Below, in pieces: positions 1-64,000 of a DNA stretch of 64,000 nucleotides. A program made the translations under genes and the position numbers. The stretch spans positions 124,001-188,000 of the forward strand of contig NCEA01000003.1 of assembly GCA_002280515.1 (NCBI GenBank). Direction: 5' to 3'. Numbering within the stretch: the first letter of the stretch is position 1; each line of letters opens with the position of its first letter. The notes below the pieces were generated by a model. That model worked only from the letters and a program-made list of their open reading frames with translations. It made no database searches and had not been told where the DNA came from. This DNA comes from Rhodobacterales bacterium 32-67-9 (GTDB taxonomy: Bacteria; Pseudomonadota; Alphaproteobacteria; Rhodobacterales; Rhodobacteraceae).

Positions 1-549
1 GGCACGGAGTTCCGCCTGATCGGCGTCCACATCAAGTCGAAGGCGCCGCATGGGGCCAACAGCGAGGCACAGGTCAAGCGGCTTGCCATCGACAACCGTC
101 GAAAACAGCTCGCGCAGTGCATCTGGCTCAGGGAACGGGTACTGGAGCATCTGAAGGCCGGCGAGAGCCTTCTGGTGATGGGCGATTTCAACGATGGTCC
201 GGGGCTTGACGAGTACGAAAAGCTCTTCGGCCGGTCCGGGGTGGAAATCGTGCTCGGCTGGGACGAGCCGCGCGAGACGCGGCTATTCGATCCGAACGCG
301 CGGGTGGCCTTCGGCAAGAAGCTTGCCGCGATGCCGTCGACGGCACGCTTCTATCTCGACGACAAGGGCCAGTACTTCTCGGCCCTGCTCGACTACATCA
401 TGGTCTCGCCCGATCTGCGCGCGAAGGCGCCGAAATGGCGGATCTGGCATCCGTTCGACGATACCGGCTGCTACCGGGTGCCGGAACTGCGGGAGGCGCT
501 GCTGACCGCGTCGGACCATTTTCCGGTCACGATCGACATCGACCTCTGA
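1..549 (+). CDS. Endonuclease/exonuclease/phosphatase family protein, C-terminal part (5' end outside window)
   Basis: Frame 1 is open from the first base to a TGA at 547-549, giving about 182 residues of C-terminal sequence. The fragment shows the signatures of the EEP (DNase I-like) superfamily: VHIKSK near the start, VMGDFND around residues 58-64 (the Asp-x-Asn metal and phosphate-binding motif) and SDHFPV near the C-terminus (catalytic Asp-His pair). Members hydrolyse phosphodiester or phosphomonoester bonds in nucleic acids, lipids or sugars. The substrate cannot be inferred, and the missing N-terminus would show whether the protein is secreted. Confidence 0.88.
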   Translation, partial: GTEFRLIGVHIKSKAPHGANSEAQVKRLAIDNRRKQLAQCIWLRERVLEHLKAGESLLVMGDFNDGPGLDEYEKLFGRSGVEIVLGWDEPRETRLFDPNARVAFGKKLAAMPSTARFYLDDKGQYFSALLDYIMVSPDLRAKAPKWRIWHPFDDTGCYRVPELREALLTASDHFPVTIDIDL

Positions 550-569
550 CCCGGCCCTGTAAAACCGGG
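550..569 (+). terminator. Hairpin after the EEP gene
   Basis: CCCGG at 550-554 pairs with CCGGG at 565-569 across a 10-nt loop, immediately after the EEP stop codon. The stem is short and there is no clear T-run, so this is a weak terminator candidate. Confidence 0.35.
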
Positions 570-580
570 CGCGGATCGAC

Positions 581-586
581 TATAAT
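581..586 (+). promoter_or_regulatory. Consensus -10 box TATAAT just upstream of an ATG
   Basis: A perfect TATAAT lies at 581-586 and the ATG of the next gene starts at 593. A start site seven bases after the box would fall on the A of the ATG, giving a leaderless mRNA. A -35 box at normal spacing is poor (around 558-563), and no good Shine-Dalgarno precedes the ATG. Confidence 0.4.
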
Positions 587-592
587 AAGAGT

Positions 593-955
593 ATGAAACG
601 GATTGCCTCTGCCCTGGCCGTTCTGGCCATTGCCGCGTCGCCTGCATTTGGCGAAGACGCGGATTTGGGTGCGAGTCCGAGCGCCGAGGAAGGCTTCAGC
701 CTTCTAGAAGAGGGCGCGAAGATCATCCTGCGTTCGATGATGGACGAGGTCGAGCCAGCGCTGAAGGATTTCCAGCGGGATTTCGGCGCGGCGATGGACG
801 AGATGGGGCCGGCGCTTGGCCAGCTTGTCGAGATGATCGGCGATATCCGCAACTACCACGCGCCCGAGATGCTGCCGAACGGCGACATCATCATCCGCCG
901 CAAGAGCCCGGCGGAACTTGCGGCCCCCCAACCGGGCGAAGAGATCGAGATCTGA
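593..955 (+). CDS. Small secreted hypothetical protein
   Basis: This 120-aa protein begins with a clear Sec signal peptide: Lys-Arg, a hydrophobic stretch to about residue 18, then an Ala-x-Ala-like cleavage region ending PAFG. The mature part is acidic and predicted helical (LEEGAKIILRSMMDEVEPAL), with a C-terminal segment containing NGDIIIRRK. I recognise it only as a short periplasmic protein type common in Rhodobacteraceae, whose 'AAA+ ATPase' database labels are not supported here because there is no P-loop. The preceding TATAAT suggests its own promoter and possibly leaderless translation. Function unknown. Confidence 0.75.
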   Translation: MKRIASALAVLAIAASPAFGEDADLGASPSAEEGFSLLEEGAKIILRSMMDEVEPALKDFQRDFGAAMDEMGPALGQLVEMIGDIRNYHAPEMLPNGDIIIRRKSPAELAAPQPGEEIEI

Positions 956-1025
956 TCCGGCGGACGGGGTCGAGTGGGTTGAAACCCGCCTTGGGTGATT
1001 ACGACACCCTGGCCCGCTACAGAGA

Positions 1026-2573
1026 TTAGGCGTTGACCAGCGTCACCTTCGCCTCGGCGCCAAGCGCGTCGGCGAGCGATTTGAACCTGGCCTGCGCCAC
1101 CTCGCCGAAAAGTGCTTCGGACCGGGCGTTGAGCCTCAGTTCCAGCACCTTCTTCTTCGGCCGCCAGACCAGTGTCCCGGCCTCCTCTGGCGATTTCACC
1201 GCGAACATCGCGCCAAAGCGCATTGCTTTGCCGAGAACCTCGGCCTCCTGGATCTGATGCGCGTTCAGAAGCGTGAAGAGCGGCTCAAGCCGCGATCCCG
1301 CGCGGGAATTCTTGTAGCGGTGCAGGAGCGCGAGACCGAGAAAGACCCGTTCCTGGTGGCTGAGCCCGCCGAGATTGGCGCGCGTGGCATTGTCGAAGCA
1401 GACCTCGGCCCGGTAGTCGGGATGCGCCCGCCAGGTGGTGTCGTGCAAGAGGCAGGCGGCCTTCACGATCCGCAGCCGCTCCTCGCTCGCCGCAGCGAAG
1501 AGCGGCAGGATGAAGGCGTAGAGCTTCTTGCCGAAGCCCGGCATCCGCGCCATCGTCCGTTCGGCGTAGCGGCAGGCCTCGACCAGCGGGTCGCGCATGC
1601 GCAGCCGGTCGGGCATCTGTTCGTACAAGAGTCCCTCGCGGATCCCGTAGGACGAGACGTCGATTTCCTTCGGATGGAAGGTCAGGACCAGTTGGCGCAG
1701 CACCTGAGACGCGAGCGGCACGAGGTCCATCCGCGCGGCCGAGGTGCCGGTGCGGGCCCGGAGGGCGTCGATGTCGTTCTCGGCAATCCAGTTCACGGTT
1801 TGCAGAACCGATTGCGGTCCCATCCGGTATTCGTGCAGCACCGTCATCGGGTACTTGCGCCGTTCCATGTCGAGCCGGGCAAAGGCACGCCAGGAGCCAC
1901 CGACAAGGTAGATGCGGTCATGTCCGGTGCCGACCTCGGCGGCGAGCTTCTCCACGGTTTCGCGGATGTAGGCCGCAAGGCCCTTCTTGCCCCCCGGCAC
2001 CTGCTGGAGCCGGAACGGGCCAAGCGGCGAGGTCACGCGGCGGCCGACCTTGCCGCCCGAGACCTCGGCGAGTTCCATCGAGTTTCCACCGATGTCGCAG
2101 ACAAGGCCCTCGGCCTCGGGCCAGCCGAGGAGCACGCCTTGCGCCGAAAGCCGCGCCTCTTCCTGGCCGTCGATGACCCAGAGTTTGAGCCCGGTCGCGC
2201 GTTCGACCTCGGCCTGGAATTCCGGCCCGTCCTCGGCCTCGCGCACCGCGGCGGTGGCAACACAAGTGAGGGGCGGCAGGTTCATGCCCCTGGCAAGGGC
2301 CGCGAACCGTTTCAGCGCGTCAAGCGCCCGGACCCGGCCCTGCGGGCTTAGCCGCCCTGTCTGCGCCAGGCCCTGGCCAAGGCCCGCCATGACCTTTTCG
2401 TTGTAGAAATAGGCCGGGCTGCGCGCCGCGCCGTCGAACACCACGAGCCGGACCGAGTTTGAGCCGACATCGACCACGCCCACCCGCTCCAGCGCCCGGG
2501 TCGAGGGGTCGTCGAAGAGCGGCCGTCCGAACGGTCCCCACTCCTCGCCACGTGTCTCGCTTTTCGCGTCCAT
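1026..2573 (-). CDS. ppx: Exopolyphosphatase, Ppx/GppA family
   Basis: Predicted 515-aa enzyme that removes terminal phosphates from polyphosphate (or pppGpp). The N-terminus has the ASKHA phosphate-1 motif VVDVGSNSVRLVVFDG, followed by VATAAVREAEDG and the phosphate-2 region VCDIGGNSMELAEV. The C-terminal half is the helical HD-like extension with LLHDTTWRAHPDY. The start at 2573 is chosen because GGAGGG lies about 8 nt upstream; an in-frame start at 2618 has no ribosome site and adds 15 basic residues. It lies 55 bp downstream of ppk on the same strand, so polyphosphate synthesis and degradation are probably cotranscribed. Confidence 0.9.
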   Translation of the reverse strand: MDAKSETRGEEWGPFGRPLFDDPSTRALERVGVVDVGSNSVRLVVFDGAARSPAYFYNEKVMAGLGQGLAQTGRLSPQGRVRALDALKRFAALARGMNLPPLTCVATAAVREAEDGPEFQAEVERATGLKLWVIDGQEEARLSAQGVLLGWPEAEGLVCDIGGNSMELAEVSGGKVGRRVTSPLGPFRLQQVPGGKKGLAAYIRETVEKLAAEVGTGHDRIYLVGGSWRAFARLDMERRKYPMTVLHEYRMGPQSVLQTVNWIAENDIDALRARTGTSAARMDLVPLASQVLRQLVLTFHPKEIDVSSYGIREGLLYEQMPDRLRMRDPLVEACRYAERTMARMPGFGKKLYAFILPLFAAASEERLRIVKAACLLHDTTWRAHPDYRAEVCFDNATRANLGGLSHQERVFLGLALLHRYKNSRAGSRLEPLFTLLNAHQIQEAEVLGKAMRFGAMFAVKSPEEAGTLVWRPKKKVLELRLNARSEALFGEVAQARFKSLADALGAEAKVTLVNA

Positions 2574-2628
2574 GGCCTTCGCCCTCCGGGGCTTTCGGGA
2601 TTCGCGGCTCCGTCCCACGCTTTACCCT

Positions 2629-4794
2629 TCAATCCATCGAATGGGCAAGCTTCGGCACGTCCTTGGCCCCGGCCGAGCCGCGCCCGGACAGCGAGGGGTT
2701 TTCCATGAAGAAGCGGTGGCAGTTGAAGATATCGTCGCGTCCGTCGGGCAGGTCGCGGACATAGCGGCCGTCGGGGCCGAGCACCCAGCTCTGCGCCTCG
2801 TCGGCGAGGTTGGCGGCCATGATCTGGCTGACGATCTGCGCCTTCACGGTGTCGTTCCTGATCTCGACCAGCGTCTCCACCCGGCGGCTGAGGTTGCGGC
2901 CCATCCAGTCGGCGGAAGAGATGAAGACCCGCGCCTTCTTGGAGGGCAGCCCGTGTCCGTTGCCGAAGCAGACGATGCGGCTGTGCTCCAGGAAACGGCC
3001 GACGATGGACTTCACCCGGATGTTCTCGCTCAAGCCCTTGATGCCGGGGCGGAGGCCGCAGATGCCGCGCACCACAAGCTGGATCTTCACCCCGGCCTGC
3101 GAGGCGGCGTAAAGCGCGTCGATCACGTCCGGCTCGATCACGGAGTTCATCTTGGCCCAGATTTCGGCCGGCTTGCCGGCGCGGGCGTGGTCCGCCTCGG
3201 CCGCGATCAGTTCCAGAAGACGCGGCTTCAGCGAGATCGGAGAGATGGCGATATTCTCCAGCCCCTCGGGCTGCACATAGCCGGACAGGTAGTTGAAGAC
3301 CTTGGTCGCATCGCGTCCGAGTGCCGGGTCGCAGGTGAAAAACGACAGGTCCGTGTAGATCCGCGCGGTGATCGGGTGGTAGTTGCCGGTGCCGTAATGG
3401 GTATAGGTGACAAGGTTCTCACCCTCACGCCGGACCACGGTCGAGATCTTGGCATGGGTCTTGTAGTTGATGAACCCGTAGACGACATGGGCGCCGGCGC
3501 GTTCCAGCCGTCGCGACTGGCGGATGTTCGCGGCCTCGTCGAAGCGCGCCTTCAGTTCGACAAGCGCCGTCACCGATTTCCCCGCCTCCGCCGCATCGCA
3601 AAGCGCCGCGACGATCGGGCTGTCCTGCGAGGTGCGGTAGAGCGTCTGCTTGATCGCCAGCACATTGGGGTCCGCCGCCGCCTGGTTGAGAAAGCGGATC
3701 ACCATGTCGAAGGTCTCGTAAGGATGGTGCAGCAGCATGTCCTTCTGGCGGATCGCCGCGAACATGTCGCCGTCGTGGTCCTGCACCCGCTCCGGCACGC
3801 GCGGCGTGAAGGAGGGCCATTGCAGGTCGCGCCGGCTGTCGAGCACCAGTTCCTTGAGGTCGGCCATGCCGACCATGCCCTTGACCTCGATCACCTCGTC
3901 CGGGGTGACGGCCAGTTCCTCCATGATCAGCGCCCGCAAGGCCTCGGGCGCGCCCGCGGTGATCTTCATCCGGATCACCTGACCACGCCGGCGCCGCTTC
4001 AGCGCGGTCTCGAATTCGCGGACCAGATCCTCGGCCTCGTCCTCGACCTCCAGATCGCTGTCGCGCAGGACGCGGAAGGTGCAGTGGCCGGTGTCGCGAT
4101 AGCCGGGGAAGAGCGAGCCGAGATGGAGGAGGAGCAGTTCCTCCATCGGCAGGAAGCGCTTGCCGCCGGGCAGGGCCACGAAGCGGGCGATCTGCTGCGG
4201 GATAGGCAAGAGCGCCTGAAGGTGGCGCCGGTCGGTCGCGCGCTCAAGCTCCAGCGCGAGGCAGAAGCCGGTGTTGGGGATGAACGGGAACGGGTGGGCG
4301 GGGTCGATAGCCAGCGGCGAGAGGACCGGAAAGACCCGGTTGAGGAAGTAGTCGGCAAGGAATTCCTCGTCCCTCTTGGTCAGCTTCGGTCGGGTCAGAA
4401 GCGTGATCCCTGCCGCCTCCATCTCCCGCCGGAGCTTGTTCCAGACCGTCTGCTGCATCAGCATCAGCCGGCGCGCGTCGTCGTTTATGAGCTTGAGCTG
4501 TTCGGCCGGGCTGAGGCCGTCGTCGGAGGGCAGCGCGTTGCCCTCGCGGACCAGTTCGCGCAGGCCGGCGACGCGGACGGTGTAGAACTCGTCGAGGTTG
4601 GTCGCCGAGATCGACAGGAACCGCACCCGCTCCAAGAGCGGCACGCGCGGGTTGCGCGCCTCGTCGAGGACGCGCCAGTTGAAAGCGAGCCAACTCATTT
4701 CGCGGTTGAAGAACCGGCGCGCGCCGGCGGTCTCTGCCTCGGGCAGCGATACGGGCGCGGGGAAGGGGGCCTTGAGGAAATCTGCCTGGGTCAT
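2629..4794 (-). CDS. ppk: Polyphosphate kinase 1
   Basis: A 721-aa enzyme that reversibly transfers the gamma-phosphate of ATP to a growing polyphosphate chain. The N-terminal domain has [19 protein letters not shown] and [12 protein letters not shown], typical of PPK1. The catalytic phospholipase-D-like domains contain [14 protein letters not shown] (the autophosphorylated His region) and the second His region [30 protein letters not shown] is also diagnostic. Length matches the family (about 690-730 aa). It is followed by ppx and preceded by hdaA and an AI-2E permease, a gene order common in alphaproteobacteria. Confidence 0.96.
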
Positions 4795-4846
4795 GTGCGG
4801 CTTATCGGTCCCACTACGTAAAGGTTTTATGTCGCGCGCGCGGATA

Positions 4847-5518
4847 TCATGGCGCGTCCGTGTCGTCGCTGTCCAGCACCTCGGCGGCCAGCGCCCGCGT
4901 CACGGCGCCGCCCCTTGCCAGCGCCCGCGCGTCCAGCTCGGCGACCAGCCGGCGGGCGGCGGCGAAGGAGCGGTCCATGCGCGGCAAAAGCCAGTCGATG
5001 AGTGTCGGCGCCACCGCGATCTGGCGGTCGGCGAAAAGCTTGACAAGCACCGCCGCCAGAAGCGCGTCATCGGGCGGCAGAAGGGTCGCCGTCGTCGTCG
5101 CCTCCATCCGGCTGGCGAGGTCGGGCAGGGTCAGGCCCCAGAGCCGGGGCGCGGCACCCGCGGTCAGCAACAGCCGGCCGCCGCGCGCAAGGACATGGTT
5201 GTGCAGGTGAAAGAGCGCGGTCTCCGCCGCCCGGTCGCCGGCAATGCGCTCGGCATCCTCGACGACGAGCGCGAGGTCGTCGGGCGGCTGGCCGGGCAGG
5301 GCGGTTGCGTCCAGGACCCGCGCCCGCGTCTCGGTCGCCCAGACCTGGGCCAGGTGGCTCTTGCCGGCGCCTTCCGGGCCGACCAGCAGCATCTTGCCCT
5401 CCGGCCAGCCGCCCGCGTCGAGCGCGGCGAGGGCCAGCGCGTTGGACGGCGAGACGAAGAAATCCCCGCGCCCCAGTGCGGGGCGCACCGGCAGGTCGAA
5501 GGTCAGCTGGCGCGGCAT
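4847..5518 (-). CDS. hdaA: DnaA-related regulatory inactivator HdaA
   Basis: A 223-aa protein with only the AAA+ part of DnaA and no C-terminal DNA-binding domain. It starts [20 protein letters not shown]; QLxF is the short clamp-binding motif found at the start of Hda proteins. The P-loop is [11 protein letters not shown] around residue 45, and a Walker B-like VVEDAER follows. In Caulobacter and relatives HdaA works with the beta clamp to promote DnaA-ATP hydrolysis and prevent over-initiation. The start at 5518 follows the stop of the upstream permease gene after one base, so the two are translationally linked. Confidence 0.88.
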
Positions 5519-5519
5519 G

Positions 5520-6587
5520 TCAGTGGTCGTCCTCCGTCGACAGGCCCTTGTAGAGGCGGCTGTCGAGGTATCGTGAGATCCCGAACCGGGTGAAAACCCC
5601 GATGGCGGCGGCGACCGGCACGGCGACCAGCATGCCGACGAAGCCGAAGAGCGTGCCGAAAGCCGACAGTGCGAACAGGAGCCACACCGGGTGCAGCCCG
5701 ACCGAACTGCCGACGAGCTTCGGGGTGATGATGTTACCTTCAAGGAATTGGCCGACGGCGAAGATCCCCGCGATGATGCCGATCGACACCCAGTCGCCCC
5801 AGAACTGGAAGAAGGCGAGGCCGATCGCCAGCGCCCCGCCGATCAGCGCGCCGACATAGGGGATGAAGGTGATGAGCCCGGCAATCGCGCCGACGATCAG
5901 CCCGAAATCGAGCCCTGCCGCCATCAGTGCCACCGAATAGAAGGTGCCGAGGATCAGGCAGACGGAGACCTGGCCGCGGACGAAGCCCGCCAGAACCCGG
6001 TCGATGTCCCGCGCGAGGCCACGGATCATGTCGCGGTGATCGCGCGGCAGCCAGCCGTCGATCTTGGCCACCATGTGATCCCAGTCGAGCAGCAGGTAGA
6101 AGGCGACGACCGGCACCACGACGATGAACACGATCGCGCTGATCACCGACAGGGCCGAGGACAGAAGCCCGCCCGCCAACTGGCCGCCCTTCGACTGGAT
6201 CGTCCGGCCGATCGAGCTCAGCGTCTCGCGCACGACGCTTTCCTGATCCATGATCGAGGGGAATTTGGCGGTCAGGAAGCCCTGCAACTCGCCGAAGATC
6301 GTCGGCGCGGCGTTGACGAGCTGCACGAGCTGGCGCACCAGCATCGGCACGACGAGGAGCGCCAGAAGCACGAAGAGCAGCAATGCGATGATCGAGATGA
6401 CCGAGGTCGCCGCCGTCCGGCTCAGCCCAACGCGCTCCAGCCGGTCGGCAATCGGGTCGAGGAAATAGGCCACCGCGCCGCCGACGACGAACGGCAGGAT
6501 GACGTTGCCAAGGCCCCAGAGCACGACGAAGAAGATCGCCGCCGCGACGCCCCAATATTTCAACTGTTGCCGCGCCGGCAAGGCCAT
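5520..6587 (-). CDS. AI-2E family transporter (PerM-like permease)
   Basis: A 355-aa integral membrane protein of the AI-2 exporter/PerM family. The N-terminus has paired hydrophobic segments (about residues 12-35 and 60-85), a soluble region follows, and the C-terminal half has several helices including FIPYVGALIGGALAIGLAFF and the family-typical LEGNIITPKLVG. Individual members have been linked to autoinducer-2, Na+/H+ exchange or other exports, so the substrate is not assigned. It precedes hdaA with a one-base gap and is divergent from the PPDK-like gene. Confidence 0.88.
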   Translation of the reverse strand: MALPARQQLKYWGVAAAIFFVVLWGLGNVILPFVVGGAVAYFLDPIADRLERVGLSRTAATSVISIIALLLFVLLALLVVPMLVRQLVQLVNAAPTIFGELQGFLTAKFPSIMDQESVVRETLSSIGRTIQSKGGQLAGGLLSSALSVISAIVFIVVVPVVAFYLLLDWDHMVAKIDGWLPRDHRDMIRGLARDIDRVLAGFVRGQVSVCLILGTFYSVALMAAGLDFGLIVGAIAGLITFIPYVGALIGGALAIGLAFFQFWGDWVSIGIIAGIFAVGQFLEGNIITPKLVGSSVGLHPVWLLFALSAFGTLFGFVGMLVAVPVAAAIGVFTRFGISRYLDSRLYKGLSTEDDH

Positions 6588-6752
6588 GCGTCCGCTCCGT
6601 TTCCTTCGGGCAAGTCATGACCGAAGCGCGGCCCCGGTGCAAGCGCAGGCCCGCGCGTGCCGCCCGTTCCCCCTCGAATCCGGCGAAGGACCGCTTTCCC
6701 TTGCGCCGAATCGGCAGGCGCGTATTCTGCCGCCGACCAAGGGAACGCCGCA

Positions 6753-9287
6753 GTGCAGAAACATGCCGTCTTCGCCGAATTCACGGAAATCACGTCGACC
6801 TCGGCGATAGATACCGCGCGGCATGGCTGGCGGGCGAAATGTCTGCAGCGGCTGATCCGGATCGACCTGCCAGTGCCGCGGACCGTGGCACTGCCTTGCG
6901 AGACGGTGCGGCTTATCGCGACCGGCCAGATGCCCGACACCGAGAAGCTTGCGGCGATCTTCGCCGGCGCCCTCGTTTCGATCCGGCCGTCGCCGGCCAA
7001 TCCCGACTGGGGCGGGCCGGGGACGGTGCTGAACGTCGGCATGAACGCCGCCAAGCATGCGGAACTGGTCCGCGACCACGGCGCGGCCCATGCCAATGCG
7101 CTCTATCTCGGCTTCGTGCAATCCTACGCGATCCATGTCGCGCGGCTCGATCCCGACATGTTCACCGCCGAACCCTCCGCCGAGGCGCTCGCCGCGGCGC
7201 TGGCTGCCTATGAGGCGGAGATGGACGAGGGGTTCCCGCAGTCGCCCGCCAAGCAGCTTGGCGAGGTGCTCCGCTCAATGGCGCGGGCGTGGGAAGGCAC
7301 GACCGCGCGGCTCCTGCGCGAGGCGAAGGGTGCGCCGGCCGATGCCGCACTCGGTCTTGTCGTGCAGGAAATGGCGCAGCCGGTCGGGCCGGGACTCTCG
7401 GGGTCCGGCACCATCCAGTTGTTCGAGCCGGTGACCGGCGCGCCGCAGGTCACGGGGCGGTTTCGCGGGCTCAACCCCGCCAACCGCAAGGCCGAGGAGA
7501 CGCTCTATCTCGTGAAGGACAAGCGCGGCCATTCTCTGGAAGAGGCCGCGCCCGAGGTCTTCGCCCGGCTTCAGGACCATTGTCGCATCTGCCGCGAACG
7601 TCTGCGCGAGGAGATGCTGATCGAATTTGCCCTCGAGAACGGCGCGCTGAAGGTCATCGACGCGGTCAAGATGCAGCGTTCGTCGCGCGCGGCAGTGCGG
7701 ATTGCGGTGACGCTGGCGCAGGACAAGATCATCAGCCGGGAGGAGGCGATCCTCCGGGTCGAGCCGCGCGCCCTGTCCGAACTTCTGCACTACCAGGTCG
7801 ATCCGCGCCTGCCGCGCGACCGGGTGGCGCGCGGGATCGCGGCAAGCCCCGGGGCCGCCTCCGGCAAGATCGTGTTCTCGGCCGCCGACGCCCAGGCCGC
7901 CGCCGCGCGCGACGAACGCTGCATCCTTGTCCGCCGCGAAACCGCGCCAGAGGATATCCGCGGCATGCATGCCGCCGTAGCCGTCCTGACCGAACGCGGC
8001 GGCATCACCAGCCACGCCGCCGTTATCGCGCGCGGCCTCGGCCTGCCGTGCATTGTCGGTGCGTCGGATCTCAGCCTCAATTCCCGCGACAAGGTTCTTA
8101 AGGTCCGCGATGGCAGGACCTTCCGCGAAGGCGATGTGATTACCGTCGACGGCACCAACGGCGAGGTGCTGGCCGGCACCGCCGAGATGCTGGAACCCGC
8201 GCTCGACGAATGGTTCACGACGCTCCTGCACTGGGCCGACAACGTCCGCGACATCGGGGTGCGCGGCAATGCCGACACGCCCGACGACGCCCGCACCGCG
8301 CGGATGTTCGAGGCCGAGGGGATCGGGCTTTGCCGCACCGAGCACATGTTCTTCGACGAAGACCGGCTGACGGTGATGCGCGAGATGATCTTCGCCGACA
8401 CGGTGAAGGACCGGAAAGTGGCGCTCGACCGGCTCTTGCCGATGCAGCGCGCCGACTTCATCGCGCTTTTCGACATCATGGCGGGGCTGCCGGTCTGCAT
8501 TCGGCTGTTCGACCCGCCGCTCCATGAATTCCTGCCGCAGGACCGCGAAGGCCTGCGCGAACTGGCCGAGGCGCTCGACCGGCCGCTTTCCGAAGTTACC
8601 CGGCGGGTCGAAGCTTTGTCGGAATTCAACCCGATGCTCGGCATGCGCGGGGTCCGTCTCGGGATCACGATACCGGAAATCTACGAGATGCAGGCCCGCG
8701 CGATCTTCGAGGCGACGGTCGAGGCGTCGAAGCGCGGGGCTGCCGTGGTGCCCGAGGTGATGATCCCGCTCGTCTCGGCCAAGCGCGAGGTCGAACTGAT
8801 CAAGACCCGGGTCGACGCCATCGCCGCCGCCGTGCGGACCAGCACCGGGGCGGATTTCGACTATCGGCTCGGCGTCATGGTGGAAACCCCGCGCGCCGCC
8901 CTCCGTGCCGGCGAGATCGCGCAGCACGCGGCGTTCCTGTCGTTCGGGACGAACGACCTGACCCAGATGACCTACGGTCTGTCGCGCGACGACGCCGGTC
9001 GTTTCATGGGCGATTACGTGCAGCAGGGGGTCTACCCTGAGGATCCGTTCCACGTTCTCGACGAGGACGGCGTCGGCGAATTATTGCTTATCGGCAGTAC
9101 GCGCGGGCGCGAAATGCGACCAGATGTGACGCTTTCGGTCTGCGGTGAGCATGGCGGCAACCCGGAATCCATTGCCTTTTGTCGCAGGGCCGGCCTCGAT
9201 TACGTGTCCTGCTCGCCGTTCCGGGTGCCTGTCGCGCGACTCGCTGCTGCACAATTCGCGTTACTTGAACCGCGCGCGGTCACATAA
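6753..9287 (+). CDS. PPDK-like PEP-binding protein with a degenerate ATP-grasp half
   Basis: An 844-aa protein with pyruvate phosphate dikinase layout. The swivelling phosphohistidine domain is intact (ERGGITSHAAVIARGLG, His421), as is the C-terminal PEP/pyruvate barrel: CIRLFDPPLHEFLPQ, MLGMRGVRLGI, GVMVETPRAAL, SFGTNDLTQMTYG and CGEHGGNPESI with the catalytic Cys. The N-terminal nucleotide half is altered: the PPDK glycine-rich GGKG, the FTRNP-type segment and the Gln-Thr-Arg segment near its end are replaced (for example VIDAVKMQR). ATP-driven PPDK activity is therefore doubtful. GTG at 6753 is chosen because AAGGGA lies 8 nt upstream and VQKHAVF looks like a natural start; the upstream in-frame ATG at 6657 lacks a ribosome site. 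Confidence 0.85.
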   Translation: MQKHAVFAEFTEITSTSAIDTARHGWRAKCLQRLIRIDLPVPRTVALPCETVRLIATGQMPDTEKLAAIFAGALVSIRPSPANPDWGGPGTVLNVGMNAAKHAELVRDHGAAHANALYLGFVQSYAIHVARLDPDMFTAEPSAEALAAALAAYEAEMDEGFPQSPAKQLGEVLRSMARAWEGTTARLLREAKGAPADAALGLVVQEMAQPVGPGLSGSGTIQLFEPVTGAPQVTGRFRGLNPANRKAEETLYLVKDKRGHSLEEAAPEVFARLQDHCRICRERLREEMLIEFALENGALKVIDAVKMQRSSRAAVRIAVTLAQDKIISREEAILRVEPRALSELLHYQVDPRLPRDRVARGIAASPGAASGKIVFSAADAQAAAARDERCILVRRETAPEDIRGMHAAVAVLTERGGITSHAAVIARGLGLPCIVGASDLSLNSRDKVLKVRDGRTFREGDVITVDGTNGEVLAGTAEMLEPALDEWFTTLLHWADNVRDIGVRGNADTPDDARTARMFEAEGIGLCRTEHMFFDEDRLTVMREMIFADTVKDRKVALDRLLPMQRADFIALFDIMAGLPVCIRLFDPPLHEFLPQDREGLRELAEALDRPLSEVTRRVEALSEFNPMLGMRGVRLGITIPEIYEMQARAIFEATVEASKRGAAVVPEVMIPLVSAKREVELIKTRVDAIAAAVRTSTGADFDYRLGVMVETPRAALRAGEIAQHAAFLSFGTNDLTQMTYGLSRDDAGRFMGDYVQQGVYPEDPFHVLDEDGVGELLLIGSTRGREMRPDVTLSVCGEHGGNPESIAFCRRAGLDYVSCSPFRVPVARLAAAQFALLEPRAVT

Positions 9288-9345
9288 GCTTCCAGTTTTC
9301 AAAGGCTTGTCGGTGGCATCCGGCGTCGGGCCTGCCCGTCGGGGC

Positions 9346-9382
9346 GTTTCCTGTTTGGAAACATCGGCGCTCCTGCGCCGAT
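9346..9382 (+). terminator. Two adjacent hairpins downstream of the PPDK-like gene
   Basis: GTTTCC (9346-9351) pairs with GGAAAC (9357-9362). Directly after it, ATCGGCGC (9363-9370) pairs perfectly with GCGCCGAT (9375-9382) around TCCT. A short A-run follows, but no strong T-run on the plus strand. Probable transcript end for the gene stopping at 9287. Confidence 0.45.
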
Positions 9383-9493
9383 CAAGTGTGGCAAAAAAGT
9401 CGCAAGGGTGGACGCGACCGGTCGTTTCCGCTATCCCGTCCCGGTCAAAGCCTTGGGGGGCTGCGGCTCGACGAAATAATTCGGGAAAGAACG

Positions 9494-10174
9494 ATGTCAG
9501 TGCTGAAGTGCTGGTCCGGGGGCATGATCATGCTCCTCGCCCTCGCCGGAGGCGTGCGTGCCGAGATGACGGTGAGCCAGTCCAACGATCCGGCGGCCGC
9601 GGTGGGGATGGACCTGACCGCCTTGCTGAGCCAGGAAAAAGCCGCTCTGGGCGCCGTCAGCGGCGCGCGCCTTGAAGCAATCGTGACGCCGCCGGTGGCG
9701 AAATCGAAGACCAAGGGCGGCCAGATCGCCTATGACGCCGGCTGGCTGGCCAAGCAGCCGGCCGCGAAAGGCGGGGCGGAGTTCGAATGCCTCGCCACCG
9801 CGCTCTATTTCGAGGCGCGCGGCGAGGGGATCAAGGGTCAGGCGGCGGTGGCCGAAGTGATCCTGAACCGGGTCGAAAGCCCGGATTTCCCGCGCACGAT
9901 CTGCGGCGTGGTCAACCAGTCGAACGGACGCGGCTGCCAGTTCTCCTATACCTGCGACGGCTATGCCGACCGCATCCGAGAGCAAGGCGCCTGGTCGGTG
10001 GCCGGCAAGATCGCCCGCGCGATGATCGACGGCGCGCCGCGCCAGTTGACCGACGGGGCGACCTATTTCCACACCCCCTCGGTGCGCCCTTCCTGGGCGC
10101 GGCGGTTCCAGTTGACGGCGAAGATCGGCCGGCACATCTTCTACCGCGCCCCGATCCGGACCGCGATGAACTGA
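9494..10174 (+). CDS. Secreted cell-wall hydrolase, SleB/Hydrolase_2 family
   Basis: A 226-aa protein with a signal peptide (MSVLKCW, hydrophobic core, cleavage after GGVRA). The catalytic domain of the SleB-type lytic family occupies the C-terminal half: ECLATALYFEARGE around residue 98 contains the catalytic Glu, followed by AAVAEVILNRVESP, ICGVVNQ and CQFSYTCDG. Such enzymes cleave peptidoglycan glycan strands, and in Gram-negatives they are envelope remodelling factors rather than germination enzymes. The ATG at 9494 is chosen because it starts the signal peptide; upstream in-frame codons encode arginine-rich non-signal sequence. The 206-bp upstream gap holds two hairpins and presumably its promoter. 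Confidence 0.88.
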   Translation: MSVLKCWSGGMIMLLALAGGVRAEMTVSQSNDPAAAVGMDLTALLSQEKAALGAVSGARLEAIVTPPVAKSKTKGGQIAYDAGWLAKQPAAKGGAEFECLATALYFEARGEGIKGQAAVAEVILNRVESPDFPRTICGVVNQSNGRGCQFSYTCDGYADRIREQGAWSVAGKIARAMIDGAPRQLTDGATYFHTPSVRPSWARRFQLTAKIGRHIFYRAPIRTAMN

Positions 10175-10280
10175 GACGCCGGCGCGACGGGGCCGCCAAG
10201 GGACCGCGCAAGGGCCACTTCGGTCTTTCGGTACGGGCGCGCATCGCTATGATGCCGCGACCCCGCCGGAGCAGAGATAC

Positions 10281-11147
10281 ATGACCGATGACGCAAGCCT
10301 GGCCCTCGGCCCGCTCGACGACCGGGCCGCCGCGATGGCCGGCCCCAACCCGCCAGACCGGCTGAGCCTGCGCGACCATGTCGTCGCCGCCGATATCGGC
10401 GCCTTTCAGGTCGAACGCGGCCATTCGCAGCGCCTGCGCTTCAACGTCGTGGTGGAGCTTCGCCCGCAGGAGGCCGCCGGCGACGATGTCGACCGCATCC
10501 TCTCCTACGACCGGATCACCGATGCCATCGCGGCCGAGCTTCATGCCGAACGCCTCAACCTTCTCGAAACCCTCGCCGAGCGCATCGCCGACCGGATCCT
10601 GGCCGAGCCGCAGCCGCTCAGGGTCTTCCTGCGGATCGAGAAGCTCGACCGGGGGCCGGGGGCGCTTGGCGTCGAGATCGTCCGGAGCCGGGCCGCGATG
10701 GCGGGCCCGGCCGCGACCAGCGCCGCGCCACGCCCGGTCGTGCACGTCCTTGATGCTACCGGCGACCTGACGGCGATCCCCCGCGAAGGGCCGGCGGTGA
10801 TTGTGCCGGTGCTTTCCCGGACCGGCCGGCCAGTGGCGGCGACGGCGGCGGCGCAGCGGCGCATCGACCTTCTCGCGATCGAGCAATCCGCCTGGGCGCT
10901 GGCCGCAGACCATCCCTGGACGACCGTCGTCGCCACGCGCACCGAACTCGACTGGGCGCTGAAACAGGGCCAGGTGGTGGTCTGGGCGCCAGCGAAGATC
11001 GTCCTCGACACGGCCGGCGCGCCGGAGGCGACGGCGGGTCCGGTTCTGGCCGCGTGGCTTGCCGAAGACCTCGACGCCACGGCGCTCGTGGTTCACGGCG
11101 ATGTTGCAGTCCCGGCGGGTTGCCGCGTGCCGGTGCAGAGCACCTGA
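10281..11147 (+). CDS. folB: Dihydroneopterin aldolase-type protein with C-terminal extension
   Basis: A 288-aa protein. Residues of about 25-125 match the FolB/FolX tunnelling fold: LSLRDHVVAADIGAFQVERG, LRFNVVVEL, the helix with LNLLETLAERIADRIL and the catalytic-Lys strand LRIEKLDRGPGALGVEI. FolB converts dihydroneopterin to hydroxymethyl-dihydropterin in folate synthesis. The C-terminal 165 residues are outside the normal 120-aa FolB length and have no motif I recognise. The extension ends in a compact Ala/Val-rich segment (ALVVHGDVAVPAGC). The gene is followed 46 bp later by folP and then glmM, supporting a folate role. Confidence 0.83.
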   Translation: MTDDASLALGPLDDRAAAMAGPNPPDRLSLRDHVVAADIGAFQVERGHSQRLRFNVVVELRPQEAAGDDVDRILSYDRITDAIAAELHAERLNLLETLAERIADRILAEPQPLRVFLRIEKLDRGPGALGVEIVRSRAAMAGPAATSAAPRPVVHVLDATGDLTAIPREGPAVIVPVLSRTGRPVAATAAAQRRIDLLAIEQSAWALAADHPWTTVVATRTELDWALKQGQVVVWAPAKIVLDTAGAPEATAGPVLAAWLAEDLDATALVVHGDVAVPAGCRVPVQST

Positions 11148-11193
11148 GACAGCCGGCTTGCCAATCGCGGCACTTGGCGCCAGAACGCGGGCC

Positions 11194-12219
11194 ATGGATT
11201 ATTACCGACCGATCGCGATGACCGATCCCGCCCGGCCCGCCGGCGCCTTGACGCTGGCCGGGGGCTGGTGCTGGTTCGACCGGGTGGAGGTGCTGAGCCG
11301 CTCCGGCGCGAAAGGCGTCATCGACGCGGCCGACCTGCCGGAGGAGGCCCGCGCCCGCCTGGCCGCGCCGCGCGCGGCGCTGGCCGGGCTGACGCTCGAC
11401 CGGCCCCGCCTCATGGGCATTCTCAACGTGACGCCCGACAGCTTTTCCGACGGCGGCCGTTTCGAAGCGCCCGCGGTCGCGCTCGCCCATGCGCGCGGAA
11501 TGGCCGAGGCCGGCGCCGACATCCTCGACATCGGCGGCGAAAGCACGCGGCCCGGCTCCGCCGACGTGACATCGGTCGACGAGATCCGCCGCACCGCGCC
11601 GGTGATCGCCGCGCTTGTCGCGGGCAAGATCGGCGCGCCGGTCTCCATCGACACCCGCAAATCCGAGGTCGCCCGCGCCGCGCTCGACGCAGGTGCCGCG
11701 ATCGTTAACGACGTGGCCGCACTCGGCTACGATCCGGACCTCGCGGCGCTGGTCGCGGCACGCGGGGTGCCGGTCTGCCTGATGCATGCGCAGGGCACGC
11801 CGGCGACGATGCAGGACGATCCGCGCTATGACGACGTGCTCCTTGACGTTTACGACTTCCTCGCCGCGCGGATCACCGCCGCCGAAGTCGCCGGAATTTC
11901 GCGCGACCGCATCGTGGTCGATCCCGGCATCGGTTTCGGCAAGACCGTCGCCCATAATCTCGCGCTGATCCGCGGGCTGTCGCTCTTCCACGGGCTCGGC
12001 TGCGCGGTCCTCCTTGGTGCGTCGCGCAAGCGCTTCATCGGCACGCTCGGCGGCGGCACGGCCGCGGGGCAGGCTGACCGGCGCGGGCCGGGGACCATCG
12101 CGGTGACGCTCGCGGGGCTTGCGCAGGGTGTGCAGATCCACCGCGTCCATGATATCGTCGAGGCAAGACAGGCGCTCCGGCTCTGGCAGGCCGCGACCCT
12201 TGGAGAAGAAGAAACATGA
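11194..12219 (+). CDS. folP: Dihydropteroate synthase
   Basis: A 341-aa enzyme that condenses hydroxymethyl-dihydropterin pyrophosphate with p-aminobenzoate. It shows the family hallmarks: [16 protein letters not shown] (pterin and pABA loop 1), [11 protein letters not shown] (loop 2), [46 protein letters not shown] and [12 protein letters not shown] family-specific N-terminal segment of about 70 residues ([20 protein letters not shown]) precedes the barrel; ATG 11194 is preferred over upstream in-frame codons that overlap folB. The stop overlaps the glmM start as ATGA, indicating translational coupling. Confidence 0.95.
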
Positions 12220-13559
12220 GCAGGAAGATCTTCGGCACCGACGGCGTGCGGGGCACCGCGAATACCTATCCCATGACGGCGGAGATGGCGCTGAAGCTTG
12301 GCGCGGCGGCGGGGCGCTATTTCCGCACCGACGGGAGGAACGGCCACCGCGTGGTGATCGGCAAGGACACGCGGCTGTCGGGCTACATGCTGGAAAACGC
12401 GCTGACCGCCGGCCTGACTTCGACCGGCATGAATGTCCTTCTGCTCGGCCCGGTGCCGACCCCGGCGGTCGGCTACCTGACCCGGTCGATGCGCGCCGAT
12501 CTCGGCATCATGATCTCGGCCTCGCACAATCCGGCCCACGACAACGGCATCAAGTTCTTCGGTCCCGACGGGTTCAAGCTTTCCGACGAGGCGGAGGCGG
12601 AGATCGAACGCATCCTCGAAGGCGAGGTCGAGCCCGCCCAGCCGCAGAATATCGGTCGGGCCAAGCGGATCGACGACGGACGCGGGCGCTATGTCGAATA
12701 CGCCAAGACGACCTTCCCGGCGCGCGGCCAGCTTTCGGGCCTGAAGGTGGTGATCGACTGCGCCAACGGGGCGGCCTACCGCGCCGCGCCCGAGGTGCTG
12801 TGGGAGCTTGGCGCCGATGTGATCCCGGTGGGCGTCACCCCGAACGGCCACAACATCAACGACCGCTGCGGCTCCACCCATACCGCGACGGCGGCCGAGG
12901 CGGTCGTCGCCCACGGCGCCGATCTCGGCATCTGCCTCGACGGCGATGCGGACCGGGTAATGATCCTCGACGAGAACGGGCGGGTGGCCGACGGCGACCA
13001 GATCATGGCGCTCTTCGCCGCCCGCTGGGCCGAGGCCGACCGGCTGCGGGGCCGGGCGCTGGTGGCCACGGTGATGTCCAATCTCGGGCTGGAACGCTTC
13101 CTCGAAGGGCGTGGGCTAAGGCTCGAACGCACCGCGGTCGGCGACCGCTATGTCGTCGAGCGGATGCGCGAGGGCGGCTTCAACCTTGGCGGCGAACAGT
13201 CGGGCCATATCGTCATGACCGACTACGCCACAACCGGCGACGGTCTGATCGCGGGCCTCCAGTTCCTCGCGGCGATGGCCGAGACCGGGCGCCGCGCCTC
13301 CGATCTCGTCCGTCAGTTCGACACCGTGCCGCAGATGCTGAAGAACGTCCGCTACGGGGCTGGGAAGGAACCGCTCACCGACGATGCGGTGCGCAAGGCC
13401 ATCGCCTCGGCCGAGGCGCGGCTGAATGGCTCCGGGCGCCTTCTCATCCGCAAGTCCGGCACCGAACCCCTGATCCGGGTGATGGCAGAATGCGAGGACG
13501 AAGCCCTTCTGGCCGAGGTCGTGGGCGAGATCGTCGGCGCGGTCGAAGCCTCGGTCTGA
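12216..13559 (+). CDS. glmM: Phosphoglucosamine mutase
   Basis: A 447-aa enzyme that interconverts glucosamine-6-phosphate and glucosamine-1-phosphate on the way to UDP-GlcNAc, peptidoglycan and lipopolysaccharide. It begins [15 protein letters not shown]. The phosphoserine loop is [17 protein letters not shown] around residue 102, the metal loop is [11 protein letters not shown], the sugar-specificity loop is GGEQSGHIV, and the phosphate-binding C-terminal motif is [15 protein letters not shown]. Length is standard. The 4-bp overlap with folP (the usual folP-glmM pairing) shows an operon folB-folP-glmM. Confidence 0.97.
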
Positions 13560-13566
13560 CCGCTCC

Positions 13567-13600
13567 TTCTTCTGTTCGCAAATACCTCCCGCCGGAGGCA
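13567..13600 (-). repeat. Dispersed Rhodobacteraceae-type intergenic repeat, copy 1 (minus orientation)
   Basis: On the minus strand this reads as a GC stem (GCCTCCGGCGGGAGG) then TATTTGCGAACAGAAG. It sits directly after the glmM stop. A closely similar copy, sharing TTCTGTTCG, AATACCTCCCGC and CCCGAGCG, lies at 23343-23381. Confidence 0.7.
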
Positions 13601-13645
13601 AGCCCGAGCGGATTTCTGGGAACCGGAAACTGCGAGACATCGCTT

Positions 13646-13662
13646 GCGCCCGGAACGGGCGC
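13646..13662. terminator. Bidirectional hairpin between glmM and the DMT transporter gene
   Basis: GCGCCCG (13646-13652) and CGGGCGC (13656-13662) pair perfectly around GAA, between two convergent genes. There is no long T-run, so efficiency is uncertain. Confidence 0.5.
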
Positions 13663-13685
13663 TCCGTCTGATAGATCTTCGGGTC

Positions 13686-14558
13686 TCACCGCCGCTTGCG
13701 GCTGAGCGCCAGCCCGGCGAGGATCAGCCCCAAAGCCACGAAAAAGCGCGGCGACAGCGTCTCGTCCAGCACCAGAGTCCCGAAGAGTACCGACCAGAGC
13801 GGCACCTGGTAATTCGTGAGGGTCATGAAGCTCGGCCCCGCCGAGCGGATCACCTGCACCCGGATCAGTGTCGCCAAAGCCGTGGGCACAAGGCCGAGGA
13901 CGATGATCGCGGCCATCGGGATCGCGCCAACGGGACGGGGCAGGCCCTCGCTCACCGCCATCGCGGGGATCAGCGCCCCGGCGCCGACGATCAGCGACAG
14001 CGCCGCCAGCATCACCGGGTCGACTGGCGGGCAGCGGCGGGTGGCGATCGACGAGACCGCATAGCAGAGCGCCGCGCCAAGGCAGGCAAGCCGCGGCAAC
14101 GTCGCCGCGCTGCCGGCGAGCGCGTCCGGCCCGGTCAGCACCAGCACGCCGAGAAATCCAAGCAAAAAGCCCGCCATCTTGCGCCAGTTCAGCTGCTCCC
14201 CCGGCACGAAGACATGCGCGAGCGGCAGCACGAAGAGCGGCACCGCCGCCATCGAGAGACCGGCAAAGGCCGAGGCCACGCTCTGCTGCCCCCAGGACAG
14301 GAGGAAGAACGGAATGGCGGTCGAAAAAAGCCCGATGACGAGGATATGGGCGCCAAGCAATGCCGACCAGACGGGCAGGGGCCGGCCAAGGGCCACCACC
14401 GCCACGCAGAGGGTCACCGCACCGAGCGTTGTGCGCGCGGTCGCCACCGTCACCGGCCCGTAGCCTCGCAGGGCGAGCGCGATGACCATGAAGGTCGCGC
14501 CCCAGATGAGGCCGAGGGCGCCGATCGACAACCAGTTGCGAAGGGTCGGGTGCGGCAT
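13686..14558 (-). CDS. EamA/DMT-superfamily transporter
   Basis: A 290-aa protein with about ten predicted hydrophobic helices in two EamA repeats. The first starts LSIGALGLIWGATFMVIALAL and the second follows LACLGAALCYAVSSIATRR. The C-terminal VPLWSVLFGTLVLDETLSPRF is the usual EamA signature with the conserved Glu, and the protein ends SRKRR. Members of this drug/metabolite superfamily export amino acids, metabolites or drugs; substrate unassigned. It is convergent with glmM and lies 71 bp downstream, on the same strand, of ilvC, so it may be a distal gene of that transcript. Confidence 0.88.
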   Translation of the reverse strand: MPHPTLRNWLSIGALGLIWGATFMVIALALRGYGPVTVATARTTLGAVTLCVAVVALGRPLPVWSALLGAHILVIGLFSTAIPFFLLSWGQQSVASAFAGLSMAAVPLFVLPLAHVFVPGEQLNWRKMAGFLLGFLGVLVLTGPDALAGSAATLPRLACLGAALCYAVSSIATRRCPPVDPVMLAALSLIVGAGALIPAMAVSEGLPRPVGAIPMAAIIVLGLVPTALATLIRVQVIRSAGPSFMTLTNYQVPLWSVLFGTLVLDETLSPRFFVALGLILAGLALSRKRR

Positions 14559-14629
14559 CGTGCTTCCTCAAGTGACAAGGGGAAGCATAGCGGCTGCCCC
14601 TTGCCGATGGTTCGTTCGCGGCCGAAGTC

Positions 14630-15694
<1,065 letters not shown>

Positions 15695-15717
15695 TTAGGC
15701 AAATTGCCGTGCAAAAA

Positions 15718-15759
15718 TTGACGTTATTTGGAAATTCTGCTAAGTTTAATTCTTAAACT
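15718..15759 (+). promoter_or_regulatory. Promoter and perfect palindromic operator in the ilvC/Lrp intergenic region
   Basis: TTGACG (15718-15723) is followed after 17 bp by TAAGTT (15741-15746). Overlapping the -10 is a perfect dyad AGTTTAA-TTC-TTAAACT (15743-15759). A second small dyad GGCAA-A-TTGCC lies at 15698-15708. AT-rich dyads of this kind fit Lrp/AsnC binding; autoregulation and control of ilvC are inferred. Confidence 0.5.
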
Positions 15760-15779
15760 ATGCGGATGTTCGAAAAATA

Positions 15780-16238
15780 ATGCAGATAGACGACACCGAC
15801 CGCCGCCTTCTGCGCCACCTGCTGGCCGAGCCGGGGCTCGCCACCACCGATCTCGCCGCCCGCGCCGGCGTCACGGCCGCGACCACCTGGCGGCGCCTCG
15901 AAAAGCTGACGGCGGCCGGCATCCTCATGGGCCAGCACGCCGTCATCGACTGGCGCGCGCTCGGCTGGGCGGTCGAGGTCTCCTTGCGCTTCACACTCGA
16001 CAAGACCAACCCGAGGGCCTTCGACGAATTTCTCGCCGCCGCCCGCGAAGTGCCCGAGGTGATCGAGATCCAGACCTTCCTCGGCCGCGTCGACGTGCGG
16101 CTCAACGTCATCGCCCGCGACATGGGCCATTACCAGGACGTCTACCGCGACCGCATCCTGACCCTGCCCCATATCGCCGACATCGAAAGCCTGATGCTCG
16201 TCTCGACCATCAAGAAAACCGGGAGCCTGCCCCTGTGA
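15780..16238 (+). CDS. Lrp/AsnC-family transcriptional regulator (first of a tandem pair)
   Basis: A 152-aa feast/famine regulator. Residues 1-60 form the AsnC helix-turn-helix: IDDTDRRLLRHLLAEPGLATTDLAARAGVTAATTWRRLEKL. Residues 65-150 form the RAM ligand-binding and oligomerisation domain, ending LPHIADIESLMLVSTIKKTGSLPL. It is divergent from ilvC and has no strong Shine-Dalgarno. Its TGA overlaps the GTG of the next gene, which has the same length, so the two are translationally coupled and may form a hetero-oligomer. An amino acid effector is expected from the family but is not identified here. Confidence 0.9.
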   Translation: MQIDDTDRRLLRHLLAEPGLATTDLAARAGVTAATTWRRLEKLTAAGILMGQHAVIDWRALGWAVEVSLRFTLDKTNPRAFDEFLAAAREVPEVIEIQTFLGRVDVRLNVIARDMGHYQDVYRDRILTLPHIADIESLMLVSTIKKTGSLPL

Positions 16239-16693
16239 TCGACCTCGACGACAGCGACCGGGCGATCCTGCGCGCCCTCGTCGCGGATGCCACGCAAAGC
16301 GCCGGCGCCATCGGCCGCGCGCTCGGCCTCTCGCAGCCCGCCACCTGGCGGCGCATCCGCCGGCTCGAAGAGGCGGGCGTCATCGCCGGCCGTCGCATCG
16401 ACCTTGATGCCGAGGCGCTGGGTTTCGGCGTCACCGTCTTTCTCGGCGTGAAACTGGCCACCAAGGGCCGCGTCAGCCTCGAGGATTTCGAGCGCGCCGC
16501 GACCGCCATCCCCGAAGTCCAGACCGTTCAGCACGTGCTCGGCCTTTACGACTACAGGCTGCGCGTCACCGCCCGCGACCTTGCCGATTTCGAACGCGTC
16601 CTGCGCCGCCGCATCATGACATTGCCCGGTGTCGGCAATGTCGAGGCGAACGTGCTCCTCTCGGAAGAACGCCGCCCCGGCCCGCTCGGCTGA
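16235..16693 (+). CDS. Lrp/AsnC-family transcriptional regulator (second of a tandem pair)
   Basis: A 152-aa paralogue of the preceding regulator, with HTH LDDSDRAILRALVADATQSAGAIGRALGLSQPATWRRIRRLEEAG and RAM domain VFLGVKLATKG through LPGVGNVEANVLLSEE. GTG at 16235 overlaps the previous stop by three bases; upstream in-frame sequence is the alternative reading of the first gene and is not coding. Equal size and shared architecture suggest a local duplication, though the sequences have diverged considerably. Possible partner in a heteromeric Lrp complex controlling ilvC. Confidence 0.88.
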   Translation: MIDLDDSDRAILRALVADATQSAGAIGRALGLSQPATWRRIRRLEEAGVIAGRRIDLDAEALGFGVTVFLGVKLATKGRVSLEDFERAATAIPEVQTVQHVLGLYDYRLRVTARDLADFERVLRRRIMTLPGVGNVEANVLLSEERRPGPLG

Positions 16694-16702
16694 CGGGACC
16701 GA

Positions 16703-16725
16703 GCCGGGGGCTTTGCGCCCCCGGC
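16703..16725 (+). terminator. GC-rich hairpin after the Lrp pair
   Basis: GCCGGGGGC (16703-16711) pairs with GCCCCCGGC (16717-16725) across TTTGC, just after the second Lrp gene. Two further GC hairpins follow at about 16801-16815 and 16822-16840. The 212-bp gap 16694-16905 also carries diverged pieces of the intergenic repeat (ATATCCCC, GGATACTTTCCCC). Confidence 0.55.
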
Positions 16726-16905
16726 CCCCCGCAGGATACTTTCCCCAAGTGGAAACCGGGCGGCCGTTTCGACTTGGTCTAAATATCCCCGGGGGGAAGG
16801 CCCCGCCTGGCGGGGACTGGGGGCGGGACGCCCCCGCCACAGTTCCGCTTTGCTTTGTCGGTCGTGCTGCGCTACCCCGGAACAAACAGTTCGACGGAGG
16901 CCAAC

Positions 16906-18036
16906 ATGCCCGCACTTCTGCCCCACATCGACCCTGACGGGCTCGAGGAATTCTCGGTCGTCTTCACTGACCGCTCGCTCAACCACATGAGTGCTGCGTT
17001 CCAGTCCGTCATGCGCGACATCTCGGCGATGTTGAAAGAGGTCTACGGTGCCGAGGCCGTGGCGCTCGTCCCCGGCGGCGGCACGTTTGCGATGGAGGCG
17101 GTGGCGCGGCAGTTCGCCGGCGGGGCGAAGGCGCTCATCGTCCGCAATGGCTGGTTTTCCTACCGCTGGACCCAGATCTTCGAGGCCGGCGGTTTCGCCG
17201 GAGAGACCCATGTGGCGATGGCGCGCCGGTCCGGCAATGCGCCAGGTGCCCCCTTCGCGCCGGCGCCGATCGAGGAGGTGACGAAGGCGATCCGCGAGGG
17301 AAAGCCCGATGTCGTCTTCGCGCCGCATGTGGAGACCGCCTCCGGCATGATCCTGCCCGACGATTACCTGAAGGCGCTGGCGGCGGCGGCGCACGAGGTC
17401 GGCGCGCTTTTTGTTCTCGACTGCATCGCCTCGGGCTGCGTCTGGGTCGACATGGTGGCGACGGGCGTCGACGTCCTCATCTCGGCGCCGCAGAAGGGCT
17501 GGTCGGCTTCGCCCTCGGCCGGGCTCGTGATGTTCTCGCCCGCTGCACTGGCGCGGCTGGAACAGACCACGTCGTCGAGCTTCGCGATGGACCTGAAGAA
17601 GTGGCGCGCGATCATGGCGGCCTACGAGGGGGGCGGCCACGCCTATCACGCGACGATGCCGACCGATGCGCTCCGCGCCTTCCGCGACACGATGAAGGAA
17701 ACGAAGGACTACGGCTTCGAGCGTCTGCGCGAGGCACAATGGGCGCTTGGCAACGCGGTGCGCGGGGAATTGGCGTCGCGCGGCATTGCCTCGGTCGCGG
17801 CCGAGGGCTTCGGCGCGCCGGGTGTCGTCGTCAGCTTCACCGACGACCCCGAGATCCAGACCGGCAAGAAATTCGCCGCGCACGGCGTCCAGATCGCCGC
17901 CGGCGTCCCCTTGCAGGTCGGCGAGGGCGAGGCCTACCGCAGCTTCCGCATCGGGCTTTTCGGACTCGACAAGCTCTATGATGTCGAGGGCACCGTCGCG
18001 CGAGTGAAACGCGCGCTCGATGCCGCGCTGGCGTAG
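16906..18036 (+). CDS. Class V aminotransferase (alanine/serine-glyoxylate type)
   Basis: A 376-aa PLP enzyme of fold type I. The cofactor-contacting turn is VPGGGTFAMEAVARQF near residue 60, the PLP-ring Asp lies in FVLDCIASGCVWVDM, and the Schiff-base Lys is in SAPQKGWSASPSAGLVMF around residue 200. The C-terminal domain carries a substrate Arg in YRSFRIGLFG. The family includes alanine- and serine-glyoxylate transaminases and relatives; the amino donor is not resolved. ATG 16906 has GGAGG five bases upstream. Its TAG stop forms one end of a 26-bp palindrome shared with the convergent gene's stop. Confidence 0.88.
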   Translation: MPALLPHIDPDGLEEFSVVFTDRSLNHMSAAFQSVMRDISAMLKEVYGAEAVALVPGGGTFAMEAVARQFAGGAKALIVRNGWFSYRWTQIFEAGGFAGETHVAMARRSGNAPGAPFAPAPIEEVTKAIREGKPDVVFAPHVETASGMILPDDYLKALAAAAHEVGALFVLDCIASGCVWVDMVATGVDVLISAPQKGWSASPSAGLVMFSPAALARLEQTTSSSFAMDLKKWRAIMAAYEGGGHAYHATMPTDALRAFRDTMKETKDYGFERLREAQWALGNAVRGELASRGIASVAAEGFGAPGVVVSFTDDPEIQTGKKFAAHGVQIAAGVPLQVGEGEAYRSFRIGLFGLDKLYDVEGTVARVKRALDAALA

Positions 18037-18059
18037 GATGGGCAATATTGCCCATCCTA
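18034..18059. repeat. Perfect 26-bp palindrome ending in both convergent stop codons
   Basis: TAGGATGGGCAAT (18034-18046) is followed directly by its exact reverse complement (18047-18059). The plus-strand stop TAG is 18034-18036 and the minus-strand stop TAG is 18059-18057. It would form a strong hairpin in either transcript and probably acts as a shared terminator; the GATGGGCAATATTGCCCATC core also resembles dispersed repeats of other proteobacteria. Confidence 0.8.
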
Positions 18060-19256
18060 CCGGCCAAGGCCCAGCCCGGCCTTCATCAGCGTCCGGCGCA
18101 CCGGTGCCAGCGAGTAGAGCGCGTTGAGCGCGCCCGCACGGAGGTCGCGCAGGGGCCGGGCCGAGAGCATCGAGGTCCGGTTCAGAAGATCGATCCCGGT
18201 CACCCGCGCCTTGACCTCGGGCCAGCGCCGGCGGTGATAGGCGGTGAGCATCGCCCGGTCGCCGAGCCGCTCCGGCGCCGCGCGCGCCAGGTCGAGAAGG
18301 CAGCCGAGATCGGCGAGCGACATGTTCAGCCCCTGTGCCCCGATCGGCGGCACCACATGCGCGGCCTCGGCGAGGAGGGCGGTGCGCTCCGCCTCGAACC
18401 GTTCGGCGATCTGGCTGATGATCGGCCAGACCGAGCGGCGGGTCACCAGCGTCAGCGGCCCGAAAAGACCGGCGGAACGGGCGAACATCTCGGTTTCGAA
18501 CTCGGTCACGTCGAGGGCGGCAAGCCGCAGTGCCTCGGGCCCACGCTCCATCCAGACCACGGCGGAGCAGGGCTTGCCCGCGCGGTCCGGCAGCGGCACC
18601 AGCGTGAAGGGCCCGCCCGAGCGGTGGATCTCGGTCGAGACATTGTCGTGCGGGATCGGATGGGTCACCGCGAAGGCGAGCGCCTTCTGGCCATAGCGGA
18701 TGGTCTTGACGCCGATCCCCAGCGCTTCGCGCACCGGGCTTGCCCGGCCGTCGGCGGCGATCAGCAGGCGGGTTGCGACCTGCGTGCCGTCCGACAACGT
18801 CACCCGCGCCTCGCCCTGCCGTGTCAGCACCGACCGCGTCGCGACGCCGGGCCGGAAATCGACATTCGGCAGTTCGCCGATGCGCGCCACCATCTCGCGC
18901 CGGAGGAGCCAGTTGGGGAAGTTCCAGCCGAACGGCTCCTCGCCGATCTCGGCCGCGTCGAAATCCTTGACGATGCGCGGCGCCGGCAGTTCGCCGCCGG
19001 CATCGACGATGCGCATGATCTTCAGCGCCGCCGCATGGGGCGCGAGGCGGGACCAGAGCCCGGCCTCCTCGAGCACCCGGCGCGCCGGTTGTAGGAATGC
19101 GGTGGTGCGCATGTCGGCGCCGGCCCCGCCTTCCTCCGTGACCGGCGGGGCGGGATCGACGCAGATCACCGAAAACCCGGCCGCGCCGAAGGCCGCCGCG
19201 GCGGTCAGGCCGGCGACCCCGCCGCCGGAAATCAGGACATCTCTTGTCTCACGCAT
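18057..19256 (-). CDS. UbiH/UbiF-family FAD-dependent hydroxylase
   Basis: A 399-aa flavoprotein monooxygenase. The N-terminal Rossmann motif is VLISGGGVAGLTAAAAFGAAGFSV. The second FAD motif region is RLLIAADGRASPVREALG, and the ribityl-binding region is VPPIGAQGLNMSLADLGCLLDLA, characteristic of ubiquinone-ring hydroxylases. A role in ubiquinone synthesis is the likeliest inference, but the exact ring position is open. Start 19256 is chosen to give MRETRDVLISGGG; the in-frame start at 19316 adds a basic tail. The stop lies in the palindrome shared with the convergent aminotransferase gene. Confidence 0.88.
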   Translation of the reverse strand: MRETRDVLISGGGVAGLTAAAAFGAAGFSVICVDPAPPVTEEGGAGADMRTTAFLQPARRVLEEAGLWSRLAPHAAALKIMRIVDAGGELPAPRIVKDFDAAEIGEEPFGWNFPNWLLRREMVARIGELPNVDFRPGVATRSVLTRQGEARVTLSDGTQVATRLLIAADGRASPVREALGIGVKTIRYGQKALAFAVTHPIPHDNVSTEIHRSGGPFTLVPLPDRAGKPCSAVVWMERGPEALRLAALDVTEFETEMFARSAGLFGPLTLVTRRSVWPIISQIAERFEAERTALLAEAAHVVPPIGAQGLNMSLADLGCLLDLARAAPERLGDRAMLTAYHRRRWPEVKARVTGIDLLNRTSMLSARPLRDLRAGALNALYSLAPVRRTLMKAGLGLGR

Positions 19257-19294
19257 CGCTGCACCCCGTCGTTGGCGCGACCATAGACCTGAAG

Positions 19295-19327
19295 CCTGCG
19301 GCCGTCCAACGGGCATGCGGCCGCAGG
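19295..19327 (-). terminator. Strong hairpin after the small membrane protein gene
   Basis: CCTGCGGCCG (19295-19304) pairs perfectly with CGGCCGCAGG (19318-19327) across a 13-nt loop. It begins two bases after the stop of the 79-aa gene and lies upstream of the hydroxylase start. Confidence 0.5.
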
Positions 19328-19328
19328 G

Positions 19329-19568
19329 CTACTTGCCGATCGTGATCAGGATCAGCGTCGCGAAAATCACCGGAACCGTGGCGAGCGCCGTCAGGCCGAG
19401 CGCCACGAGCCCCCAGGTCTTCACCGCGAGGACCATGAGGGTGACGAGGATCACGAGGAAGTAGAGGATATTGTCCCTGGTGCCGTGGACAAGGTCGCGG
19501 GCGATCCAGCCGAAGACGGGGATCGAATAGTACCAGGCCAGGCGCGGGGCGTCCGTCGGTGTGGTCAT
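19329..19568 (-). CDS. Small two-helix membrane protein, unknown function
   Basis: A 79-aa protein starting MTTPTDAPRLAWYYSIPVFGWIARDLVHG. Two strongly hydrophobic stretches follow (ILYFLVILVTLMVLAVKTWG and LVALGLTALATVPVIFATLIL), consistent with a hairpin of two membrane helices with a short cytosolic N-terminus. An AGGAGA ribosome site lies about 5 nt before the ATG. No family recognised. It is flanked by the nucleotidase gene upstream (97 bp) and the UbiH-type hydroxylase gene downstream, all on the minus strand. Confidence 0.75.
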   Translation of the reverse strand: MTTPTDAPRLAWYYSIPVFGWIARDLVHGTRDNILYFLVILVTLMVLAVKTWGLVALGLTALATVPVIFATLILITIGK

Positions 19569-19665
19569 GGGTCTCTCCTGTTCGCTGCCGTGCGACCTAT
19601 GCACCGTGGGGCGACGTCTCAACCGGTCGCGATGTCGCACATGGCGGTGCCGGACGGGCGCCGGA

Positions 19666-20313
19666 TCAGCGGCGCAGGCGCCGGAGGAAGGCGCCGAGGT
19701 CGTCGGTGTGATGCTCGATATGCGGCGCCGGGGCCGGTTCAGGTGCGACATGGACGGTGCGCATCCCCATCTCGTGCGGGGCGGCGAGGTTGCGGGGGTC
19801 GTCCTCGAACATCGCCGCGCGGGCGGGGTCGATGCCGGCCGCGGCGAAGACGGTCTCGAAGGCGGTGCGGTCGGGCTTCGGGCGGAAGCCCGCATGTTCG
19901 ACGCCGAAGATCGCGTCGAAGGCGCCGGAAAGCCCGCGCGCGGCCAGCACCCGTTCGGCATAGGGTGCGGAGCCGTTGGTGTAGACGATGCGCTTGCCGG
20001 GCAGGGCCGAGATCGCCGCGCGAAGCCCGGGATCGGGGGCGAGATGGTCGAGCGAGATGTCGTGGACATCTACGAGATAGGGCGCCGGGTCGAGCCCGTG
20101 TTCGTGCATCAGCCCGGCAAGCGTCGTCCCGTAAAGCCGCCAGTAGTCCGCGCGCAGCCGGTCGGCCTCGTCGCGCGGCACGTTCAGCGCCTCCATGACA
20201 TAGGCGGTCATCCGCACCTCGATCTGGTCGAAGAGCCGGGCGGACGGCGGATAGAGCGTGTTGTCGAGGTCGAAGACCCAGGCGTCGACATGCGCGAAAC
20301 GGGCGACTGGCAT
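19666..20313 (-). CDS. Pyrimidine 5'-nucleotidase, HAD superfamily
   Basis: A 215-aa HAD hydrolase of the Sdt1/pyrimidine nucleotidase subgroup. Motif I is VFDLDNTLYPPSARLFDQIE with the nucleophilic Asp, motif II is RIVYTNGSAPYA, the motif III Lys is in GFRPKPDRTAFE, and motif IV is AAMFEDDPRNLAAPHEMGM. Members dephosphorylate UMP, CMP and related nucleotides. Start 20313 is chosen because it begins MPVARFAHVDAWVFDLDNTLY as in the family; an earlier in-frame ATG adds a proline/arginine-rich tail. Divergent from the GntR regulator. Confidence 0.88.
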   Translation of the reverse strand: MPVARFAHVDAWVFDLDNTLYPPSARLFDQIEVRMTAYVMEALNVPRDEADRLRADYWRLYGTTLAGLMHEHGLDPAPYLVDVHDISLDHLAPDPGLRAAISALPGKRIVYTNGSAPYAERVLAARGLSGAFDAIFGVEHAGFRPKPDRTAFETVFAAAGIDPARAAMFEDDPRNLAAPHEMGMRTVHVAPEPAPAPHIEHHTDDLGAFLRRLRR

Positions 20314-20429
20314 GGGGCAGAGACTACGCGGTCGGACCGGCGGCGGCAATGGACCGCCTTGCCTTGACGAGGCTGGGCGCCTAGTCTCCCGCCCCGTCGC
20401 ACGGCTCGACGGAGCGGGAAAGGAAGCCC

Positions 20430-21071
20430 ATGCAGAAAGACGCCTACACGCTCATCCTCGAAGCGATCGACGGCGGGATCTACCGCCCCGGCGACCGGCT
20501 GGTCGAGGCCGAGCTGGCCGAGCGCTTCGGCGTGTCGCGCACCCCGGTGCGCGAGGCGTTGCAGCGGCTCGAGACGCAGTCGATGCTGGCGCGCGACGGT
20601 CGCTCGCTGATCGTCGCCTCGCTCGATCACAACCAGCTGGCCGAGCTTTACGTCGTGCGGGCGGAACTCGAAGGGCTGGCGGCGCGGCTCGCGGCCAAGC
20701 ACGCGACACCAGAGGAGGTGAAGGTGCTGTCCGACATGGTCGAGGCCGACCGGGCGCATGTCGGCGATCCGGCCGCCCTCAGCCGTGCCAACCGCCGGTT
20801 CCACAAACAGATCCACCTCGCGTCGCACAACCGCTTCCTTGTCCAGCAGCTCGACCTCGTCCACCGCTCGATGGCGCTTCTCGCCACGACGTCGCTCGCC
20901 GCCGAGGGGCGCGGACAGGCGGCTCTCAACGAACATGCGGAGATCGTCCGGGCGATTGCCGATGGCGACGGCGAGGCGGCGCAGGCCGCCTTGCGCTCAC
21001 ATATCTCCAAAGCCTTCGAAACACGGCTGAAACTCGATGCCGGGGCGCCGCGGGGCGCCGGCGATCGCTGA
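20430..21071 (+). CDS. GntR-family regulator, FCD (FadR) subfamily
   Basis: A 213-aa repressor-type protein. Winged HTH: YRPGDRLVEAELAERFGVSRTPVREALQRLE (residues 18-50). The C-terminal all-helical FCD domain shows the metal-binding pattern spread over ELYVVRAELEG, NRRFHKQIHLASHN and LNEHAEIVRAIADGD, whose Asp/His residues usually bind a divalent metal and an organic acid effector. Target genes are not evident nearby. The last 75 bp overlap the 3' end of the convergent glycosyltransferase gene. Confidence 0.9.
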   Translation: MQKDAYTLILEAIDGGIYRPGDRLVEAELAERFGVSRTPVREALQRLETQSMLARDGRSLIVASLDHNQLAELYVVRAELEGLAARLAAKHATPEEVKVLSDMVEADRAHVGDPAALSRANRRFHKQIHLASHNRFLVQQLDLVHRSMALLATTSLAAEGRGQAALNEHAEIVRAIADGDGEAAQAALRSHISKAFETRLKLDAGAPRGAGDR

Positions 21072-23216
21072 TCCGAGAATATAGGCCGGCCGCGCCGGTT
21101 GGGCGGCAAACTCTCCGGGCGACCGGACCAGGGTCAGCACCGGCTTGCCCGGCAGGGGCCGCGCCTTGACCGCGCCCGCCGGGGGGCCGAGGTGCAGCCG
21201 GACCGGACGGAAGGCACCGCGATGGAGCAGGATCGGTGCCGGTTCGTCGGCGGGCACGTGGACCGGATTGACGAGCATCAGCACCGGCAGCAGTTCCGGC
21301 GGGCCGGAGCGCGGCGCGACGACCCCGTGAGAGGTCTTGTCCCAGTAGAAGGGCCGGGTGAGACATTCGTAAAGCGCCTTGTAGGAGGAGAGCGCCGCGA
21401 GCGGGAAATAGAGATGCAGCGTCGGCACCCACTTCATCAGGAACCGGTGATCGAGTCCGCGCGTGGCCCACATCCCGACCGCGATGTTCACCAGTTCCGA
21501 GGCGACGAAGAGGGTGCCGAGCGTGACAAGGGCTGTGGGCGGCAACACGCCGGAAAGGGGATGCGGCAATCCGAAGGCCAGCAGCCAGAAGGACCAGAGG
21601 ACCGGCGCCAGCAGCGATTGCGACAGGGTTCCGAGAAAGAGAATCTGGACCCCGATGAAACGCCTGGTGCCGAGGTCGCGCCAGAGCCGGGCCGGGTCGC
21701 GCATATGGCTCGCCCAGGTCATCGCGTAACCCTTCTGCCAGCGCGACCGCTGGCGGATCCAGGCCACCGGCCGGGCGTTCGGCTCTTCCCGCGTCACGGT
21801 CGGGATCAGCTCGGTCCGGTATCCGCGACGCTCCAGCCTGACGCCGAGATCGGCATCCTCGGTGACATTGTGCGCGTCCCAGCCGCCAAGCTCCTCCAGC
21901 ACCTTGCGGCGGAAGAAAAGCGTGGTCCCGCCCAGTGGCACCACGAAGCCGAGCCTTGCGAGGCCGGGCAGCATGGCGCGGAACCAGGCGGCATATTCGA
22001 CCGCGAAGCAGCGGGTGATCCAGTTGTGGCGGGCATTGTAGAAATCGAGGATGCCCTGCAGGCAGGCGACATCCGGCGCGCAATCGTGAAAGCGGCGCAC
22101 GACGGAATGGATCTGCCCGGGATCGGGCGCGTCCTCGGCATCCCAGATGCCGACAATCGAACCGCGGCAGAAGTCGAGCGCGTAATTGAGCGCGCGCGGC
22201 TTGGTGCGGATCGGCCCCGAGGGCACGATCACCACCCGCATCCAGCGCGGCAGGCTGCGGCTCGCCAGCGCTTCCTGGGTCAGAAGATCGTCTTCCTCGA
22301 CCACGAGGAGGATGTCGAGCAACTCCTTCGGGTAGTCGATCCGGCCGATCCGGCGGATCAGCGGCGGCGCGATGTCGTTCTCGTGAAAGAGCGGCACCAT
22401 GACCGAGACGACGGGCAGCCGGCCCATCGCCGCAGGTGGCGTCGGCGGTGCCGGACGGGCGCGGCACTCGGCGAGAAAGGCCGCGAGTTTCAGCCCGGTG
22501 AAGGCCAGAAGCGTCACCACCGCCCAGGCGGAGAGGAGCGCGAAGGTCAGCGTCGGCGCCGCCGCCAGCCCGAGCGCCAGGATGGCCAGAGCCGCGAAGG
22601 CGATTTTCGCGGCGCGGACTCCGTCCTGCGAGCGGCAGCTTTCCTCGGCCGCGACGCGGGTCTCTGCGCGCCGGATCAGCGCGGTCTGGCGCGTGGCGAT
22701 GATCGCGGCATGGATGTCGCGCTCGGGCGCGAGCGCCATCAGGACCGGGCCGAAATCGCCCGGCAACCCGGCGCGCATCCGGGCGAACTCCTCGGGCCGC
22801 GCGGTGGCGATCACCGTCGCCCCGCCGATCCGCCGCCAGGGCAGGAGTCCGTTGGCGAGGCAGAAGTCTGGTCCGAGCCGGTCGAGAAGCCGCGCGTCGG
22901 GCGGTTCGGCGATGAGATCGGCGGCCTTGGCGCCCCACTGGATCGACAGCGCGGCGGTCAGGTCCGCCTCGCTCACCCAGCCACGAGTCAGGAGGATGTC
23001 GCCGATCCGCACGTCCTGCCGGTCGCGCAGGGCCAGCGCCTTCAGCATGTTGCCGGGCTCGACCGCCTTCATGTCGATCAGGATCTGGCCCAGCGGCTTG
23101 CGCCGCGCCCGCTCCGGCCGGAGCCGCGCCCTTGGCGCGAAACTCGGCCGGTCCGGCAGGTGCGAAGGAGCGAAGTCCGGGGTGACGAGGCGCAGATGAG
23201 AGGCTGGTGGCGACAT
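20997..23216 (-). CDS. Processive family 2 glycosyltransferase with N-terminal MshEN-like domain
   Basis: A 739-aa membrane glycosyltransferase. Residues 40-180 hold two GxIL-type repeats (LGQILIDMKAVEPGNMLKAL and IGDILLTRGWVSEADLTAAL), the pattern of the MshEN/GspE-N domain that in other proteins binds cyclic di-GMP. Membrane helices follow at about 205-260. The GT-A catalytic domain has VSVMVPLFHEND, DAEDAPDPGQIHS, TEDADLGVRLE and the processive signature QRSRWQKGY. More helices lie near the C-terminus, typical of cellulose/hyaluronan-synthase-like polymerases. It probably makes an exported polysaccharide; polymer unknown. The 3' end overlaps the GntR gene by 75 bp. Confidence 0.87.
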   Translation of the reverse strand: MSPPASHLRLVTPDFAPSHLPDRPSFAPRARLRPERARRKPLGQILIDMKAVEPGNMLKALALRDRQDVRIGDILLTRGWVSEADLTAALSIQWGAKAADLIAEPPDARLLDRLGPDFCLANGLLPWRRIGGATVIATARPEEFARMRAGLPGDFGPVLMALAPERDIHAAIIATRQTALIRRAETRVAAEESCRSQDGVRAAKIAFAALAILALGLAAAPTLTFALLSAWAVVTLLAFTGLKLAAFLAECRARPAPPTPPAAMGRLPVVSVMVPLFHENDIAPPLIRRIGRIDYPKELLDILLVVEEDDLLTQEALASRSLPRWMRVVIVPSGPIRTKPRALNYALDFCRGSIVGIWDAEDAPDPGQIHSVVRRFHDCAPDVACLQGILDFYNARHNWITRCFAVEYAAWFRAMLPGLARLGFVVPLGGTTLFFRRKVLEELGGWDAHNVTEDADLGVRLERRGYRTELIPTVTREEPNARPVAWIRQRSRWQKGYAMTWASHMRDPARLWRDLGTRRFIGVQILFLGTLSQSLLAPVLWSFWLLAFGLPHPLSGVLPPTALVTLGTLFVASELVNIAVGMWATRGLDHRFLMKWVPTLHLYFPLAALSSYKALYECLTRPFYWDKTSHGVVAPRSGPPELLPVLMLVNPVHVPADEPAPILLHRGAFRPVRLHLGPPAGAVKARPLPGKPVLTLVRSPGEFAAQPARPAYILGSAIAGAPRRPGIEFQPCFEGFGDM

Positions 23217-23342
23217 GGCAATCCCGAGGGGCGACTGGGCCGAGCCTCCTCCGGCCGTGGTTAACGCAGCGTTAATGGAAGCCGGAAAAATTGCAAAAAA
23301 TCCGTTATTTATCGCGCACCCGCCTGCCCGGACCGGCCATCC

Positions 23343-23401
23343 TCTTCTGTTCGAAAATACCTCCCGCGGAGCGCCCGAGCGCCCTTCGTGTCAACGAAGG
23401 G
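23343..23401 (-). repeat. Intergenic repeat copy 2 with adjoining hairpin, downstream of carA
   Basis: The block 23343-23381 repeats the 13567-13600 element in the same orientation. Adjacent CCCTTCGT (23382-23389) pairs perfectly with ACGAAGGG (23394-23401). Together they probably end the carA transcript. The rest of the 249-bp gap 23217-23465 shows only an alternating GC run (23420-23438) and an A/T-rich patch near 23285-23310 that may be the glycosyltransferase promoter. Confidence 0.65.
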
Positions 23402-23465
23402 TGCGAGACAGGGATCTTGCGCGCGCCCGCGCGCGCTCATCCGGATCAGGCCGGGTGCGACGGAC

Positions 23466-24632
23466 TCAGGCGGCGCGGCGAGCGCGCATCGCCTCCGCGA
23501 AGCGTTCAAAGAGGTAGAAGCTGTCCTGCGGTCCGGGGCTCGCCTCGGGGTGATACTGAACCGAGAAGACCGGCCGGTCCTCGAGCCGGATGCCGCAGTT
23601 CGAGCCGTCGAAGAGCGAGACATGGGTCTCGCGCACGCCCTTCGGCAGGGTCTGGCTGTCGACCGTGAAGCCGTGGTTCATCGAGGTGATCTCGACCTTG
23701 CCGGTCTCGAGGTCCTTCACCGGGTGGTTGGCGCCGTGATGGCCGTGGTTCATCTTGATCGTCTTCGCGCCAAGCGCCAGCGCCAGCATCTGATGGCCGA
23801 GGCAGATCCCGAATAGCGGCAGGTCGCGGTCGAGCACGCCGCGGATCATCGGCACGGCATAGGCCCCCGTCGCCGCCGGATCGCCGGGACCGTTCGAGAG
23901 GAACACGCCCTCGGGATTGTGCGCCAGAACCTCCTCCGTCGTCGCGGTGGCTGGCAGGACGGTGACGTCGCAGCCCACGCTCGCAAGGCAGCGCAGGATG
24001 TTGCGCTTGGCGCCGTAGTCGAGCGCCACGACGCGGAAGCCGTCACCGGTGCGGGTGCCGTAGCCTTGCGGCCACGACCAGCGGGTTTCGTCCCAGCGGT
24101 AGCTCTGGGCGCAGGTCACTTCCTTCGCCAGATCGAGCCCGACAAGCCCGGACCAGGCGCGGGCCCTGGCGACCAGCGCGCCAATGTCGAACTTGCCCTC
24201 CGGATCATGGGCCAGCGCCACATGCGGTGCGCCCTGCTGGCGGATCGCCCGGGTCAGGCGCCGCGTGTCGAGCCCGCCGATACCGATCCGGCCGCGCTTG
24301 GCGAGCCAGCCGACGAGCGGTTCGGCCGCGCGCCAGTTCGAGGGTTCCGTCGGGTCCCACTTCACCACCATGCCGGCGGCGACCGGGTCCGCCGTCTCGT
24401 CATCCTCGGGGTTGACGCCGGTATTGCCGATATGGGGGAAGGTGAAGGTGACGATCTGCCCCGCATAGGAGGGATCGGTCATGATCTCCTGGTAGCCGGT
24501 CATCGCGGTGTTGAAGCAAAGCTCTGCCACCGTCTCGCCGGTGGCGCCGAAGCCCTTGCCGTAGAACACGGTTCCGTCGGCGAGCGCGAGGCAGGCGGTG
24601 GGCTTGTCCTGAGGCTTCTGGCTCGTGGTCAT
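23466..24632 (-). CDS. carA: Carbamoyl-phosphate synthase small subunit
   Basis: A 388-aa glutaminase subunit that supplies ammonia to CarB for carbamoyl phosphate (arginine and pyrimidine synthesis). The N-terminal domain has LADGTVFYGKGFGATGETVA and FNTAMTGYQEIMTDPSYAGQ. The class I amidotransferase domain has the nucleophile Cys in LFGICLGHQMLALALG and the His-Glu pair in FSVQYHPEASPGPQDS. Start 24632 (MTTSQKPQDKP) is preferred over an in-frame start at 24692 that lies in the upstream region. carB is not in the window. Divergent from yqeY across 182 bp. Confidence 0.96.
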   Translation of the reverse strand: MTTSQKPQDKPTACLALADGTVFYGKGFGATGETVAELCFNTAMTGYQEIMTDPSYAGQIVTFTFPHIGNTGVNPEDDETADPVAAGMVVKWDPTEPSNWRAAEPLVGWLAKRGRIGIGGLDTRRLTRAIRQQGAPHVALAHDPEGKFDIGALVARARAWSGLVGLDLAKEVTCAQSYRWDETRWSWPQGYGTRTGDGFRVVALDYGAKRNILRCLASVGCDVTVLPATATTEEVLAHNPEGVFLSNGPGDPAATGAYAVPMIRGVLDRDLPLFGICLGHQMLALALGAKTIKMNHGHHGANHPVKDLETGKVEITSMNHGFTVDSQTLPKGVRETHVSLFDGSNCGIRLEDRPVFSVQYHPEASPGPQDSFYLFERFAEAMRARRAA

Positions 24633-24814
24633 GGCGCGACTCCCCGGATCACAAATCCTGCGGAACCTACGGGCGCTGCCGGATATGGTCAAGGGTTCGG
24701 TTTCTATTTGTCTTATGTATGAAAATCAATGGCTTACGAATAAATCTGCCGGTTGTGCCCGGTGCCGGATGGCGATATGGTGGGGACTTCGGAAGCTCAG
24801 GGGATGGAGACCCG

Positions 24815-25273
24815 ATGGATATGCGCGATAGGATCGGCGCGGCTCTCAAGGATGCGATGAAATCCAGGGACGCCGAGCGGTTGTCGACCCTGCGGCTGAT
24901 CAATGCCGCGATCAAGGACAAGGATATCGCCCTGCGCGGCGACGGTGGCGACGCTACGGTCGGCGATGCGGAGGTGCTGGCGATTCTCGGCCGCATGGTC
25001 AAGCAGCGCCATGAATCGGCGCGCGCCTATGAAGAGGGCGGGCGTCTGGAACTGGCGGAAAAGGAACTCGCCGAGATCAAGGTGATCGAGGATTTCCTGC
25101 CACGCCAACTGTCGGCCGACGAAATCGACGCCGCCGTGGGCGCGGCCATCGCCGAGGTCGGCGCCGGCTCGATCCGCGACATGGGCAAGGTCATGGCGGC
25201 GCTGAAGTCGAAGTTCACTGGCCAGATGGACTTCGGCGCGGTCGGCCCGATGGTGAAGGACAAACTCGGCTGA
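24815..25273 (+). CDS. GatB/YqeY domain protein
   Basis: A 152-aa protein with the YqeY fold, related to the tail domain of GatB amidotransferase. It starts MDMRDRIGAALKDAMKSRDAERLSTLRLINAAIKD, contains VKQRHESARAYEEGGRLELAEKELAEI and EDFLPRQLSADEI, and ends with the tRNA-binding-type tail GSIRDMGKVMAALKSKF. Its biochemical role is unsettled; a link with tRNA or translation is inferred from the GatB relationship. ATG 24815 has GGAG about 6 nt upstream; an upstream ATG at 24719 lies in the AT-rich divergent promoter region and was not used. Confidence 0.88.
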   Translation: MDMRDRIGAALKDAMKSRDAERLSTLRLINAAIKDKDIALRGDGGDATVGDAEVLAILGRMVKQRHESARAYEEGGRLELAEKELAEIKVIEDFLPRQLSADEIDAAVGAAIAEVGAGSIRDMGKVMAALKSKFTGQMDFGAVGPMVKDKLG

Positions 25274-25274
25274 G

Positions 25275-25319
25275 ACGCGCCGGGACGCCGGCGCCGGTCG
25301 CCTCGCGTCCCCGGCGCGC
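25275..25319. terminator. Bidirectional hairpin between yqeY-type gene and DUF2244 gene
   Basis: GCGCCGGGACGC near 25278 pairs with GCGTCCCCGGCGC near 25305 with a single bulged base, with a smaller GC hairpin nested between. TTTA follows on the plus strand. It fills nearly the whole 47-bp gap between two convergent stop codons. Confidence 0.55.
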
Positions 25320-25320
25320 T

Positions 25321-25809
25321 TTACCGCAGCTTCGCCAGTCGCTCCTCCAACTCGTCCGCCAGCGTGACCCGCTCCTTCTCGCTGAGAAAGGCGCCCAGTT
25401 CGACCTCGCGGCCCTCGCCCTTCAGCGTCAGGTAGTTCGGCACTTTCGTCCCGGTCGGATACAGCCGCACCGCGACCCAGTAGGGATTGGCCTCCCAGCG
25501 CTGCTCGGTGCCGTCCGGCGCATGGCGCACGAGGCTGATCCGCTCGTGCGACAGGCTGAGAAGCTCCAGGATTTCGCCCTGGCGGTAACTGTGCGACAGC
25601 GCCCACCATACACCCGCGACAGCGAGCCCGATGAAGGGCAGGAGCCCCCAGAGGATCACCGTGCCGAGGACCGCGACCAGCGGCAGCGCCAGAAGCGTCG
25701 CGGTCACGGCGATGAACAGCACGAACCCTTTGCGCGGCAGCGATCGGTAGGGCCAGAGGTGCAGCTCTGCCCGTGTGTCGTCCCCGGTCTCGATCCATTC
25801 GTAAGGCAT
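25321..25809 (-). CDS. DUF2244 membrane protein
   Basis: A 162-aa protein with a short N-terminal cytosolic part (MPYEWIETGDDTRAELHLWPYRSL), two adjacent membrane helices (about residues 28-50 and 54-72) and a soluble beta-rich C-terminal domain with LTLKGEGREVELGAFLSEKERVTLADELEERL. This matches DUF2244, a family often found beside cytochrome oxidase genes in alphaproteobacteria; its function is unknown. It lies 133 bp downstream of ctaD with a terminator between, so it probably has its own promoter or depends on read-through. Start 25809 is the first ATG giving the family N-terminus. Confidence 0.85.
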   Translation of the reverse strand: MPYEWIETGDDTRAELHLWPYRSLPRKGFVLFIAVTATLLALPLVAVLGTVILWGLLPFIGLAVAGVWWALSHSYRQGEILELLSLSHERISLVRHAPDGTEQRWEANPYWVAVRLYPTGTKVPNYLTLKGEGREVELGAFLSEKERVTLADELEERLAKLR

Positions 25810-25901
25810 CGGCTCCGCTTCTCGGGGCGCAGGACTGGCGCGGTCTGTGGTGTCACGGGCGCGCTCCCCGCCGCGCCGGGGATGCCGGTTGAAACGGAAA
25901 A

Positions 25902-25923
25902 GGCCCCGGATTGCTCCGGGGCC
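25902..25923 (-). terminator. Rho-independent terminator of ctaD
   Basis: GGCCCCGG (25902-25909) and CCGGGGCC (25916-25923) form a perfect 8-bp stem with a 6-nt loop. On the minus strand the stem is followed by TTTTCC. It lies 20 bp after the ctaD stop. Confidence 0.8.
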
Positions 25924-25942
25924 TCGCATTCATCCTATCGCG

Positions 25943-27613
25943 TCAGTGGGCGTGGCCGTGATCCCAGTCCGACTGCTTGGGGAGCGTCTCGAACGTGTGC
26001 TCCGGCGGCGGCGAGGGCAGGGTCCACTCCAGCGTGTCGGCGTAGGGGTTCCAGTAGTTGTTCTCGGTCACCCGCTTGCCGGCGCGCAACGTGTAGATCA
26101 CGACGCCGATGAAGAAGACGAACGAGGCGAACGACAGGAAGGCGCCCAGTGACGAGACGTAGTTCCAGTAGGCGAAGGCTTCCGGATAGTCGATGTAGCG
26201 GCGCGGCATGCCCTGGCGACCCAGGAAGTGCTGCGGGAAGAAGGTCAGGTTCGAGCCGATGAACATCATCCAGAAGTGCAGCTTGCCCGCCCATTCCGGA
26301 TACTGGCGGCCCGACATCTTGCCGATCCAGTAGTAGACGCCGGCGAAGATCGCGAAGACCGCGCCCAGGCTCATCACGTAGTGGAAGTGCGCCACGACGT
26401 AGTAGGTGTCGTGATAGACCCGGTCGACCGGCGCCTGGCTCAGCACCACGCCGGTCACGCCGCCGACGGTGAAGAGGAACAGGAAGCCGAAGGCCCAGAG
26501 CATCGGCGTCTTGAACTCGATCGAGCCGCCCCACATCGTCGCGATCCATGAGAAGACCTTGATGCCCGTGGGCACCGCGATCACCATTGTCGCCAGCATG
26601 AAGTAGGACTGCTGGGTCAGCGACATGCCGACCGTGTACATGTGGTGCGCCCAGACGACGAAGCCCAGAACCCCGATCGCCACCATCGCGTAGACCATCG
26701 GCAGGTAGCCGAAGATCGGCTTCTTCGCGAAGGTCGCGATGACATGGGAGATGATGCCGAAGCCGGGGATGATGATGATGTAGACTTCCGGGTGGCCGAA
26801 GAACCACAGGATGTGCTGGTAGAGGATCGGGTCACCGCCGCCCGAGGGCTGGAAGAAGGTGGTGCCGAAGTTGCGGTCGGTCAGCAGCATGGTGATCGCG
26901 CCCGCCAGAACCGGCAGCGACAGAAGGATCAGCCAGGCGGTGACGAAGATCGACCAGGCGAAGAGCGGCACCTTGTGCAGCGTCATGCCCGGTGCCCGCA
27001 TGTTGAGGAAGGTGGTGATCATGTTGATCGCGCCGAGGATCGACGAGGCACCCGAGACGTGGACCGCAAAGATCGCGAGGTCCATCGACCAGCCGGCCTC
27101 GTTGGTCGACAAGGGCGGGTAGAGCACCCAGCCGACACCCGACCCGGACTGGTCGTTGCCGCCCGGCGCCAGCACCGAAGCCACGGCGAGCGAGGTGCCC
27201 GCGACATAGAGCCAGTAGCTGAGGTTGTTCATCCGCGGGAACGCCATGTCCGGCGCGCCGATATGCAGCGGCATGAAATAGTTGCCGAACCCGCCGAACA
27301 GCGCCGGAATCACCACGAAGAACATCATCAGGATGCCGTGCGCGGTGACGATCACGTTCCAGAGGTGGCCGTTCGGTGTGCAGGCCTCGTCCGAGGCCAA
27401 CAGCCGCGCGCCCTCCATGCACATGTGCTGCACGCCCGGTTCCATGAGTTCCAACCGCATGTAGACCGTGAAGGCTACCGAGATGAGACCCACGACCGCG
27501 GCCGTGAAGAGGTAAAGGATACCGATATCCTTGTGGTTGGTGGACATGAACCAGCGGGTGAAGAACCCGGGGTGTCCATGTTCACCGTGGCCATGAACGG
27601 CTGCGTCGGCCAT
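25943..27613 (-). CDS. ctaD: Cytochrome c oxidase subunit I, aa3 type
   Basis: A 556-aa catalytic subunit of the haem-copper oxidase in the cytoplasmic membrane, with 12 expected helices. Visible ligands and channels are [14 protein letters not shown] (haem a His), [13 protein letters not shown] (D-channel Asn), [16 protein letters not shown] (CuB His cross-linked to Tyr, with the K-channel side), WAHHMYTVG (two CuB His), and [16 protein letters not shown] (haem a3 and haem a His). Start 27613 gives [18 protein letters not shown] with GGGAG upstream. It lies 158 bp downstream of the cytochrome c2 gene. Subunits II and III are not in the window. Confidence 0.97.
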
Positions 27614-27716
27614 GCTGTTCTCCCATTCCATATGCAAGGCGCGGGGCGCGCAGGTCCCCGGCGAGGCTATGACCCCGTAATAATTGGCCGGAACGGGATG
27701 GGCAATCGAAGAAGCG

Positions 27717-27753
27717 GGCACGGGGCGCGAAAAAATGCCTCGCCCCCCGCGCC
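27717..27753 (-). terminator. Possible terminator after the cytochrome c2 gene
   Basis: GGCACGGGG (27717-27725) can pair with CCCCGCGCC (27745-27753), with one G-U pair and a T-rich loop on the minus strand. It lies between the cytochrome stop and ctaD. Confidence 0.35.
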
Positions 27754-27771
27754 GGTCGTGAGTGGTGCAGC

Positions 27772-28185
27772 TTACTGGGTGATCGAGGCCAGATAGGCCG
27801 CCATGTCCTCGGCGCCCTTGGTCAGTTTGAAGGTCATTTTCGACTTGCCGGCCGCATCACCGGAAAATTCCTCGAGGAACCCCGACGGATCGGGCAGGTA
27901 TTCGGCGAGATTTTCCTCATCCCAGACAAGGCCCTTTTCGCCGGCTTCCTTCATAACGTCGGAGTATTTGAAGTCCGCGACCGAGCCGGCGGCCCGTCCC
28001 ACCACGCCGTAGAGATTCGGCCCGGTCTTGCCGCCCTTCTGGATCTCGGTGCCGTCATCGGCGACGATCATGTGGCAGGCCTTGCACTTCTTGAAGTCGC
28101 TTTCGCCCTTCGCGGCATCGCCGCTGGCAAATGCGGGGAATGCCACTGCGACGGCGGCAACAAGCGTGAGAATCGTTGTTTTCAT
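27772..28185 (-). CDS. cycA: Periplasmic cytochrome c2
   Basis: A 137-aa precursor with signal peptide ([20 protein letters not shown]). The class I haem site is KCKACHMI and the distal Met ligand lies in GKSKMTFKL. The segments [15 protein letters not shown] and [21 protein letters not shown] closely follow the large cytochrome c2 of Rhodobacter species. It shuttles electrons between the bc1 complex and an oxidase or reaction centre, consistent with ctaD next door. Three consecutive ATGs occur; the third (28185) is chosen because AGAGGA lies six bases before it. Confidence 0.9.
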
Positions 28186-28347
28186 CATCATTCCTCTTTT
28201 CGCGATGGGTCGTGCGGGCGCACGGTTTGCGCACTGATACCATGGCAAGATCGGCCGCGACTTGCGATAAGTCAAATCGTACTCGACCAAGGTTCGGCCC
28301 TTTAGGCGGCCCGCCGCCACGTCACCCCCCGGTCCGGGGCGGTGCCG

Positions 28348-29001
28348 TCAGGGGGCGCCGAACGCTCGCCCGAACGTCGCCCGGAGCGCGAGGTCGAGGT
28401 CGTCCATCGTCACCGGAAGGCCGAGATCGACGAGACTGGTCACGCCGTGGTCGCGGATGCCGCAGGGCACGATGCCGTCGAAATGCGACAGGTCCGGCTC
28501 TACGTTGATCGAGATGCCGTGGAAACTCACCCATTTGCGCAGCTTCACCCCGATCGCCGCGATCTTGTCCTCGCGCGGGGCGCCGCCGGGGCCGGGCGCC
28601 TTGTCGGGCCGCGTGACCCATACGCCGACCCGGCCGGGGCGCACCTCGCCGGTCACGTTGAATTCCGCCAGCGCCGCGATGATCCAGTCTTCGAGCCGGC
28701 GCACGAAAGCGCGTACATCGCGGCCGCGCGTGTTGAGGTCGAGCATGACATAGGCCACGCGCTGGCCCGGCCCGTGATAGGTAAATTGTCCGCCGCGTCC
28801 CGCGACATGGACCGGGAAGCGGCCGGGATCGGTGAGGTCCTCGGCGCGGGCCGAGGTGCCGGCGGTATAGAGCGGCGGGTGTTCAAGCAGCCACACCGCC
28901 TCCTCCGCGCGTCCCTCGGCGATGGCGGCGGCGCGTGCCTCCATCGCGGCGAGCGTGCCGGCGTAATCCGAAAGACCGGTCAGATGCGTCCATTCGACCA
29001 C
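28348..29001 (-). CDS. lipB: Octanoyltransferase LipB
   Basis: A 217-aa enzyme that moves octanoyl from acyl carrier protein to lipoyl-dependent subunits, the first step of lipoate synthesis. The active-site Cys lies in [15 protein letters not shown] and the conserved Lys in [21 protein letters not shown]; substrate-pocket motifs [20 protein letters not shown] and LYTAGTSA are present. Length is normal. The gene is on the minus strand, 162 bp upstream of the cytochrome c2 start. No lipA is in the window. Confidence 0.95.
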
Positions 29002-29248
29002 GGGGTCGCTCCTTCAGACAGTGTTCGCCCGATTGCACATAGACCTCTTGGACCGGACTGCAAAGCACCGGAGGTGCGGGGCAGGGCGGCTTCCCCGCGG
29101 CTGACGGTGGAGAATCGCCCGAGGAAGGAATTCCCGACTGTGCGCCGAGTGGCTTCGGGCGCATGATCCGGCGCATTGGACTGAGCTTTAACACGATATT
29201 TCGCCCCGCGTTCCGCTGGGCCATTGAACAAGAAATTTGGAGGCTGAC

Positions 29249-29512
29249 ATGACCCTGTTGCATGTGACGGCATCCGCCGTCGCCCTGACCCTCGGATTAT
29301 TGCTCGCATCGCTTCTGATGGCCGCCGAAGGAGAGCCGGCGCAGCCCTCGGCGCAGATGAACCGGTCGGCCTACCATCCCCGCGCGGCCCCCGCGCCCGA
29401 CGCCACGGCGCGCGCCTCGGTGCCCCGCACCTATGTGCCGGACCAGACGCCGGCCTATATCCTGCCGCCGCAGCCGGTCGCGCAGATGAACCGCGCGCGC
29501 TACCGCCGCTGA
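29249..29512 (+). CDS. Small exported or membrane-anchored hypothetical protein
   Basis: An 87-aa protein with a hydrophobic N-terminus (MTLLHVTASAVALTLGLLLA) and a Pro/Ala/Arg-rich remainder. A short motif appears twice, QMNRSAY near residue 40 and QMNRARYRR at the C-terminus. ATG 29249 has GGAGG seven bases upstream, so it is likely translated. No family recognised. The 247-bp gap upstream (29002-29248), towards the divergent lipB, contains no other gene that I can support. Confidence 0.6.
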   Translation: MTLLHVTASAVALTLGLLLASLLMAAEGEPAQPSAQMNRSAYHPRAAPAPDATARASVPRTYVPDQTPAYILPPQPVAQMNRARYRR

Positions 29513-29831
29513 TCTTCTGGCAGGAGGCCGGTGACCCCGGGGAACTTCGGGAATTGCCAGATCGCAGAGCTCGGACTTCCCCTGATTTTGGAGATCGTCG
29601 CGGTATGGCGGGGCTCTTCCGCGACGATTTTGATCCTGATCGCCGGCGAGATGGCCGACCGTCACGCGAAGTACAGAGGCCTGCCCGGCGGGGTCCCTGG
29701 ATTGCGGCCCGGTCAGCCCGTCCGTCCCGGCCCGCCGAATTTTTTCGCGTGCCCGAAAAATCCCCTTCACATCGCCGGAGGCTTTGGCTAAGTAACGCCC
29801 ACCTCGCCCGAGGGTATCCTTCGGGCCCGGT
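29513..29831. other. Gene-free stretch upstream of the tRNA gene
   Basis: No convincing gene is present; short open frames here lack ribosome sites and known motifs. It contains an A/T-rich imperfect hairpin at about 29740-29762 and a clean hairpin CCCGAGGG/CCTTCGGG (29807-29825, loop TAT) just before the tRNA. It presumably holds the tRNA promoter. Confidence 0.5.
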
Positions 29832-29918
29832 GCGGTTGTGGCGGAATTGGTAGACGCGCAGCGTTGAGGTCGCTGTGGGCTAACCCCCGTGGAAGTTCGA
29901 GTCTTCTCAACCGCACCA
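29832..29918 (+). tRNA. tRNA-Leu (anticodon GAG)
   Basis: An 87-nt class II tRNA including an encoded CCA end (29916-29918). The acceptor stem GCGGTTG (29832-29838) pairs with CAACCGC (29908-29914). The anticodon stem CAGCG/CGCTG encloses TTGAGGT with anticodon GAG, reading CUC and CUU. A long variable arm and a T-arm with TTCGAGT are present. Confidence 0.96.
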
Positions 29919-29951
29919 CTCTTACTCCTTCAGCCGCCGGCGAACCCGGCA

Positions 29952-30488
29952 TCAGTTCGTCGGTGTCGATTGGCCCGGCATCGGTTGCCCCGGTTCCGGC
30001 TGCGCGGCGGTCTCGGCCTCCAGTTGCTGCAGGTAGAGCGACTGGAAGGCCGGCGCCGCCTCAAGTTCCTCGCGCGTCGAGGCGAGGATCAGGCGGACCC
30101 GTCCGGGTGCTGTCTCCTGCATCGACAGGGTAGCCATTTCGATGGCGACGTCCTTTTCGCCCATGCCGAGGAAGCCGCCGACACCGATAACGACGCCCTC
30201 GATCGTCCCGTCGAGGTTGACGATCAGGTTGTTGATGTCGCCGACCTTCTCGTTTGCCGGGTTGTCGACGCGGGCGCCAAGAAGATCCCGTGCCAGCACG
30301 GTTTCTTGCGATTGCATGACGATCTGGCCATCGATCGGTTGTGCCTCCTCTGCCGGCGCCATGGCGGTCGGGGCCTCGGTCTCCGTGGTCGCGGGCGGCA
30401 CCGCGGGGTCGGTCGTCTGCGCTTGGCCGGCCAGGGGCGCGGCCATGAGGAGACCGACAAGAATAAGCTCGCGTTTGTGAACAAGCAT
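29952..30488 (-). CDS. Exported PRC-barrel domain protein
   Basis: A 178-aa protein with a signal peptide (MLVHKRELILVGLLMAAPLAGQA) and a Pro/Thr/Ala-rich linker. A PRC-barrel follows: VLARDLLGARVDNPANEKVGDINNLIVNLDGTIEGVVIGVGGFLGMGEKDVAI. A Gln/Pro-rich tail closes it. PRC-barrels are small beta domains found in photosynthetic reaction centre subunit H and in RimM; the exported single-domain forms have no assigned role, though some are stress-linked. An in-frame upstream start at 30545 was rejected because the signal peptide begins at 30488. Confidence 0.82.
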   Translation of the reverse strand: MLVHKRELILVGLLMAAPLAGQAQTTDPAVPPATTETEAPTAMAPAEEAQPIDGQIVMQSQETVLARDLLGARVDNPANEKVGDINNLIVNLDGTIEGVVIGVGGFLGMGEKDVAIEMATLSMQETAPGRVRLILASTREELEAAPAFQSLYLQQLEAETAAQPEPGQPMPGQSTPTN

Positions 30489-30671
30489 GGTCTTCTCCTT
30501 TCTTCCTGATCCACCCCGAAGCGGGGCGGGAGCCAAGGATAACACAGGCGCGGCCTACGAAAACGTGAGGGGGCAATAGGCCGGGCATTCCGGCCAAATA
30601 CCGCGGAAAATGCAATGCTGGATGGGTGAGAAATGGCCCAGTGTCCACCGACGTCCACGAAGAGAGCAGGG

Positions 30672-31088
30672 TCAGAGCTTGTCGAGCAATGCCAGAAGCC
30701 GGTCGCGTTCGCGCGGGCTGAGATTGCGCGCGGTCATGGCGGATATTTCGGCGGCGACGGGAATAGTCTCGATGAGAAAACGCCGGCCCTCCTCGGTCAG
30801 CGAAATCTCGACCCGCCGGCGATCGGTGGGCGAGGGCGAGGTCGCGATCAGGCCTTTGCGGGCCAGCCGTTCCACCACGCCCTTGGTCGTCGCCGCATCC
30901 ATCGCGACGAGCCGGCCGAGATGGTTCTGCGACAGCGTGCCTTCGTCGCGCAGCTTGGCCAGCACCGCGAACTGACGCGGGGTGATCTCTGGCATCCTCG
31001 CCGAAAAGATCTCCAGATGCCGCTGATTGGCAAGACGCAACTTGAAGCCGATCTGATCTTCCAGCCGATATGGCGCGTTGTCGGTCAC
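30672..31088 (-). CDS. MarR-family regulator, probable repressor of the N-heterocycle operon
   Basis: A 138-aa winged-HTH regulator: YRLEDQIGFKLRLANQRHLEIF, then ITPRQFAVLAKLRDEGTLSQNHLGRLVAMDAATTKGVVERLARKGLI and the wing SPTDRRRVEISLTEEG. Start is a GTG at 31088, the only plausible in-frame start near the motif; GGAGG lies 12 nt upstream. It is divergent from the UPF0280-to-hnr operon, and a dyad overlaps that operon's -35 box. Nicotinate degradation in Pseudomonas and Bordetella is controlled by MarR-type repressors (NicR, BpsR), so an N-heterocyclic ligand is a reasonable inference. Confidence 0.85.
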   Translation of the reverse strand: MTDNAPYRLEDQIGFKLRLANQRHLEIFSARMPEITPRQFAVLAKLRDEGTLSQNHLGRLVAMDAATTKGVVERLARKGLIATSPSPTDRRRVEISLTEEGRRFLIETIPVAAEISAMTARNLSPRERDRLLALLDKL

Positions 31089-31193
31089 GTCGCTTCGATG
31101 CCTCCCTGGCTTGTGCCGGGGAAATCCTAGAGACTTGGCCGGCGATGACAAGCGCCGCCGCGGGCGCCGTGCCGCGCGACAAGTGGAAAATTC

Positions 31194-31226
31194 GTTTGAC
31201 AGCAAACAAAACTCACCGCGTAATCG
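31194..31226 (+). promoter_or_regulatory. Promoter with overlapping MarR-type dyad
   Basis: The dyad GTTTG-ACAG-CAAAC (31194-31207) contains a perfect -35 hexamer TTGACA (31196-31201). A -10-like TAATCG lies at 31221-31226. Repressor binding to the dyad would block the promoter of the operon starting at 31258. Confidence 0.5.
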
Positions 31227-31257
31227 TAGGATGGATCGTCGGTCGTGGAGAGGACCG

Positions 31258-32253
31258 ATGCGAGACGGAAGAAGGCGGAATTCGGTGTCCGGACCGACGT
31301 GGAGCGCAGCGGAGACGGGGCGGGGTGGCCTGAGGCGGGTCATCGCCTGGCCGTCGCGCGGCTGGCCGGACAAGACCCACGGCGCGGACGGACGGCTGCA
31401 TCTCAGCCACGGGCCGATCGACCTGATCTTCGACCTCGGCGGCGCGCCGGAGGAGGTGGCGGCGGCCGAGGCGGCGGCGGGGCGGGCCTTCGACGGCCTG
31501 CTCGAAGCGCTGGTGGCGGAACTGCCGCTCTTGCGCAGCCCGGTGGGGGCCCGGTCGCCCGACCCCGAGGGCGCGGTGGCGCGGCGGATGATGCGGGCGG
31601 TCCGGCCCTTTGCCGACCGGTTCGTCACGCCAATGGCCGCGGTCGCGGGCGCGGTTGCCGATCACATGCTGGATGCGATCCGGGCCGAGGCCGGGGTGTC
31701 CCGTGCCGTGATCAACAACGGCGGCGACATCGCGATCCACCTGATCGGGGCGCAGCGCTACCGTATCGGCATCCACGACTACCGCCAGTTCGGACGTTAT
31801 GCCGGCATCGTCGAGGTCGGCGCCAGCGACGGCATCGGCGGCGTCGCGACCAGCGGCTGGCGCGGGCGCAGCCACTCGCTCGGCATTGCCGACGCGGTGA
31901 CGGTGCTGGCGGCGACGGCCGCCGGGGCCGACGCGGCGGCGACGCTGATCGCCAATGCCGTCGACCTGCCCGGTTCGCCCCGCGTGACCCGGCGCCCGGC
32001 GCGGGATCTGTCGCCCGACAGCGACCTTGGTGACCGGCTGGTGACGGTCGACGTGGCGGAGCTTTCGCCCGGCGAGATCGCGGTGGCACTGGGTGCGGGC
32101 GTGGTGCGGGCCCAAGACTTTGTTGCGCGCGGCCTGATCAGGGCGGCGTTCCTGTCGCTTCAGGGCCAGGCGCGCGGTGTCGGCGCGGGCTTTGCCGCGG
32201 CGATGCGAATCGAGGACGATGGATCGAAGTCCGGAGGAGGCGAGGACCGATGA
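31258..32253 (+). CDS. UPF0280 family protein (ApbE-superfamily-like)
   Basis: A 331-aa protein of the uncharacterised UPF0280 family (COG2122), distantly related to ApbE flavin transferases. Visible features are GPIDLIFDLGGAPEEVAAAEAAAGRAF, RFVTPMAAVAGAVADHMLDAI, INNGGDIAIHL, and GGVATSGWRGRSHSLGIADAVTVLAATAAGADAAATLIANAVD, with His/Asp clusters that could bind metal or flavin. ATG 31258 is preferred to 31231 because GGAGAGG lies just upstream. Its stop overlaps the next start (ATGA). It is the first gene of the operon leading to the molybdenum hydroxylase and ring reductase, so a role in that pathway or in flavin attachment is inferred, not shown. Confidence 0.85.
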   Translation: MRDGRRRNSVSGPTWSAAETGRGGLRRVIAWPSRGWPDKTHGADGRLHLSHGPIDLIFDLGGAPEEVAAAEAAAGRAFDGLLEALVAELPLLRSPVGARSPDPEGAVARRMMRAVRPFADRFVTPMAAVAGAVADHMLDAIRAEAGVSRAVINNGGDIAIHLIGAQRYRIGIHDYRQFGRYAGIVEVGASDGIGGVATSGWRGRSHSLGIADAVTVLAATAAGADAAATLIANAVDLPGSPRVTRRPARDLSPDSDLGDRLVTVDVAELSPGEIAVALGAGVVRAQDFVARGLIRAAFLSLQGQARGVGAGFAAAMRIEDDGSKSGGGEDR

Positions 32254-32837
32254 CAAAGGCGAAAATCCGCAAGATCGTGACCGTGGTCGAGGAGGTCCGG
32301 AGCGAGATGGGCCAGGACATCGCGCCGCCGACCCGCCGCGCCGCCGCCATCGCGGTGATCGAAAACCCTTTCGCGGGCCGCTATGTCGCGGACCTCGAAG
32401 ACCTGATGGTGATCGGCGAGGAACTGGGCGGCATTCTTGGCGAGGCCTGCGTCAAGGCGCTCGGCATCCGCCCGGGAGAGGCGCAGAGCTACGGCAAGGC
32501 CGCCCTCGTCGGCGAGAACGGCGAGCTGGAGCACGCCGCCGCCATCCTGCATCCGCGTCTTGGAAAGCCGTTGCGCGCGGCGGTGGAGAAGGGGGCGGCG
32601 CTCGTCCCCTCGAACAAGAAGCGCGGACCGATGGGCCATCCGCTCGACGTGCCGCTCGGCCACAAGGACGCGGCCTATGTGCGGTCGCATTTCGACGGGA
32701 TGGAGGTGCGGGTGACCGATGCCCCGCGCGCCGACGAGATCCTCGTCGCGGTCGCGGTGACCGACAGCGGCCGGCCGCTGCCCCGCGTCGGCGGGCTGAC
32801 CCACGCCGAGGCCGAGGGCAAGGACGGGCTGCGCTGA
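32250..32837 (+). CDS. DUF1185 (AA_synth) family protein
   Basis: A 195-aa protein of the PF06684 'amino acid synthesis' family. It has IRKIVTVVEEVRSEMGQDIAPPTRRAAAIAVIENPFAGRYVADLEDLM near the N-terminus, SYGKAALVGENGELEHAAAILHPRLGKPLR in the middle and VPSNKKRGPMGHPLDVPLGHKDAAYVRSHFD after it. The family name is historical; no reaction is established to my knowledge. It overlaps UPF0280 by four bases and the FAD-subunit gene follows after two bases, so it is a fixed operon member and a candidate for an unassigned catabolic step. Confidence 0.85.
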   Translation: MTKAKIRKIVTVVEEVRSEMGQDIAPPTRRAAAIAVIENPFAGRYVADLEDLMVIGEELGGILGEACVKALGIRPGEAQSYGKAALVGENGELEHAAAILHPRLGKPLRAAVEKGAALVPSNKKRGPMGHPLDVPLGHKDAAYVRSHFDGMEVRVTDAPRADEILVAVAVTDSGRPLPRVGGLTHAEAEGKDGLR

Positions 32838-32839
32838 GC

Positions 32840-33673
32840 ATGACGGTGTTCCGGCCCCATACACTTTCCGACGCGCTCGGCTACCTGGCCGAGGCGCCGG
32901 CCCTCGTGCTTTCCGGCGGGACCGATGTGTTCCCGTCACTCGGCGACCGTCCCGCGCCGCCCCGCATCCTCGACGTGACGGCTGTCTCCGACCTCCGGGG
33001 GATCGCGTTGGACGGCGGGCATTGGCGCATCGGTGCGGGCGTGACCTGGGCCGAGATGCTCCGTTCCGACCTGCCGCCGGCGTTCGACGGGCTGAAGGCC
33101 GCCGGGCGGCAGATCGGGTCCGTGCAGATCCAGACCACCGGGACGCTTGCGGGCAACATCTGCAACGCCTCGCCCGCCGCCGACGGTGTGCCGGTTCTCC
33201 TCGCGCTTGACGCGTCGGTCGAATTGGCGTCGACCGCCGGGCGCCGCGTCGTGGCGCTGGCGGAGTTCGTGACCGGGGTGCGAAAGACCGCCCTTCACCC
33301 CGGCGAGATCGTGACCGCGATCCTCGTGCCGCGGATCGGTGGCGATGTGCGCTCCGGCTTCGAGAAGCTCGGCGCGCGGGCCTATCTCGTCATTTCCATC
33401 GCCTCGCTTGCGGCGGTCCTCCGGTTCGAGGGTGGCCGGCTGGCGGAGGCGCGGATCGCGGTCGGCGCCTGTTCGCCGGTGCCGATGCGGCTTTCGGCGC
33501 TGGAGCGCGACCTGATCGGGGCGACGGCGGGGGCGCTTGGCAGCGTGGTGCGGGCAGAGCATTTCGACGGCCTCGCGCCGATCGACGACGTCCGCGCCTC
33601 GGCGGCTTACCGACGCGAGGCCGTCGCGACGCTGGCGCGGCGGTTGCTGGACAGATGCGGGGCGGCGGCATGA
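32840..33673 (+). CDS. Molybdenum hydroxylase FAD-binding (medium) subunit
   Basis: A 277-aa subunit of the CoxM/XdhB type. The FAD pyrophosphate loop is ALVLSGGTDVFPSLGD near residue 25; a second FAD-contact motif is QIQTTGTLAGNICNASPAADGVPVLLALDA, and the C-terminal CO_deh_flav_C domain starts at YLVISIASLAAVLRF. It passes electrons from the iron-sulfur clusters of the next gene product to an acceptor. The start follows the DUF1185 stop by two bases and its stop overlaps the next start (ATGA). Confidence 0.92.
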   Translation: MTVFRPHTLSDALGYLAEAPALVLSGGTDVFPSLGDRPAPPRILDVTAVSDLRGIALDGGHWRIGAGVTWAEMLRSDLPPAFDGLKAAGRQIGSVQIQTTGTLAGNICNASPAADGVPVLLALDASVELASTAGRRVVALAEFVTGVRKTALHPGEIVTAILVPRIGGDVRSGFEKLGARAYLVISIASLAAVLRFEGGRLAEARIAVGACSPVPMRLSALERDLIGATAGALGSVVRAEHFDGLAPIDDVRASAAYRREAVATLARRLLDRCGAAA

Positions 33674-36369
33674 GCGGGATCGGCTTCACTCTGAACGGTC
33701 GCGCCGTCGAACATCCGGGCGACGGATTCGAACGGCTGTCGCGGGTGCTGAGGTCGGGGCTGGGTTGCGCCGATGTGAAGGTCGGCTGCGATGCCGGCGA
33801 TTGCGGCGCCTGCACCGTGCTGATCGATGGAAAGCCGGTCTGTTCCTGCATCACCGCCGTCGGCCAGGCCGAGGGCAAGACGGTCGAGACCCTGGCGGGC
33901 CTGCGCGACAATGACGACGTTTTTTCAAGGCTTTCCGCTTCGTTCCTCGCGCATGGTGCGGCGCAGTGCGGCATCTGCACGCCCGGCATGATGGTCTCGG
34001 CTACCGCCCTCCTGCGCGCGGTTCCGGCGCCGACGGAAGCCGAGGTGCAGGACGCGCTGGGCGGGGTTCTCTGCCGCTGCACCGGCTATCGCAAGATCAT
34101 CGACGCGGTGCGGGGGCTGCCCGCCCCGGTGGCGGAGAGCGGCGGGGTCGGGGCCGGCATCACCCGCCTCGACGGCGCCCGCAAGGTCGAGGGGCGCGAA
34201 GTCTTCGGCGACGATGCCGCCCCAGCCGATGCGCTGGTGCTGAAGGTCATCCGGGCGCCGGAGGATCACTGCCGCTTCCGCTTTGGCGACCTCGACGCCT
34301 ATGCGGCGGCCCGTGGCCTCGACCTGATCCTGACGGCGCGGGACGTGCCGGGAAAGAACCGCTTCGGCACCATCCCTGGCTTCATCGACCAGCCGGTCTA
34401 TGCCGAGGACACGGCGCTTTTCCGGGGCGAGGCGGTGGCTTCGGTCATCGGGCGCGCGGAGGTCATGGCGAAGCTGGATCTCTCAACCTTCCCCGTGGCT
34501 TGGGAGACGATCCTCGCGACGCGCGACCCACAGGTGGCCAAGGGCATGGCAGAGTTCCACCCCGGCCGCGCCGAAAACGTCATGTGCGCCGGCTTCGTCC
34601 GGAAAGGCGACGCCGAGGCGGCGCTGGCGCGGGCCTATATCACCGCCGAAGGCACGTTCGAGACCCGCTTCATCGAACACGCCTATATCGAGCCGGAGGC
34701 GGGCTTTGCCGACTGGACGGACGGACGGGTCGAGGTTCACGGCGGCACCCAGGCCCCGCATATGAACCGCGACTCGCTGGCCGAGATCCTTGGTCTGCCG
34801 GTGGCGGCGATCCGGATCGTTCCGACGGCGGTCGGCGGCGGCTTCGGGTCAAAGCTCGACATCTCGTTCCAACCGCATGTGGCGCTGGCCGCGATGCGGC
34901 TCAAGCGGCCGGTCAGGATCGTCTATACGCGTTCGGAATCAATGGCTTCCACGACGAAGCGCCATCCCGGTCTGATGCGGGTCCGGGCAGGGGTGACGAA
35001 GGATGGCAAGCTCTCGGGCTTCGCCTTCGAGGGCACGTTCAACACCGGCGCCTATTCCTCATGGGGGCCGACCGTGGCGAACCGGGTGCCGGTCCACGCC
35101 GGCGGGCCTTATGCCCATGCCGACTATGTCGCGCGGGCCGAGGGGGTGCACACGAACTGCGTGCCGGCGGGTGCGTTCCGGGGCTTCGGTGTGCCGCAGG
35201 CGGCCATCGCGCAGGAGGCGGTCTTTGACGATCTGGCGGCGCAGTTGGGCATGGACCGGCTGGAGTTCCGGCATTTCAATGCGCTCGACAACGGCATTCC
35301 GACGACGACCGGGCAGGTTTTCGACGGCGCGGTCGGGATACGGCCCTGCCTTGAGGCACTGCGTCCCGCGTGGTGTCGGGCTTTGGAAAGTGTAACGGAA
35401 TTCAATGCGAAAGATGGCGTTCTTCGCAAAGGCGTGGGCATTGCCTGTGGCTGGTACGGGTGCGGCAATACCTCGCTTCCCAACCCCTCGACGATCCGGG
35501 CCGGGATCGCCCCGGACGGGCGGATCGTGCTTCATCAGGGTGCGATGGATATCGGTCAGGGCGCGAATACCGTGATCGCGCAGATCTTCGCGGAAGCCTT
35601 TGGCGTCGATGCGCGGCTGGTGGAGATCGTCGGGCCGGACACCGACGTCACGCCCGATGCCGGCAAGACCTCGGCCTCGCGGCAGACCTTCGTGTCGGGC
35701 AACGCGGCGCGACTGACGGGGCTGGCGCTCCGGGCCGAGGTTCTGCGCCGGATCAATGCAACGGACGGGCGGATCGGGCTGGAGCGGGGCGCGGTCACGG
35801 TCACCGCCCCCGACGGTACCATCCACCGCGCAGCACTGCCGGAGGGCGACGGTTACGCGCTGGAAGCGGTCGAGAGCTATGACCCGCCGACGCTGCCATT
35901 GGACGAAAACGGCCAGGGCGTGCCCTATGCCGTCTATGGTTACACCGCGCAGATGGTGGAATTGACCGTCGATACCGGGCTTGGCACGGTCACGCTCGAC
36001 CATATCCATGCCGCGCATGACGTCGGCCGGGCGATCAACCCGGTCCTGGTCGAGGGCCAGATCCACGGCGGCGTGGCGCAGGGGATCGGGCTGGCGCTGA
36101 TGGAGGAATATATCGCCGGGCGCACCGACAACCTGCACGACTACCTCATTCCGACGATTGGTGACGTGCCGCCGATCACCAGTCACATCGTCGAGGTCGT
36201 GGACCCGCACGGGCCTTACGGCGCCAAGGGGTTGGGCGAACATGTGCTGATCCCGACGGCACCGGCGATCCTTTCGGCGATCCGCCATGCGACCGGCGCC
36301 AGGGTGACGCGCCTGCCGGCGACGCCGGACCGGGTTCTGGCGGCGATCCGCGCTGCGATGGAGAATTAG
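33670..36369 (+). CDS. Fused 2Fe-2S and molybdopterin subunit of a xanthine-dehydrogenase-family hydroxylase
   Basis: An 899-aa fusion of two usually separate subunits. Residues 1-150 are the iron-sulfur part: plant-type cluster VGCDAGDCGACTVLIDGKPVCSC and the helical cluster CGICTPGM plus CRCTGYRKI. From about 160 on is the molybdenum part, with VGGGFGSKLDIS, AGAFRGFGVPQ, MDIGQGANTVIAQI and the catalytic Glu in YGAKGLGEHVLIPTAPA. Such enzymes hydroxylate heteroaromatic rings with water; with a 6-hydroxynicotinate reductase next door, nicotinate or a similar N-heterocycle is the best guess. Electrons pass to the FAD subunit encoded upstream. Confidence 0.93.
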   Translation: MSGIGFTLNGRAVEHPGDGFERLSRVLRSGLGCADVKVGCDAGDCGACTVLIDGKPVCSCITAVGQAEGKTVETLAGLRDNDDVFSRLSASFLAHGAAQCGICTPGMMVSATALLRAVPAPTEAEVQDALGGVLCRCTGYRKIIDAVRGLPAPVAESGGVGAGITRLDGARKVEGREVFGDDAAPADALVLKVIRAPEDHCRFRFGDLDAYAAARGLDLILTARDVPGKNRFGTIPGFIDQPVYAEDTALFRGEAVASVIGRAEVMAKLDLSTFPVAWETILATRDPQVAKGMAEFHPGRAENVMCAGFVRKGDAEAALARAYITAEGTFETRFIEHAYIEPEAGFADWTDGRVEVHGGTQAPHMNRDSLAEILGLPVAAIRIVPTAVGGGFGSKLDISFQPHVALAAMRLKRPVRIVYTRSESMASTTKRHPGLMRVRAGVTKDGKLSGFAFEGTFNTGAYSSWGPTVANRVPVHAGGPYAHADYVARAEGVHTNCVPAGAFRGFGVPQAAIAQEAVFDDLAAQLGMDRLEFRHFNALDNGIPTTTGQVFDGAVGIRPCLEALRPAWCRALESVTEFNAKDGVLRKGVGIACGWYGCGNTSLPNPSTIRAGIAPDGRIVLHQGAMDIGQGANTVIAQIFAEAFGVDARLVEIVGPDTDVTPDAGKTSASRQTFVSGNAARLTGLALRAEVLRRINATDGRIGLERGAVTVTAPDGTIHRAALPEGDGYALEAVESYDPPTLPLDENGQGVPYAVYGYTAQMVELTVDTGLGTVTLDHIHAAHDVGRAINPVLVEGQIHGGVAQGIGLALMEEYIAGRTDNLHDYLIPTIGDVPPITSHIVEVVDPHGPYGAKGLGEHVLIPTAPAILSAIRHATGARVTRLPATPDRVLAAIRAAMEN

Positions 36370-36370
36370 G

Positions 36371-37816
36371 ATGGTCCGCCAAGCCGTTGAATCCCGTATG
36401 GAAGGCAAGATCCGTTGCGATGCCTGTCCGGTCATGTGCTACATCGCCGAGGGCCGCGCCGGGGCCTGCGACCGCTACGCCAACGAAGGCGGTGATCTGG
36501 TGCGGCTCGATCCCTTCACGGTGCTGGAGGCAGCGAAAGAGGGCGATGGCCAGCTGGTGCCCTTCCTTGAACTCGAGGCCGGCGAATGGGACGGCGATAT
36601 CCTGCGGACCGAGCGGCCCTTCATCACCGCGATCGGCGCGGGCACGACCTATCCCGACTATAAGCCTGCCCCCTTCATCGTCGCGCAAAGCCATGACGGG
36701 GTCGACATGGTCACCGTGGTGACCGAGGGGATATTCTCCTACTGCGGCGCCAAGGTGAAGATCGACACCGACCGCTTCCTCGGGCCCGAGGCGGCACCGG
36801 TCCGGGTCGAGGGCGAGGCCATCGGCCATGTGATGACCGCCGAATACGGATCGCAGATGCTGTCGCTGGGCGGGGTCCACCATCTGACCGGCGGCGGCAA
36901 GAAGGAGGGCCGCGTCACCTGCGACGCGCTCCTCCGGCTTTGCAACCGGGAACCGGTGACGGTGACCATCGACGGCGGGGCCGAGGTGGTGTTGGAGGCC
37001 GGCAAGCCGCCCGTGGTGAACGGGGTGGAGGAGCATCTGATGCGGGTCGGCTGCGGCTCGGCCACCATCGGCATGTTCGCCAAGCAGTGGCACGGGCTGG
37101 TGGACGAGGTGGTGGTGGTCGATGATCACATCACCGGGGTGCTCTCGGAACATCAGGCCGGCAAGCTTCTGGGGATGGAGCCGACGGGCATCAAGATCCT
37201 CGGCCACAAGTCGACGCCGGGGCGGTATTTCCGCGTCGCCGATCCGGGCACCGGCTGGGGCGGGACCAATGTCGAGGATCCCCTGACGATCCTCGGGCCG
37301 TGGCGGGCGCCGGCGCGGCCGGGGCTGACGCTTCTCATGGTATCCACCACCGGGGAACAATGGGGTTACTACGTGCTGGACGCCGACCTGAGGCCGGTGC
37401 CGGCCGCATTGCCGGAAAGCCTCAGGACCTCGGTCGAGCGGGTCGCCGAGAATTGCGAGCCGTCGGTGACTTCGGTCCTTTTCATGGGCGGGGCGGGCGG
37501 CAGCCTGCGCGCGGGCGTGACCGAAAACCCGGTGCGGCTGACGCGTTCGGTGCGCGAGGCGGTGACGAATGTCACCTGCGGCGGGGCGGAATGCTTCATC
37601 TGGCCGGGGGGCGGCATCACCTTCATGGCCGATGTGACCGAGATGCCGTCGAACGCCTTCGGCTATGTGCCGACGCCGGCGCTGGTGGCGCCGATCGAGT
37701 TCACCATGCGGCTTGACGACTATGCCGCCCTTGGCGGGCATATCGGGCAGGTCCGCCGGGTCGAGGACATCGCCGGCGAGATCGAGCGGCGGGTCTCGGT
37801 GAAGCGCGGGCGCTAG
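36371..37816 (+). CDS. hnr: 6-hydroxynicotinate reductase-like iron-sulfur protein
   Basis: A 481-aa protein starting one base after the hydroxylase stop. The N-terminus has four closely spaced Cys, IRCDACPVMCYIAEGRAGAC (residues 14-33), fitting a 4Fe-4S site; further Cys and Gly-rich segments occur (SYCGAKVKIDTDRF, RVGCGSATIGMFAKQWHG, VTCGGAECFIWPGGGITFM). I recognise it as the Eubacterium barkeri 6-hydroxynicotinate reductase family, which reduces 6-hydroxynicotinate with ferredoxin to 1,4,5,6-tetrahydro-6-oxonicotinate. Gene order with the molybdenum hydroxylase and a nearby enamidase supports this. The substrate could be another hydroxylated N-heterocycle. Confidence 0.75.
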   Translation: MVRQAVESRMEGKIRCDACPVMCYIAEGRAGACDRYANEGGDLVRLDPFTVLEAAKEGDGQLVPFLELEAGEWDGDILRTERPFITAIGAGTTYPDYKPAPFIVAQSHDGVDMVTVVTEGIFSYCGAKVKIDTDRFLGPEAAPVRVEGEAIGHVMTAEYGSQMLSLGGVHHLTGGGKKEGRVTCDALLRLCNREPVTVTIDGGAEVVLEAGKPPVVNGVEEHLMRVGCGSATIGMFAKQWHGLVDEVVVVDDHITGVLSEHQAGKLLGMEPTGIKILGHKSTPGRYFRVADPGTGWGGTNVEDPLTILGPWRAPARPGLTLLMVSTTGEQWGYYVLDADLRPVPAALPESLRTSVERVAENCEPSVTSVLFMGGAGGSLRAGVTENPVRLTRSVREAVTNVTCGGAECFIWPGGGITFMADVTEMPSNAFGYVPTPALVAPIEFTMRLDDYAALGGHIGQVRRVEDIAGEIERRVSVKRGR

Positions 37817-37863
37817 AGGTTTTCGGATTGGGCGCCCGGTTCCCGGGCGCGAGACATGTCTCC

Positions 37864-37887
37864 CCTCCGCTGCCGGGGCAGCGGAGG
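37864..37887. terminator. Bidirectional hairpin between hnr and the enamidase gene
   Basis: CCTCCGCTGCC (37864-37874) pairs perfectly with GGCAGCGGAGG (37877-37887). It lies between two convergent genes, just before repeat copy 3. Confidence 0.6.
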
Positions 37888-37896
37888 TTCGGGTTT

Positions 37897-37926
37897 GCCT
37901 CCGGCGGAGGTATTTGGAAACAGGTG
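37897..37926 (+). repeat. Intergenic repeat copy 3
   Basis: GCCTCCGGCGGAGGTATTTG followed by GAAACAGGTGA. It contains the stem CCTCC-GGC-GGAGG followed by TATTT, as in copies at 57441 and 63916. It lies between convergent genes, eight bases from the enamidase stop. Confidence 0.7.
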
Positions 37927-37934
37927 AGGGGGGC

Positions 37935-39131
37935 TCAGCCCTGCACCACCTCGGGTAGCCGGGTCGCGGGCGGGGTGTTGCGGCTGCGGGCGGTGCGGAC
38001 CACGCCGTCGATCACAGTCATGCCGACGCCTGGGAGGTTGCCCTGCCGGATCGAGCCGAGCATGTCCTTGCCGGGCGCGTGCTGCGCCATGTCGATCAGG
38101 ATGAAATCGGCTGATTTGCCGGGTTCGATGATGCCGCAGTCGAGGTCGCGCATACGCGCCGTGTTGCCGGTGGCGAAGCAGAAGGCGATCTCGGCCGGGA
38201 CGTCGCCCAGCGAGGAGAGCATCGCGATCATGCGCAGGATGCCCAAGGGCTGGACGCCGGACCCGGCCGGCGCGTCGGTGCCGAGGATCACGCGTTCCGG
38301 TTGGCCAAGCTCGAAGGCGGTGCGCATCGCCAGCAGGCCCGCTCGTTCGTTGCCGTTATGGACGATCTCGATCCCCCTCAGGCAGTTTTCGCAAAGGCAC
38401 ATGATCTGGTCATCGGGCAGCGCCGTGTGGCCGCCGTTGATATGGCCGATGATGTCGGCGTCGGCCTCCAGCACCACGTCCTTGTCGATCAGGCCGGAGC
38501 CGGGGATCGAGGGGCCGCCGGTGTGGATCGTCGACTGGATGCCGTATTTGCGCGCCCATTTGACCATCTGCCCGGCGGTCTCTCCGGCCTTGACCGAGCC
38601 AAGTCCGACCTCGCCCAGCAGCTTCACGCCGGCCTCGGCAAGCTCCTTGAAGTCGCTCTCGACCATGCCCTCTTCGAGGACCGGGGCGCCGGAATGGACC
38701 TTGACGCCGGAGGGGCGGAAATTCTCGTACCAGCGCTGCGAGGCGATCGCCATCGCCTTCAGCCCGACGATGTCCCTCGGGCGGCCCGGCGCGTGGACCT
38801 CGCCGGCCGAGATCATCGTGGTGACGCCGCCGTGGAGGCAGGAATCGATCCAGTTCAGCTGCTGCTGGCGCGGGGTGAAATCGCCTATGACCGGGTGCAC
38901 GTGGCTGTCGATCAGGCCGGGGCAGAGCGTCACGCCCCTGGCATCGACCACCGTCGTGGCGCCGTCGGTGTCGAGATCCTTTGCGTAGCCCACCGCGACG
39001 ATCCGGTCGCCCTCGCAGACCACGCAGTCGCCGTCGATCAGCGGTTCCTCGATGCGGCCCGAGAGGATCTGGCCGATATTGCGGATGACGAGCTTGGTCT
39101 TGCCGGCGGGGGCAGGGGCGGGATCGGCCAT
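37935..39131 (-). CDS. ena: Enamidase-like amidohydrolase
   Basis: A 398-aa amidohydrolase-superfamily protein. It has the metal motif GLIDSHVHPVIGDFTPRQQ, then LHGGVTTMISAGEVHAPGRP, GVKVHSGAPVLEEGM, GEVGLGSVKAG, TIHTGGPSIPGSGLI, IGHINGGHTALPD, ILGTDAPAGSGVQPLGILRM and a C-terminal SRNTPPATR. This order of motifs matches the Eubacterium barkeri enamidase, which opens 1,4,5,6-tetrahydro-6-oxonicotinate to 2-formylglutarate and ammonia. It is convergent with hnr but lies 77 bp downstream of a DctD-like regulator on the same strand, placing it at the end of the TAXI transporter/two-component region. Start 39131 gives MADPAPAPAGKTKLVIRNIG. Confidence 0.8.
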   Translation of the reverse strand: MADPAPAPAGKTKLVIRNIGQILSGRIEEPLIDGDCVVCEGDRIVAVGYAKDLDTDGATTVVDARGVTLCPGLIDSHVHPVIGDFTPRQQQLNWIDSCLHGGVTTMISAGEVHAPGRPRDIVGLKAMAIASQRWYENFRPSGVKVHSGAPVLEEGMVESDFKELAEAGVKLLGEVGLGSVKAGETAGQMVKWARKYGIQSTIHTGGPSIPGSGLIDKDVVLEADADIIGHINGGHTALPDDQIMCLCENCLRGIEIVHNGNERAGLLAMRTAFELGQPERVILGTDAPAGSGVQPLGILRMIAMLSSLGDVPAEIAFCFATGNTARMRDLDCGIIEPGKSADFILIDMAQHAPGKDMLGSIRQGNLPGVGMTVIDGVVRTARSRNTPPATRLPEVVQG

Positions 39132-39208
39132 GGCGCACCTATTCCTTGGGTCTCGGATGGGCCGATGGTCCCACAAGACTCGTTTGTCTGCAAATGTTTT
39201 GAGGGGAG

Positions 39209-40513
39209 TCAGGCGCTGATGCCGTGGCGCTTCATCTTGTCGTTCAGCGTCCGGCGCGGCAGGCCGAGGAGCTGGGCGGCGCGTTCGGTATTGCCGCGGC
39301 AGCGGTCGAGGGCGGCGCGGATCTCGCGCGCCTCGAAGTCGAGGAGGCGGTCGGCCAGCGTGTCCCCGGTGATCGCCCGCGCCGCGTCGGGGCGGTCGCT
39401 GTCGATGCCGAGGGCGAAGCGTTCGGCGGCGGCCTTCAGTTCGCGCACGTTGCCGGGCCAGGCGCGGCGGGAAAGGGCGCCACGGCTGGCGAAGGTGACC
39501 GGCGGCGCCTCGCGGCCGTGACGGGCGGCGGCAAGGGCGACGAAATGCGCGAAGAGGAGCGGGATGTCCGAGGCCATGCCGGAAAGCGGCGTGGTGGCGA
39601 TCTCGGCCCCGGCGAGGCGGTAGAAGAGATCGGGGCGGAAGGTGCCCTCGTAGCTCATCGCCTTGAGATCGGCCTTGGAGATCGCGATGACCCGAAGGTC
39701 GAGCGGGCGCAGCCGGTTTTCGCCAAGGCGTTCGACGGCGCGTTCCTGGAGCGCGCGGAGAAGTTTTGCCTGAAGCGGAAGCGGCATCGCCTCCACCTCG
39801 TCGAGCACCAGTGTGCCTCCCGAGGCCAGTTCGAGCTTGCCGGGCTTGTCGGTGGCGGCCCCCGGGAAGGCGCCGGCGGCGTGGCCGAAGACCTCGGCCT
39901 CGAAGAGCGCCTCGGGCAGGGCGGCGCAGTTCAGCGCGACATAGGCGCCGCCGGCGCGGCGGCTGGCGCCATGCAGCGCGCGGGCGACAAGCTCCTTGCC
40001 GGTGCCGGTCTGGCCGGTGACGACAAGATCGACGTCAAGGGGGGCGAGCGCTGCGATGCGGGCCCGGAGCGCGGCGATGGCGGGACTTTCGCCGAGGATC
40101 GCGTCGGGGGTGAGAGTGGATTGCAGCCGCGCAAGCTCTTCCCGCGTCGCGCGGGCCTTCAGCGTGCGGTCGATGACCAGCAGGAGGTGCCCGGCATCGT
40201 AGGGTTTTTCGAGGAAATCCTCGGCGCCGTCGCGGATCGCGCGGACCGCCTGGGCGACGTCGCCGTGGCCGGTCATGACGATCACCGGGTGGTCGCCGCC
40301 ACGCTCCTTCAGCGCCGCGATGAGGCCGAAACCGTCCAGCCCGGGCATCCGCAGATCGGTGAGGATGACGCCGGGATCGGCGGTGTCGAGCGCGGCGAGC
40401 GCCTCGGCGGCGCCGGGAAAGCTCATCACCTCATGGCCGCCCGCCTCGATCAGGTCGGCGGCGGCGGCGAGGTGGTCGGCGTCGTCGTCGACGATGAAGA
40501 CAAGGCCACTCAT
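39209..40513 (-). CDS. Sigma-54-dependent response regulator, DctD-like (copy 1)
   Basis: A 434-aa three-domain activator. The receiver has VDDD (9-11) and the phosphoacceptor Asp53 in LTDLRMPGLDG. The AAA+ domain has Walker A VTGQTGTGKELVARALHG, Walker B GGTLVLDEVEAM and R-finger region FRPDLFYRL. The sigma-54 contact loop reads GAFPGA instead of GAFTGA. The C-terminal Fis-type HTH is NTERAAQLLGLPRRTLNDKMKRHGI. Its ATG overlaps the stop of the kinase gene by four bases. It probably controls the TAXI transporter genes encoded upstream. Confidence 0.9.
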   Translation of the reverse strand: MSGLVFIVDDDADHLAAAADLIEAGGHEVMSFPGAAEALAALDTADPGVILTDLRMPGLDGFGLIAALKERGGDHPVIVMTGHGDVAQAVRAIRDGAEDFLEKPYDAGHLLLVIDRTLKARATREELARLQSTLTPDAILGESPAIAALRARIAALAPLDVDLVVTGQTGTGKELVARALHGASRRAGGAYVALNCAALPEALFEAEVFGHAAGAFPGAATDKPGKLELASGGTLVLDEVEAMPLPLQAKLLRALQERAVERLGENRLRPLDLRVIAISKADLKAMSYEGTFRPDLFYRLAGAEIATTPLSGMASDIPLLFAHFVALAAARHGREAPPVTFASRGALSRRAWPGNVRELKAAAERFALGIDSDRPDAARAITGDTLADRLLDFEAREIRAALDRCRGNTERAAQLLGLPRRTLNDKMKRHGISA

Positions 40514-42282
40514 TCCGCCGCCTTCCCGAGGGCCGCCGCGACCGGCAGGGAGACAGTGACGGTGGTGCCGCGACCGGGGTCGGAGGCGATGTCGATCCGG
40601 CCGCCGAATTCCGTCACGATGGCCTGGCTGATCGAGAGGCCGAGGCCAAGCCCCTCGCCGCCGATCTTGGTGGAGAAAAAGGGCTCCGTCACCCTCGCCA
40701 GGTCCTCGGGCGAGATGCCGGGGCCGGTGTCTGAGACGGTGAGGAAGGCGGTGCCGTCGCCGGTGCCGGTCGTCACGGTGACGGTCGCGCCGTCGCGCCC
40801 CTCGACCGCGTCGAGCGCGTTGAGAAGCAGGTTGAGGCAGACCTGTTCGAGCCGCACCGGGCCGGCCATCACGATGGGCGCGGGGGCGGCGGGGCGGAAG
40901 GCGGGCGTCATGCCGGCCGATTTCGCCCGAGGTGCCACGAGGTCGAGCGCGTTCTCGGCGACCTTGTTGAGGTCGGTGATCTGCCGTGTGTTCTGCTCTT
41001 TCCGGCTGAAGCTTTTCAGGTGCTTCGTGGTGCGTTGCATCCGGCGGATCAGGTTCCGCGCGGTGCCGATGCGGGCGCTGGTCTTCGCCGCGTCGGCGGA
41101 GAGTTCGGCGGCGGCGAGCGTCGCCTCCATCGCCGCGAGAGGTTGGCTCATCTCGTGCACGATGGCGGCCGACATGCGGCCGAGGGCGGCCATCTTTTCG
41201 GTATGGACGAGGGTTTCCTGGGCGGCGCGCAGGTCCGCCTCGGTCTTGCGCCGCGCCTCGATTTCGTGCGCGAGTTCGTGGGTGCGTTCGGTGACGCGCG
41301 CCTCCAGCATCGCGCCCTGACGCAGGCGCAGCTGGAGGAGTTGCCGGCGCTGGTTCAGGATCATGGCGACGGCCGTCGCGGCCATGGCGAAGAGGGCCGC
41401 ACCCGCCGCCCAGAGCCCGGCGGCGAGCGCCAATGGGGCGAGCGGTGCCGCGCTGATCACCCGCCAGCCGTCGGTCTCGATCGTAGCCGAGCGGCCCCGC
41501 AGCCGCGCGCCGTCGGGGCCGGTCAGCACCAGCGGATCGACGGCGTCACCGGCGGCGAGAAGCGGCGGCGCGGTGGCAAGGTCGATCCCGTCATAGGTCC
41601 GCACCCCGGCGAGCCTGGCGAGCGCGTCGCGGCCGAGCGGCACCAACGGGCGGTAGCGCCAGTTGTCGACGCCTGAAAGGAAGACCACACCGTCCTTGTC
41701 GGCAATCGCGATCGAGACGCCGGCGCTCTTCCACGTCTCTTCGAGCGGCGTCAGGTCGATCTTGGTGGCGATCACGGCGGGCGCGTCAGCCGGGCCGATG
41801 CGCGACGACAGGAAATAGCCCGGCGTGCCGGTCGTGACGCCGATGGCGTAGAAGCCGCCGCGCCCGGCAGCGAGCGCGTCCTTGAAATAGGGGCGGAAAC
41901 CATAGTTCTGGCCGACGAAGCTCAGCCCGGTGTTCCAGTTCGATGCGGCGATGACATGGCCGTCTTGGTCCATCAGGTAAAGATGCGTGGCGCCCGATGT
42001 CGCGGCGACGGTTTCAAGATACCGGCTCGCCGCGTTGGCTGCGGCGGCAGCGCCGGGCAAACTCCGGTCCGACAGCGCGCGCCGGATCCGCTCGTCCTCG
42101 GCGGCGACATCGGGCAGGTAGCGGAAGCGCTCGATCTCGCTCTCGATGGCGCGGCGGGTCAGGATCAGCGATTGCTCAAGCTTGCCGTCGAGGGCGCGGA
42201 CGCCCGCCCGGTAGCTGAGCGCGAAGGCGACGCCGGCCGCGACGAGGGCCACGGCAAGGAAGATCAGCAGGATGCGGCGCAT
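40510..42282 (-). CDS. DctB-like sensor histidine kinase (copy 1)
   Basis: A 590-aa membrane kinase. One N-terminal helix (MRRILLIFLAVALVAAGVAF) and a second near residue 300 frame a periplasmic double-Cache-like sensor domain (THLYLMDQDGHVIAASNWN, GVTTGTPGYFLSSRI). A short coiled coil follows, then the H-box VHEMSQPLAAMEATL with His376, an N-box NLLLNALDAVEGRDG and G-boxes DTGPGISPED and GEGLGLGLSIS. DctB homologues sense C4-dicarboxylates, but related proteins sense other carboxylates. Start 42282 has GAGGA nine bases upstream. It is separated from DUF1850 by 122 bp. Confidence 0.9.
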   Translation of the reverse strand: MRRILLIFLAVALVAAGVAFALSYRAGVRALDGKLEQSLILTRRAIESEIERFRYLPDVAAEDERIRRALSDRSLPGAAAAANAASRYLETVAATSGATHLYLMDQDGHVIAASNWNTGLSFVGQNYGFRPYFKDALAAGRGGFYAIGVTTGTPGYFLSSRIGPADAPAVIATKIDLTPLEETWKSAGVSIAIADKDGVVFLSGVDNWRYRPLVPLGRDALARLAGVRTYDGIDLATAPPLLAAGDAVDPLVLTGPDGARLRGRSATIETDGWRVISAAPLAPLALAAGLWAAGAALFAMAATAVAMILNQRRQLLQLRLRQGAMLEARVTERTHELAHEIEARRKTEADLRAAQETLVHTEKMAALGRMSAAIVHEMSQPLAAMEATLAAAELSADAAKTSARIGTARNLIRRMQRTTKHLKSFSRKEQNTRQITDLNKVAENALDLVAPRAKSAGMTPAFRPAAPAPIVMAGPVRLEQVCLNLLLNALDAVEGRDGATVTVTTGTGDGTAFLTVSDTGPGISPEDLARVTEPFFSTKIGGEGLGLGLSISQAIVTEFGGRIDIASDPGRGTTVTVSLPVAAALGKAAE

Positions 42283-42404
42283 CGCCGTGGTCCTCGACTG
42301 GTCCGGTCGTGCCTGTGCCACCGCCACGTTTGCCCCTGTTGCGCTGGGATTCGTCGCAAAGCGTAGTCGAGCGCGCGGCCGAGGTCACGGGCGTGTCGCA
42401 TCGC

Positions 42405-42770
42405 CTAGTCCGGGCAAGGCGCGAGGCGGATCGCCGCGCCGGGCTCCGCGCCAAGCTCCTGGCAGGTGGCGCCGTCGCAAAGCCGCCAGCCGCCGCCCGT
42501 CGCGCCCGAGGCGGCGAGCGTCAGGTCCGGCACCGGGGCGAGGTCGGGTGTCCAGACCCACCAGCCGTCGACCAGACGGGCGCCGGGGCCGGGGTCCATC
42601 CCGGCGCCGGATCCCTTGACGGCGGCCTCGGTCAGGCGGAGGGCGCCGTCCGCGATGCGCCAGCTTTCGCGCCATTCCGTCCGTTCGACCGAATGGCGCC
42701 ATGTCAGGTCGAAGCCCCCCGAGGCGAGCGTCAGCGCCGTGGCGCCGACGAGGAGGCAGGCGCCGGTCAT
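42405..42770 (-). CDS. DUF1850 protein associated with TAXI TRAP transporters
   Basis: A 121-aa protein with a hydrophobic N-terminus (MTGACLLVGATALTLASGGF) and the DUF1850 pattern FDLTWRHSVERTEWRESWRIADGALRLTEAAVKGSGAGMDPGP. Such proteins are typically encoded beside TAXI-family TRAP permeases and are thought to be accessory, without a proven role. Two Cys near the C-terminus (LCDGATCQE) may form a disulfide if the domain is periplasmic. Its ATG overlaps the permease stop by four bases. Confidence 0.8.
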   Translation of the reverse strand: MTGACLLVGATALTLASGGFDLTWRHSVERTEWRESWRIADGALRLTEAAVKGSGAGMDPGPGARLVDGWWVWTPDLAPVPDLTLAASGATGGGWRLCDGATCQELGAEPGAAIRLAPCPD

Positions 42771-44869
42771 GCCGGCCGGACGGCGCGGCCGCGCCAGATC
42801 CCGAACGCGAAGACGGCCGCCAGCAGGAAGCCCGCCTCGTCGGTCATCGGCAGGGCGGCGATGAGGGTGATCGCGGCAAGGGCGGCGAGTCCGCGCATCG
42901 GCCAGGACAGCGGCCGCCCGAGCCAGCCGATGACCGCCGTGCCCCAGAGGCCGATGGCGATCACGGTCTTGGCGACGATGTAGGCGACGGCCGGCACGAA
43001 GCCCATCGCCTCGGTCAACGGCCCGCCGTCCTGAAGCATCAGGGCCGGCGTATAGACCGCCATGAAGGGGATGACGAAGCCGGCGGCGGCGACCTTGATC
43101 GCCTCCATGGAAATCTTCAGCCCGCTTTCCCGGGCGATCGGGGCGGCGGCGAAGCAGGCAAGCGCCACGGGCGGGGTGAGGTCGGCGAGGATGCCGAAGT
43201 AGAAGACGAACATGTGGCTGACGATCAGCGGCACGCCGAGCGCGAGGAGGGCGGGACCGGCGATGGACGAGGTGATGATGTAGTTGGGGATCGTCGGGAT
43301 CCCCATGCCGAGCACGATGCAGGTGATCATCGTCAGGATCAGCGACAGGATCAGGCTCTTGTCGCCGACATGGACGATGAACTGGCCGAAGGTATTGGCG
43401 GCGCCGGTCAGCGTCATGGTGCCGATGATGATGCCGACGAGCGCGCAGGCGATCCCGACCGGCAGCGCGGTCTTCGCCCCCTCGGCAAGGCTGTCACGGC
43501 AAAGGCCCAGCGTCGCGCGTCCGCCCTTCGACAGGGCGTTCCAGCCGATCAGCGCGGCGATGGCCACGGCGACCGGCAGGATGCCGAATTCGAAGAAGGC
43601 GGCGGCGATGGCGCCGAGGCCGATCCAGAAGAGGACGCGGATTACGCCGGCGGGCAGGCCGAGCGCCACCGAACCGCCGAGGATCAGCATCACCGTCATG
43701 GCAAAGCCGATGGTGCCGGCGAAAAGCGGCGTGAAGCCCGAGAACAAGAGGTAGACCAGAACCGCCAGCGGCAGGATCAGGTACCAGTTCTCCTTCAGCG
43801 CCCGCATTGGCGAGGGCAGGTCGGCCTTGGCCATCCCCCTCAGCCCGTGACGCCCGGCTTCGAGATGGACCATCCAGAAGGCCGAGGCGAAATAGAGGAT
43901 GGCGGGAATGAGCGCCGCCCGCACGACTTCGATATACTCGACGCCCAGCGTCTCGGCCATGATGAAGGCGACCGCGCCCATCACCGGGGGCATGATCTGG
44001 CCGCCCATCGACGCAGTCGCCTCGACGCCGCCGGCGAAGGCCGGGCGGTAGCCGAAACTTTTCATCAGCGGAATCGTGAACTGGCCGGTGGTCACGACAT
44101 TGGCGACGCCGGAGCCCGAGATCGTGCCCATGAGGCCCGACGAGACGACCGCGACCTTGGCAGCACCGCCCTGCTTGTGGCCGACGAGGCCGAGCGAGAC
44201 ATCGGTGAAGAGCTTGATCATCCCGGCGCGTTCGAGGAACGAGCCGAAGAGAATGAAGAGGAAGATGTAGGACGACGACACATAGGTCGGGATGCCGTAG
44301 ATGCCTTCGGTCCCGTAGGCCATGTGGTCGATGATCTGGCTGAAATCGTAGCCGCGATGGTTGAGCGGCGCCGGCAGGTACTGGCCGAAGAAGCAATAGC
44401 CAAGGAAGCTGCCGGCGATGATCGGCAGCGCCGGACCCATCAGCGACCATGCGGCGGCAAAGACAGTGACGAGGGCCACGATGCCGAAAGCGATGTCGCG
44501 CGGCAAGGGATCGCCGGCGCGCAGGATCAGCGGCGTGTATTCCCACCACTGGTAGAGCGCCACGGCGACACCGGCGAAGGCCATCGCCCAGGCCAGCGCC
44601 TTCATCGGCGGGGCTTGGCGCTTCAGCGCTGCCAGAAGCGGGAACCCGAGAAGCGTCAGGAACCCGACATGGACGGCCCTGACGATCTGGCTGGAGAGGT
44701 CGATCAGATGCGCGGCGGTGGCGATCTGGAAGACCGAGAAGGCGACGGCGATCCAGAAGAGCGCGCGGCCCTCCGGTGTCGCCGGAAAGCTTCCGGCCAA
44801 GGGATCGTGCAGCCCGAGGTCGGGCGCGTCCGCCGGAATGTCGTGATGGTCTGGGCCGTGTGTGGCCAT
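42767..44869 (-). CDS. TRAP transporter fused permease, TAXI type (4TM-12TM)
   Basis: A 700-aa membrane protein fusing the small (DctQ-like) and large (DctM-like) TRAP subunits, as is usual with TAXI binding proteins. Roughly 18 hydrophobic helices are visible. Signature segments are GSFLERAGMIKLFTDVSLGLVGHKQGG, SGLMGTISGSGVANVVTTG, GGVEATASMGGQIMPPVMGAVAFIMAE, GMGIPTIPNYIITS and PPVALACFAAAPIARESG. It uses an ion gradient to take up a carboxylate delivered by the binding protein. ATG 44869 has GGAGGGG upstream. The binding-protein gene lies 63 bp upstream. Confidence 0.94.
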   Translation of the reverse strand: MATHGPDHHDIPADAPDLGLHDPLAGSFPATPEGRALFWIAVAFSVFQIATAAHLIDLSSQIVRAVHVGFLTLLGFPLLAALKRQAPPMKALAWAMAFAGVAVALYQWWEYTPLILRAGDPLPRDIAFGIVALVTVFAAAWSLMGPALPIIAGSFLGYCFFGQYLPAPLNHRGYDFSQIIDHMAYGTEGIYGIPTYVSSSYIFLFILFGSFLERAGMIKLFTDVSLGLVGHKQGGAAKVAVVSSGLMGTISGSGVANVVTTGQFTIPLMKSFGYRPAFAGGVEATASMGGQIMPPVMGAVAFIMAETLGVEYIEVVRAALIPAILYFASAFWMVHLEAGRHGLRGMAKADLPSPMRALKENWYLILPLAVLVYLLFSGFTPLFAGTIGFAMTVMLILGGSVALGLPAGVIRVLFWIGLGAIAAAFFEFGILPVAVAIAALIGWNALSKGGRATLGLCRDSLAEGAKTALPVGIACALVGIIIGTMTLTGAANTFGQFIVHVGDKSLILSLILTMITCIVLGMGIPTIPNYIITSSIAGPALLALGVPLIVSHMFVFYFGILADLTPPVALACFAAAPIARESGLKISMEAIKVAAAGFVIPFMAVYTPALMLQDGGPLTEAMGFVPAVAYIVAKTVIAIGLWGTAVIGWLGRPLSWPMRGLAALAAITLIAALPMTDEAGFLLAAVFAFGIWRGRAVRPA

Positions 44870-44932
44870 CGGTTTCCCCTCCCCGGAAGCCGTTGGTGCC
44901 GGGCGGCGCGGCGGCCGCCCGGTTCCTTGAGC

Positions 44933-45883
44933 TTACATCAGGCCGGCTTCCTTGTAGAAGCGCTCGGCGCCCGGATGCAGCGGGATCGGCATGCCGTTCA
45001 GCGCGTTCTCCAGCTTGATCTGGGCAGCGGCCTTGTGGGCGGCCTCAAGGTCTCCGAGGTGTTCGAAGAGAAGCTTGGTCATCTGGTAGGCGGTCTCGTC
45101 CGACACGTCCTCGTGCGTCACGAGGAAGTTGACGACGGCCACCGTCGGCACGTCGGCGTCCTGGCCCTGGTAGGTGCCGGCCGGGATCGTCGCGGCGATA
45201 TAGGGCGCACCGAGCTTTTCGACGACTTCGGCCGGGACCGACACCATCTGGATGTCGAGCGAGGTCGAGAGGTCCTTGATCGAGGCGACACCGAGGCCGG
45301 CCGATTGCAGCGTCGCGTCGAGCTGGCGGTTCTTGATCAGTTCGACCGATTCCGCGAAGGGCAGGTATTCGGTCTTGCCGAGATCGTCGTAGCTCATCCC
45401 CGCCGCCTCGAAAATCTTGCGGGCGTTGAGTTCGGTGCCAGACTTTGCGGCGCCGACCGACAGGCTCTTGCCCTTCAGCCCGTCGAGCGAGGTGATGCCC
45501 GATTCCTTCGAGGCCACGATCTGGATGTAGTTCGGATAAACGGCGGCGATGCCGCGCAGCTTCGACAACGGCTCCTTGAAGCCGGCATCAGCATCGCCTT
45601 CCCAGGCGAGCTTGACCGAGTCGCCGAGCGCCAGCGCCAGTTCGCCCTTGCCCTGCTGCAGAAGGTTCAGGTTCTCGACCGAGGCCTTCGTCGACTGCAC
45701 CTGGGTGCGGGCGCCGGGAATGTTGTCGGCGTATATCTTCGACAGGCCGACGCCGAGCGGATAGTAGACGCCGGACGTGCCGCCCGTGAGGATGTTGATG
45801 AACTCCTCGGCCTGGCCGGTGGCGGGGGCCGCGAGCGTGGCAGCCGCGAGAAGTGCCGCGAATTTGCCTTTCAGATTGATCAT
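44933..45883 (-). CDS. TAXI-family TRAP solute-binding protein
   Basis: A 316-aa periplasmic protein. The signal peptide is MINLKGKFAALLAAATLAAPATGQA. The mature part starts EEFINILTGGTSGVYYPLGVGLSKI, the classical TAXI N-terminus, followed by TQVQSTKASVENLNLLQQGKGELAL and KSLSVGAAKSGTELNARKIF. TAXI proteins bind glutamate, 2-oxoglutarate or other carboxylates. Because the same-strand run continues through a two-component system to the enamidase gene, an N-heterocyclic acid or ring-opened dicarboxylate is a plausible ligand. Start 45883 has GGGAGG upstream; an in-frame start at 45904 was rejected. Confidence 0.93.
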   Translation of the reverse strand: MINLKGKFAALLAAATLAAPATGQAEEFINILTGGTSGVYYPLGVGLSKIYADNIPGARTQVQSTKASVENLNLLQQGKGELALALGDSVKLAWEGDADAGFKEPLSKLRGIAAVYPNYIQIVASKESGITSLDGLKGKSLSVGAAKSGTELNARKIFEAAGMSYDDLGKTEYLPFAESVELIKNRQLDATLQSAGLGVASIKDLSTSLDIQMVSVPAEVVEKLGAPYIAATIPAGTYQGQDADVPTVAVVNFLVTHEDVSDETAYQMTKLLFEHLGDLEAAHKAAAQIKLENALNGMPIPLHPGAERFYKEAGLM

Positions 45884-46105
45884 GCTGTCCTCCCATTGAC
45901 GCATCGTCCCGCCCGGTTGGCCGGACGGGGATGGGATTTGCTAGTCGCTCCGGTGCGGCACCGACAAACCCTTTTTAACGCCCGCATGAATTTTCCCGGC
46001 AGGTTCCCGCCACGCGCGGCGCAGCTTCCTGCCGCGGCCTTGCGTGTTCCGGCTGGCCTTCGCCCCGTCGCCTTCGTTAGACTGTGGCCCCGGAGGAGGA
46101 GGCAG

Positions 46106-47821
46106 ATGATCCGACGCGCGGCGGTGCTGGCCGTCTTTCTGGTGCTGACGGCGGCCGTCACCGGCGGGGTCTGGTGGCGGGCGCTGACCGGCGCGCTTTC
46201 GCGGCTGGAAGAGCGGGGGCAGGCGGACCTGGCGCTGGCCGGCGACCGGCTGCTTGGCCAGTTGCATCGATTTCGGAAAACGGCGGTCCTGATGGCCGAC
46301 CATCCCGATGTGCTGGCGCTGGCGCTCGATCCGGACGGCTCCTCCGAGGCGGTTGACGCGCTCTTGCAGCGCACCGCCGACATGACGCGCTCGGACGAGT
46401 TGATGCTGACCGACGCGACGGGGCGGGTCCTGGCCGCGTCAGGCGCGGGCAAGGGCACCGACCGCTCCGCCACGCCTTATTTCAAGCGGGCGATGCAGGG
46501 CGCGCTCGGTTTCCTTCATGAAATTGACCTTGTGAGCGGGCGGCGCTTCTTCGTCTACGCCGCCCCGGTCTTCTCGCCCGAGGGGCCGGTCGCCGGTGCC
46601 CTTGTGGCGCGGATCGACACCGAGGCGGTCGAGGTGACATGGCGCGGCGAGCCGATGATCGTCTTCTTCACCGACCGCGACGGCGTCGCCTTCGTGTCGA
46701 ACCGGGACGAACTGATCCTCGTGCAGCTCTCGCTCCTGCCCGAAGGCGCAAGCGACAAGCTCCTGCGGCGCGAGGAGCGCAATCTGGGGCGCCATGTCGT
46801 CTGGGACATCGACGGCGGGCCGTATCTGCCGGCCCACGCGCTGCACCTGACTCGCGACCTGCCGGTGATCGGGATGACGGTCGAGGCGCTTGTGGATGTG
46901 GATCCGGCAGAGCGGCAGGCGCTCTTGCAGGCGCTGGTGGCGACGCTCATCTGCATCGGCCTCGGCGCCGTCCTCTATGCGCTTATGGAGCGGCGGCGGG
47001 CGCTCTCCGTCCGGCTCGCGGCCGAGGCGGAGGCGAACACGCGGCTGGAGGGACGGGTCGCCGAGCGTACGCGCGAACTGACCGAGGCCAATGACCAGCT
47101 GCACCGCGCGCAGGCGGAACTGGTGCAGGCCGGCAAGCTTTCCGCGCTCGGCCAGATGTCGGCCGGGATCAGCCACGAGTTGAACCAGCCGCTGATGGCG
47201 ATCCAGTCCTATGCCGAGAATGCCGGGCTGTTCCTTGAGCGGGAGGAACCGGCGCGGGCGGCCGAGAACCTCGGCCGGATTTCCGACCTCGCCCGCCGGA
47301 TGGGCCGGATCATCAAGAACCTCCGCGCCTTCGCGCGGCAGGAAAGCGAGGGGATGAGCGACGTGGACCTCGTCGCGGTCATCGCCGCGGCGCTGGAACT
47401 GACCGAGACGCGGCTCAGGACGGCGTCGGTCAGGGTGGACTGGACGCCGCCCGCCCGCCCGGTCCTGGTCCGGGGTGGCGAAGTGCGGTTGCAGCAGGTG
47501 CTGGTCAACCTTCTCGCCAACGCCGCCGACGCGATGGAGGGCGGCGGGACGGTGACGATCCGCCTTGCGCAGACGGGTGGCCGCGTCCGGCTCAGCCTTG
47601 CCGATACCGGCCCGGGGATTGCCGAGCCGGAGCGGATCTTCGATCCCTTTTATTCCACGAAGGAGGTCGGCGCGAGCGAGGGGATGGGCCTCGGCCTGTC
47701 GATCTCCTACGGTATCGTGCAGAGCTTCGGCGGCACGATTGCCGGGCGGAACCGGGACGGGGGCGGGGCGGAGTTCACGGTGGAGCTGTCGGCGGCGGAA
47801 CGGGGGGCGAAGGCGGCATGA
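46106..47821 (+). CDS. DctB-like sensor histidine kinase (copy 2)
   Basis: A 571-aa membrane kinase with N-terminal helix MIRRAAVLAVFLVLTAAVTGGVWW and a periplasmic sensor domain (DELMLTDATGRVLAASGAGKG, ATPYFKRAMQGALGFLHEID). A second helix lies near residue 280, then a coiled coil (EGRVAERTRELTEANDQL). The H-box is SAGISHELNQPLMAIQSY, the N-box NLLANAADAMEGGG, and the G-boxes DTGPGIAEPE and GMGLGLSIS. ATG 46106 has GGAGGAGG upstream. Its stop overlaps the start of the partner regulator (ATGA). The same frame stays open far upstream, antisense to the TRAP genes, but that part is not coding. Confidence 0.92.
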   Translation: MIRRAAVLAVFLVLTAAVTGGVWWRALTGALSRLEERGQADLALAGDRLLGQLHRFRKTAVLMADHPDVLALALDPDGSSEAVDALLQRTADMTRSDELMLTDATGRVLAASGAGKGTDRSATPYFKRAMQGALGFLHEIDLVSGRRFFVYAAPVFSPEGPVAGALVARIDTEAVEVTWRGEPMIVFFTDRDGVAFVSNRDELILVQLSLLPEGASDKLLRREERNLGRHVVWDIDGGPYLPAHALHLTRDLPVIGMTVEALVDVDPAERQALLQALVATLICIGLGAVLYALMERRRALSVRLAAEAEANTRLEGRVAERTRELTEANDQLHRAQAELVQAGKLSALGQMSAGISHELNQPLMAIQSYAENAGLFLEREEPARAAENLGRISDLARRMGRIIKNLRAFARQESEGMSDVDLVAVIAAALELTETRLRTASVRVDWTPPARPVLVRGGEVRLQQVLVNLLANAADAMEGGGTVTIRLAQTGGRVRLSLADTGPGIAEPERIFDPFYSTKEVGASEGMGLGLSISYGIVQSFGGTIAGRNRDGGGAEFTVELSAAERGAKAA

Positions 47822-49047
47822 CGGACAGGGTGCTTCTCGTCGACGACGACCGCGCGGTGCGCGAAGCGCTGGGTCAGACCCTGGAACTGGCGGGGCACAA
47901 GCCGGTTCTGGCGGGGTCCTATATCGAGGCGAAGGACCATATCTCGGCCGATTTCGCCGGCATCGTCGTCAGCGACATCCGTATGCCGGGCAAGGACGGT
48001 TTCGCGCTGCTCGATCACGCCCGCAAGGTCGATCCCGACCTGCCGGTGATCCTGCTGACCGGCGAGGGCGACGTGCCGATGGCGGTGAAGGGAATGGCGG
48101 GCGGCGCCTTCGACTTCCTCGAAAAGCCCTGCGGGCCGTCGGATTTCCTTGCCGTCGTCGGCAAGGCGCTGAAGACCCGGGCGCTGGTGTTGGAGAACCG
48201 GGCGCTGAAGCGCGAGATCCGGCGCGGCGACGCGGCAGCGCGGATGCTGGTCGGCACCTCGGCGCTGGCCGAGCAGATGCGCGAGGCGGCGCGGCGCGCG
48301 GCGCGGACATCGGCCGAGGTGCTGATCTCTGGCCCGCCGGGGGCCGGAACGGCAAAGATGGCGGAGGTGGTGCATCTTTTGTCCGCCGCCGCGATGCGGC
48401 CTTTCCAGAAGCTCTCCGCCGCCTCCGCGACGCCCGAGACGCTGGCCGCCGCCTTCGGCCGGGCCGAGGGCGGGTCGATCTTTCTCGACGAGGTCGCGGC
48501 ATTGCCGCCGGCCGCGCAATTCGCGCTGCACGACCTCATCGACGCCCATCCCGGCACCCGGGTCATCGCCGGCACCTACCGCGATCTGGGCCGCGACGCG
48601 GCGGAGGGGCGGTTCAACCCCGACCTCTTCTACAAGCTCGACGTCATGCGGGTGCGCATCCCGGCCCTGACCGAACGGCCAGAGGACATTCCCGTCCTCT
48701 TCCGTCACTATGTCGCGACCGCCTGCGAACAATCCGACCTGCCGATGCCCGAGATCACGCCCGAGGTCATCGCCGATCTCATGGCGCAGGACTGGCCCGG
48801 CAATGCCCGCGCGCTGATGAACGCGGCGATGCGCTTCGCGATGGGGCTGAGCGAGGGCCATGAGGACGCCGCCGCCCCCGGACTTGCCGGGCAGATGGCA
48901 CGGGTCGAACGCTCGCTTCTGGTCGAGGCGCTGGTGCGCCACGCCGGCAACGCGACCGAGGCGGCGGCGGCGCTGAAACTGCCGCGCAAGACCTTCTACG
49001 ACAAGCTCGCCCGCCACGGGATTCGCGCGGAGGCCTATCGGGCCTAG
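47818..49047 (+). CDS. Degenerate DctD-like response regulator (copy 2)
   Basis: A 409-aa protein with an intact receiver (VDDDR, phosphoacceptor Asp53 in SDIRMPGKDG) and an intact Fis-type HTH (NATEAAAALKLPRKTFYDKLARHGI). The central AAA+ domain is eroded: the Walker A position reads ISGPPGAGTAKM, with the Lys after GxG missing. No GAFTGA loop lies between the P-loop and Walker B (GGSIFLDEVAAL), and about 25 residues are absent there. The R-finger region FNPDLFYKL remains. It should bind DNA and be phosphorylated, but classical sigma-54 activation is unlikely. The TRAP operon dctPQM lies downstream. Confidence 0.88.
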   Translation: MTDRVLLVDDDRAVREALGQTLELAGHKPVLAGSYIEAKDHISADFAGIVVSDIRMPGKDGFALLDHARKVDPDLPVILLTGEGDVPMAVKGMAGGAFDFLEKPCGPSDFLAVVGKALKTRALVLENRALKREIRRGDAAARMLVGTSALAEQMREAARRAARTSAEVLISGPPGAGTAKMAEVVHLLSAAAMRPFQKLSAASATPETLAAAFGRAEGGSIFLDEVAALPPAAQFALHDLIDAHPGTRVIAGTYRDLGRDAAEGRFNPDLFYKLDVMRVRIPALTERPEDIPVLFRHYVATACEQSDLPMPEITPEVIADLMAQDWPGNARALMNAAMRFAMGLSEGHEDAAAPGLAGQMARVERSLLVEALVRHAGNATEAAAALKLPRKTFYDKLARHGIRAEAYRA

Positions 49048-49098
49048 TGTGCGGATTTCCGCACGGTCAGCGGTAACACTTGTGTGAAAACCCGCCCG
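49048..49098 (+). promoter_or_regulatory. Two DctD-type upstream sites before dctP
   Basis: TGTGCGGATTTCCGCACG (49048-49065) contains a perfect dyad GTGCGGA-TT-TCCGCAC. A degenerate copy TGTGTGAAAACCCGCCCG (49081-49098) matches it at 12 of 18 positions and is spaced 33 bp, about three helical turns. The arrangement looks like tandem enhancer sites about 200 bp upstream of the dctP start. The first also forms a hairpin just after the regulator stop. Confidence 0.5.
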
Positions 49099-49230
49099 CG
49101 CGCGATGCGGGCGATGCCGGTTCCGGCGCGTCAAGCTATTGATCCCGCTGAGGAAAGTCGGGATTTTCTGGCCGGAAAAACAAATCGTTGATTGCCGACC
49201 CCGGCCCCGCTTTTCTGTTCCCGATCGCCG

Positions 49231-49246
49231 TTGGCACGGCGTGATC
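49231..49246 (+). promoter_or_regulatory. Sigma-54 -24-like element with poor -12
   Basis: TTGGCACG at 49231-49238 is a perfect -24 element, but the matching -12 tetrad (49243-49246) is GATC rather than TTGC. It lies 31 bp before the dctP start. Confidence 0.3.
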
Positions 49247-49276
49247 AACCAACGAAGATACGACGGGAGGAATTCG

Positions 49277-50284
49277 ATGAAGACCATGACAACCGCCATG
49301 ACGGCGATCGCGCTGGCCATGTCCGCAGGTGCGGCCCTGGCGAGCCCCGGCTGCGACGCGGGCGAAATCGTGATGAAGTTCGCCCATGTGACGAATTCCG
49401 ACAAGCATCCGAAGGGCATCGCCGCGAGCCTCTTCGCCGAGCGGGTGAACACCGAGATGGACGGCAAGGCCTGCATGGAGGTCTATCCGAACTCCACGCT
49501 TTACGACGACGACCAGGTGCTGGAGGCGATGCTTCAGGGCGACGTCCAGTTCGCCGCGCCCTCGCTATCGAAGTTCGAGGCCTTCACCAAGCAGTTCCAG
49601 ATCTTCGACCTGCCGTTCATGTTCAAGGACATCGAGGCGGTGGACGGGTTCCAGAATTCCGAAGCCGGGCAGGCGATGAAGGAATCGATGGTCCGGCGCG
49701 GGCTGCTCGGTCTCGAATTCTGGCACAACGGGCTGAAGCAGATGTCGGCGAACAAGCCGGTGATCCTGCCCGAGGACATGAAGGGTCTCAAGATCCGGGT
49801 GCAGCCGTCGGACGTGATCGTGGCGCAGATGGAGGCGCTCGGCGCCTCTCCGCAACCGATGGCCTTCGCCGAGGTCTACGGCGCCTTGCAGACCGGCGTT
49901 GTCGACGGGCAGGAGAACACCTGGTCGAACATCTACGGCCAGAAGTTCTACGAGGTGCAGGACGGCACCACCGAGACCAACCACGGCGTGCTCGACTACC
50001 TCGTCGTCGCCTCGGTGGACTGGATGGACAGCCTGCCCGAGGACGTGCGCACGCAAGTGACGACGATCCTCAAGGAAGTGACGGTGGAGCGGAACGCTGC
50101 GGTCGGCCAGGTCGACGCCGAGGCGCGGCAGGCGATCCTCGACGCCGGCGGCGTGATCCGCGAACTGGACGACAGCCAGCGCCAGGCCTGGGTCGACGCG
50201 ATGAAGCCGGTCTGGGACAAGTTCGTCGATGGTGTCGGACAGGACAATATCGACGCGGCGCAAACCTTCAACTCCGGTAGCTGA
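49277..50284 (+). CDS. dctP: TRAP transporter solute-binding protein, DctP family
   Basis: A 335-aa periplasmic binding protein with a signal peptide (MKTMTTAMTAIALAMSAGAALA). The mature part shows the DctP layout: EIVMKFAHVTNSDKHPKGIAASLFAERVN, MEVYPNSTLYDDDQVLEAMLQGDVQFAAPS, FQIFDLPFMFKD and the ligand Arg region LKIRVQPSDVIVAQM, followed by GVVDGQENTWSNIYGQKFYEVQ. Family ligands are C4-dicarboxylates and other organic acids; the exact one is unknown. GGGAGG lies just upstream of the ATG. It is followed by dctQ (78 bp) and dctM, forming a complete TRAP system. Confidence 0.95.
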   Translation: MKTMTTAMTAIALAMSAGAALASPGCDAGEIVMKFAHVTNSDKHPKGIAASLFAERVNTEMDGKACMEVYPNSTLYDDDQVLEAMLQGDVQFAAPSLSKFEAFTKQFQIFDLPFMFKDIEAVDGFQNSEAGQAMKESMVRRGLLGLEFWHNGLKQMSANKPVILPEDMKGLKIRVQPSDVIVAQMEALGASPQPMAFAEVYGALQTGVVDGQENTWSNIYGQKFYEVQDGTTETNHGVLDYLVVASVDWMDSLPEDVRTQVTTILKEVTVERNAAVGQVDAEARQAILDAGGVIRELDDSQRQAWVDAMKPVWDKFVDGVGQDNIDAAQTFNSGS

Positions 50285-50362
50285 GCCACCGCTCGCGGAC
50301 GGAGCTGTACGGACCCGGCTGGGGATGGCCGGGTCCGGATCATCGTAGAGGGGGAGGGGACT

Positions 50363-51043
50363 ATGAGCGGCAAGTATGCGCCGTCGACCGGCTTCGGCCG
50401 GGCGGTTCACGAGGTCGAGGAAACCGCGATCGCCGTGATCCTCGGTCTGATGACCGTGATCACCTTCGTCAATGTCGTGCTGCGCTATGTCTTCAACTCC
50501 TCGCTGATCTGGGGGCTCGAGATGACTTCGGCGCTCTTTGCCTGGCTCGTGCTCTTCGGCATGTCCTATGCGGTGAAGGTGACGGCGCATCTCGGGGTGG
50601 ATGCCGTCATCAATATCCTGCCCCATCGTGGCCGGCGCATCCTCGCGCTTGTCGCCGCGGCCTGCTGCCTCGTCTACGCATTCCTGCTGTTGAAGGGGGC
50701 CTGGGACTACTGGGCGCCGTTCGGCGGGTTCGAGCAGACCGGCGGGCGCTGGTTCCCCGAGGGCTTCATCAAGACCCGCGATCAGGCCTGGTACGAGACC
50801 GAGCAGATCCCGATGCCGGACTGGCTGCGCTTCATCGAGCCGGTGTTCAATCAGGGTGAACATTACGAGAAGCTGCCGCGCTTCATTCCCTACATGATCC
50901 TGCCCATCGGCTGCGCTCTGCTTCTCTTCCGGCTCATTCAGGCGACCTGGGGCATCGTCACCGGCGCCCGCGAAAGCCTGATCGTCAGCCACGAGGCCGA
51001 GGACGCCGTCGACGATGTCCGCCACATGAATTTCGAGGAATAA
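50363..51043 (+). CDS. dctQ: TRAP transporter small permease, DctQ
   Basis: A 226-aa four-helix membrane subunit. It has VEETAIAVILGLMTVITFVNVVLRYVFNSSLIWGLEMTSALFAWLVLFGMSYAVK with the family helix pair, a third helix near residue 95 (ILALVAAACCLVYAFLLL) and a fourth near 180 (YMILPIGCALLLFRLIQA). An unusually long loop of about 60 residues between helices 3 and 4, rich in aromatic and acidic residues, makes it longer than a typical DctQ (150-180 aa). dctM starts three bases after its stop. Confidence 0.93.
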   Translation: MSGKYAPSTGFGRAVHEVEETAIAVILGLMTVITFVNVVLRYVFNSSLIWGLEMTSALFAWLVLFGMSYAVKVTAHLGVDAVINILPHRGRRILALVAAACCLVYAFLLLKGAWDYWAPFGGFEQTGGRWFPEGFIKTRDQAWYETEQIPMPDWLRFIEPVFNQGEHYEKLPRFIPYMILPIGCALLLFRLIQATWGIVTGARESLIVSHEAEDAVDDVRHMNFEE

Positions 51044-51046
51044 GAC

Positions 51047-52435
51047 ATGGAAGTCGTTCTTCTCTTCGTGATGGTCGTCGGCCTCATGCTGATCGGCGTG
51101 CCGATCGCCATCTCGCTCGGCCTGTCGTCCACGCTGTTCCTGCTGTGGTTCTCAGACACTTCGCTCGCCTCGATCGCACAGACGCTCTATCAGGCGATGG
51201 AGGGGCATTCGACACTTCTGGCGATCCCCTTCTTCATCCTCGCCTCAAGCTTCATGTCGACGGGCGGCGTGGCCCAGCGGATCATCCGCTTTTCCATCGC
51301 CTGCGTCGGGCACCTTCCGGGGGGGCTCGCCATTGCCGGCGTCTTCGCCTGCATGCTCTTCGCCGCCCTTTCCGGCTCCAGCCCCGCGACCGTGGTCGCC
51401 ATCGGCTCGATCGTCATCGCTGCGATGCGGCAGGTCGGCTATTCCCGCGACTTCGCGGCGGGCGTGATCTGCAACGCCGGCACGCTCGGTATTCTCATCC
51501 CGCCGTCGATCGTGATGGTCGTCTATGCCTCGGCCACCGATGTCTCGGTCGGGCGCATGTTCCTTGCCGGTGTCATTCCGGGGCTTTTGGCCGGCGGCAT
51601 GCTGATGGCCACGATCCTGATCTGGGCGATCTGGAAGAACCTGCCCAAGGGCAAGTGGCTCGGCTGGGGCGAGATCTTCGAAAGCTTCGGCGAGGCGTTC
51701 TGGGGCCTGATGCTGATCGTCATCATCATGGTCGGTCTCTACGGTATCCCCGGCCTCACCAAGGCGATCTTCACGCCGACCGAAGCCGCCGCCGTCGCGT
51801 CGGTCTGGGCCTTCATCGTGGCTACGTTCATCTACCGCGACATGGGGCCGCTGAAACGGGAAGGCGGCAACCTGACATTGCTGCAAAAACCGATTGCCCT
51901 TCTGACCGCCTTCGTCCACCGCGACACCAAGGCAACGCTTTTCGAGGCCGGCAAGCTGACGGTCACGCTGATGTTCATAATCGCCAATGCGCTGATCCTG
52001 AAGCAAGTGCTGACCGAAGAGCAGATCCCGCAGCAGATTGCGGCGGCGATGCTCGACGCGGGCTTCGGCAAGATCGTGTTCCTGATCATCGTCAACGTCA
52101 TCCTCTTGATCGGCGGCCAGTTCATGGAGCCCTCGGGCCTGATCCTGATCGTGGCGCCGCTGGTGTTTCCCATCGCCCTCTCGCTCGGCGTCGATCCGAT
52201 CCACCTTGGCATCATCATGGTGGTAAACATGGAGATCGGGATGATCACGCCGCCGGTGGGTCTCAACCTCTTCGTCACTTCGGGCGTTGCGGGCATGTCG
52301 ATGATGCGGGTGGTGAAGGCGGCATTGCCGTTCCTCGGCGTACTCTTCGTCTTCCTGATCATCGTCACCTATGTGCCGTTTCTCTCGACCTGGCTTCCGA
52401 CGCTGGTCATGGGGCCGGAAGTAATTGTAAAATAA
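51047..52435 (+). CDS. dctM: TRAP transporter large permease, DctM
   Basis: A 462-aa ion-coupled transport subunit of the DctM/IT superfamily with about 12 helices. Signature segments are PIAISLGLSSTLFLLW, FSIACVGHLPGGLAIAGVFACMLFAALSGSSPATVVAIGSI, AGVICNAGTLGILIPPSIVMVVYA, FTPTEAAAVASVWAF, GGQFMEPSGLILIVAPLVFPI and NMEIGMITPPVGLNLFV. It works with DctQ and the DctP-type binding protein. A strong bidirectional hairpin follows the stop. Confidence 0.96.
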   Translation: MEVVLLFVMVVGLMLIGVPIAISLGLSSTLFLLWFSDTSLASIAQTLYQAMEGHSTLLAIPFFILASSFMSTGGVAQRIIRFSIACVGHLPGGLAIAGVFACMLFAALSGSSPATVVAIGSIVIAAMRQVGYSRDFAAGVICNAGTLGILIPPSIVMVVYASATDVSVGRMFLAGVIPGLLAGGMLMATILIWAIWKNLPKGKWLGWGEIFESFGEAFWGLMLIVIIMVGLYGIPGLTKAIFTPTEAAAVASVWAFIVATFIYRDMGPLKREGGNLTLLQKPIALLTAFVHRDTKATLFEAGKLTVTLMFIIANALILKQVLTEEQIPQQIAAAMLDAGFGKIVFLIIVNVILLIGGQFMEPSGLILIVAPLVFPIALSLGVDPIHLGIIMVVNMEIGMITPPVGLNLFVTSGVAGMSMMRVVKAALPFLGVLFVFLIIVTYVPFLSTWLPTLVMGPEVIVK

Positions 52436-52451
52436 GAGTAAACAGGCCGGG

Positions 52452-52473
52452 CGTCTTCCCCGCGGGGAAGGCG
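52452..52473. terminator. Bidirectional terminator between dctM and the LysR gene
   Basis: CGTCTTCCCC (52452-52461) pairs with GGGGAAGGCG (52464-52473), ten pairs including one G-T. It lies between two convergent stop codons. Confidence 0.65.
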
Positions 52474-52475
52474 TC

Positions 52476-53348
52476 CTAGCCTTGTGCCATCTCGCGCGCG
52501 ATGTCGAAGAAGGCCTGGACCAGCTTGCCGCCCCGGCGCTCGCGCAGGCACACCAGCGCCTCGTCCATGACCATGGCCTCGGCGCCCTCGACCGGGATCG
52601 CGACCAGCCGGGCGTCGGCGCCGAATTCGGCGGTCGAGACAAAGCCGATGCCGGCGCCGGAGGCGACGATCTCGCGCACTGCTTCGCGGCCCTCGGCCTC
52701 GATCGCGGCGCTAAGGGTCACGCCCGCCGACCGTGCAGCGTCTTCGAGCTTGCGGCGGGTTTTCGATCCGTCCTCGCGCAGCACCAGCGGCAGGTCCTTC
52801 AACTCGGCGAACGTCAGCGACTTGCGCCGGGCCAGGGCATGGTCGCGGGCGACGAAGGCGGTGATCGGCGTCGAATTGAGCTGCAACGCCTCGATGTCAT
52901 GGCTTTCCGGCAGGTCACCAAGGACTCCGATATCGGCCTCGTAACCGTGCAGGGCCGAGAGAACGCTGTCGGTATTGCCGGCGCGCACGGTGACGCGCAC
53001 CCCCGGATGCCGTTCGCGGAAGCGGGCGAGGATGTGGAGCAAGTGATGGGCGCTATCGGCGACGATGCGCAGCGTTCCGGCGCGCAAAGCCCGCGATTCC
53101 GACAATAGGTCGAGCGCCTGCTGTTCGTTGTCGAAAAGCCGCCGGGTGATTTCCAGAAGCCGCTCGCCCTGCGGGGTCAGGCTGACCTGCCGCTTGTGCC
53201 GGTTGAAGAGGAGAAGGTCATATTCCTCCTCGAGCTTGCGGACCTGATCGGATATCGCCGGCTGCGTCAGGTGCAGCGCGTCCGCCGCACGCGAAAAACC
53301 GCCTTCGATGGCGACGTTGTGAAAGGCGCGGAGCTGGACGTATCGCAT
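52476..53348 (-). CDS. LysR-family regulator of the aminoethylphosphonate operon
   Basis: A 290-aa LysR-type regulator. HTH: MRYVQLRAFHNVAIEGGFSRAADALHLTQPAISDQVRKLEEEYDLLLF. The effector domain begins LRAGTLRIVADSAHHLLHILARF and contains GYEADIGVLGDLPESHDIEALQL. It is divergent from phnW across a 135-bp AT-rich region with spaced repeats, the standard LysR arrangement, so it most likely activates phnW-phnA-phnY with aminoethylphosphonate or an intermediate as inducer. Start 53348 gives the family N-terminus; an upstream in-frame ATG at 53390 is in the promoter region. Confidence 0.9.
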   Translation of the reverse strand: MRYVQLRAFHNVAIEGGFSRAADALHLTQPAISDQVRKLEEEYDLLLFNRHKRQVSLTPQGERLLEITRRLFDNEQQALDLLSESRALRAGTLRIVADSAHHLLHILARFRERHPGVRVTVRAGNTDSVLSALHGYEADIGVLGDLPESHDIEALQLNSTPITAFVARDHALARRKSLTFAELKDLPLVLREDGSKTRRKLEDAARSAGVTLSAAIEAEGREAVREIVASGAGIGFVSTAEFGADARLVAIPVEGAEAMVMDEALVCLRERRGGKLVQAFFDIAREMAQG

Positions 53349-53394
53349 CGGTGCCGGGGTTCTGAGCTTTGTCGCATCATACGAAAGCAAAACT

Positions 53395-53431
53395 TATGGA
53401 TCAATCTAAAATAACGATTTTACATATGGAT
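53395..53431. promoter_or_regulatory. Candidate LysR binding region upstream of phnW
   Basis: TATGGAT occurs at 53395-53401 and again at 53425-53431, 30 bp apart (about three turns), within an AT-rich segment between the divergent LysR and phnW genes. Confidence 0.4.
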
Positions 53432-53483
53432 TGGCGCGTGGGACATGCAGGCATCCCGTGCATTCCGCCAAGGAGTCCCGACA

Positions 53484-54671
53484 ATGCAGACCCGAACCGA
53501 TCCGCTGCCCAAGCCGAAGCTGGGCGAGCCCTATCTTCTGACACCGGGGCCGTTGACGACGGCCTACGAGGTCAAGCAGGCGATGCTGCGGGACTGGGGG
53601 TCGTGGGACGCCGATTTCCGCGCGATGACGGCGTCGGTCTGCGATCAGCTCGTGGCCATGGCGGGTGATACGGCCGGCGAATACACCTGCGTCCCGATGC
53701 AGGGATCGGGGTCCTTCGCGGTCGAGGCGATGCTCGGCACCTTCGTGCCGAAGGACGGCAAGGTGCTGGTGCTGGCGAACGGCGCCTACGGGCTCCGCGC
53801 CGCCGAGACGATGCGCTACCTTGGACGCGCCTACACCCTGATCGACAAGGGCGACTACATGCCGCCGCGCGGCGACGAGGTGGCGGCGGCGCTCGACGCC
53901 GACCCGGCCATCACACATGTGATCGCGATCCATTGCGAGACATCGAGCGGTATCCTGAACCCGGTCGCGGAAATATCCGAGGCGGTCTATGCGCGCGGCC
54001 GCAAGCTCCTGATCGACTCGATGTCGGCGTTCGGGGCGCTGCCGCTCAACGTCAACGAAATCCGCTACGAGGCGATGGTCTCGTCCGCCAACAAGTGCAT
54101 CGAGGGCGTGCCGGGCTTCGGTTTCGTCGTCGCGCGGCGGTCGGAACTGGAGGCGGCGAAGGGGCGGAGCCATTCGCTCGCCCTCGATCTGCACGCCCAG
54201 TGGGCCTATCTGCAAAAGACCGGCCAGTGGCGCTATACCCCGCCGACCCATGTCGTCGCGGCGTTCCTTGAAGCGCTGCGGATTCATGCGGCGGAAGGCG
54301 GCGTCGCGGCGCGTGGCGCGCGCTACACCCGTAACCGCGACGTGATGGTCGAAGGGATGCGCAGCCTCGGCTTCGAGACGCTTCTGAAGGATCGCTGGCT
54401 TTCGCCGATCATCGTGACGTTCTTCTGCCCGGCCGATCCGAACTTCGTCTTTGCCGACTTCTACGAGCGGATGAAGGCCAAGGGCTTCATCATCTATCCG
54501 GGCAAGTTGACGGTCGTGGATTCGTTCCGCATCGGCTGTATCGGGCGGATGGACGAACATGTCATGCGCAAGGTCGTGCAGGCCGCGAAGGAGGCGCTGG
54601 CCGAGATGGGCGTGACCTCCGCCGCGCCGCCCGAAGCGGCGCTGACCGAGCGTGCGAAACTCGCCGCCTGA
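53484..54671 (+). CDS. phnW: 2-aminoethylphosphonate-pyruvate transaminase
   Basis: A 395-aa PLP enzyme (class V fold) that converts 2-aminoethylphosphonate and pyruvate to phosphonoacetaldehyde and alanine. It has [38 protein letters not shown] (cofactor phosphate turn), [14 protein letters not shown] (PLP Asp) and the Schiff-base Lys in [19 protein letters not shown]. The C-terminus has [29 protein letters not shown] lies eight bases before the ATG. First gene of the phnW-phnA-phnY-pbfA operon. Confidence 0.95.
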
Positions 54672-54705
54672 GGCGGCCCCCGAATCTGAGACGAAAGGAA
54701 TACCA

Positions 54706-55956
54706 ATGACCGCCACCACACACGCGCCTGTCATGGCGAACGACCGCGCCTATCCCTGGCCGAAGGTGCCCGCCATCGCGATCTGCCTTGACGGCTGCGA
54801 GCCGGAATACCTCGATGTCGCCATCGCCGAGGGCCTGATGCCGAACCTCAAGCGGATGCGCGCGGCTGGGACGGACCGGCTGGCGCATTCGGTCATCCCG
54901 AGCTTCACCAACCCCAACAACCTCTCCATCGCCACCGGCCGCCCGCCGGCGGTGCACGGGATCTGCGGCAACTACCTTTACGAGCCGGAGACCGGGCAGG
55001 AAGTGATGATGAACGACGTGCGGTTCCTGCGCGCGCCGACGGTCTTCAAGCAGTTCTACGATGCCGGGGCGCGGGTCGCCGTCGTCACCGCCAAGGACAA
55101 GCTGCGCGCGCTTCTGGGGGCCGGGCTGAAGTTCGACGAGGACCGGGCGATTGCCTTTTCGTCGGAAAAGTCCGGCACGACGACGAAGGCCGAGCACGGC
55201 ATCGACAATGCGAGCGAATGGCTCGGCATGCCGGTGCCCGAGGTCTATTCGGCGGAGCTCAGCGAATTCGTCTTCGCGGCAGGGGTCAAGCTTCTCAAGG
55301 AGTGGAAGCCTGACGTCATGTACCTTTCCACCACCGATTACGTGCAGCACAAATACGCGCCCGACCAGCAGGGGGCGAAGGACTTCTACGCAATGTTCGA
55401 CCGCTACCTCGGCCAGCTCGACGCGCTCGGCGCCGCCATCGTGGTGACCGCCGACCACGGCATGAAGCCGAAGCACAACGCCGACGGCACGCCGGCGGTC
55501 ATCTATGTGCAGGACCTGATGGACGAGTGGCTGGGAAAGGACGCGGCACGGGTGATCTTGCCGATCACTGATCCCTACGTCGTTCACCACGGCGCGCTCG
55601 GTTCTTTCGCCACCGCCTATCTGCCGGCGGGGGCTGACAGAGCCGACATCATGGACCGGCTTTCGGTGCAGGAGGGGATCACGCTGGTCGTCACCCGCGA
55701 GGAGGCGGTGAAGCGGTTCGAACTGCCCGCCGACCGGATCGGCGATATTGTGATGATTTCCGGCGAGAACACGACCATCGGCACCTCGGCCCACCGCCAC
55801 GACCTGGCCGCGCTGAAGGAGCCCTTGCGCAGCCACGGCGGCTTGACCGAGCAGGAAGTGCCGTTCATCGTCAACCGCAGGATCGACCTGCCGGGGGCGC
55901 CGGTCCTGCGTAACTTCGATGCGTTCCTCTATGCCTGCACGGCAGCGGCGCTCTGA
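54706..55956 (+). CDS. phnA: Phosphonoacetate hydrolase
   Basis: A 416-aa alkaline phosphatase-superfamily zinc enzyme that cleaves phosphonoacetate to acetate and phosphate. It has the metal site [11 protein letters not shown], the nucleophile-Thr motif [40 protein letters not shown] (metal Asp and His) and [15 protein letters not shown]. With phnW and phnY it completes the oxidative aminoethylphosphonate route (phosphonoacetaldehyde to phosphonoacetate to acetate). AAAGGA lies upstream of the ATG; phnW ends 34 bp before. Confidence 0.95.
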
Positions 55957-55973
55957 CCATGAAGGATCAACCG

Positions 55974-57422
55974 ATGACCAAGATCGAGGTCCGCCACGAA
56001 GGCATGCGGATCGGTGGCGAGACCGTCTTCACCGACCGGGTGATCGAGGTCCGCTATCCCTATACGGGCGAAGTGGTCGGCACGGTTCCGGCCGGGACCG
56101 CGGAACACGCCCGCAGGGCCTTCGAGATCGCGGCGAGCTACCGCTCGACGCTGACGCGGTATGAGCGCAGCCAGATCCTGAAGCGCGCGGGCGAACTGAT
56201 CGGCGAGCGGCGCGATTACCTGGCGAAATGGCTGGTGCTGGAGCTGGGCATCTCATGGCAGCACGCGGTCTACGAGACCAAGCGCGCGCAGGATGTCTAC
56301 ACCTTCGCCGCCGCGCAGGCCCTGCAGGACGACGGGCAGATCTTTTCCTGCGACCTGACGCACAACGGCAAGGACCGCAAGATCTATACCAAGCGCGAGC
56401 CGGTGCGGGCGATTTCAGCCATCACGCCCTTCAACCACCCGTTGAACATGGTCAGCCACAAGGTCGCGCCGTCGATTGCCACCAACAACTGCATGGTGGT
56501 GAAGCCGACCGAGTTGACGCCGCTGACCGCGCTGACGCTGGCCGATATCCTTTACGAGGCCGGGCTGCCGCCGGAGATGCTCCAGGTGGTGACCGGACTG
56601 CCCGCCGATATCGGCGACGAGATGATCACCAACCCGAATATCGACATCGTGACCTTCACCGGAGGGGTGCCGGTCGGCAAGCTGATCGCGGCAAAGGCGG
56701 TTTACAAGCGGCAGGCGCTGGAGCTGGGCGGCAACGATCCGCTGATCGTGCTCAATGACCTCGACGATGCCGATCTGGAGAAGGCGGCGACCATTGCGGT
56801 GGCGGGGGCTACTGGAAACTCCGGCCAGCGCTGCACGGCGGTCAAGCGCATCCTTGTGCAGGACAGCGTCGCCGACCGGTTCGTGCCGATGGTGCTGGAG
56901 AAGGCCAAGGCGCTCAGGTTCGGCGACCCGATGGACCCGGCGACCGAGCTTGGCTGTGTCATCAGCGCGAAGGCGGCGGAGCTTTTCGAAAAGCGCGTGT
57001 ACATGGCGGCGGATCAGGGGGCGAAGGTGCTCTACGATCCGGGCCGCAAGGGCGCGCTTTTGCCGCCGATCGTGGTGGATCATGTGCCGCATGACAGCGA
57101 ACTGGTCATGGAGGAGACCTTTGGTCCCATCGTCCCCATCGTCCGTGTGCCCGACGATGATGCCGAGGTGATGCGAATCTCCAACTCCACGCCCTTCGGC
57201 CTCTCCTCCGGTGTCTGCACCAACGATTTCAGACGGATGCAGGCCTTTATCGAGGGGCTGAACGTCGGCACGGTGAACATCTGGGAACAGCCCGGCTACC
57301 GGATCGAGACCTCGCCTTTCGGCGGCATCAAGGACAGCGGCAACGGCGTGAAGGAGGGGGTGACGGAGGCAATGAAGTTCTTCACCAATGTGAAGACCTA
57401 TTCGCTTCCCTGGCCCCGGTGA
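55974..57422 (+). CDS. phnY: Phosphonoacetaldehyde dehydrogenase
   Basis: A 482-aa aldehyde dehydrogenase-superfamily enzyme that oxidises phosphonoacetaldehyde to phosphonoacetate with NAD+. Motifs are [21 protein letters not shown] (N-terminal cofactor site), [46 protein letters not shown] with the general-base Glu, and the nucleophile Cys in [22 protein letters not shown] at 55974 is preferred over the ATG at 55959 because AAGGA lies eight bases before it. phnA ends 17 bp upstream. Confidence 0.94.
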
Positions 57423-57440
57423 GCCGGCGGCGGCTGCGGG

Positions 57441-57477
57441 AGCCTCCGGCGGAGGTATTTGGGGCAAGATGAAAGGG
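57441..57477 (+). repeat. Intergenic repeat copy 4, leading into the pbfA start
   Basis: It contains the stem CCTCCGGCGGAGG (57443-57455), then TATTTGGGGCAAGATGAAAGGG. The layout matches copy 5 at 63916-63950, including CAAGATGAA and a purine-rich end that can serve as ribosome site for the next gene. Confidence 0.75.
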
Positions 57478-57483
57478 CGGGGG

Positions 57484-58833
57484 GTGATCACCCATACCGA
57501 GGGCGAGTCGAATACTTCAGAGGCGCGGCGGGACTGGGCGGCGCGCCAACCGGACGCGGCGACGCGTGAGTTGCTTTCGCGGGATGCGGAGGCGTTCCTG
57601 CACCAGTCGCTGTCCTCGCCCTGTCTTTCGACCATTGCGAAGGCCGAGGGGATCTGGATCGAGGATACCGCCGGGCGGCGCTACATGGATTTCCATGGCA
57701 ATTCGGTGCATCACATCGGCTATGCCCATCCGCGCGTCGTGGCGGCGATCAAGGCGCAGCTTGAGGATTTGAGCTTTTCGCCGCGCCGCTTCACCAATGC
57801 GGTATCGGTCGAACTGGCGGAGGAACTCGCTCGGATCGCTCCGGGCGATCTGGGCAAGGTACTGTTCACTACCGGGGGGTCGGACGCGAACGAGGTGGCA
57901 CTCAGGCTCGCGCGGGCGGCGACGGGGCGGTTCAAGACGCTGAGTTTCTGGGACGCATTTCACGGTGCCGGGTTCGGTGCGTCGAGCGTCGGCGGCGAGG
58001 CGACGTTCCGGTCGGGCATCGCCGGGCCGCTTCTGCCGGGGGCGGAGCATGTGGCGCCGTTCAACTGCTATCGCTGCGCCTATGGCCATGCCGGTCCGGA
58101 AAGTTGCGGCCTCGCCTGCGCGAAGATGGTCGACTACGTGCTGGAGCGTGAAGGCGATGTCGCCGCCGTCATCGCCGAGCCGATGCGGGCGGTGCCGGTG
58201 GTGCCGCCGCCGGGCTTCTGGAAGGCGGTGCGGGCGGCCTGCGACCGGCATGGCGCGCTCCTGATCATGGACGAGATTCCGACCGGCCTTGGCAAGACCG
58301 GCGCCATGTTCGCCTTCGAGCATGACGGGGTGGTGCCCGACATCGTCACGCTCGGCAAGGCGCTCGGGGGCGGCATCCTGCCGATTGCCGCGGTGGTGGC
58401 GCGGCGCGACCTCGATGTGGCGGGTGATTTCGCCATCGGCCACTATACCCACGAGAAGAACCCGGTGACGGCGCGGGCGGCGCTGGAAACGCTGGCGGTG
58501 ATCCGCGAGGAGGGGTTGGTGGCGCGGGCGGCGGAGCTTGGGGCACATGCATTGGAGCGACTGCGCGCGGCGCTGGGCGATTGCCGGATCGTCGGCGACC
58601 TGCGCGGGCGCGGCCTGATGTTCGGCGTCGAGATCGTCGAGGACCGCGACACCAGGGTGCCGGCGAAGGAGCGGGCGGAGCGGATTTACTACCGCTGCCT
58701 TGAGGCGGGGTTGAGTTTCAAGATCAGCGCCGGCTGTGTGCTGACCCTGTCGCCGCCGCTTGTCATCGACCGCGTGGATCTGGACCGGGCGCTCGACATC
58801 GTCGCGGCGGCGATCCTTCCCGAGGCGGCCTAG
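57484..58833 (+). CDS. pbfA: Class III aminotransferase-fold protein, probable (R)-1-hydroxy-2-aminoethylphosphonate ammonia-lyase
   Basis: A 449-aa PLP protein of the ornithine-aminotransferase fold: TAGRRYMDFHGNSVHHIGYAHPRV, LFTTGGSDANEVALRLARA, FNCYRCAYGHAGPESCGLAC, LIMDEIPTGLGKTGAMFAFEHDG and Schiff-base Lys in VTLGKALGGGILP. In phosphonate clusters this subgroup includes PbfA, which converts 1-hydroxy-2-aminoethylphosphonate to phosphonoacetaldehyde and ammonia and so feeds phnY. GTG 57484 is chosen, with AAAGGG upstream; the ATG at 57469 lies inside the repeat and adds only five residues. Its stop codon overlaps that of the convergent DeoR gene (CTAG). Confidence 0.8.
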   Translation: MITHTEGESNTSEARRDWAARQPDAATRELLSRDAEAFLHQSLSSPCLSTIAKAEGIWIEDTAGRRYMDFHGNSVHHIGYAHPRVVAAIKAQLEDLSFSPRRFTNAVSVELAEELARIAPGDLGKVLFTTGGSDANEVALRLARAATGRFKTLSFWDAFHGAGFGASSVGGEATFRSGIAGPLLPGAEHVAPFNCYRCAYGHAGPESCGLACAKMVDYVLEREGDVAAVIAEPMRAVPVVPPPGFWKAVRAACDRHGALLIMDEIPTGLGKTGAMFAFEHDGVVPDIVTLGKALGGGILPIAAVVARRDLDVAGDFAIGHYTHEKNPVTARAALETLAVIREEGLVARAAELGAHALERLRAALGDCRIVGDLRGRGLMFGVEIVEDRDTRVPAKERAERIYYRCLEAGLSFKISAGCVLTLSPPLVIDRVDLDRALDIVAAAILPEAA

Positions 58834-59585
58834 CCTGCCAGCGTCAGGATCGCGCCGCCCGCATCGAGGGCGGCGGCGATGTCGGGGGCCGGCGGCCGGT
58901 CGGTGACGATTTCGCCGATGCCGTTGAAACCGGCGACGTTGATCAGGCCGCGGCGGCCGAATTTCGTGTGGTCGGTGACGACCACCCGGCGTTCTCCGCG
59001 CGAGAGGACAAGGCGGGCGAATTCGGATTCCTCGAGCGCGTAGTCCATCACCCCGCTCGCATCGACGGCACCGGCGGAGATCACCGCGTGGTGCACGGTG
59101 AAGCGGGCGATGAAATCGAGCGCGGACTTGCCGAAGGCGGCGCCGGAATCGCTCCGCAACTCGCCCCCGGCCATGTAGACACGGTTGCCGTTCACCGTGG
59201 CGAGCGTGCGGGCAATGTCGGAGGAGTTGGTGACCACGGTCAGCCGGCGGTGGCCCATGAGTTCGCGGGCGACGTAGCTTGTCGTCGTTCCGGTGTCGAA
59301 CATCACCGATTCGCCGTCGCGGATCGACGCTGCGACGGCCTTCGCGATTGCCTGCTTTGCGGCGGCATTCTCGCGCATCCGCTTCTGGAACGGCGCCTCT
59401 CCGACCTGCCCGGCAAGGCCGACCGCGCCGTGGACGCGCATGACGGCGCCGGTCTCGCTCAGGGGTTTCACGTCGCGCCGGACGGTTTCGAGCGAGACGC
59501 CGAGTTGCCGGGCCAGCGCCGAGATCGTCACGGTTCCCTCGGTCTCGAGGATCTTCAGGATATCGGAATGGCGTTTGGACAGCAT
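58830..59585 (-). CDS. DeoR/GlpR-family transcriptional regulator
   Basis: A 251-aa repressor-type protein. HTH: LSKRHSDILKILETEGTVTISALARQLGVSLETVRRDVKPLSETGAVMRVHGA. The sugar-isomerase-like effector domain has MFDTGTTTSYVARELMG (the family DxGTT loop), VVTNSSDIARTL, YMAGGEL and VVTDHTKFGRRGLI. Effectors are usually phosphorylated metabolites. It is divergent from the ABC transporter genes and convergent with pbfA, so it probably controls the transporter. Start 59585 gives MLSKRHSDIL. Confidence 0.9.
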   Translation of the reverse strand: MLSKRHSDILKILETEGTVTISALARQLGVSLETVRRDVKPLSETGAVMRVHGAVGLAGQVGEAPFQKRMRENAAAKQAIAKAVAASIRDGESVMFDTGTTTSYVARELMGHRRLTVVTNSSDIARTLATVNGNRVYMAGGELRSDSGAAFGKSALDFIARFTVHHAVISAGAVDASGVMDYALEESEFARLVLSRGERRVVVTDHTKFGRRGLINVAGFNGIGEIVTDRPPAPDIAAALDAGGAILTLAG

Positions 59586-59660
59586 GATTTGGCTCCGACG
59601 ATGGCGCGATCTTAGGCGAGGCGGCGGTGATACGCAATTATCGGGCGTGAAACGGGCATC

Positions 59661-59693
59661 AAAATCACAAAAAACCACAAATGGCGATTGACG
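59661..59693 (+). promoter_or_regulatory. Phased direct repeats and -35 box upstream of the ABC transporter
   Basis: CACAAA occurs at 59666-59671 and 59676-59681, exactly 10 bp apart, followed by TTGACG at 59688-59693. This is a candidate DeoR operator just upstream of the transporter promoter; a matching -10 is not obvious. Confidence 0.35.
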
Positions 59694-59804
59694 GAATCAC
59701 TTCGCTCGGCCCTACTTGACCTCAGGGACGGGCAGGGCGCGCCGATCGCGCCCGGGAACGACCGTCCGAAGACCGGCGAAGCCGGCCGAACAGGGGGTTC
59801 ACCA

Positions 59805-60767
59805 ATGTCCAAGACCAAGACCGTTATCCGGGTTCGCGCGCTGGCCGTGTCGGCCCTGGCGCTGTGCGCGGGCGCTGCGCTGGCGCAGGAATCGAGCGAT
59901 CCGATCAAGCTGACGCTGCATGACTGGACCGGCCAGCTGATCACCACCCAGCTGATGGGCGATATTCTTCAGCAGGCGGGCTACAACGTCGAATACGTGC
60001 AGGCCGACTATCTCGCGCAGTTCGCGGGGCTTGAGACCGGCGACCTGCATGTCGCGATGGAGATGTGGGAAACCACGGGCCGCGACGCAATGGACGCCGC
60101 AACGGCCACCGGCAAGGTCGAGAACATCGGCCCGACCGGCATGAAGGCCAAGGAAGAGTGGTGGTATCCGACCTACATGAAGGAGAAATGCCCCGGCCTG
60201 CCCAACTGGGAGGCGCTGAAGGACGAGGCCTGCGCGGAGGCATTCTCCACTGCCGAGACCGCACCGAAGGGCCGCTATCTGGGTGGGCCGGTGACCTGGG
60301 GCGGCTTCGACGACGAACGGGTCGAGGCGCTGGACCTGCCGTTCGAGGTGATCCATGCGGGCACCGATGCGGCGCTTTTCGCGGAGCTGGAAAGCGCCTA
60401 CCAGCGGCAGGCGCCGATCATGCTCTGGATCTACGCGCCGCACTGGGCGCCGGCCAAGTATGAGGGTGAGTGGGTCGAGTTCCCGGAATACACCGCCGAG
60501 TGCTACAACGATCCGGCCTGGGGCTCGAACCCCGACATGGCTTATGACTGTGGCAAGCCCTTCGGCGAGATCTGGAAGGTCGGCTGGGCTGGCGTGAAGG
60601 ACAAGTGGCCGGGCGCCTACAAGGCGATCCAGGCCTTCACCATCGACAATGCCGAGATGGGCGCGATGATCACCGAGGTCGATCTGAACGGAAAGACCGT
60701 CGAGGCCGTCGCCGACGAATGGATGGCCGCCAACGAGGGCCGCTGGAAGGGCTGGATCGGTCAGTAG
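59805..60767 (+). CDS. Quaternary-amine-type ABC transporter substrate-binding protein (OpuAC family)
   Basis: A 320-aa periplasmic binding protein with signal peptide (VRALAVSALALCAGAALAQ). The mature domain starts DPIKLTLHDWTGQLITTQLMGDIL and is rich in Trp and Tyr typical of cation-pi cages: MEMWETTGRDAM, EEWWYPTYM, LWIYAPHWAPAKYEGEWVEFPEY. These are features of glycine betaine, choline, carnitine and TMAO binders. The combination with a double-length permease resembles TmoXWV-type TMAO systems, but proximity to aminoethylphosphonate genes leaves the ligand open. Start 59805 gives the signal peptide. Confidence 0.9.
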   Translation: MSKTKTVIRVRALAVSALALCAGAALAQESSDPIKLTLHDWTGQLITTQLMGDILQQAGYNVEYVQADYLAQFAGLETGDLHVAMEMWETTGRDAMDAATATGKVENIGPTGMKAKEEWWYPTYMKEKCPGLPNWEALKDEACAEAFSTAETAPKGRYLGGPVTWGGFDDERVEALDLPFEVIHAGTDAALFAELESAYQRQAPIMLWIYAPHWAPAKYEGEWVEFPEYTAECYNDPAWGSNPDMAYDCGKPFGEIWKVGWAGVKDKWPGAYKAIQAFTIDNAEMGAMITEVDLNGKTVEAVADEWMAANEGRWKGWIGQ

Positions 60768-60869
60768 CCGCAGCCGCCGCTGCCTGCCGCCCATCGCCTC
60801 CCGCCCATCGCCTCCCGTCCGCGCGGCTCCCGGCGCGGGCGGGTCCATATTGCCTTGTCCGGACCAAAG

Positions 60870-61901
60870 ATGACCGACACGTCCATTCTGCCCGCCGACG
60901 CCAAGCTGGTCTGCCGAGAGGTCTGGAAACTTTTCGGCGCCCGGGCCGGCGAGACGTTGCGCGCGCTCGGACCTGAACCGGAGATCGCGCGGATCGTCGA
61001 CGCCGGGCTGGTGCCGGCGGTGCGCGCGGTGAACCTCGCGGTGCGCGAGGGCGAGATCTTCGTGATAATGGGGCTCTCGGGGTCGGGCAAGTCGACGCTG
61101 GTGCGGCTCATGTCGCGGCTGATCGAGCCGACTGCGGGGGAGATTCTCTTCAACGGCCGCAATCTTCTGGCCGCCTCGACCGAGGAGATGGTGGAGATCC
61201 GGCGCCACAAGATGGGCATGGTGTTCCAGCATTTCGCGCTTTTGCCGCACCTGTCGGTTCTCGGCAACGTCGCCTTCCCGCTGGAAATCCAGGGCGTCGC
61301 GCGCGAGGAGCGCGAGGCGCGGGCGCGCAAGATGATCGCGCTTGTCGGGCTCGGCGGGCGCGAGGACGCGCTGCCGCGCCAGTTGTCCGGCGGCCAGCAG
61401 CAGCGGGTGGGCATTGCCCGGTCGCTTGCGGTCGAACCCGAACTCTGGTTCCTCGACGAACCCTTCTCCGCGCTCGATCCGCTGATCCGGCGCGAGATGC
61501 AGGACGAGTTCATGCGCCTGCAATCGGTGCTGAGGAAGACCATCGTCTTCATCACCCACGATTTCGACGAGGCGATCCGGCTGGCCGACAGGATCGCGGT
61601 GATGAAGGACGGGGCGATCGTCCAGCAGGGCACGCCGGAAGAGATCGTGCTGAGCCCGGCCACCGATTACGTGCGCGAATTCACCCGGGCGGTGCCGAAG
61701 TCCAAGGTCGTGCGGGTGAAAAGTGCGATGCGGCCGGTGGCGGGCGCGGCCAGCGGCACGGTGTCGGAACGCATGACGGTGGCCGAAGTGGCGCCGATGT
61801 TCCTTGACGGGGTCGAGGTTCTGGCCGCGACCGGAGAGGCGGGCAGGGTGACGGGCCATCTGCACCGCGCCGATGTCGTCAAGCTGATGCTCGGGGGGTA
61901 G
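60870..61901 (+). CDS. Quaternary-amine-type ABC transporter ATP-binding protein (ProV-like)
   Basis: A 343-aa ATPase. The N-terminal VCREVWKLFGARAGETLRAL extension is typical of ProV/OpuAA. Walker A is VIMGLSGSGKSTLVRLM, the Q-loop VFQHFALLPHLSVLGNVAF, the ABC signature LSGGQQQRVGIARSLA, Walker B LWFLDEPFSALDP and the switch His ITHDFDEAIRLADRI. After the ATPase core (about residue 260) the C-terminal region is short and lacks full CBS osmosensor domains, suggesting nutrient uptake rather than osmotic gating. ATG 60870 follows a weak GGA site. The permease gene starts three bases after its stop. Confidence 0.93.
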   Translation: MTDTSILPADAKLVCREVWKLFGARAGETLRALGPEPEIARIVDAGLVPAVRAVNLAVREGEIFVIMGLSGSGKSTLVRLMSRLIEPTAGEILFNGRNLLAASTEEMVEIRRHKMGMVFQHFALLPHLSVLGNVAFPLEIQGVAREEREARARKMIALVGLGGREDALPRQLSGGQQQRVGIARSLAVEPELWFLDEPFSALDPLIRREMQDEFMRLQSVLRKTIVFITHDFDEAIRLADRIAVMKDGAIVQQGTPEEIVLSPATDYVREFTRAVPKSKVVRVKSAMRPVAGAASGTVSERMTVAEVAPMFLDGVEVLAATGEAGRVTGHLHRADVVKLMLGG

Positions 61902-61904
61902 GCG

Positions 61905-63901
61905 ATGGCGGAGACAGCCTTTCCGCACGCCCGGACCTGGCCCCGGTGGTCTGCCTGGGCGCTGGCGCTCGGTCTTTTCCTGGTGCTCTGGCTCGGGGGG
62001 AAGGATGTCGCGCCCTGGGCCTTCGACTGGCCGAAGGCGCAGACACTGCCGGCCGCGCGCTGGATAACGGCCTTCACCAAGTGGCTCCTGAACGAGGCGA
62101 GCTTCGGGCTGTTCACCTTCGCCGAGCTCACGCGCTTCATCGCGGCGGTCATCGACTTTCCCTACCGGGTCGTGCTGTCGCTGCTCTCGACCGGGTTCCT
62201 CAAGGGGCAGGGGTCGGGGGCGGTCGAGATCGTGCCGCCGCTGAGCTGGATCGCGGTGATCGTGGTCTTTGCGCTCATGGGGGCCTGGCCGGGGGGCGGC
62301 GCCTGGCCCTGCTGGTCGCCGCCTGCTTTGTCTTCATCGCGGTCTTCGGGCAGTGGCAAAGTGCCATGGTGACGCTGGCCTCGATCCTCGTCGCGGTGCC
62401 GCTCGGTGTCGTGGGCGGGCTGATGCTCGGCATCCTCGCCTGGCGGAGCGCGGTTTTCGAGCGGGCGATCCGCCCGGTTCTCGACCTGATGCAGACGATC
62501 CCGGTCTTTGCCTATCTGGTGCCGATCCTCTTTCTCTTCGGGTTCGGGCCGACGGCGGCAGTGGTCGCCACCTTGATCTACGCGATGCCGCCGATGACGC
62601 GGGTGACCCAGCTCGCGCTGGCGCGGGTGCCGGGAGAGCTTCAGGACCTTGGCCGCATGGTCGGTTGCACGCGGCGGCAGATGCTCTGGCGGGTGATGGT
62701 ACCCTCGGCGCGCGATGCGCTGATGGTCGGCGTCAACCAGGTGATCATGCTCAGCCTCAACATGGTGATCATCGCGTCGATGATCGGCGCGGGCGGGCTT
62801 GGCTTCGACGTTCTGGCGGCTTTGCGGCGGCTTGATTTCGGTGCCGGGCTCGAGGCCGGGTTCGCCATCGTGGCGCTTGCGATCGCGCTCGACCGGCTGA
62901 GCCATGCGGTCGCGACGCGGCAGGGTGGGGTGACCGGGGGCGGTTTGGTCGCGCGGCATCCCTATCTTGTCGCAGCGCTCGCGACGGTGCTGGTCGCCGG
63001 CATCCTCGGGCTGGTTGCGCCCTCGGCCCAGACCTATCCGGTCGGGTGGGAGCTGTCGACCGGCACGTTCTGGAGCCGGGTCGTCGAATGGATCAACGTC
63101 AACTTCTTCGACTACCTCGAAGCGATGAAGAACGCGGTCCTGCTGAACCTGCTCGTCCCCTTCAAACGCTTCCTTCTCGGCCTGCCCTGGGCCGGGGTTG
63201 CGGGGCTTCTGGCCTTCGCCGGCTGGAGGCTCGGCGGCTGGCGGCTCGCGGCGCTGACCGGGGGACTTGCCCTGCTGATCGCGGTCGCGGGGCTTTGGGA
63301 AAAGGCGATGATCACCGTCTATCTCTGCGGCATCTCGTCCGCAATCGCGATGCTGGTAGGGCTGCCGGTCGGCATCCTCGCGGCGGAGCGCGAGCGTCTC
63401 TGGGTCGTAGTCCGCGCTGTCATCGACACGTTGCAGACGCTGCCCTCCTTCGTCTACCTGATGCCGGCCGTGATGCTCTTCCGGGTCGGCGACTTCACCG
63501 CGATGATCGCGGTCGTGGCCTTCGCCGTGGCCCCGGCGATCCGCTACACGGTGCTGGGCCTGCAGGGTGTCGACCCGCGGCTGATCGAGGCGGGCCGGGC
63601 GATGGGCTGCACCGAGGGCCAGATCCTGACGCGCATCCGGTTGAGGCTCGCGCTGCCGGAGATATTGCTGGGCCTCAACCAGACAATCATGTTCGCGCTC
63701 TCGATGCTGGTGATCACCGCGCTCGTCGGCACCCGCGACCTCGGGCAGGAGGTCTATATCGCGCTGACCAAGGCCGATCCGGGGCGCGGACTCGTCGCCG
63801 GGCTGGCGGTCGCGTTCATCGCGATCATCGCCGACCGGCTGATCCAGTCCGGGGCGCGGGCGGCGCGGGCGCGGCTCGGGCTTGGGGAGGGTGCGGCGTG
63901 A
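61905..63901 (+). pseudogene. Double-length ABC permease (two MetI domains) with a one-base frameshift
   Basis: Coding starts at ATG 61905 (MAETAFPHARTWPRWSAWAL) and is in frame to about 62290, then the protein continues in the -1 frame to 63901. The join is at a run of six G (62291-62296). Adding one G would give a 665-aa product. It would have two inner-membrane permease domains, each with an EAA loop: GRMVGCTRRQMLWRVMVPSA and GRAMGCTEGQILTRIRLRLA. The remaining sequence shows no other damage, so this may be a sequencing or assembly error, a true inactivation, or ribosomal frameshifting. It is the partner of the preceding binding protein and ATPase. Confidence 0.8.
62291..62297 (+). other. 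Homopolymer/slippery heptamer G GGG GGC at the frameshift
   Basis: In the upstream reading frame the bases divide as G-GGG-GGC, which fits the X-XXY-YYZ pattern for -1 slippage. The change of frame seen in the permease gene is exactly -1 at this place. Both zero-frame codons and both shifted codons encode Gly. Confidence 0.45.
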
Positions 63902-63915
63902 TGGTGAGGGCGGAT

Positions 63916-63950
63916 GCCTCCGGCGGGGATATTTCAGGCAAGATGAAGGG
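63916..63950 (+). repeat. Intergenic repeat copy 5
   Basis: GCCTCCGGCGGGGATATTTC followed by AGGCAAGATGAAGGG. It lies 14 bp after the permease stop and nine bases before the next ATG, with its AAGGGG end placed as a ribosome site. Confidence 0.7.
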
Positions 63951-63958
63951 GCGGGCGC

Positions 63959-64000
63959 ATGAGCCTTGAGCGCATCCGGGCGCTGCCCTGCTGGGCGGGG
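63959..64000 (+). CDS. Start of a gene cut by the window edge
   Basis: Fourteen codons are visible from ATG 63959: MSLERIRALPCWAG. AAGGGGCGG from the preceding repeat supplies the ribosome site. The opening resembles the N-terminus of choline-kinase-like phosphotransferases (an LPCW segment just before the glycine-rich loop), which would suit a quaternary-amine transporter operon, but so short a fragment cannot settle the identity. Confidence 0.45.
   Translation, partial: MSLERIRALPCWAG

Follow-up and report, generated by a model that had tools for sequence, protein, structure and literature searches.

We consider it likely that the locus described here, which lies in a window of 64,000 nt (the whole stretch of DNA analysed), serves reductive nicotinate catabolism, with MarR control and with roles for UPF0280 and AA_synth proteins as proposed below. 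The first-pass annotation had reported a MarR regulator, a molybdenum hydroxylase, a 6-hydroxynicotinate reductase (HNR) relative and an enamidase relative lying together, and domain and homology matches place each of these where it had put them, although its gene list overlooked the UPF0280 and AA_synth genes. The features of the locus are:

30672 to 31088, minus strand: MarR regulator, BpsR-like, whole domain inside (Pfam MarR; 6pcp, BpsR, 96.4 bits)
31194 to 31207, upstream of the operon: predicted MarR operator, palindrome GTTTG-N4-CAAAC
31258 to 32253, plus strand: UPF0280, ApbE-like fold, predicted HNR maturation factor (NF003322, 359 bits, cut-off 290)
32250 to 32837, plus strand: AA_synth, DUF1185 (PF06684, 243 bits; 2qtp, E 1e-93)
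32840 to 33673, plus strand: FAD subunit of the molybdenum hydroxylase, ATG at 32840 (FAD_binding_5, CO_deh_flav_C)
33670 to 36369, plus strand: fused FeS/Mo subunit of the hydroxylase (MoCoBD_1, MoCoBD_2, Fer2_2; three 3hrd chains matched)
36371 to 37816, plus strand: HNR relative (annotated relatives at 64.7-73.4%)
37935 to 39131, minus strand: enamidase relative (2VUN, 371.6 bits, E 4.8e-110; next solved chain 31.2 bits)

The five genes from UPF0280 through AA_synth, the FAD subunit and the FeS/Mo subunit to HNR form an operon in that order, with gaps of -4, 2, -4 and 1 bases between them. An HNR match is present in 20 of 21 other genomes of the same genus, and among 59 named loci that were selected for HNR and have complete flanks of 10 kb, UPF0280 is nearby in 57, a hydroxylase in 57 and AA_synth in 56. 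The tight gaps, the genus-wide matches and these shared neighbours together argue that the grouping is not due to chance. A COX1 (ctaD) gene reported close by is present at 25943-27721; the cytochrome c2 gene reported with it was not found among the ORFs scanned, which cover part of the window.

In the proposed pathway the FAD and FeS/Mo enzyme would hydroxylate nicotinate at C6, HNR would reduce the resulting 6-hydroxynicotinate to 1,4,5,6-tetrahydro-6-oxonicotinate (THON) with electrons passed from NADPH by way of ferredoxin-NADP reductase and ferredoxin, and the enamidase would open the ring to give 2-formylglutarate and ammonia, with AA_synth acting at or near the ring-opening step. MarR would repress the operon from a single operator and be released by 6-hydroxynicotinate, and UPF0280 would serve as a dedicated HNR maturation factor, most likely fixing its flavin. 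The aldehyde and dicarboxylate steps that would follow ring opening are absent from the window, as had been noted before.

Hydroxylation, ring reduction and hydrolytic opening, the reductive nicotinate-type route that the first-pass annotation had put forward, are well supported because of the enamidase, the kinship of the MarR to a 6-hydroxynicotinate-sensing repressor and the likeness of the locus to a published cluster; the route itself had, however, already been published for aerobic alphaproteobacteria (PMC3511419; papers with PMC numbers are cited for the parts of their text available to us). Such nicotinate clusters were shown in 2012 in Azorhizobium caulinodans, Bradyrhizobium japonicum, Rhodopseudomonas palustris HaA2 and strain SG-6C (PMC3511419), and the window locus therefore belongs to a type already described. 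That account covers the first three steps, a transporter and two conserved unknown proteins, which we infer to be UPF0280 and AA_synth. Named Bradyrhizobium and Afipia loci have HNR (70-74%), UPF0280 and AA_synth, and differ from the window in carrying a cytochrome-c-tailed Mo hydroxylase where the window has the FAD plus FeS/Mo type. The chemistry of nicotinate fermentation in Eubacterium barkeri is confirmed in the available text of PMC9304392; the hydroxylase, HNR and enamidase (45% identical) are common to E. barkeri and the window, although E. barkeri is an anaerobe whereas the window comes from an aerobic alphaproteobacterium. A search of open-licence PubMed Central papers returned none having '6-hydroxynicotinate reductase' together with 'enamidase'.

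The HNR-like protein is named through its annotated relatives, because it has no match among the Pfam and NCBIfam models: 26 plasmid records carry a relative at 64.7-73.4%, at least 14 of them annotated as 6-hydroxynicotinate reductase. The tie to the E. barkeri enzyme comes from one source, the available part of PMC3511419 (42%). Cysteines 16, 19, 23, 33, 125, 184, 228 and 362 are conserved in all 50 sequences compared, and one plasmid relative (L027) is without Cys184. The best match to PDB sequences has an E value of 0.088, and a structure predicted with intermediate confidence (mean pLDDT 69.7) gave no PDB fold match at E <= 0.001 and is not used as evidence here. As to the proposed electron route, a ferredoxin-NADP reductase is found near HNR in 24 of the 59 loci, and the window's genome has two full-length relatives (61% and 59%).

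UPF0280 is probably an HNR maturation factor, because the genomes that carry it are exactly those that carry HNR (38 of 240 and 21 of 299, 55 distinct genomes) and because it has an ApbE-like fold, and it may install HNR's flavin. HNR flavin is covalent. A fold search with the UPF0280 model returned only DUF375 or ApbE-type structures at ranks 1-41, with low TM-scores (0.24-0.50 on query), and Pfam ApbE touches 29 of 49 UPF0280 members (best 4.8e-5), while the window protein scores below the gathering threshold (15.5 vs 25.6 bits). Searching PDB sequences with a UPF0280 profile gave 2o34 as the sole significant match and no ApbE chain. Ser199 and Asp225 are invariant in the 49 members and lie within ApbE-like motifs, and a reading of these motifs, as distinct from a superposition, gave no clear counterpart of the catalytic ApbE His257. 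ApbE flavin transferases act on a target motif, D-x-x-[S/T]-G-A-[S/T] (available text of PMC12052999), which occurs in 0 of 50 HNR sequences; canonical ApbE flavinylation of HNR was rejected on this ground. UPF0280 thus resembles these enzymes in fold and, weakly, in Pfam likeness, and departs from them in the missing target motif, the sub-threshold score and the lack of a clear His257 equivalent.

The missing target motif and the sub-threshold score, together with the low TM-scores, favour a different reading, which we hold to be nearly an even prospect: that UPF0280 is not a flavin transferase and is instead an HNR subunit, or a donor of persulfide sulfur for the HNR clusters, in line with a proposal made for COG2122 in homocysteine synthesis. 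The uniformly DUF375 or ApbE-type fold matches, the Pfam ApbE hits among the members and the covalent HNR flavin speak against it. Our search of open-licence PubMed Central papers found no literature on UPF0280. Tentatively, and with more doubt than confidence, we suggest that the UPF0280 subfamily forms its own class of flavin transferase, devoted to HNR and acting at a site that does not resemble the ApbE motif, and that two enzymes can open THON: the metal-dependent enamidase and, in other lineages, HyuAB, an ATP-dependent lactamase.

The window enamidase is 45.3% identical over 384 residues to the solved E. barkeri enzyme 2VUN, and His92, His94, Glu189, His218, His245 and Asp301, which we take to be the metal ligands, are present in 2VUN and in all 16 enamidases of the comparison. 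One genome (G118) has the enamidase (79%) without HNR, which counts against the proposed pathway. A close enamidase is missing from 24 of 38 HNR genomes; HyuAB lies beside HNR in 15 of these 24 and in none of the other 14 HNR genomes, which served as control, and this comparison strengthens the view that HyuAB apparently takes the enamidase's place in other lineages. For AA_synth, whose solved relatives are 2qtp and 3byq, a function as 2-formylglutarate decarboxylase was considered, with the neighbourhood as the sole pointer.

Judged by its sequence, the hydroxylase is related to nicotinate dehydrogenase at the family level: 3hrd chains A, B and D match at 245.5, 205 and 118.9 bits (adding up chains is a rough measure), the top single-chain match is an aldehyde oxidoreductase (370.8 bits), and none of the NCBIfam hydroxylase models attains its cut-off.

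BpsR is a 6-hydroxynicotinate-responsive MarR crystallised with 6-hydroxynicotinate (available text of PMC6837509). The window MarR scores 96 bits against it, generic MarRs 42 bits and below, and its Tyr7, Arg18 and His24 match three of the four BpsR contacts (Tyr15, His23, Arg26, His32), the position of His23 being Phe. Its best match is 2nnn, whose ligand is not known; the Tyr and Arg are common to both. The regulator would thus act like BpsR and, with three of four contacts, is not classed as BpsR-type. BpsR binds a nic promoter, although the available part of PMC6837509 describes its operator as unclear. In the window the palindrome at 31194-31207 is likely the MarR operator. It occurs once in the 3.7 Mb genome, as does a reversed control pattern, and of the 29 copies found across 80 named loci, 27 lie in promoter zones. 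A search allowing one mismatch carries little weight because it gave 53 sites inside promoter zones and 49 outside.

The same three-step chemistry could have a different N-heterocycle as its substrate, for instance some other pyridine carboxylate, nicotinate being only the family name. We regard this as unlikely. The ring opener varies between clusters (enamidase or HyuAB), as does the hydroxylase (xanthine-dehydrogenase type or cytochrome-c-tailed Mo protein), and the pocket His23 is altered. The enamidase tree leaves room for it as well: 2VUN falls outside the HNR-linked clade and joins AA_synth-linked, HNR-free relatives (up to 44.4% identity, vs 45.3% to the window enamidase), a placement whose support is weak (0.686), and the tree was set aside as proof of substrate. 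Against this, the Tyr, Arg and His of the 6-hydroxynicotinate pocket are kept in 66, 67 and 65 of 67 linked MarRs, and the locus resembles the clusters of nicotinate users in PMC3511419. A two-component pair and a TRAP/TAXI transporter (39209-45904) adjoin the enamidase, and weak TRAP relatives (35%) occur in two loci (L035 and L086), but we rejected them as the sensor and transporter of the system, a very unlikely role, since neither lies within 10 kb in the nearest named relative (L029) and many clusters are accompanied by ABC transporters, such an ABC locus being present on contig C43 of the window's genome.

Beyond the known cluster type, the analysis adds UPF0280 as a probable partner of HNR, HyuAB as what seems to be an alternative ring opener, and a likely MarR operator. 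It is from an anaerobe that the reductive nicotinate route is chiefly known, but at least 593 HNR relatives turned up when named genomes were scanned, in addition to the 26 plasmid records. That HNR and UPF0280 are distributed identically bears on the source of the covalent flavin of HNR and on the function of UPF0280/COG2122.

The locus that the first-pass annotation read as a reductive nicotinate cluster at 30672-39131 is real. It lies on contig C49, and the genome measures 3.7 Mb. That annotation named all of its genes except UPF0280 (COG2122-type) and AA_synth, both of which domain searches show. HNR denotes the 6-hydroxynicotinate reductase relative.

Within 30.6-39.2 kb, ahead of the plus-strand run, minus strand, MarR regulator
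31258-32253, plus strand, UPF0280
32250-32837, plus strand, AA_synth
32840-33673, plus strand, FAD subunit of the hydroxylase
33670-36369, plus strand, FeS/Mo subunit of the hydroxylase
36371-37816, plus strand, HNR
37935-39131, convergent to the plus-strand run, enamidase

Successive gaps in the run from UPF0280 to HNR are -4, 2, -4 and 1 bases. Genes for a sigma-54 response regulator, a histidine kinase, a fused TRAP permease and a TAXI binding protein adjoin the locus (39209-45904); the closest named relative has none of them in the vicinity of its HNR.

The proposed chemistry is likely right. The hydroxylase would make 6-hydroxynicotinate, releasing MarR; electrons would pass from NADPH via ferredoxin-NADP reductase and ferredoxin to HNR, which would reduce the ring, and the enamidase would then open it (for 1,4,5,6-tetrahydro-6-oxonicotinate and enamidase chemistry, see the relevant part of PMC9304392). 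The FeS/Mo chain scores 245.5 bits against chain A of nicotinate dehydrogenase (3hrd), 205 against chain B and 118.9 against chain D, with 370.8 bits against its best single solved chain, an aldehyde oxidoreductase, a comparison for which summing the 3hrd chains is rough; none of the NCBIfam hydroxylase models searched reached its cut-off. The enamidase matches the solved E. barkeri enamidase, 2VUN, at 371.6 bits (next chain, 31.2) with 45.3% identity across 384 residues, and conserves six residues that we take to be metal ligands. HNR had no match among Pfam or NCBIfam models, no relative among solved-structure sequences, and no match in a fold search with a structure model of middling confidence; it is so named because of annotated relatives and a Bradyrhizobiaceae homologue, for which a passage of PMC3511419 gives 42% identity to E. 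barkeri HNR. The closest HNR among the named-genome matches listed is that of Defluviimonas salinarum (91%), to which the organism is therefore most probably related.

UPF0280 is almost certainly a dedicated partner of HNR. Across 240 alphaproteobacterial genomes (cut-offs E <= 1e-20 for HNR, E <= 1e-15 for UPF0280), HNR occurs in 38 and UPF0280 in the identical 38 (36 above the curated cut-off), and among 299 genomes of the phylum both occur in the same 21. Together the samples, which share four positives, give 55 distinct genomes with both and none with one alone, a count that is not a probability, related genomes not being independent. AA_synth is looser, found in 34 of the 38 HNR genomes and in 15 without HNR. 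The HNR match at G064:C1:2969811-2971261 is split into two adjoining pieces. A named-genome scan gave at least 593 HNR relatives, of which 80 were retained as named loci; near HNR in the 59 with complete 10 kb flanks we found UPF0280 in 57, AA_synth in 56, a hydroxylase of either type in 57, MarR in 49 and ferredoxin-NADP reductase in 24. At fully flanked loci L033 and L072, UPF0280 is not nearby and lies elsewhere in the genome, the L072 genome's match (L110, G276) carrying an in-frame TAG. Rhizobium- and Bradyrhizobium-type clusters (L023, L031, L051, L075-L108) have a cytochrome-c-tailed molybdenum protein instead of the FAD and FeS/Mo hydroxylase.

Whether this partner transfers flavin to HNR is at best an even prospect, and perhaps a lesser one. 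A fold search with its predicted structure (mean pLDDT 86.9) returned DVU1097 first and then exclusively ApbE-type proteins to rank 41, with 25 matches at E <= 0.001 and low TM-scores on the query (0.24-0.50). Pfam ApbE touches 29 of 49 UPF0280 members (best 4.8e-5), the window's own falling under the gathering score. Counting against flavin transfer, the ApbE target motif D-x-x-[S/T]-G-A-[S/T] was found in none of 50 HNRs, and no counterpart of ApbE His257 was seen in UPF0280. Also against it, PMC5764234 has COG2122 homology seemingly stopping short of the part of ApbE that binds flavin, and refers to a persulfide role that has been suggested instead.

Not all HNR loci carry the enamidase. 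Of the 59 fully flanked loci, 35 have enamidase, 8 HyuA, none both and 16 neither; the zero overlap has a chance of 3e-4, the 8 HyuA loci not being independent because seven are Rhizobiaceae-named (the eighth is a Hyphomicrobiales MAG). In seven of these eight, the whole genome has no enamidase match reaching E <= 1e-30; the remaining one contains a relative at 53%. Fifteen of the 16 "neither" genomes were checked whole (L059 left out): 13 have enamidase elsewhere (71-91%), and none was found for L041 and L072. Among seven plasmid loci opened, five have HyuAB without enamidase and two the reverse. In the 240-genome sample a close enamidase (68-100% identity) is present in 14 of 38 HNR genomes and absent from 24; HyuA lies beside HNR in 15 of those 24 (11 families) versus none of the 14 (Fisher P 1e-4), and neither opener was seen near HNR in the other nine, several of whose contigs, at 4 to 12 kb, are too short for an absence to count. 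HyuAB belongs to the hydantoinase/oxoprolinase families, whose enzymes open lactams in an ATP-dependent manner. From this distribution, HyuAB is therefore a good candidate for replacing the enamidase, on a putative substrate.

Genome G118, rated 99% complete, encodes AA_synth and an enamidase that shares 79% identity with that of the window (L121, L122), with no HNR match. AA_synth genes also adjoin enamidase-like genes (39-43% identical) in L114, L115, L116 and L120, stretches in which no HNR was found; these perhaps belong to another ring-opening pathway with AA_synth in common.

Elsewhere in the genome are ferredoxin-NADP reductase relatives (61% and 59%) and, at the edge of contig C43 (L127:377-5000), a second AA_synth, an unknown conserved protein and LivK/LivH genes. 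This ABC transporter, whose LivK and LivH share 78% and 79% identity with their counterparts in a Fuscovulum HNR plasmid cluster, is probably the uptake system. A 457-residue protein (L026:14894-16264) recurs next to LivK-type transporters in HNR clusters and matches nothing in Pfam or NCBIfam.

Among solved structures MarR matches 2nnn (107.7 bits) and BpsR (6pcp, 96.4 bits; next, 42), the latter crystallised with 6-hydroxynicotinate. Of the contacts named in part of PMC6837509 (Tyr15, His23, Arg26, His32), 67 MarRs at HNR loci keep Tyr15 in 66, Arg26 in all and His32 in 65 (all three in 64), with Phe or Tyr at the His23 position in 63; because 2nnn shares the Tyr and Arg, the His alone is informative among those kept. 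Between MarR and UPF0280 lies the genome's sole GTTTG-N4-CAAAC; even base use predicts 3.5 copies and the reversed control likewise occurs once, so its position counts rather than its copy number. The 80 named loci hold 29 copies, many from near-identical Bradyrhizobium stretches (among the 62 other loci, 10 carry a copy), versus 0-2 for each of nine permuted half-sites. Twenty lie within 400 bases upstream of HNR, and 27 fall inside promoter zones, which make up 9.6% of the sequence; 53 of the 80 loci lack an exact copy there.

The pathway system is already described in relatives. Alhapel (2006) reportedly described its three initial enzymes from nine Proteobacteria, along with a covalent flavin in HNR. 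What is added here is a partner that consistently accompanies HNR and has a fold resembling that of flavin transferases, a likely enamidase replacement and a predicted operator.
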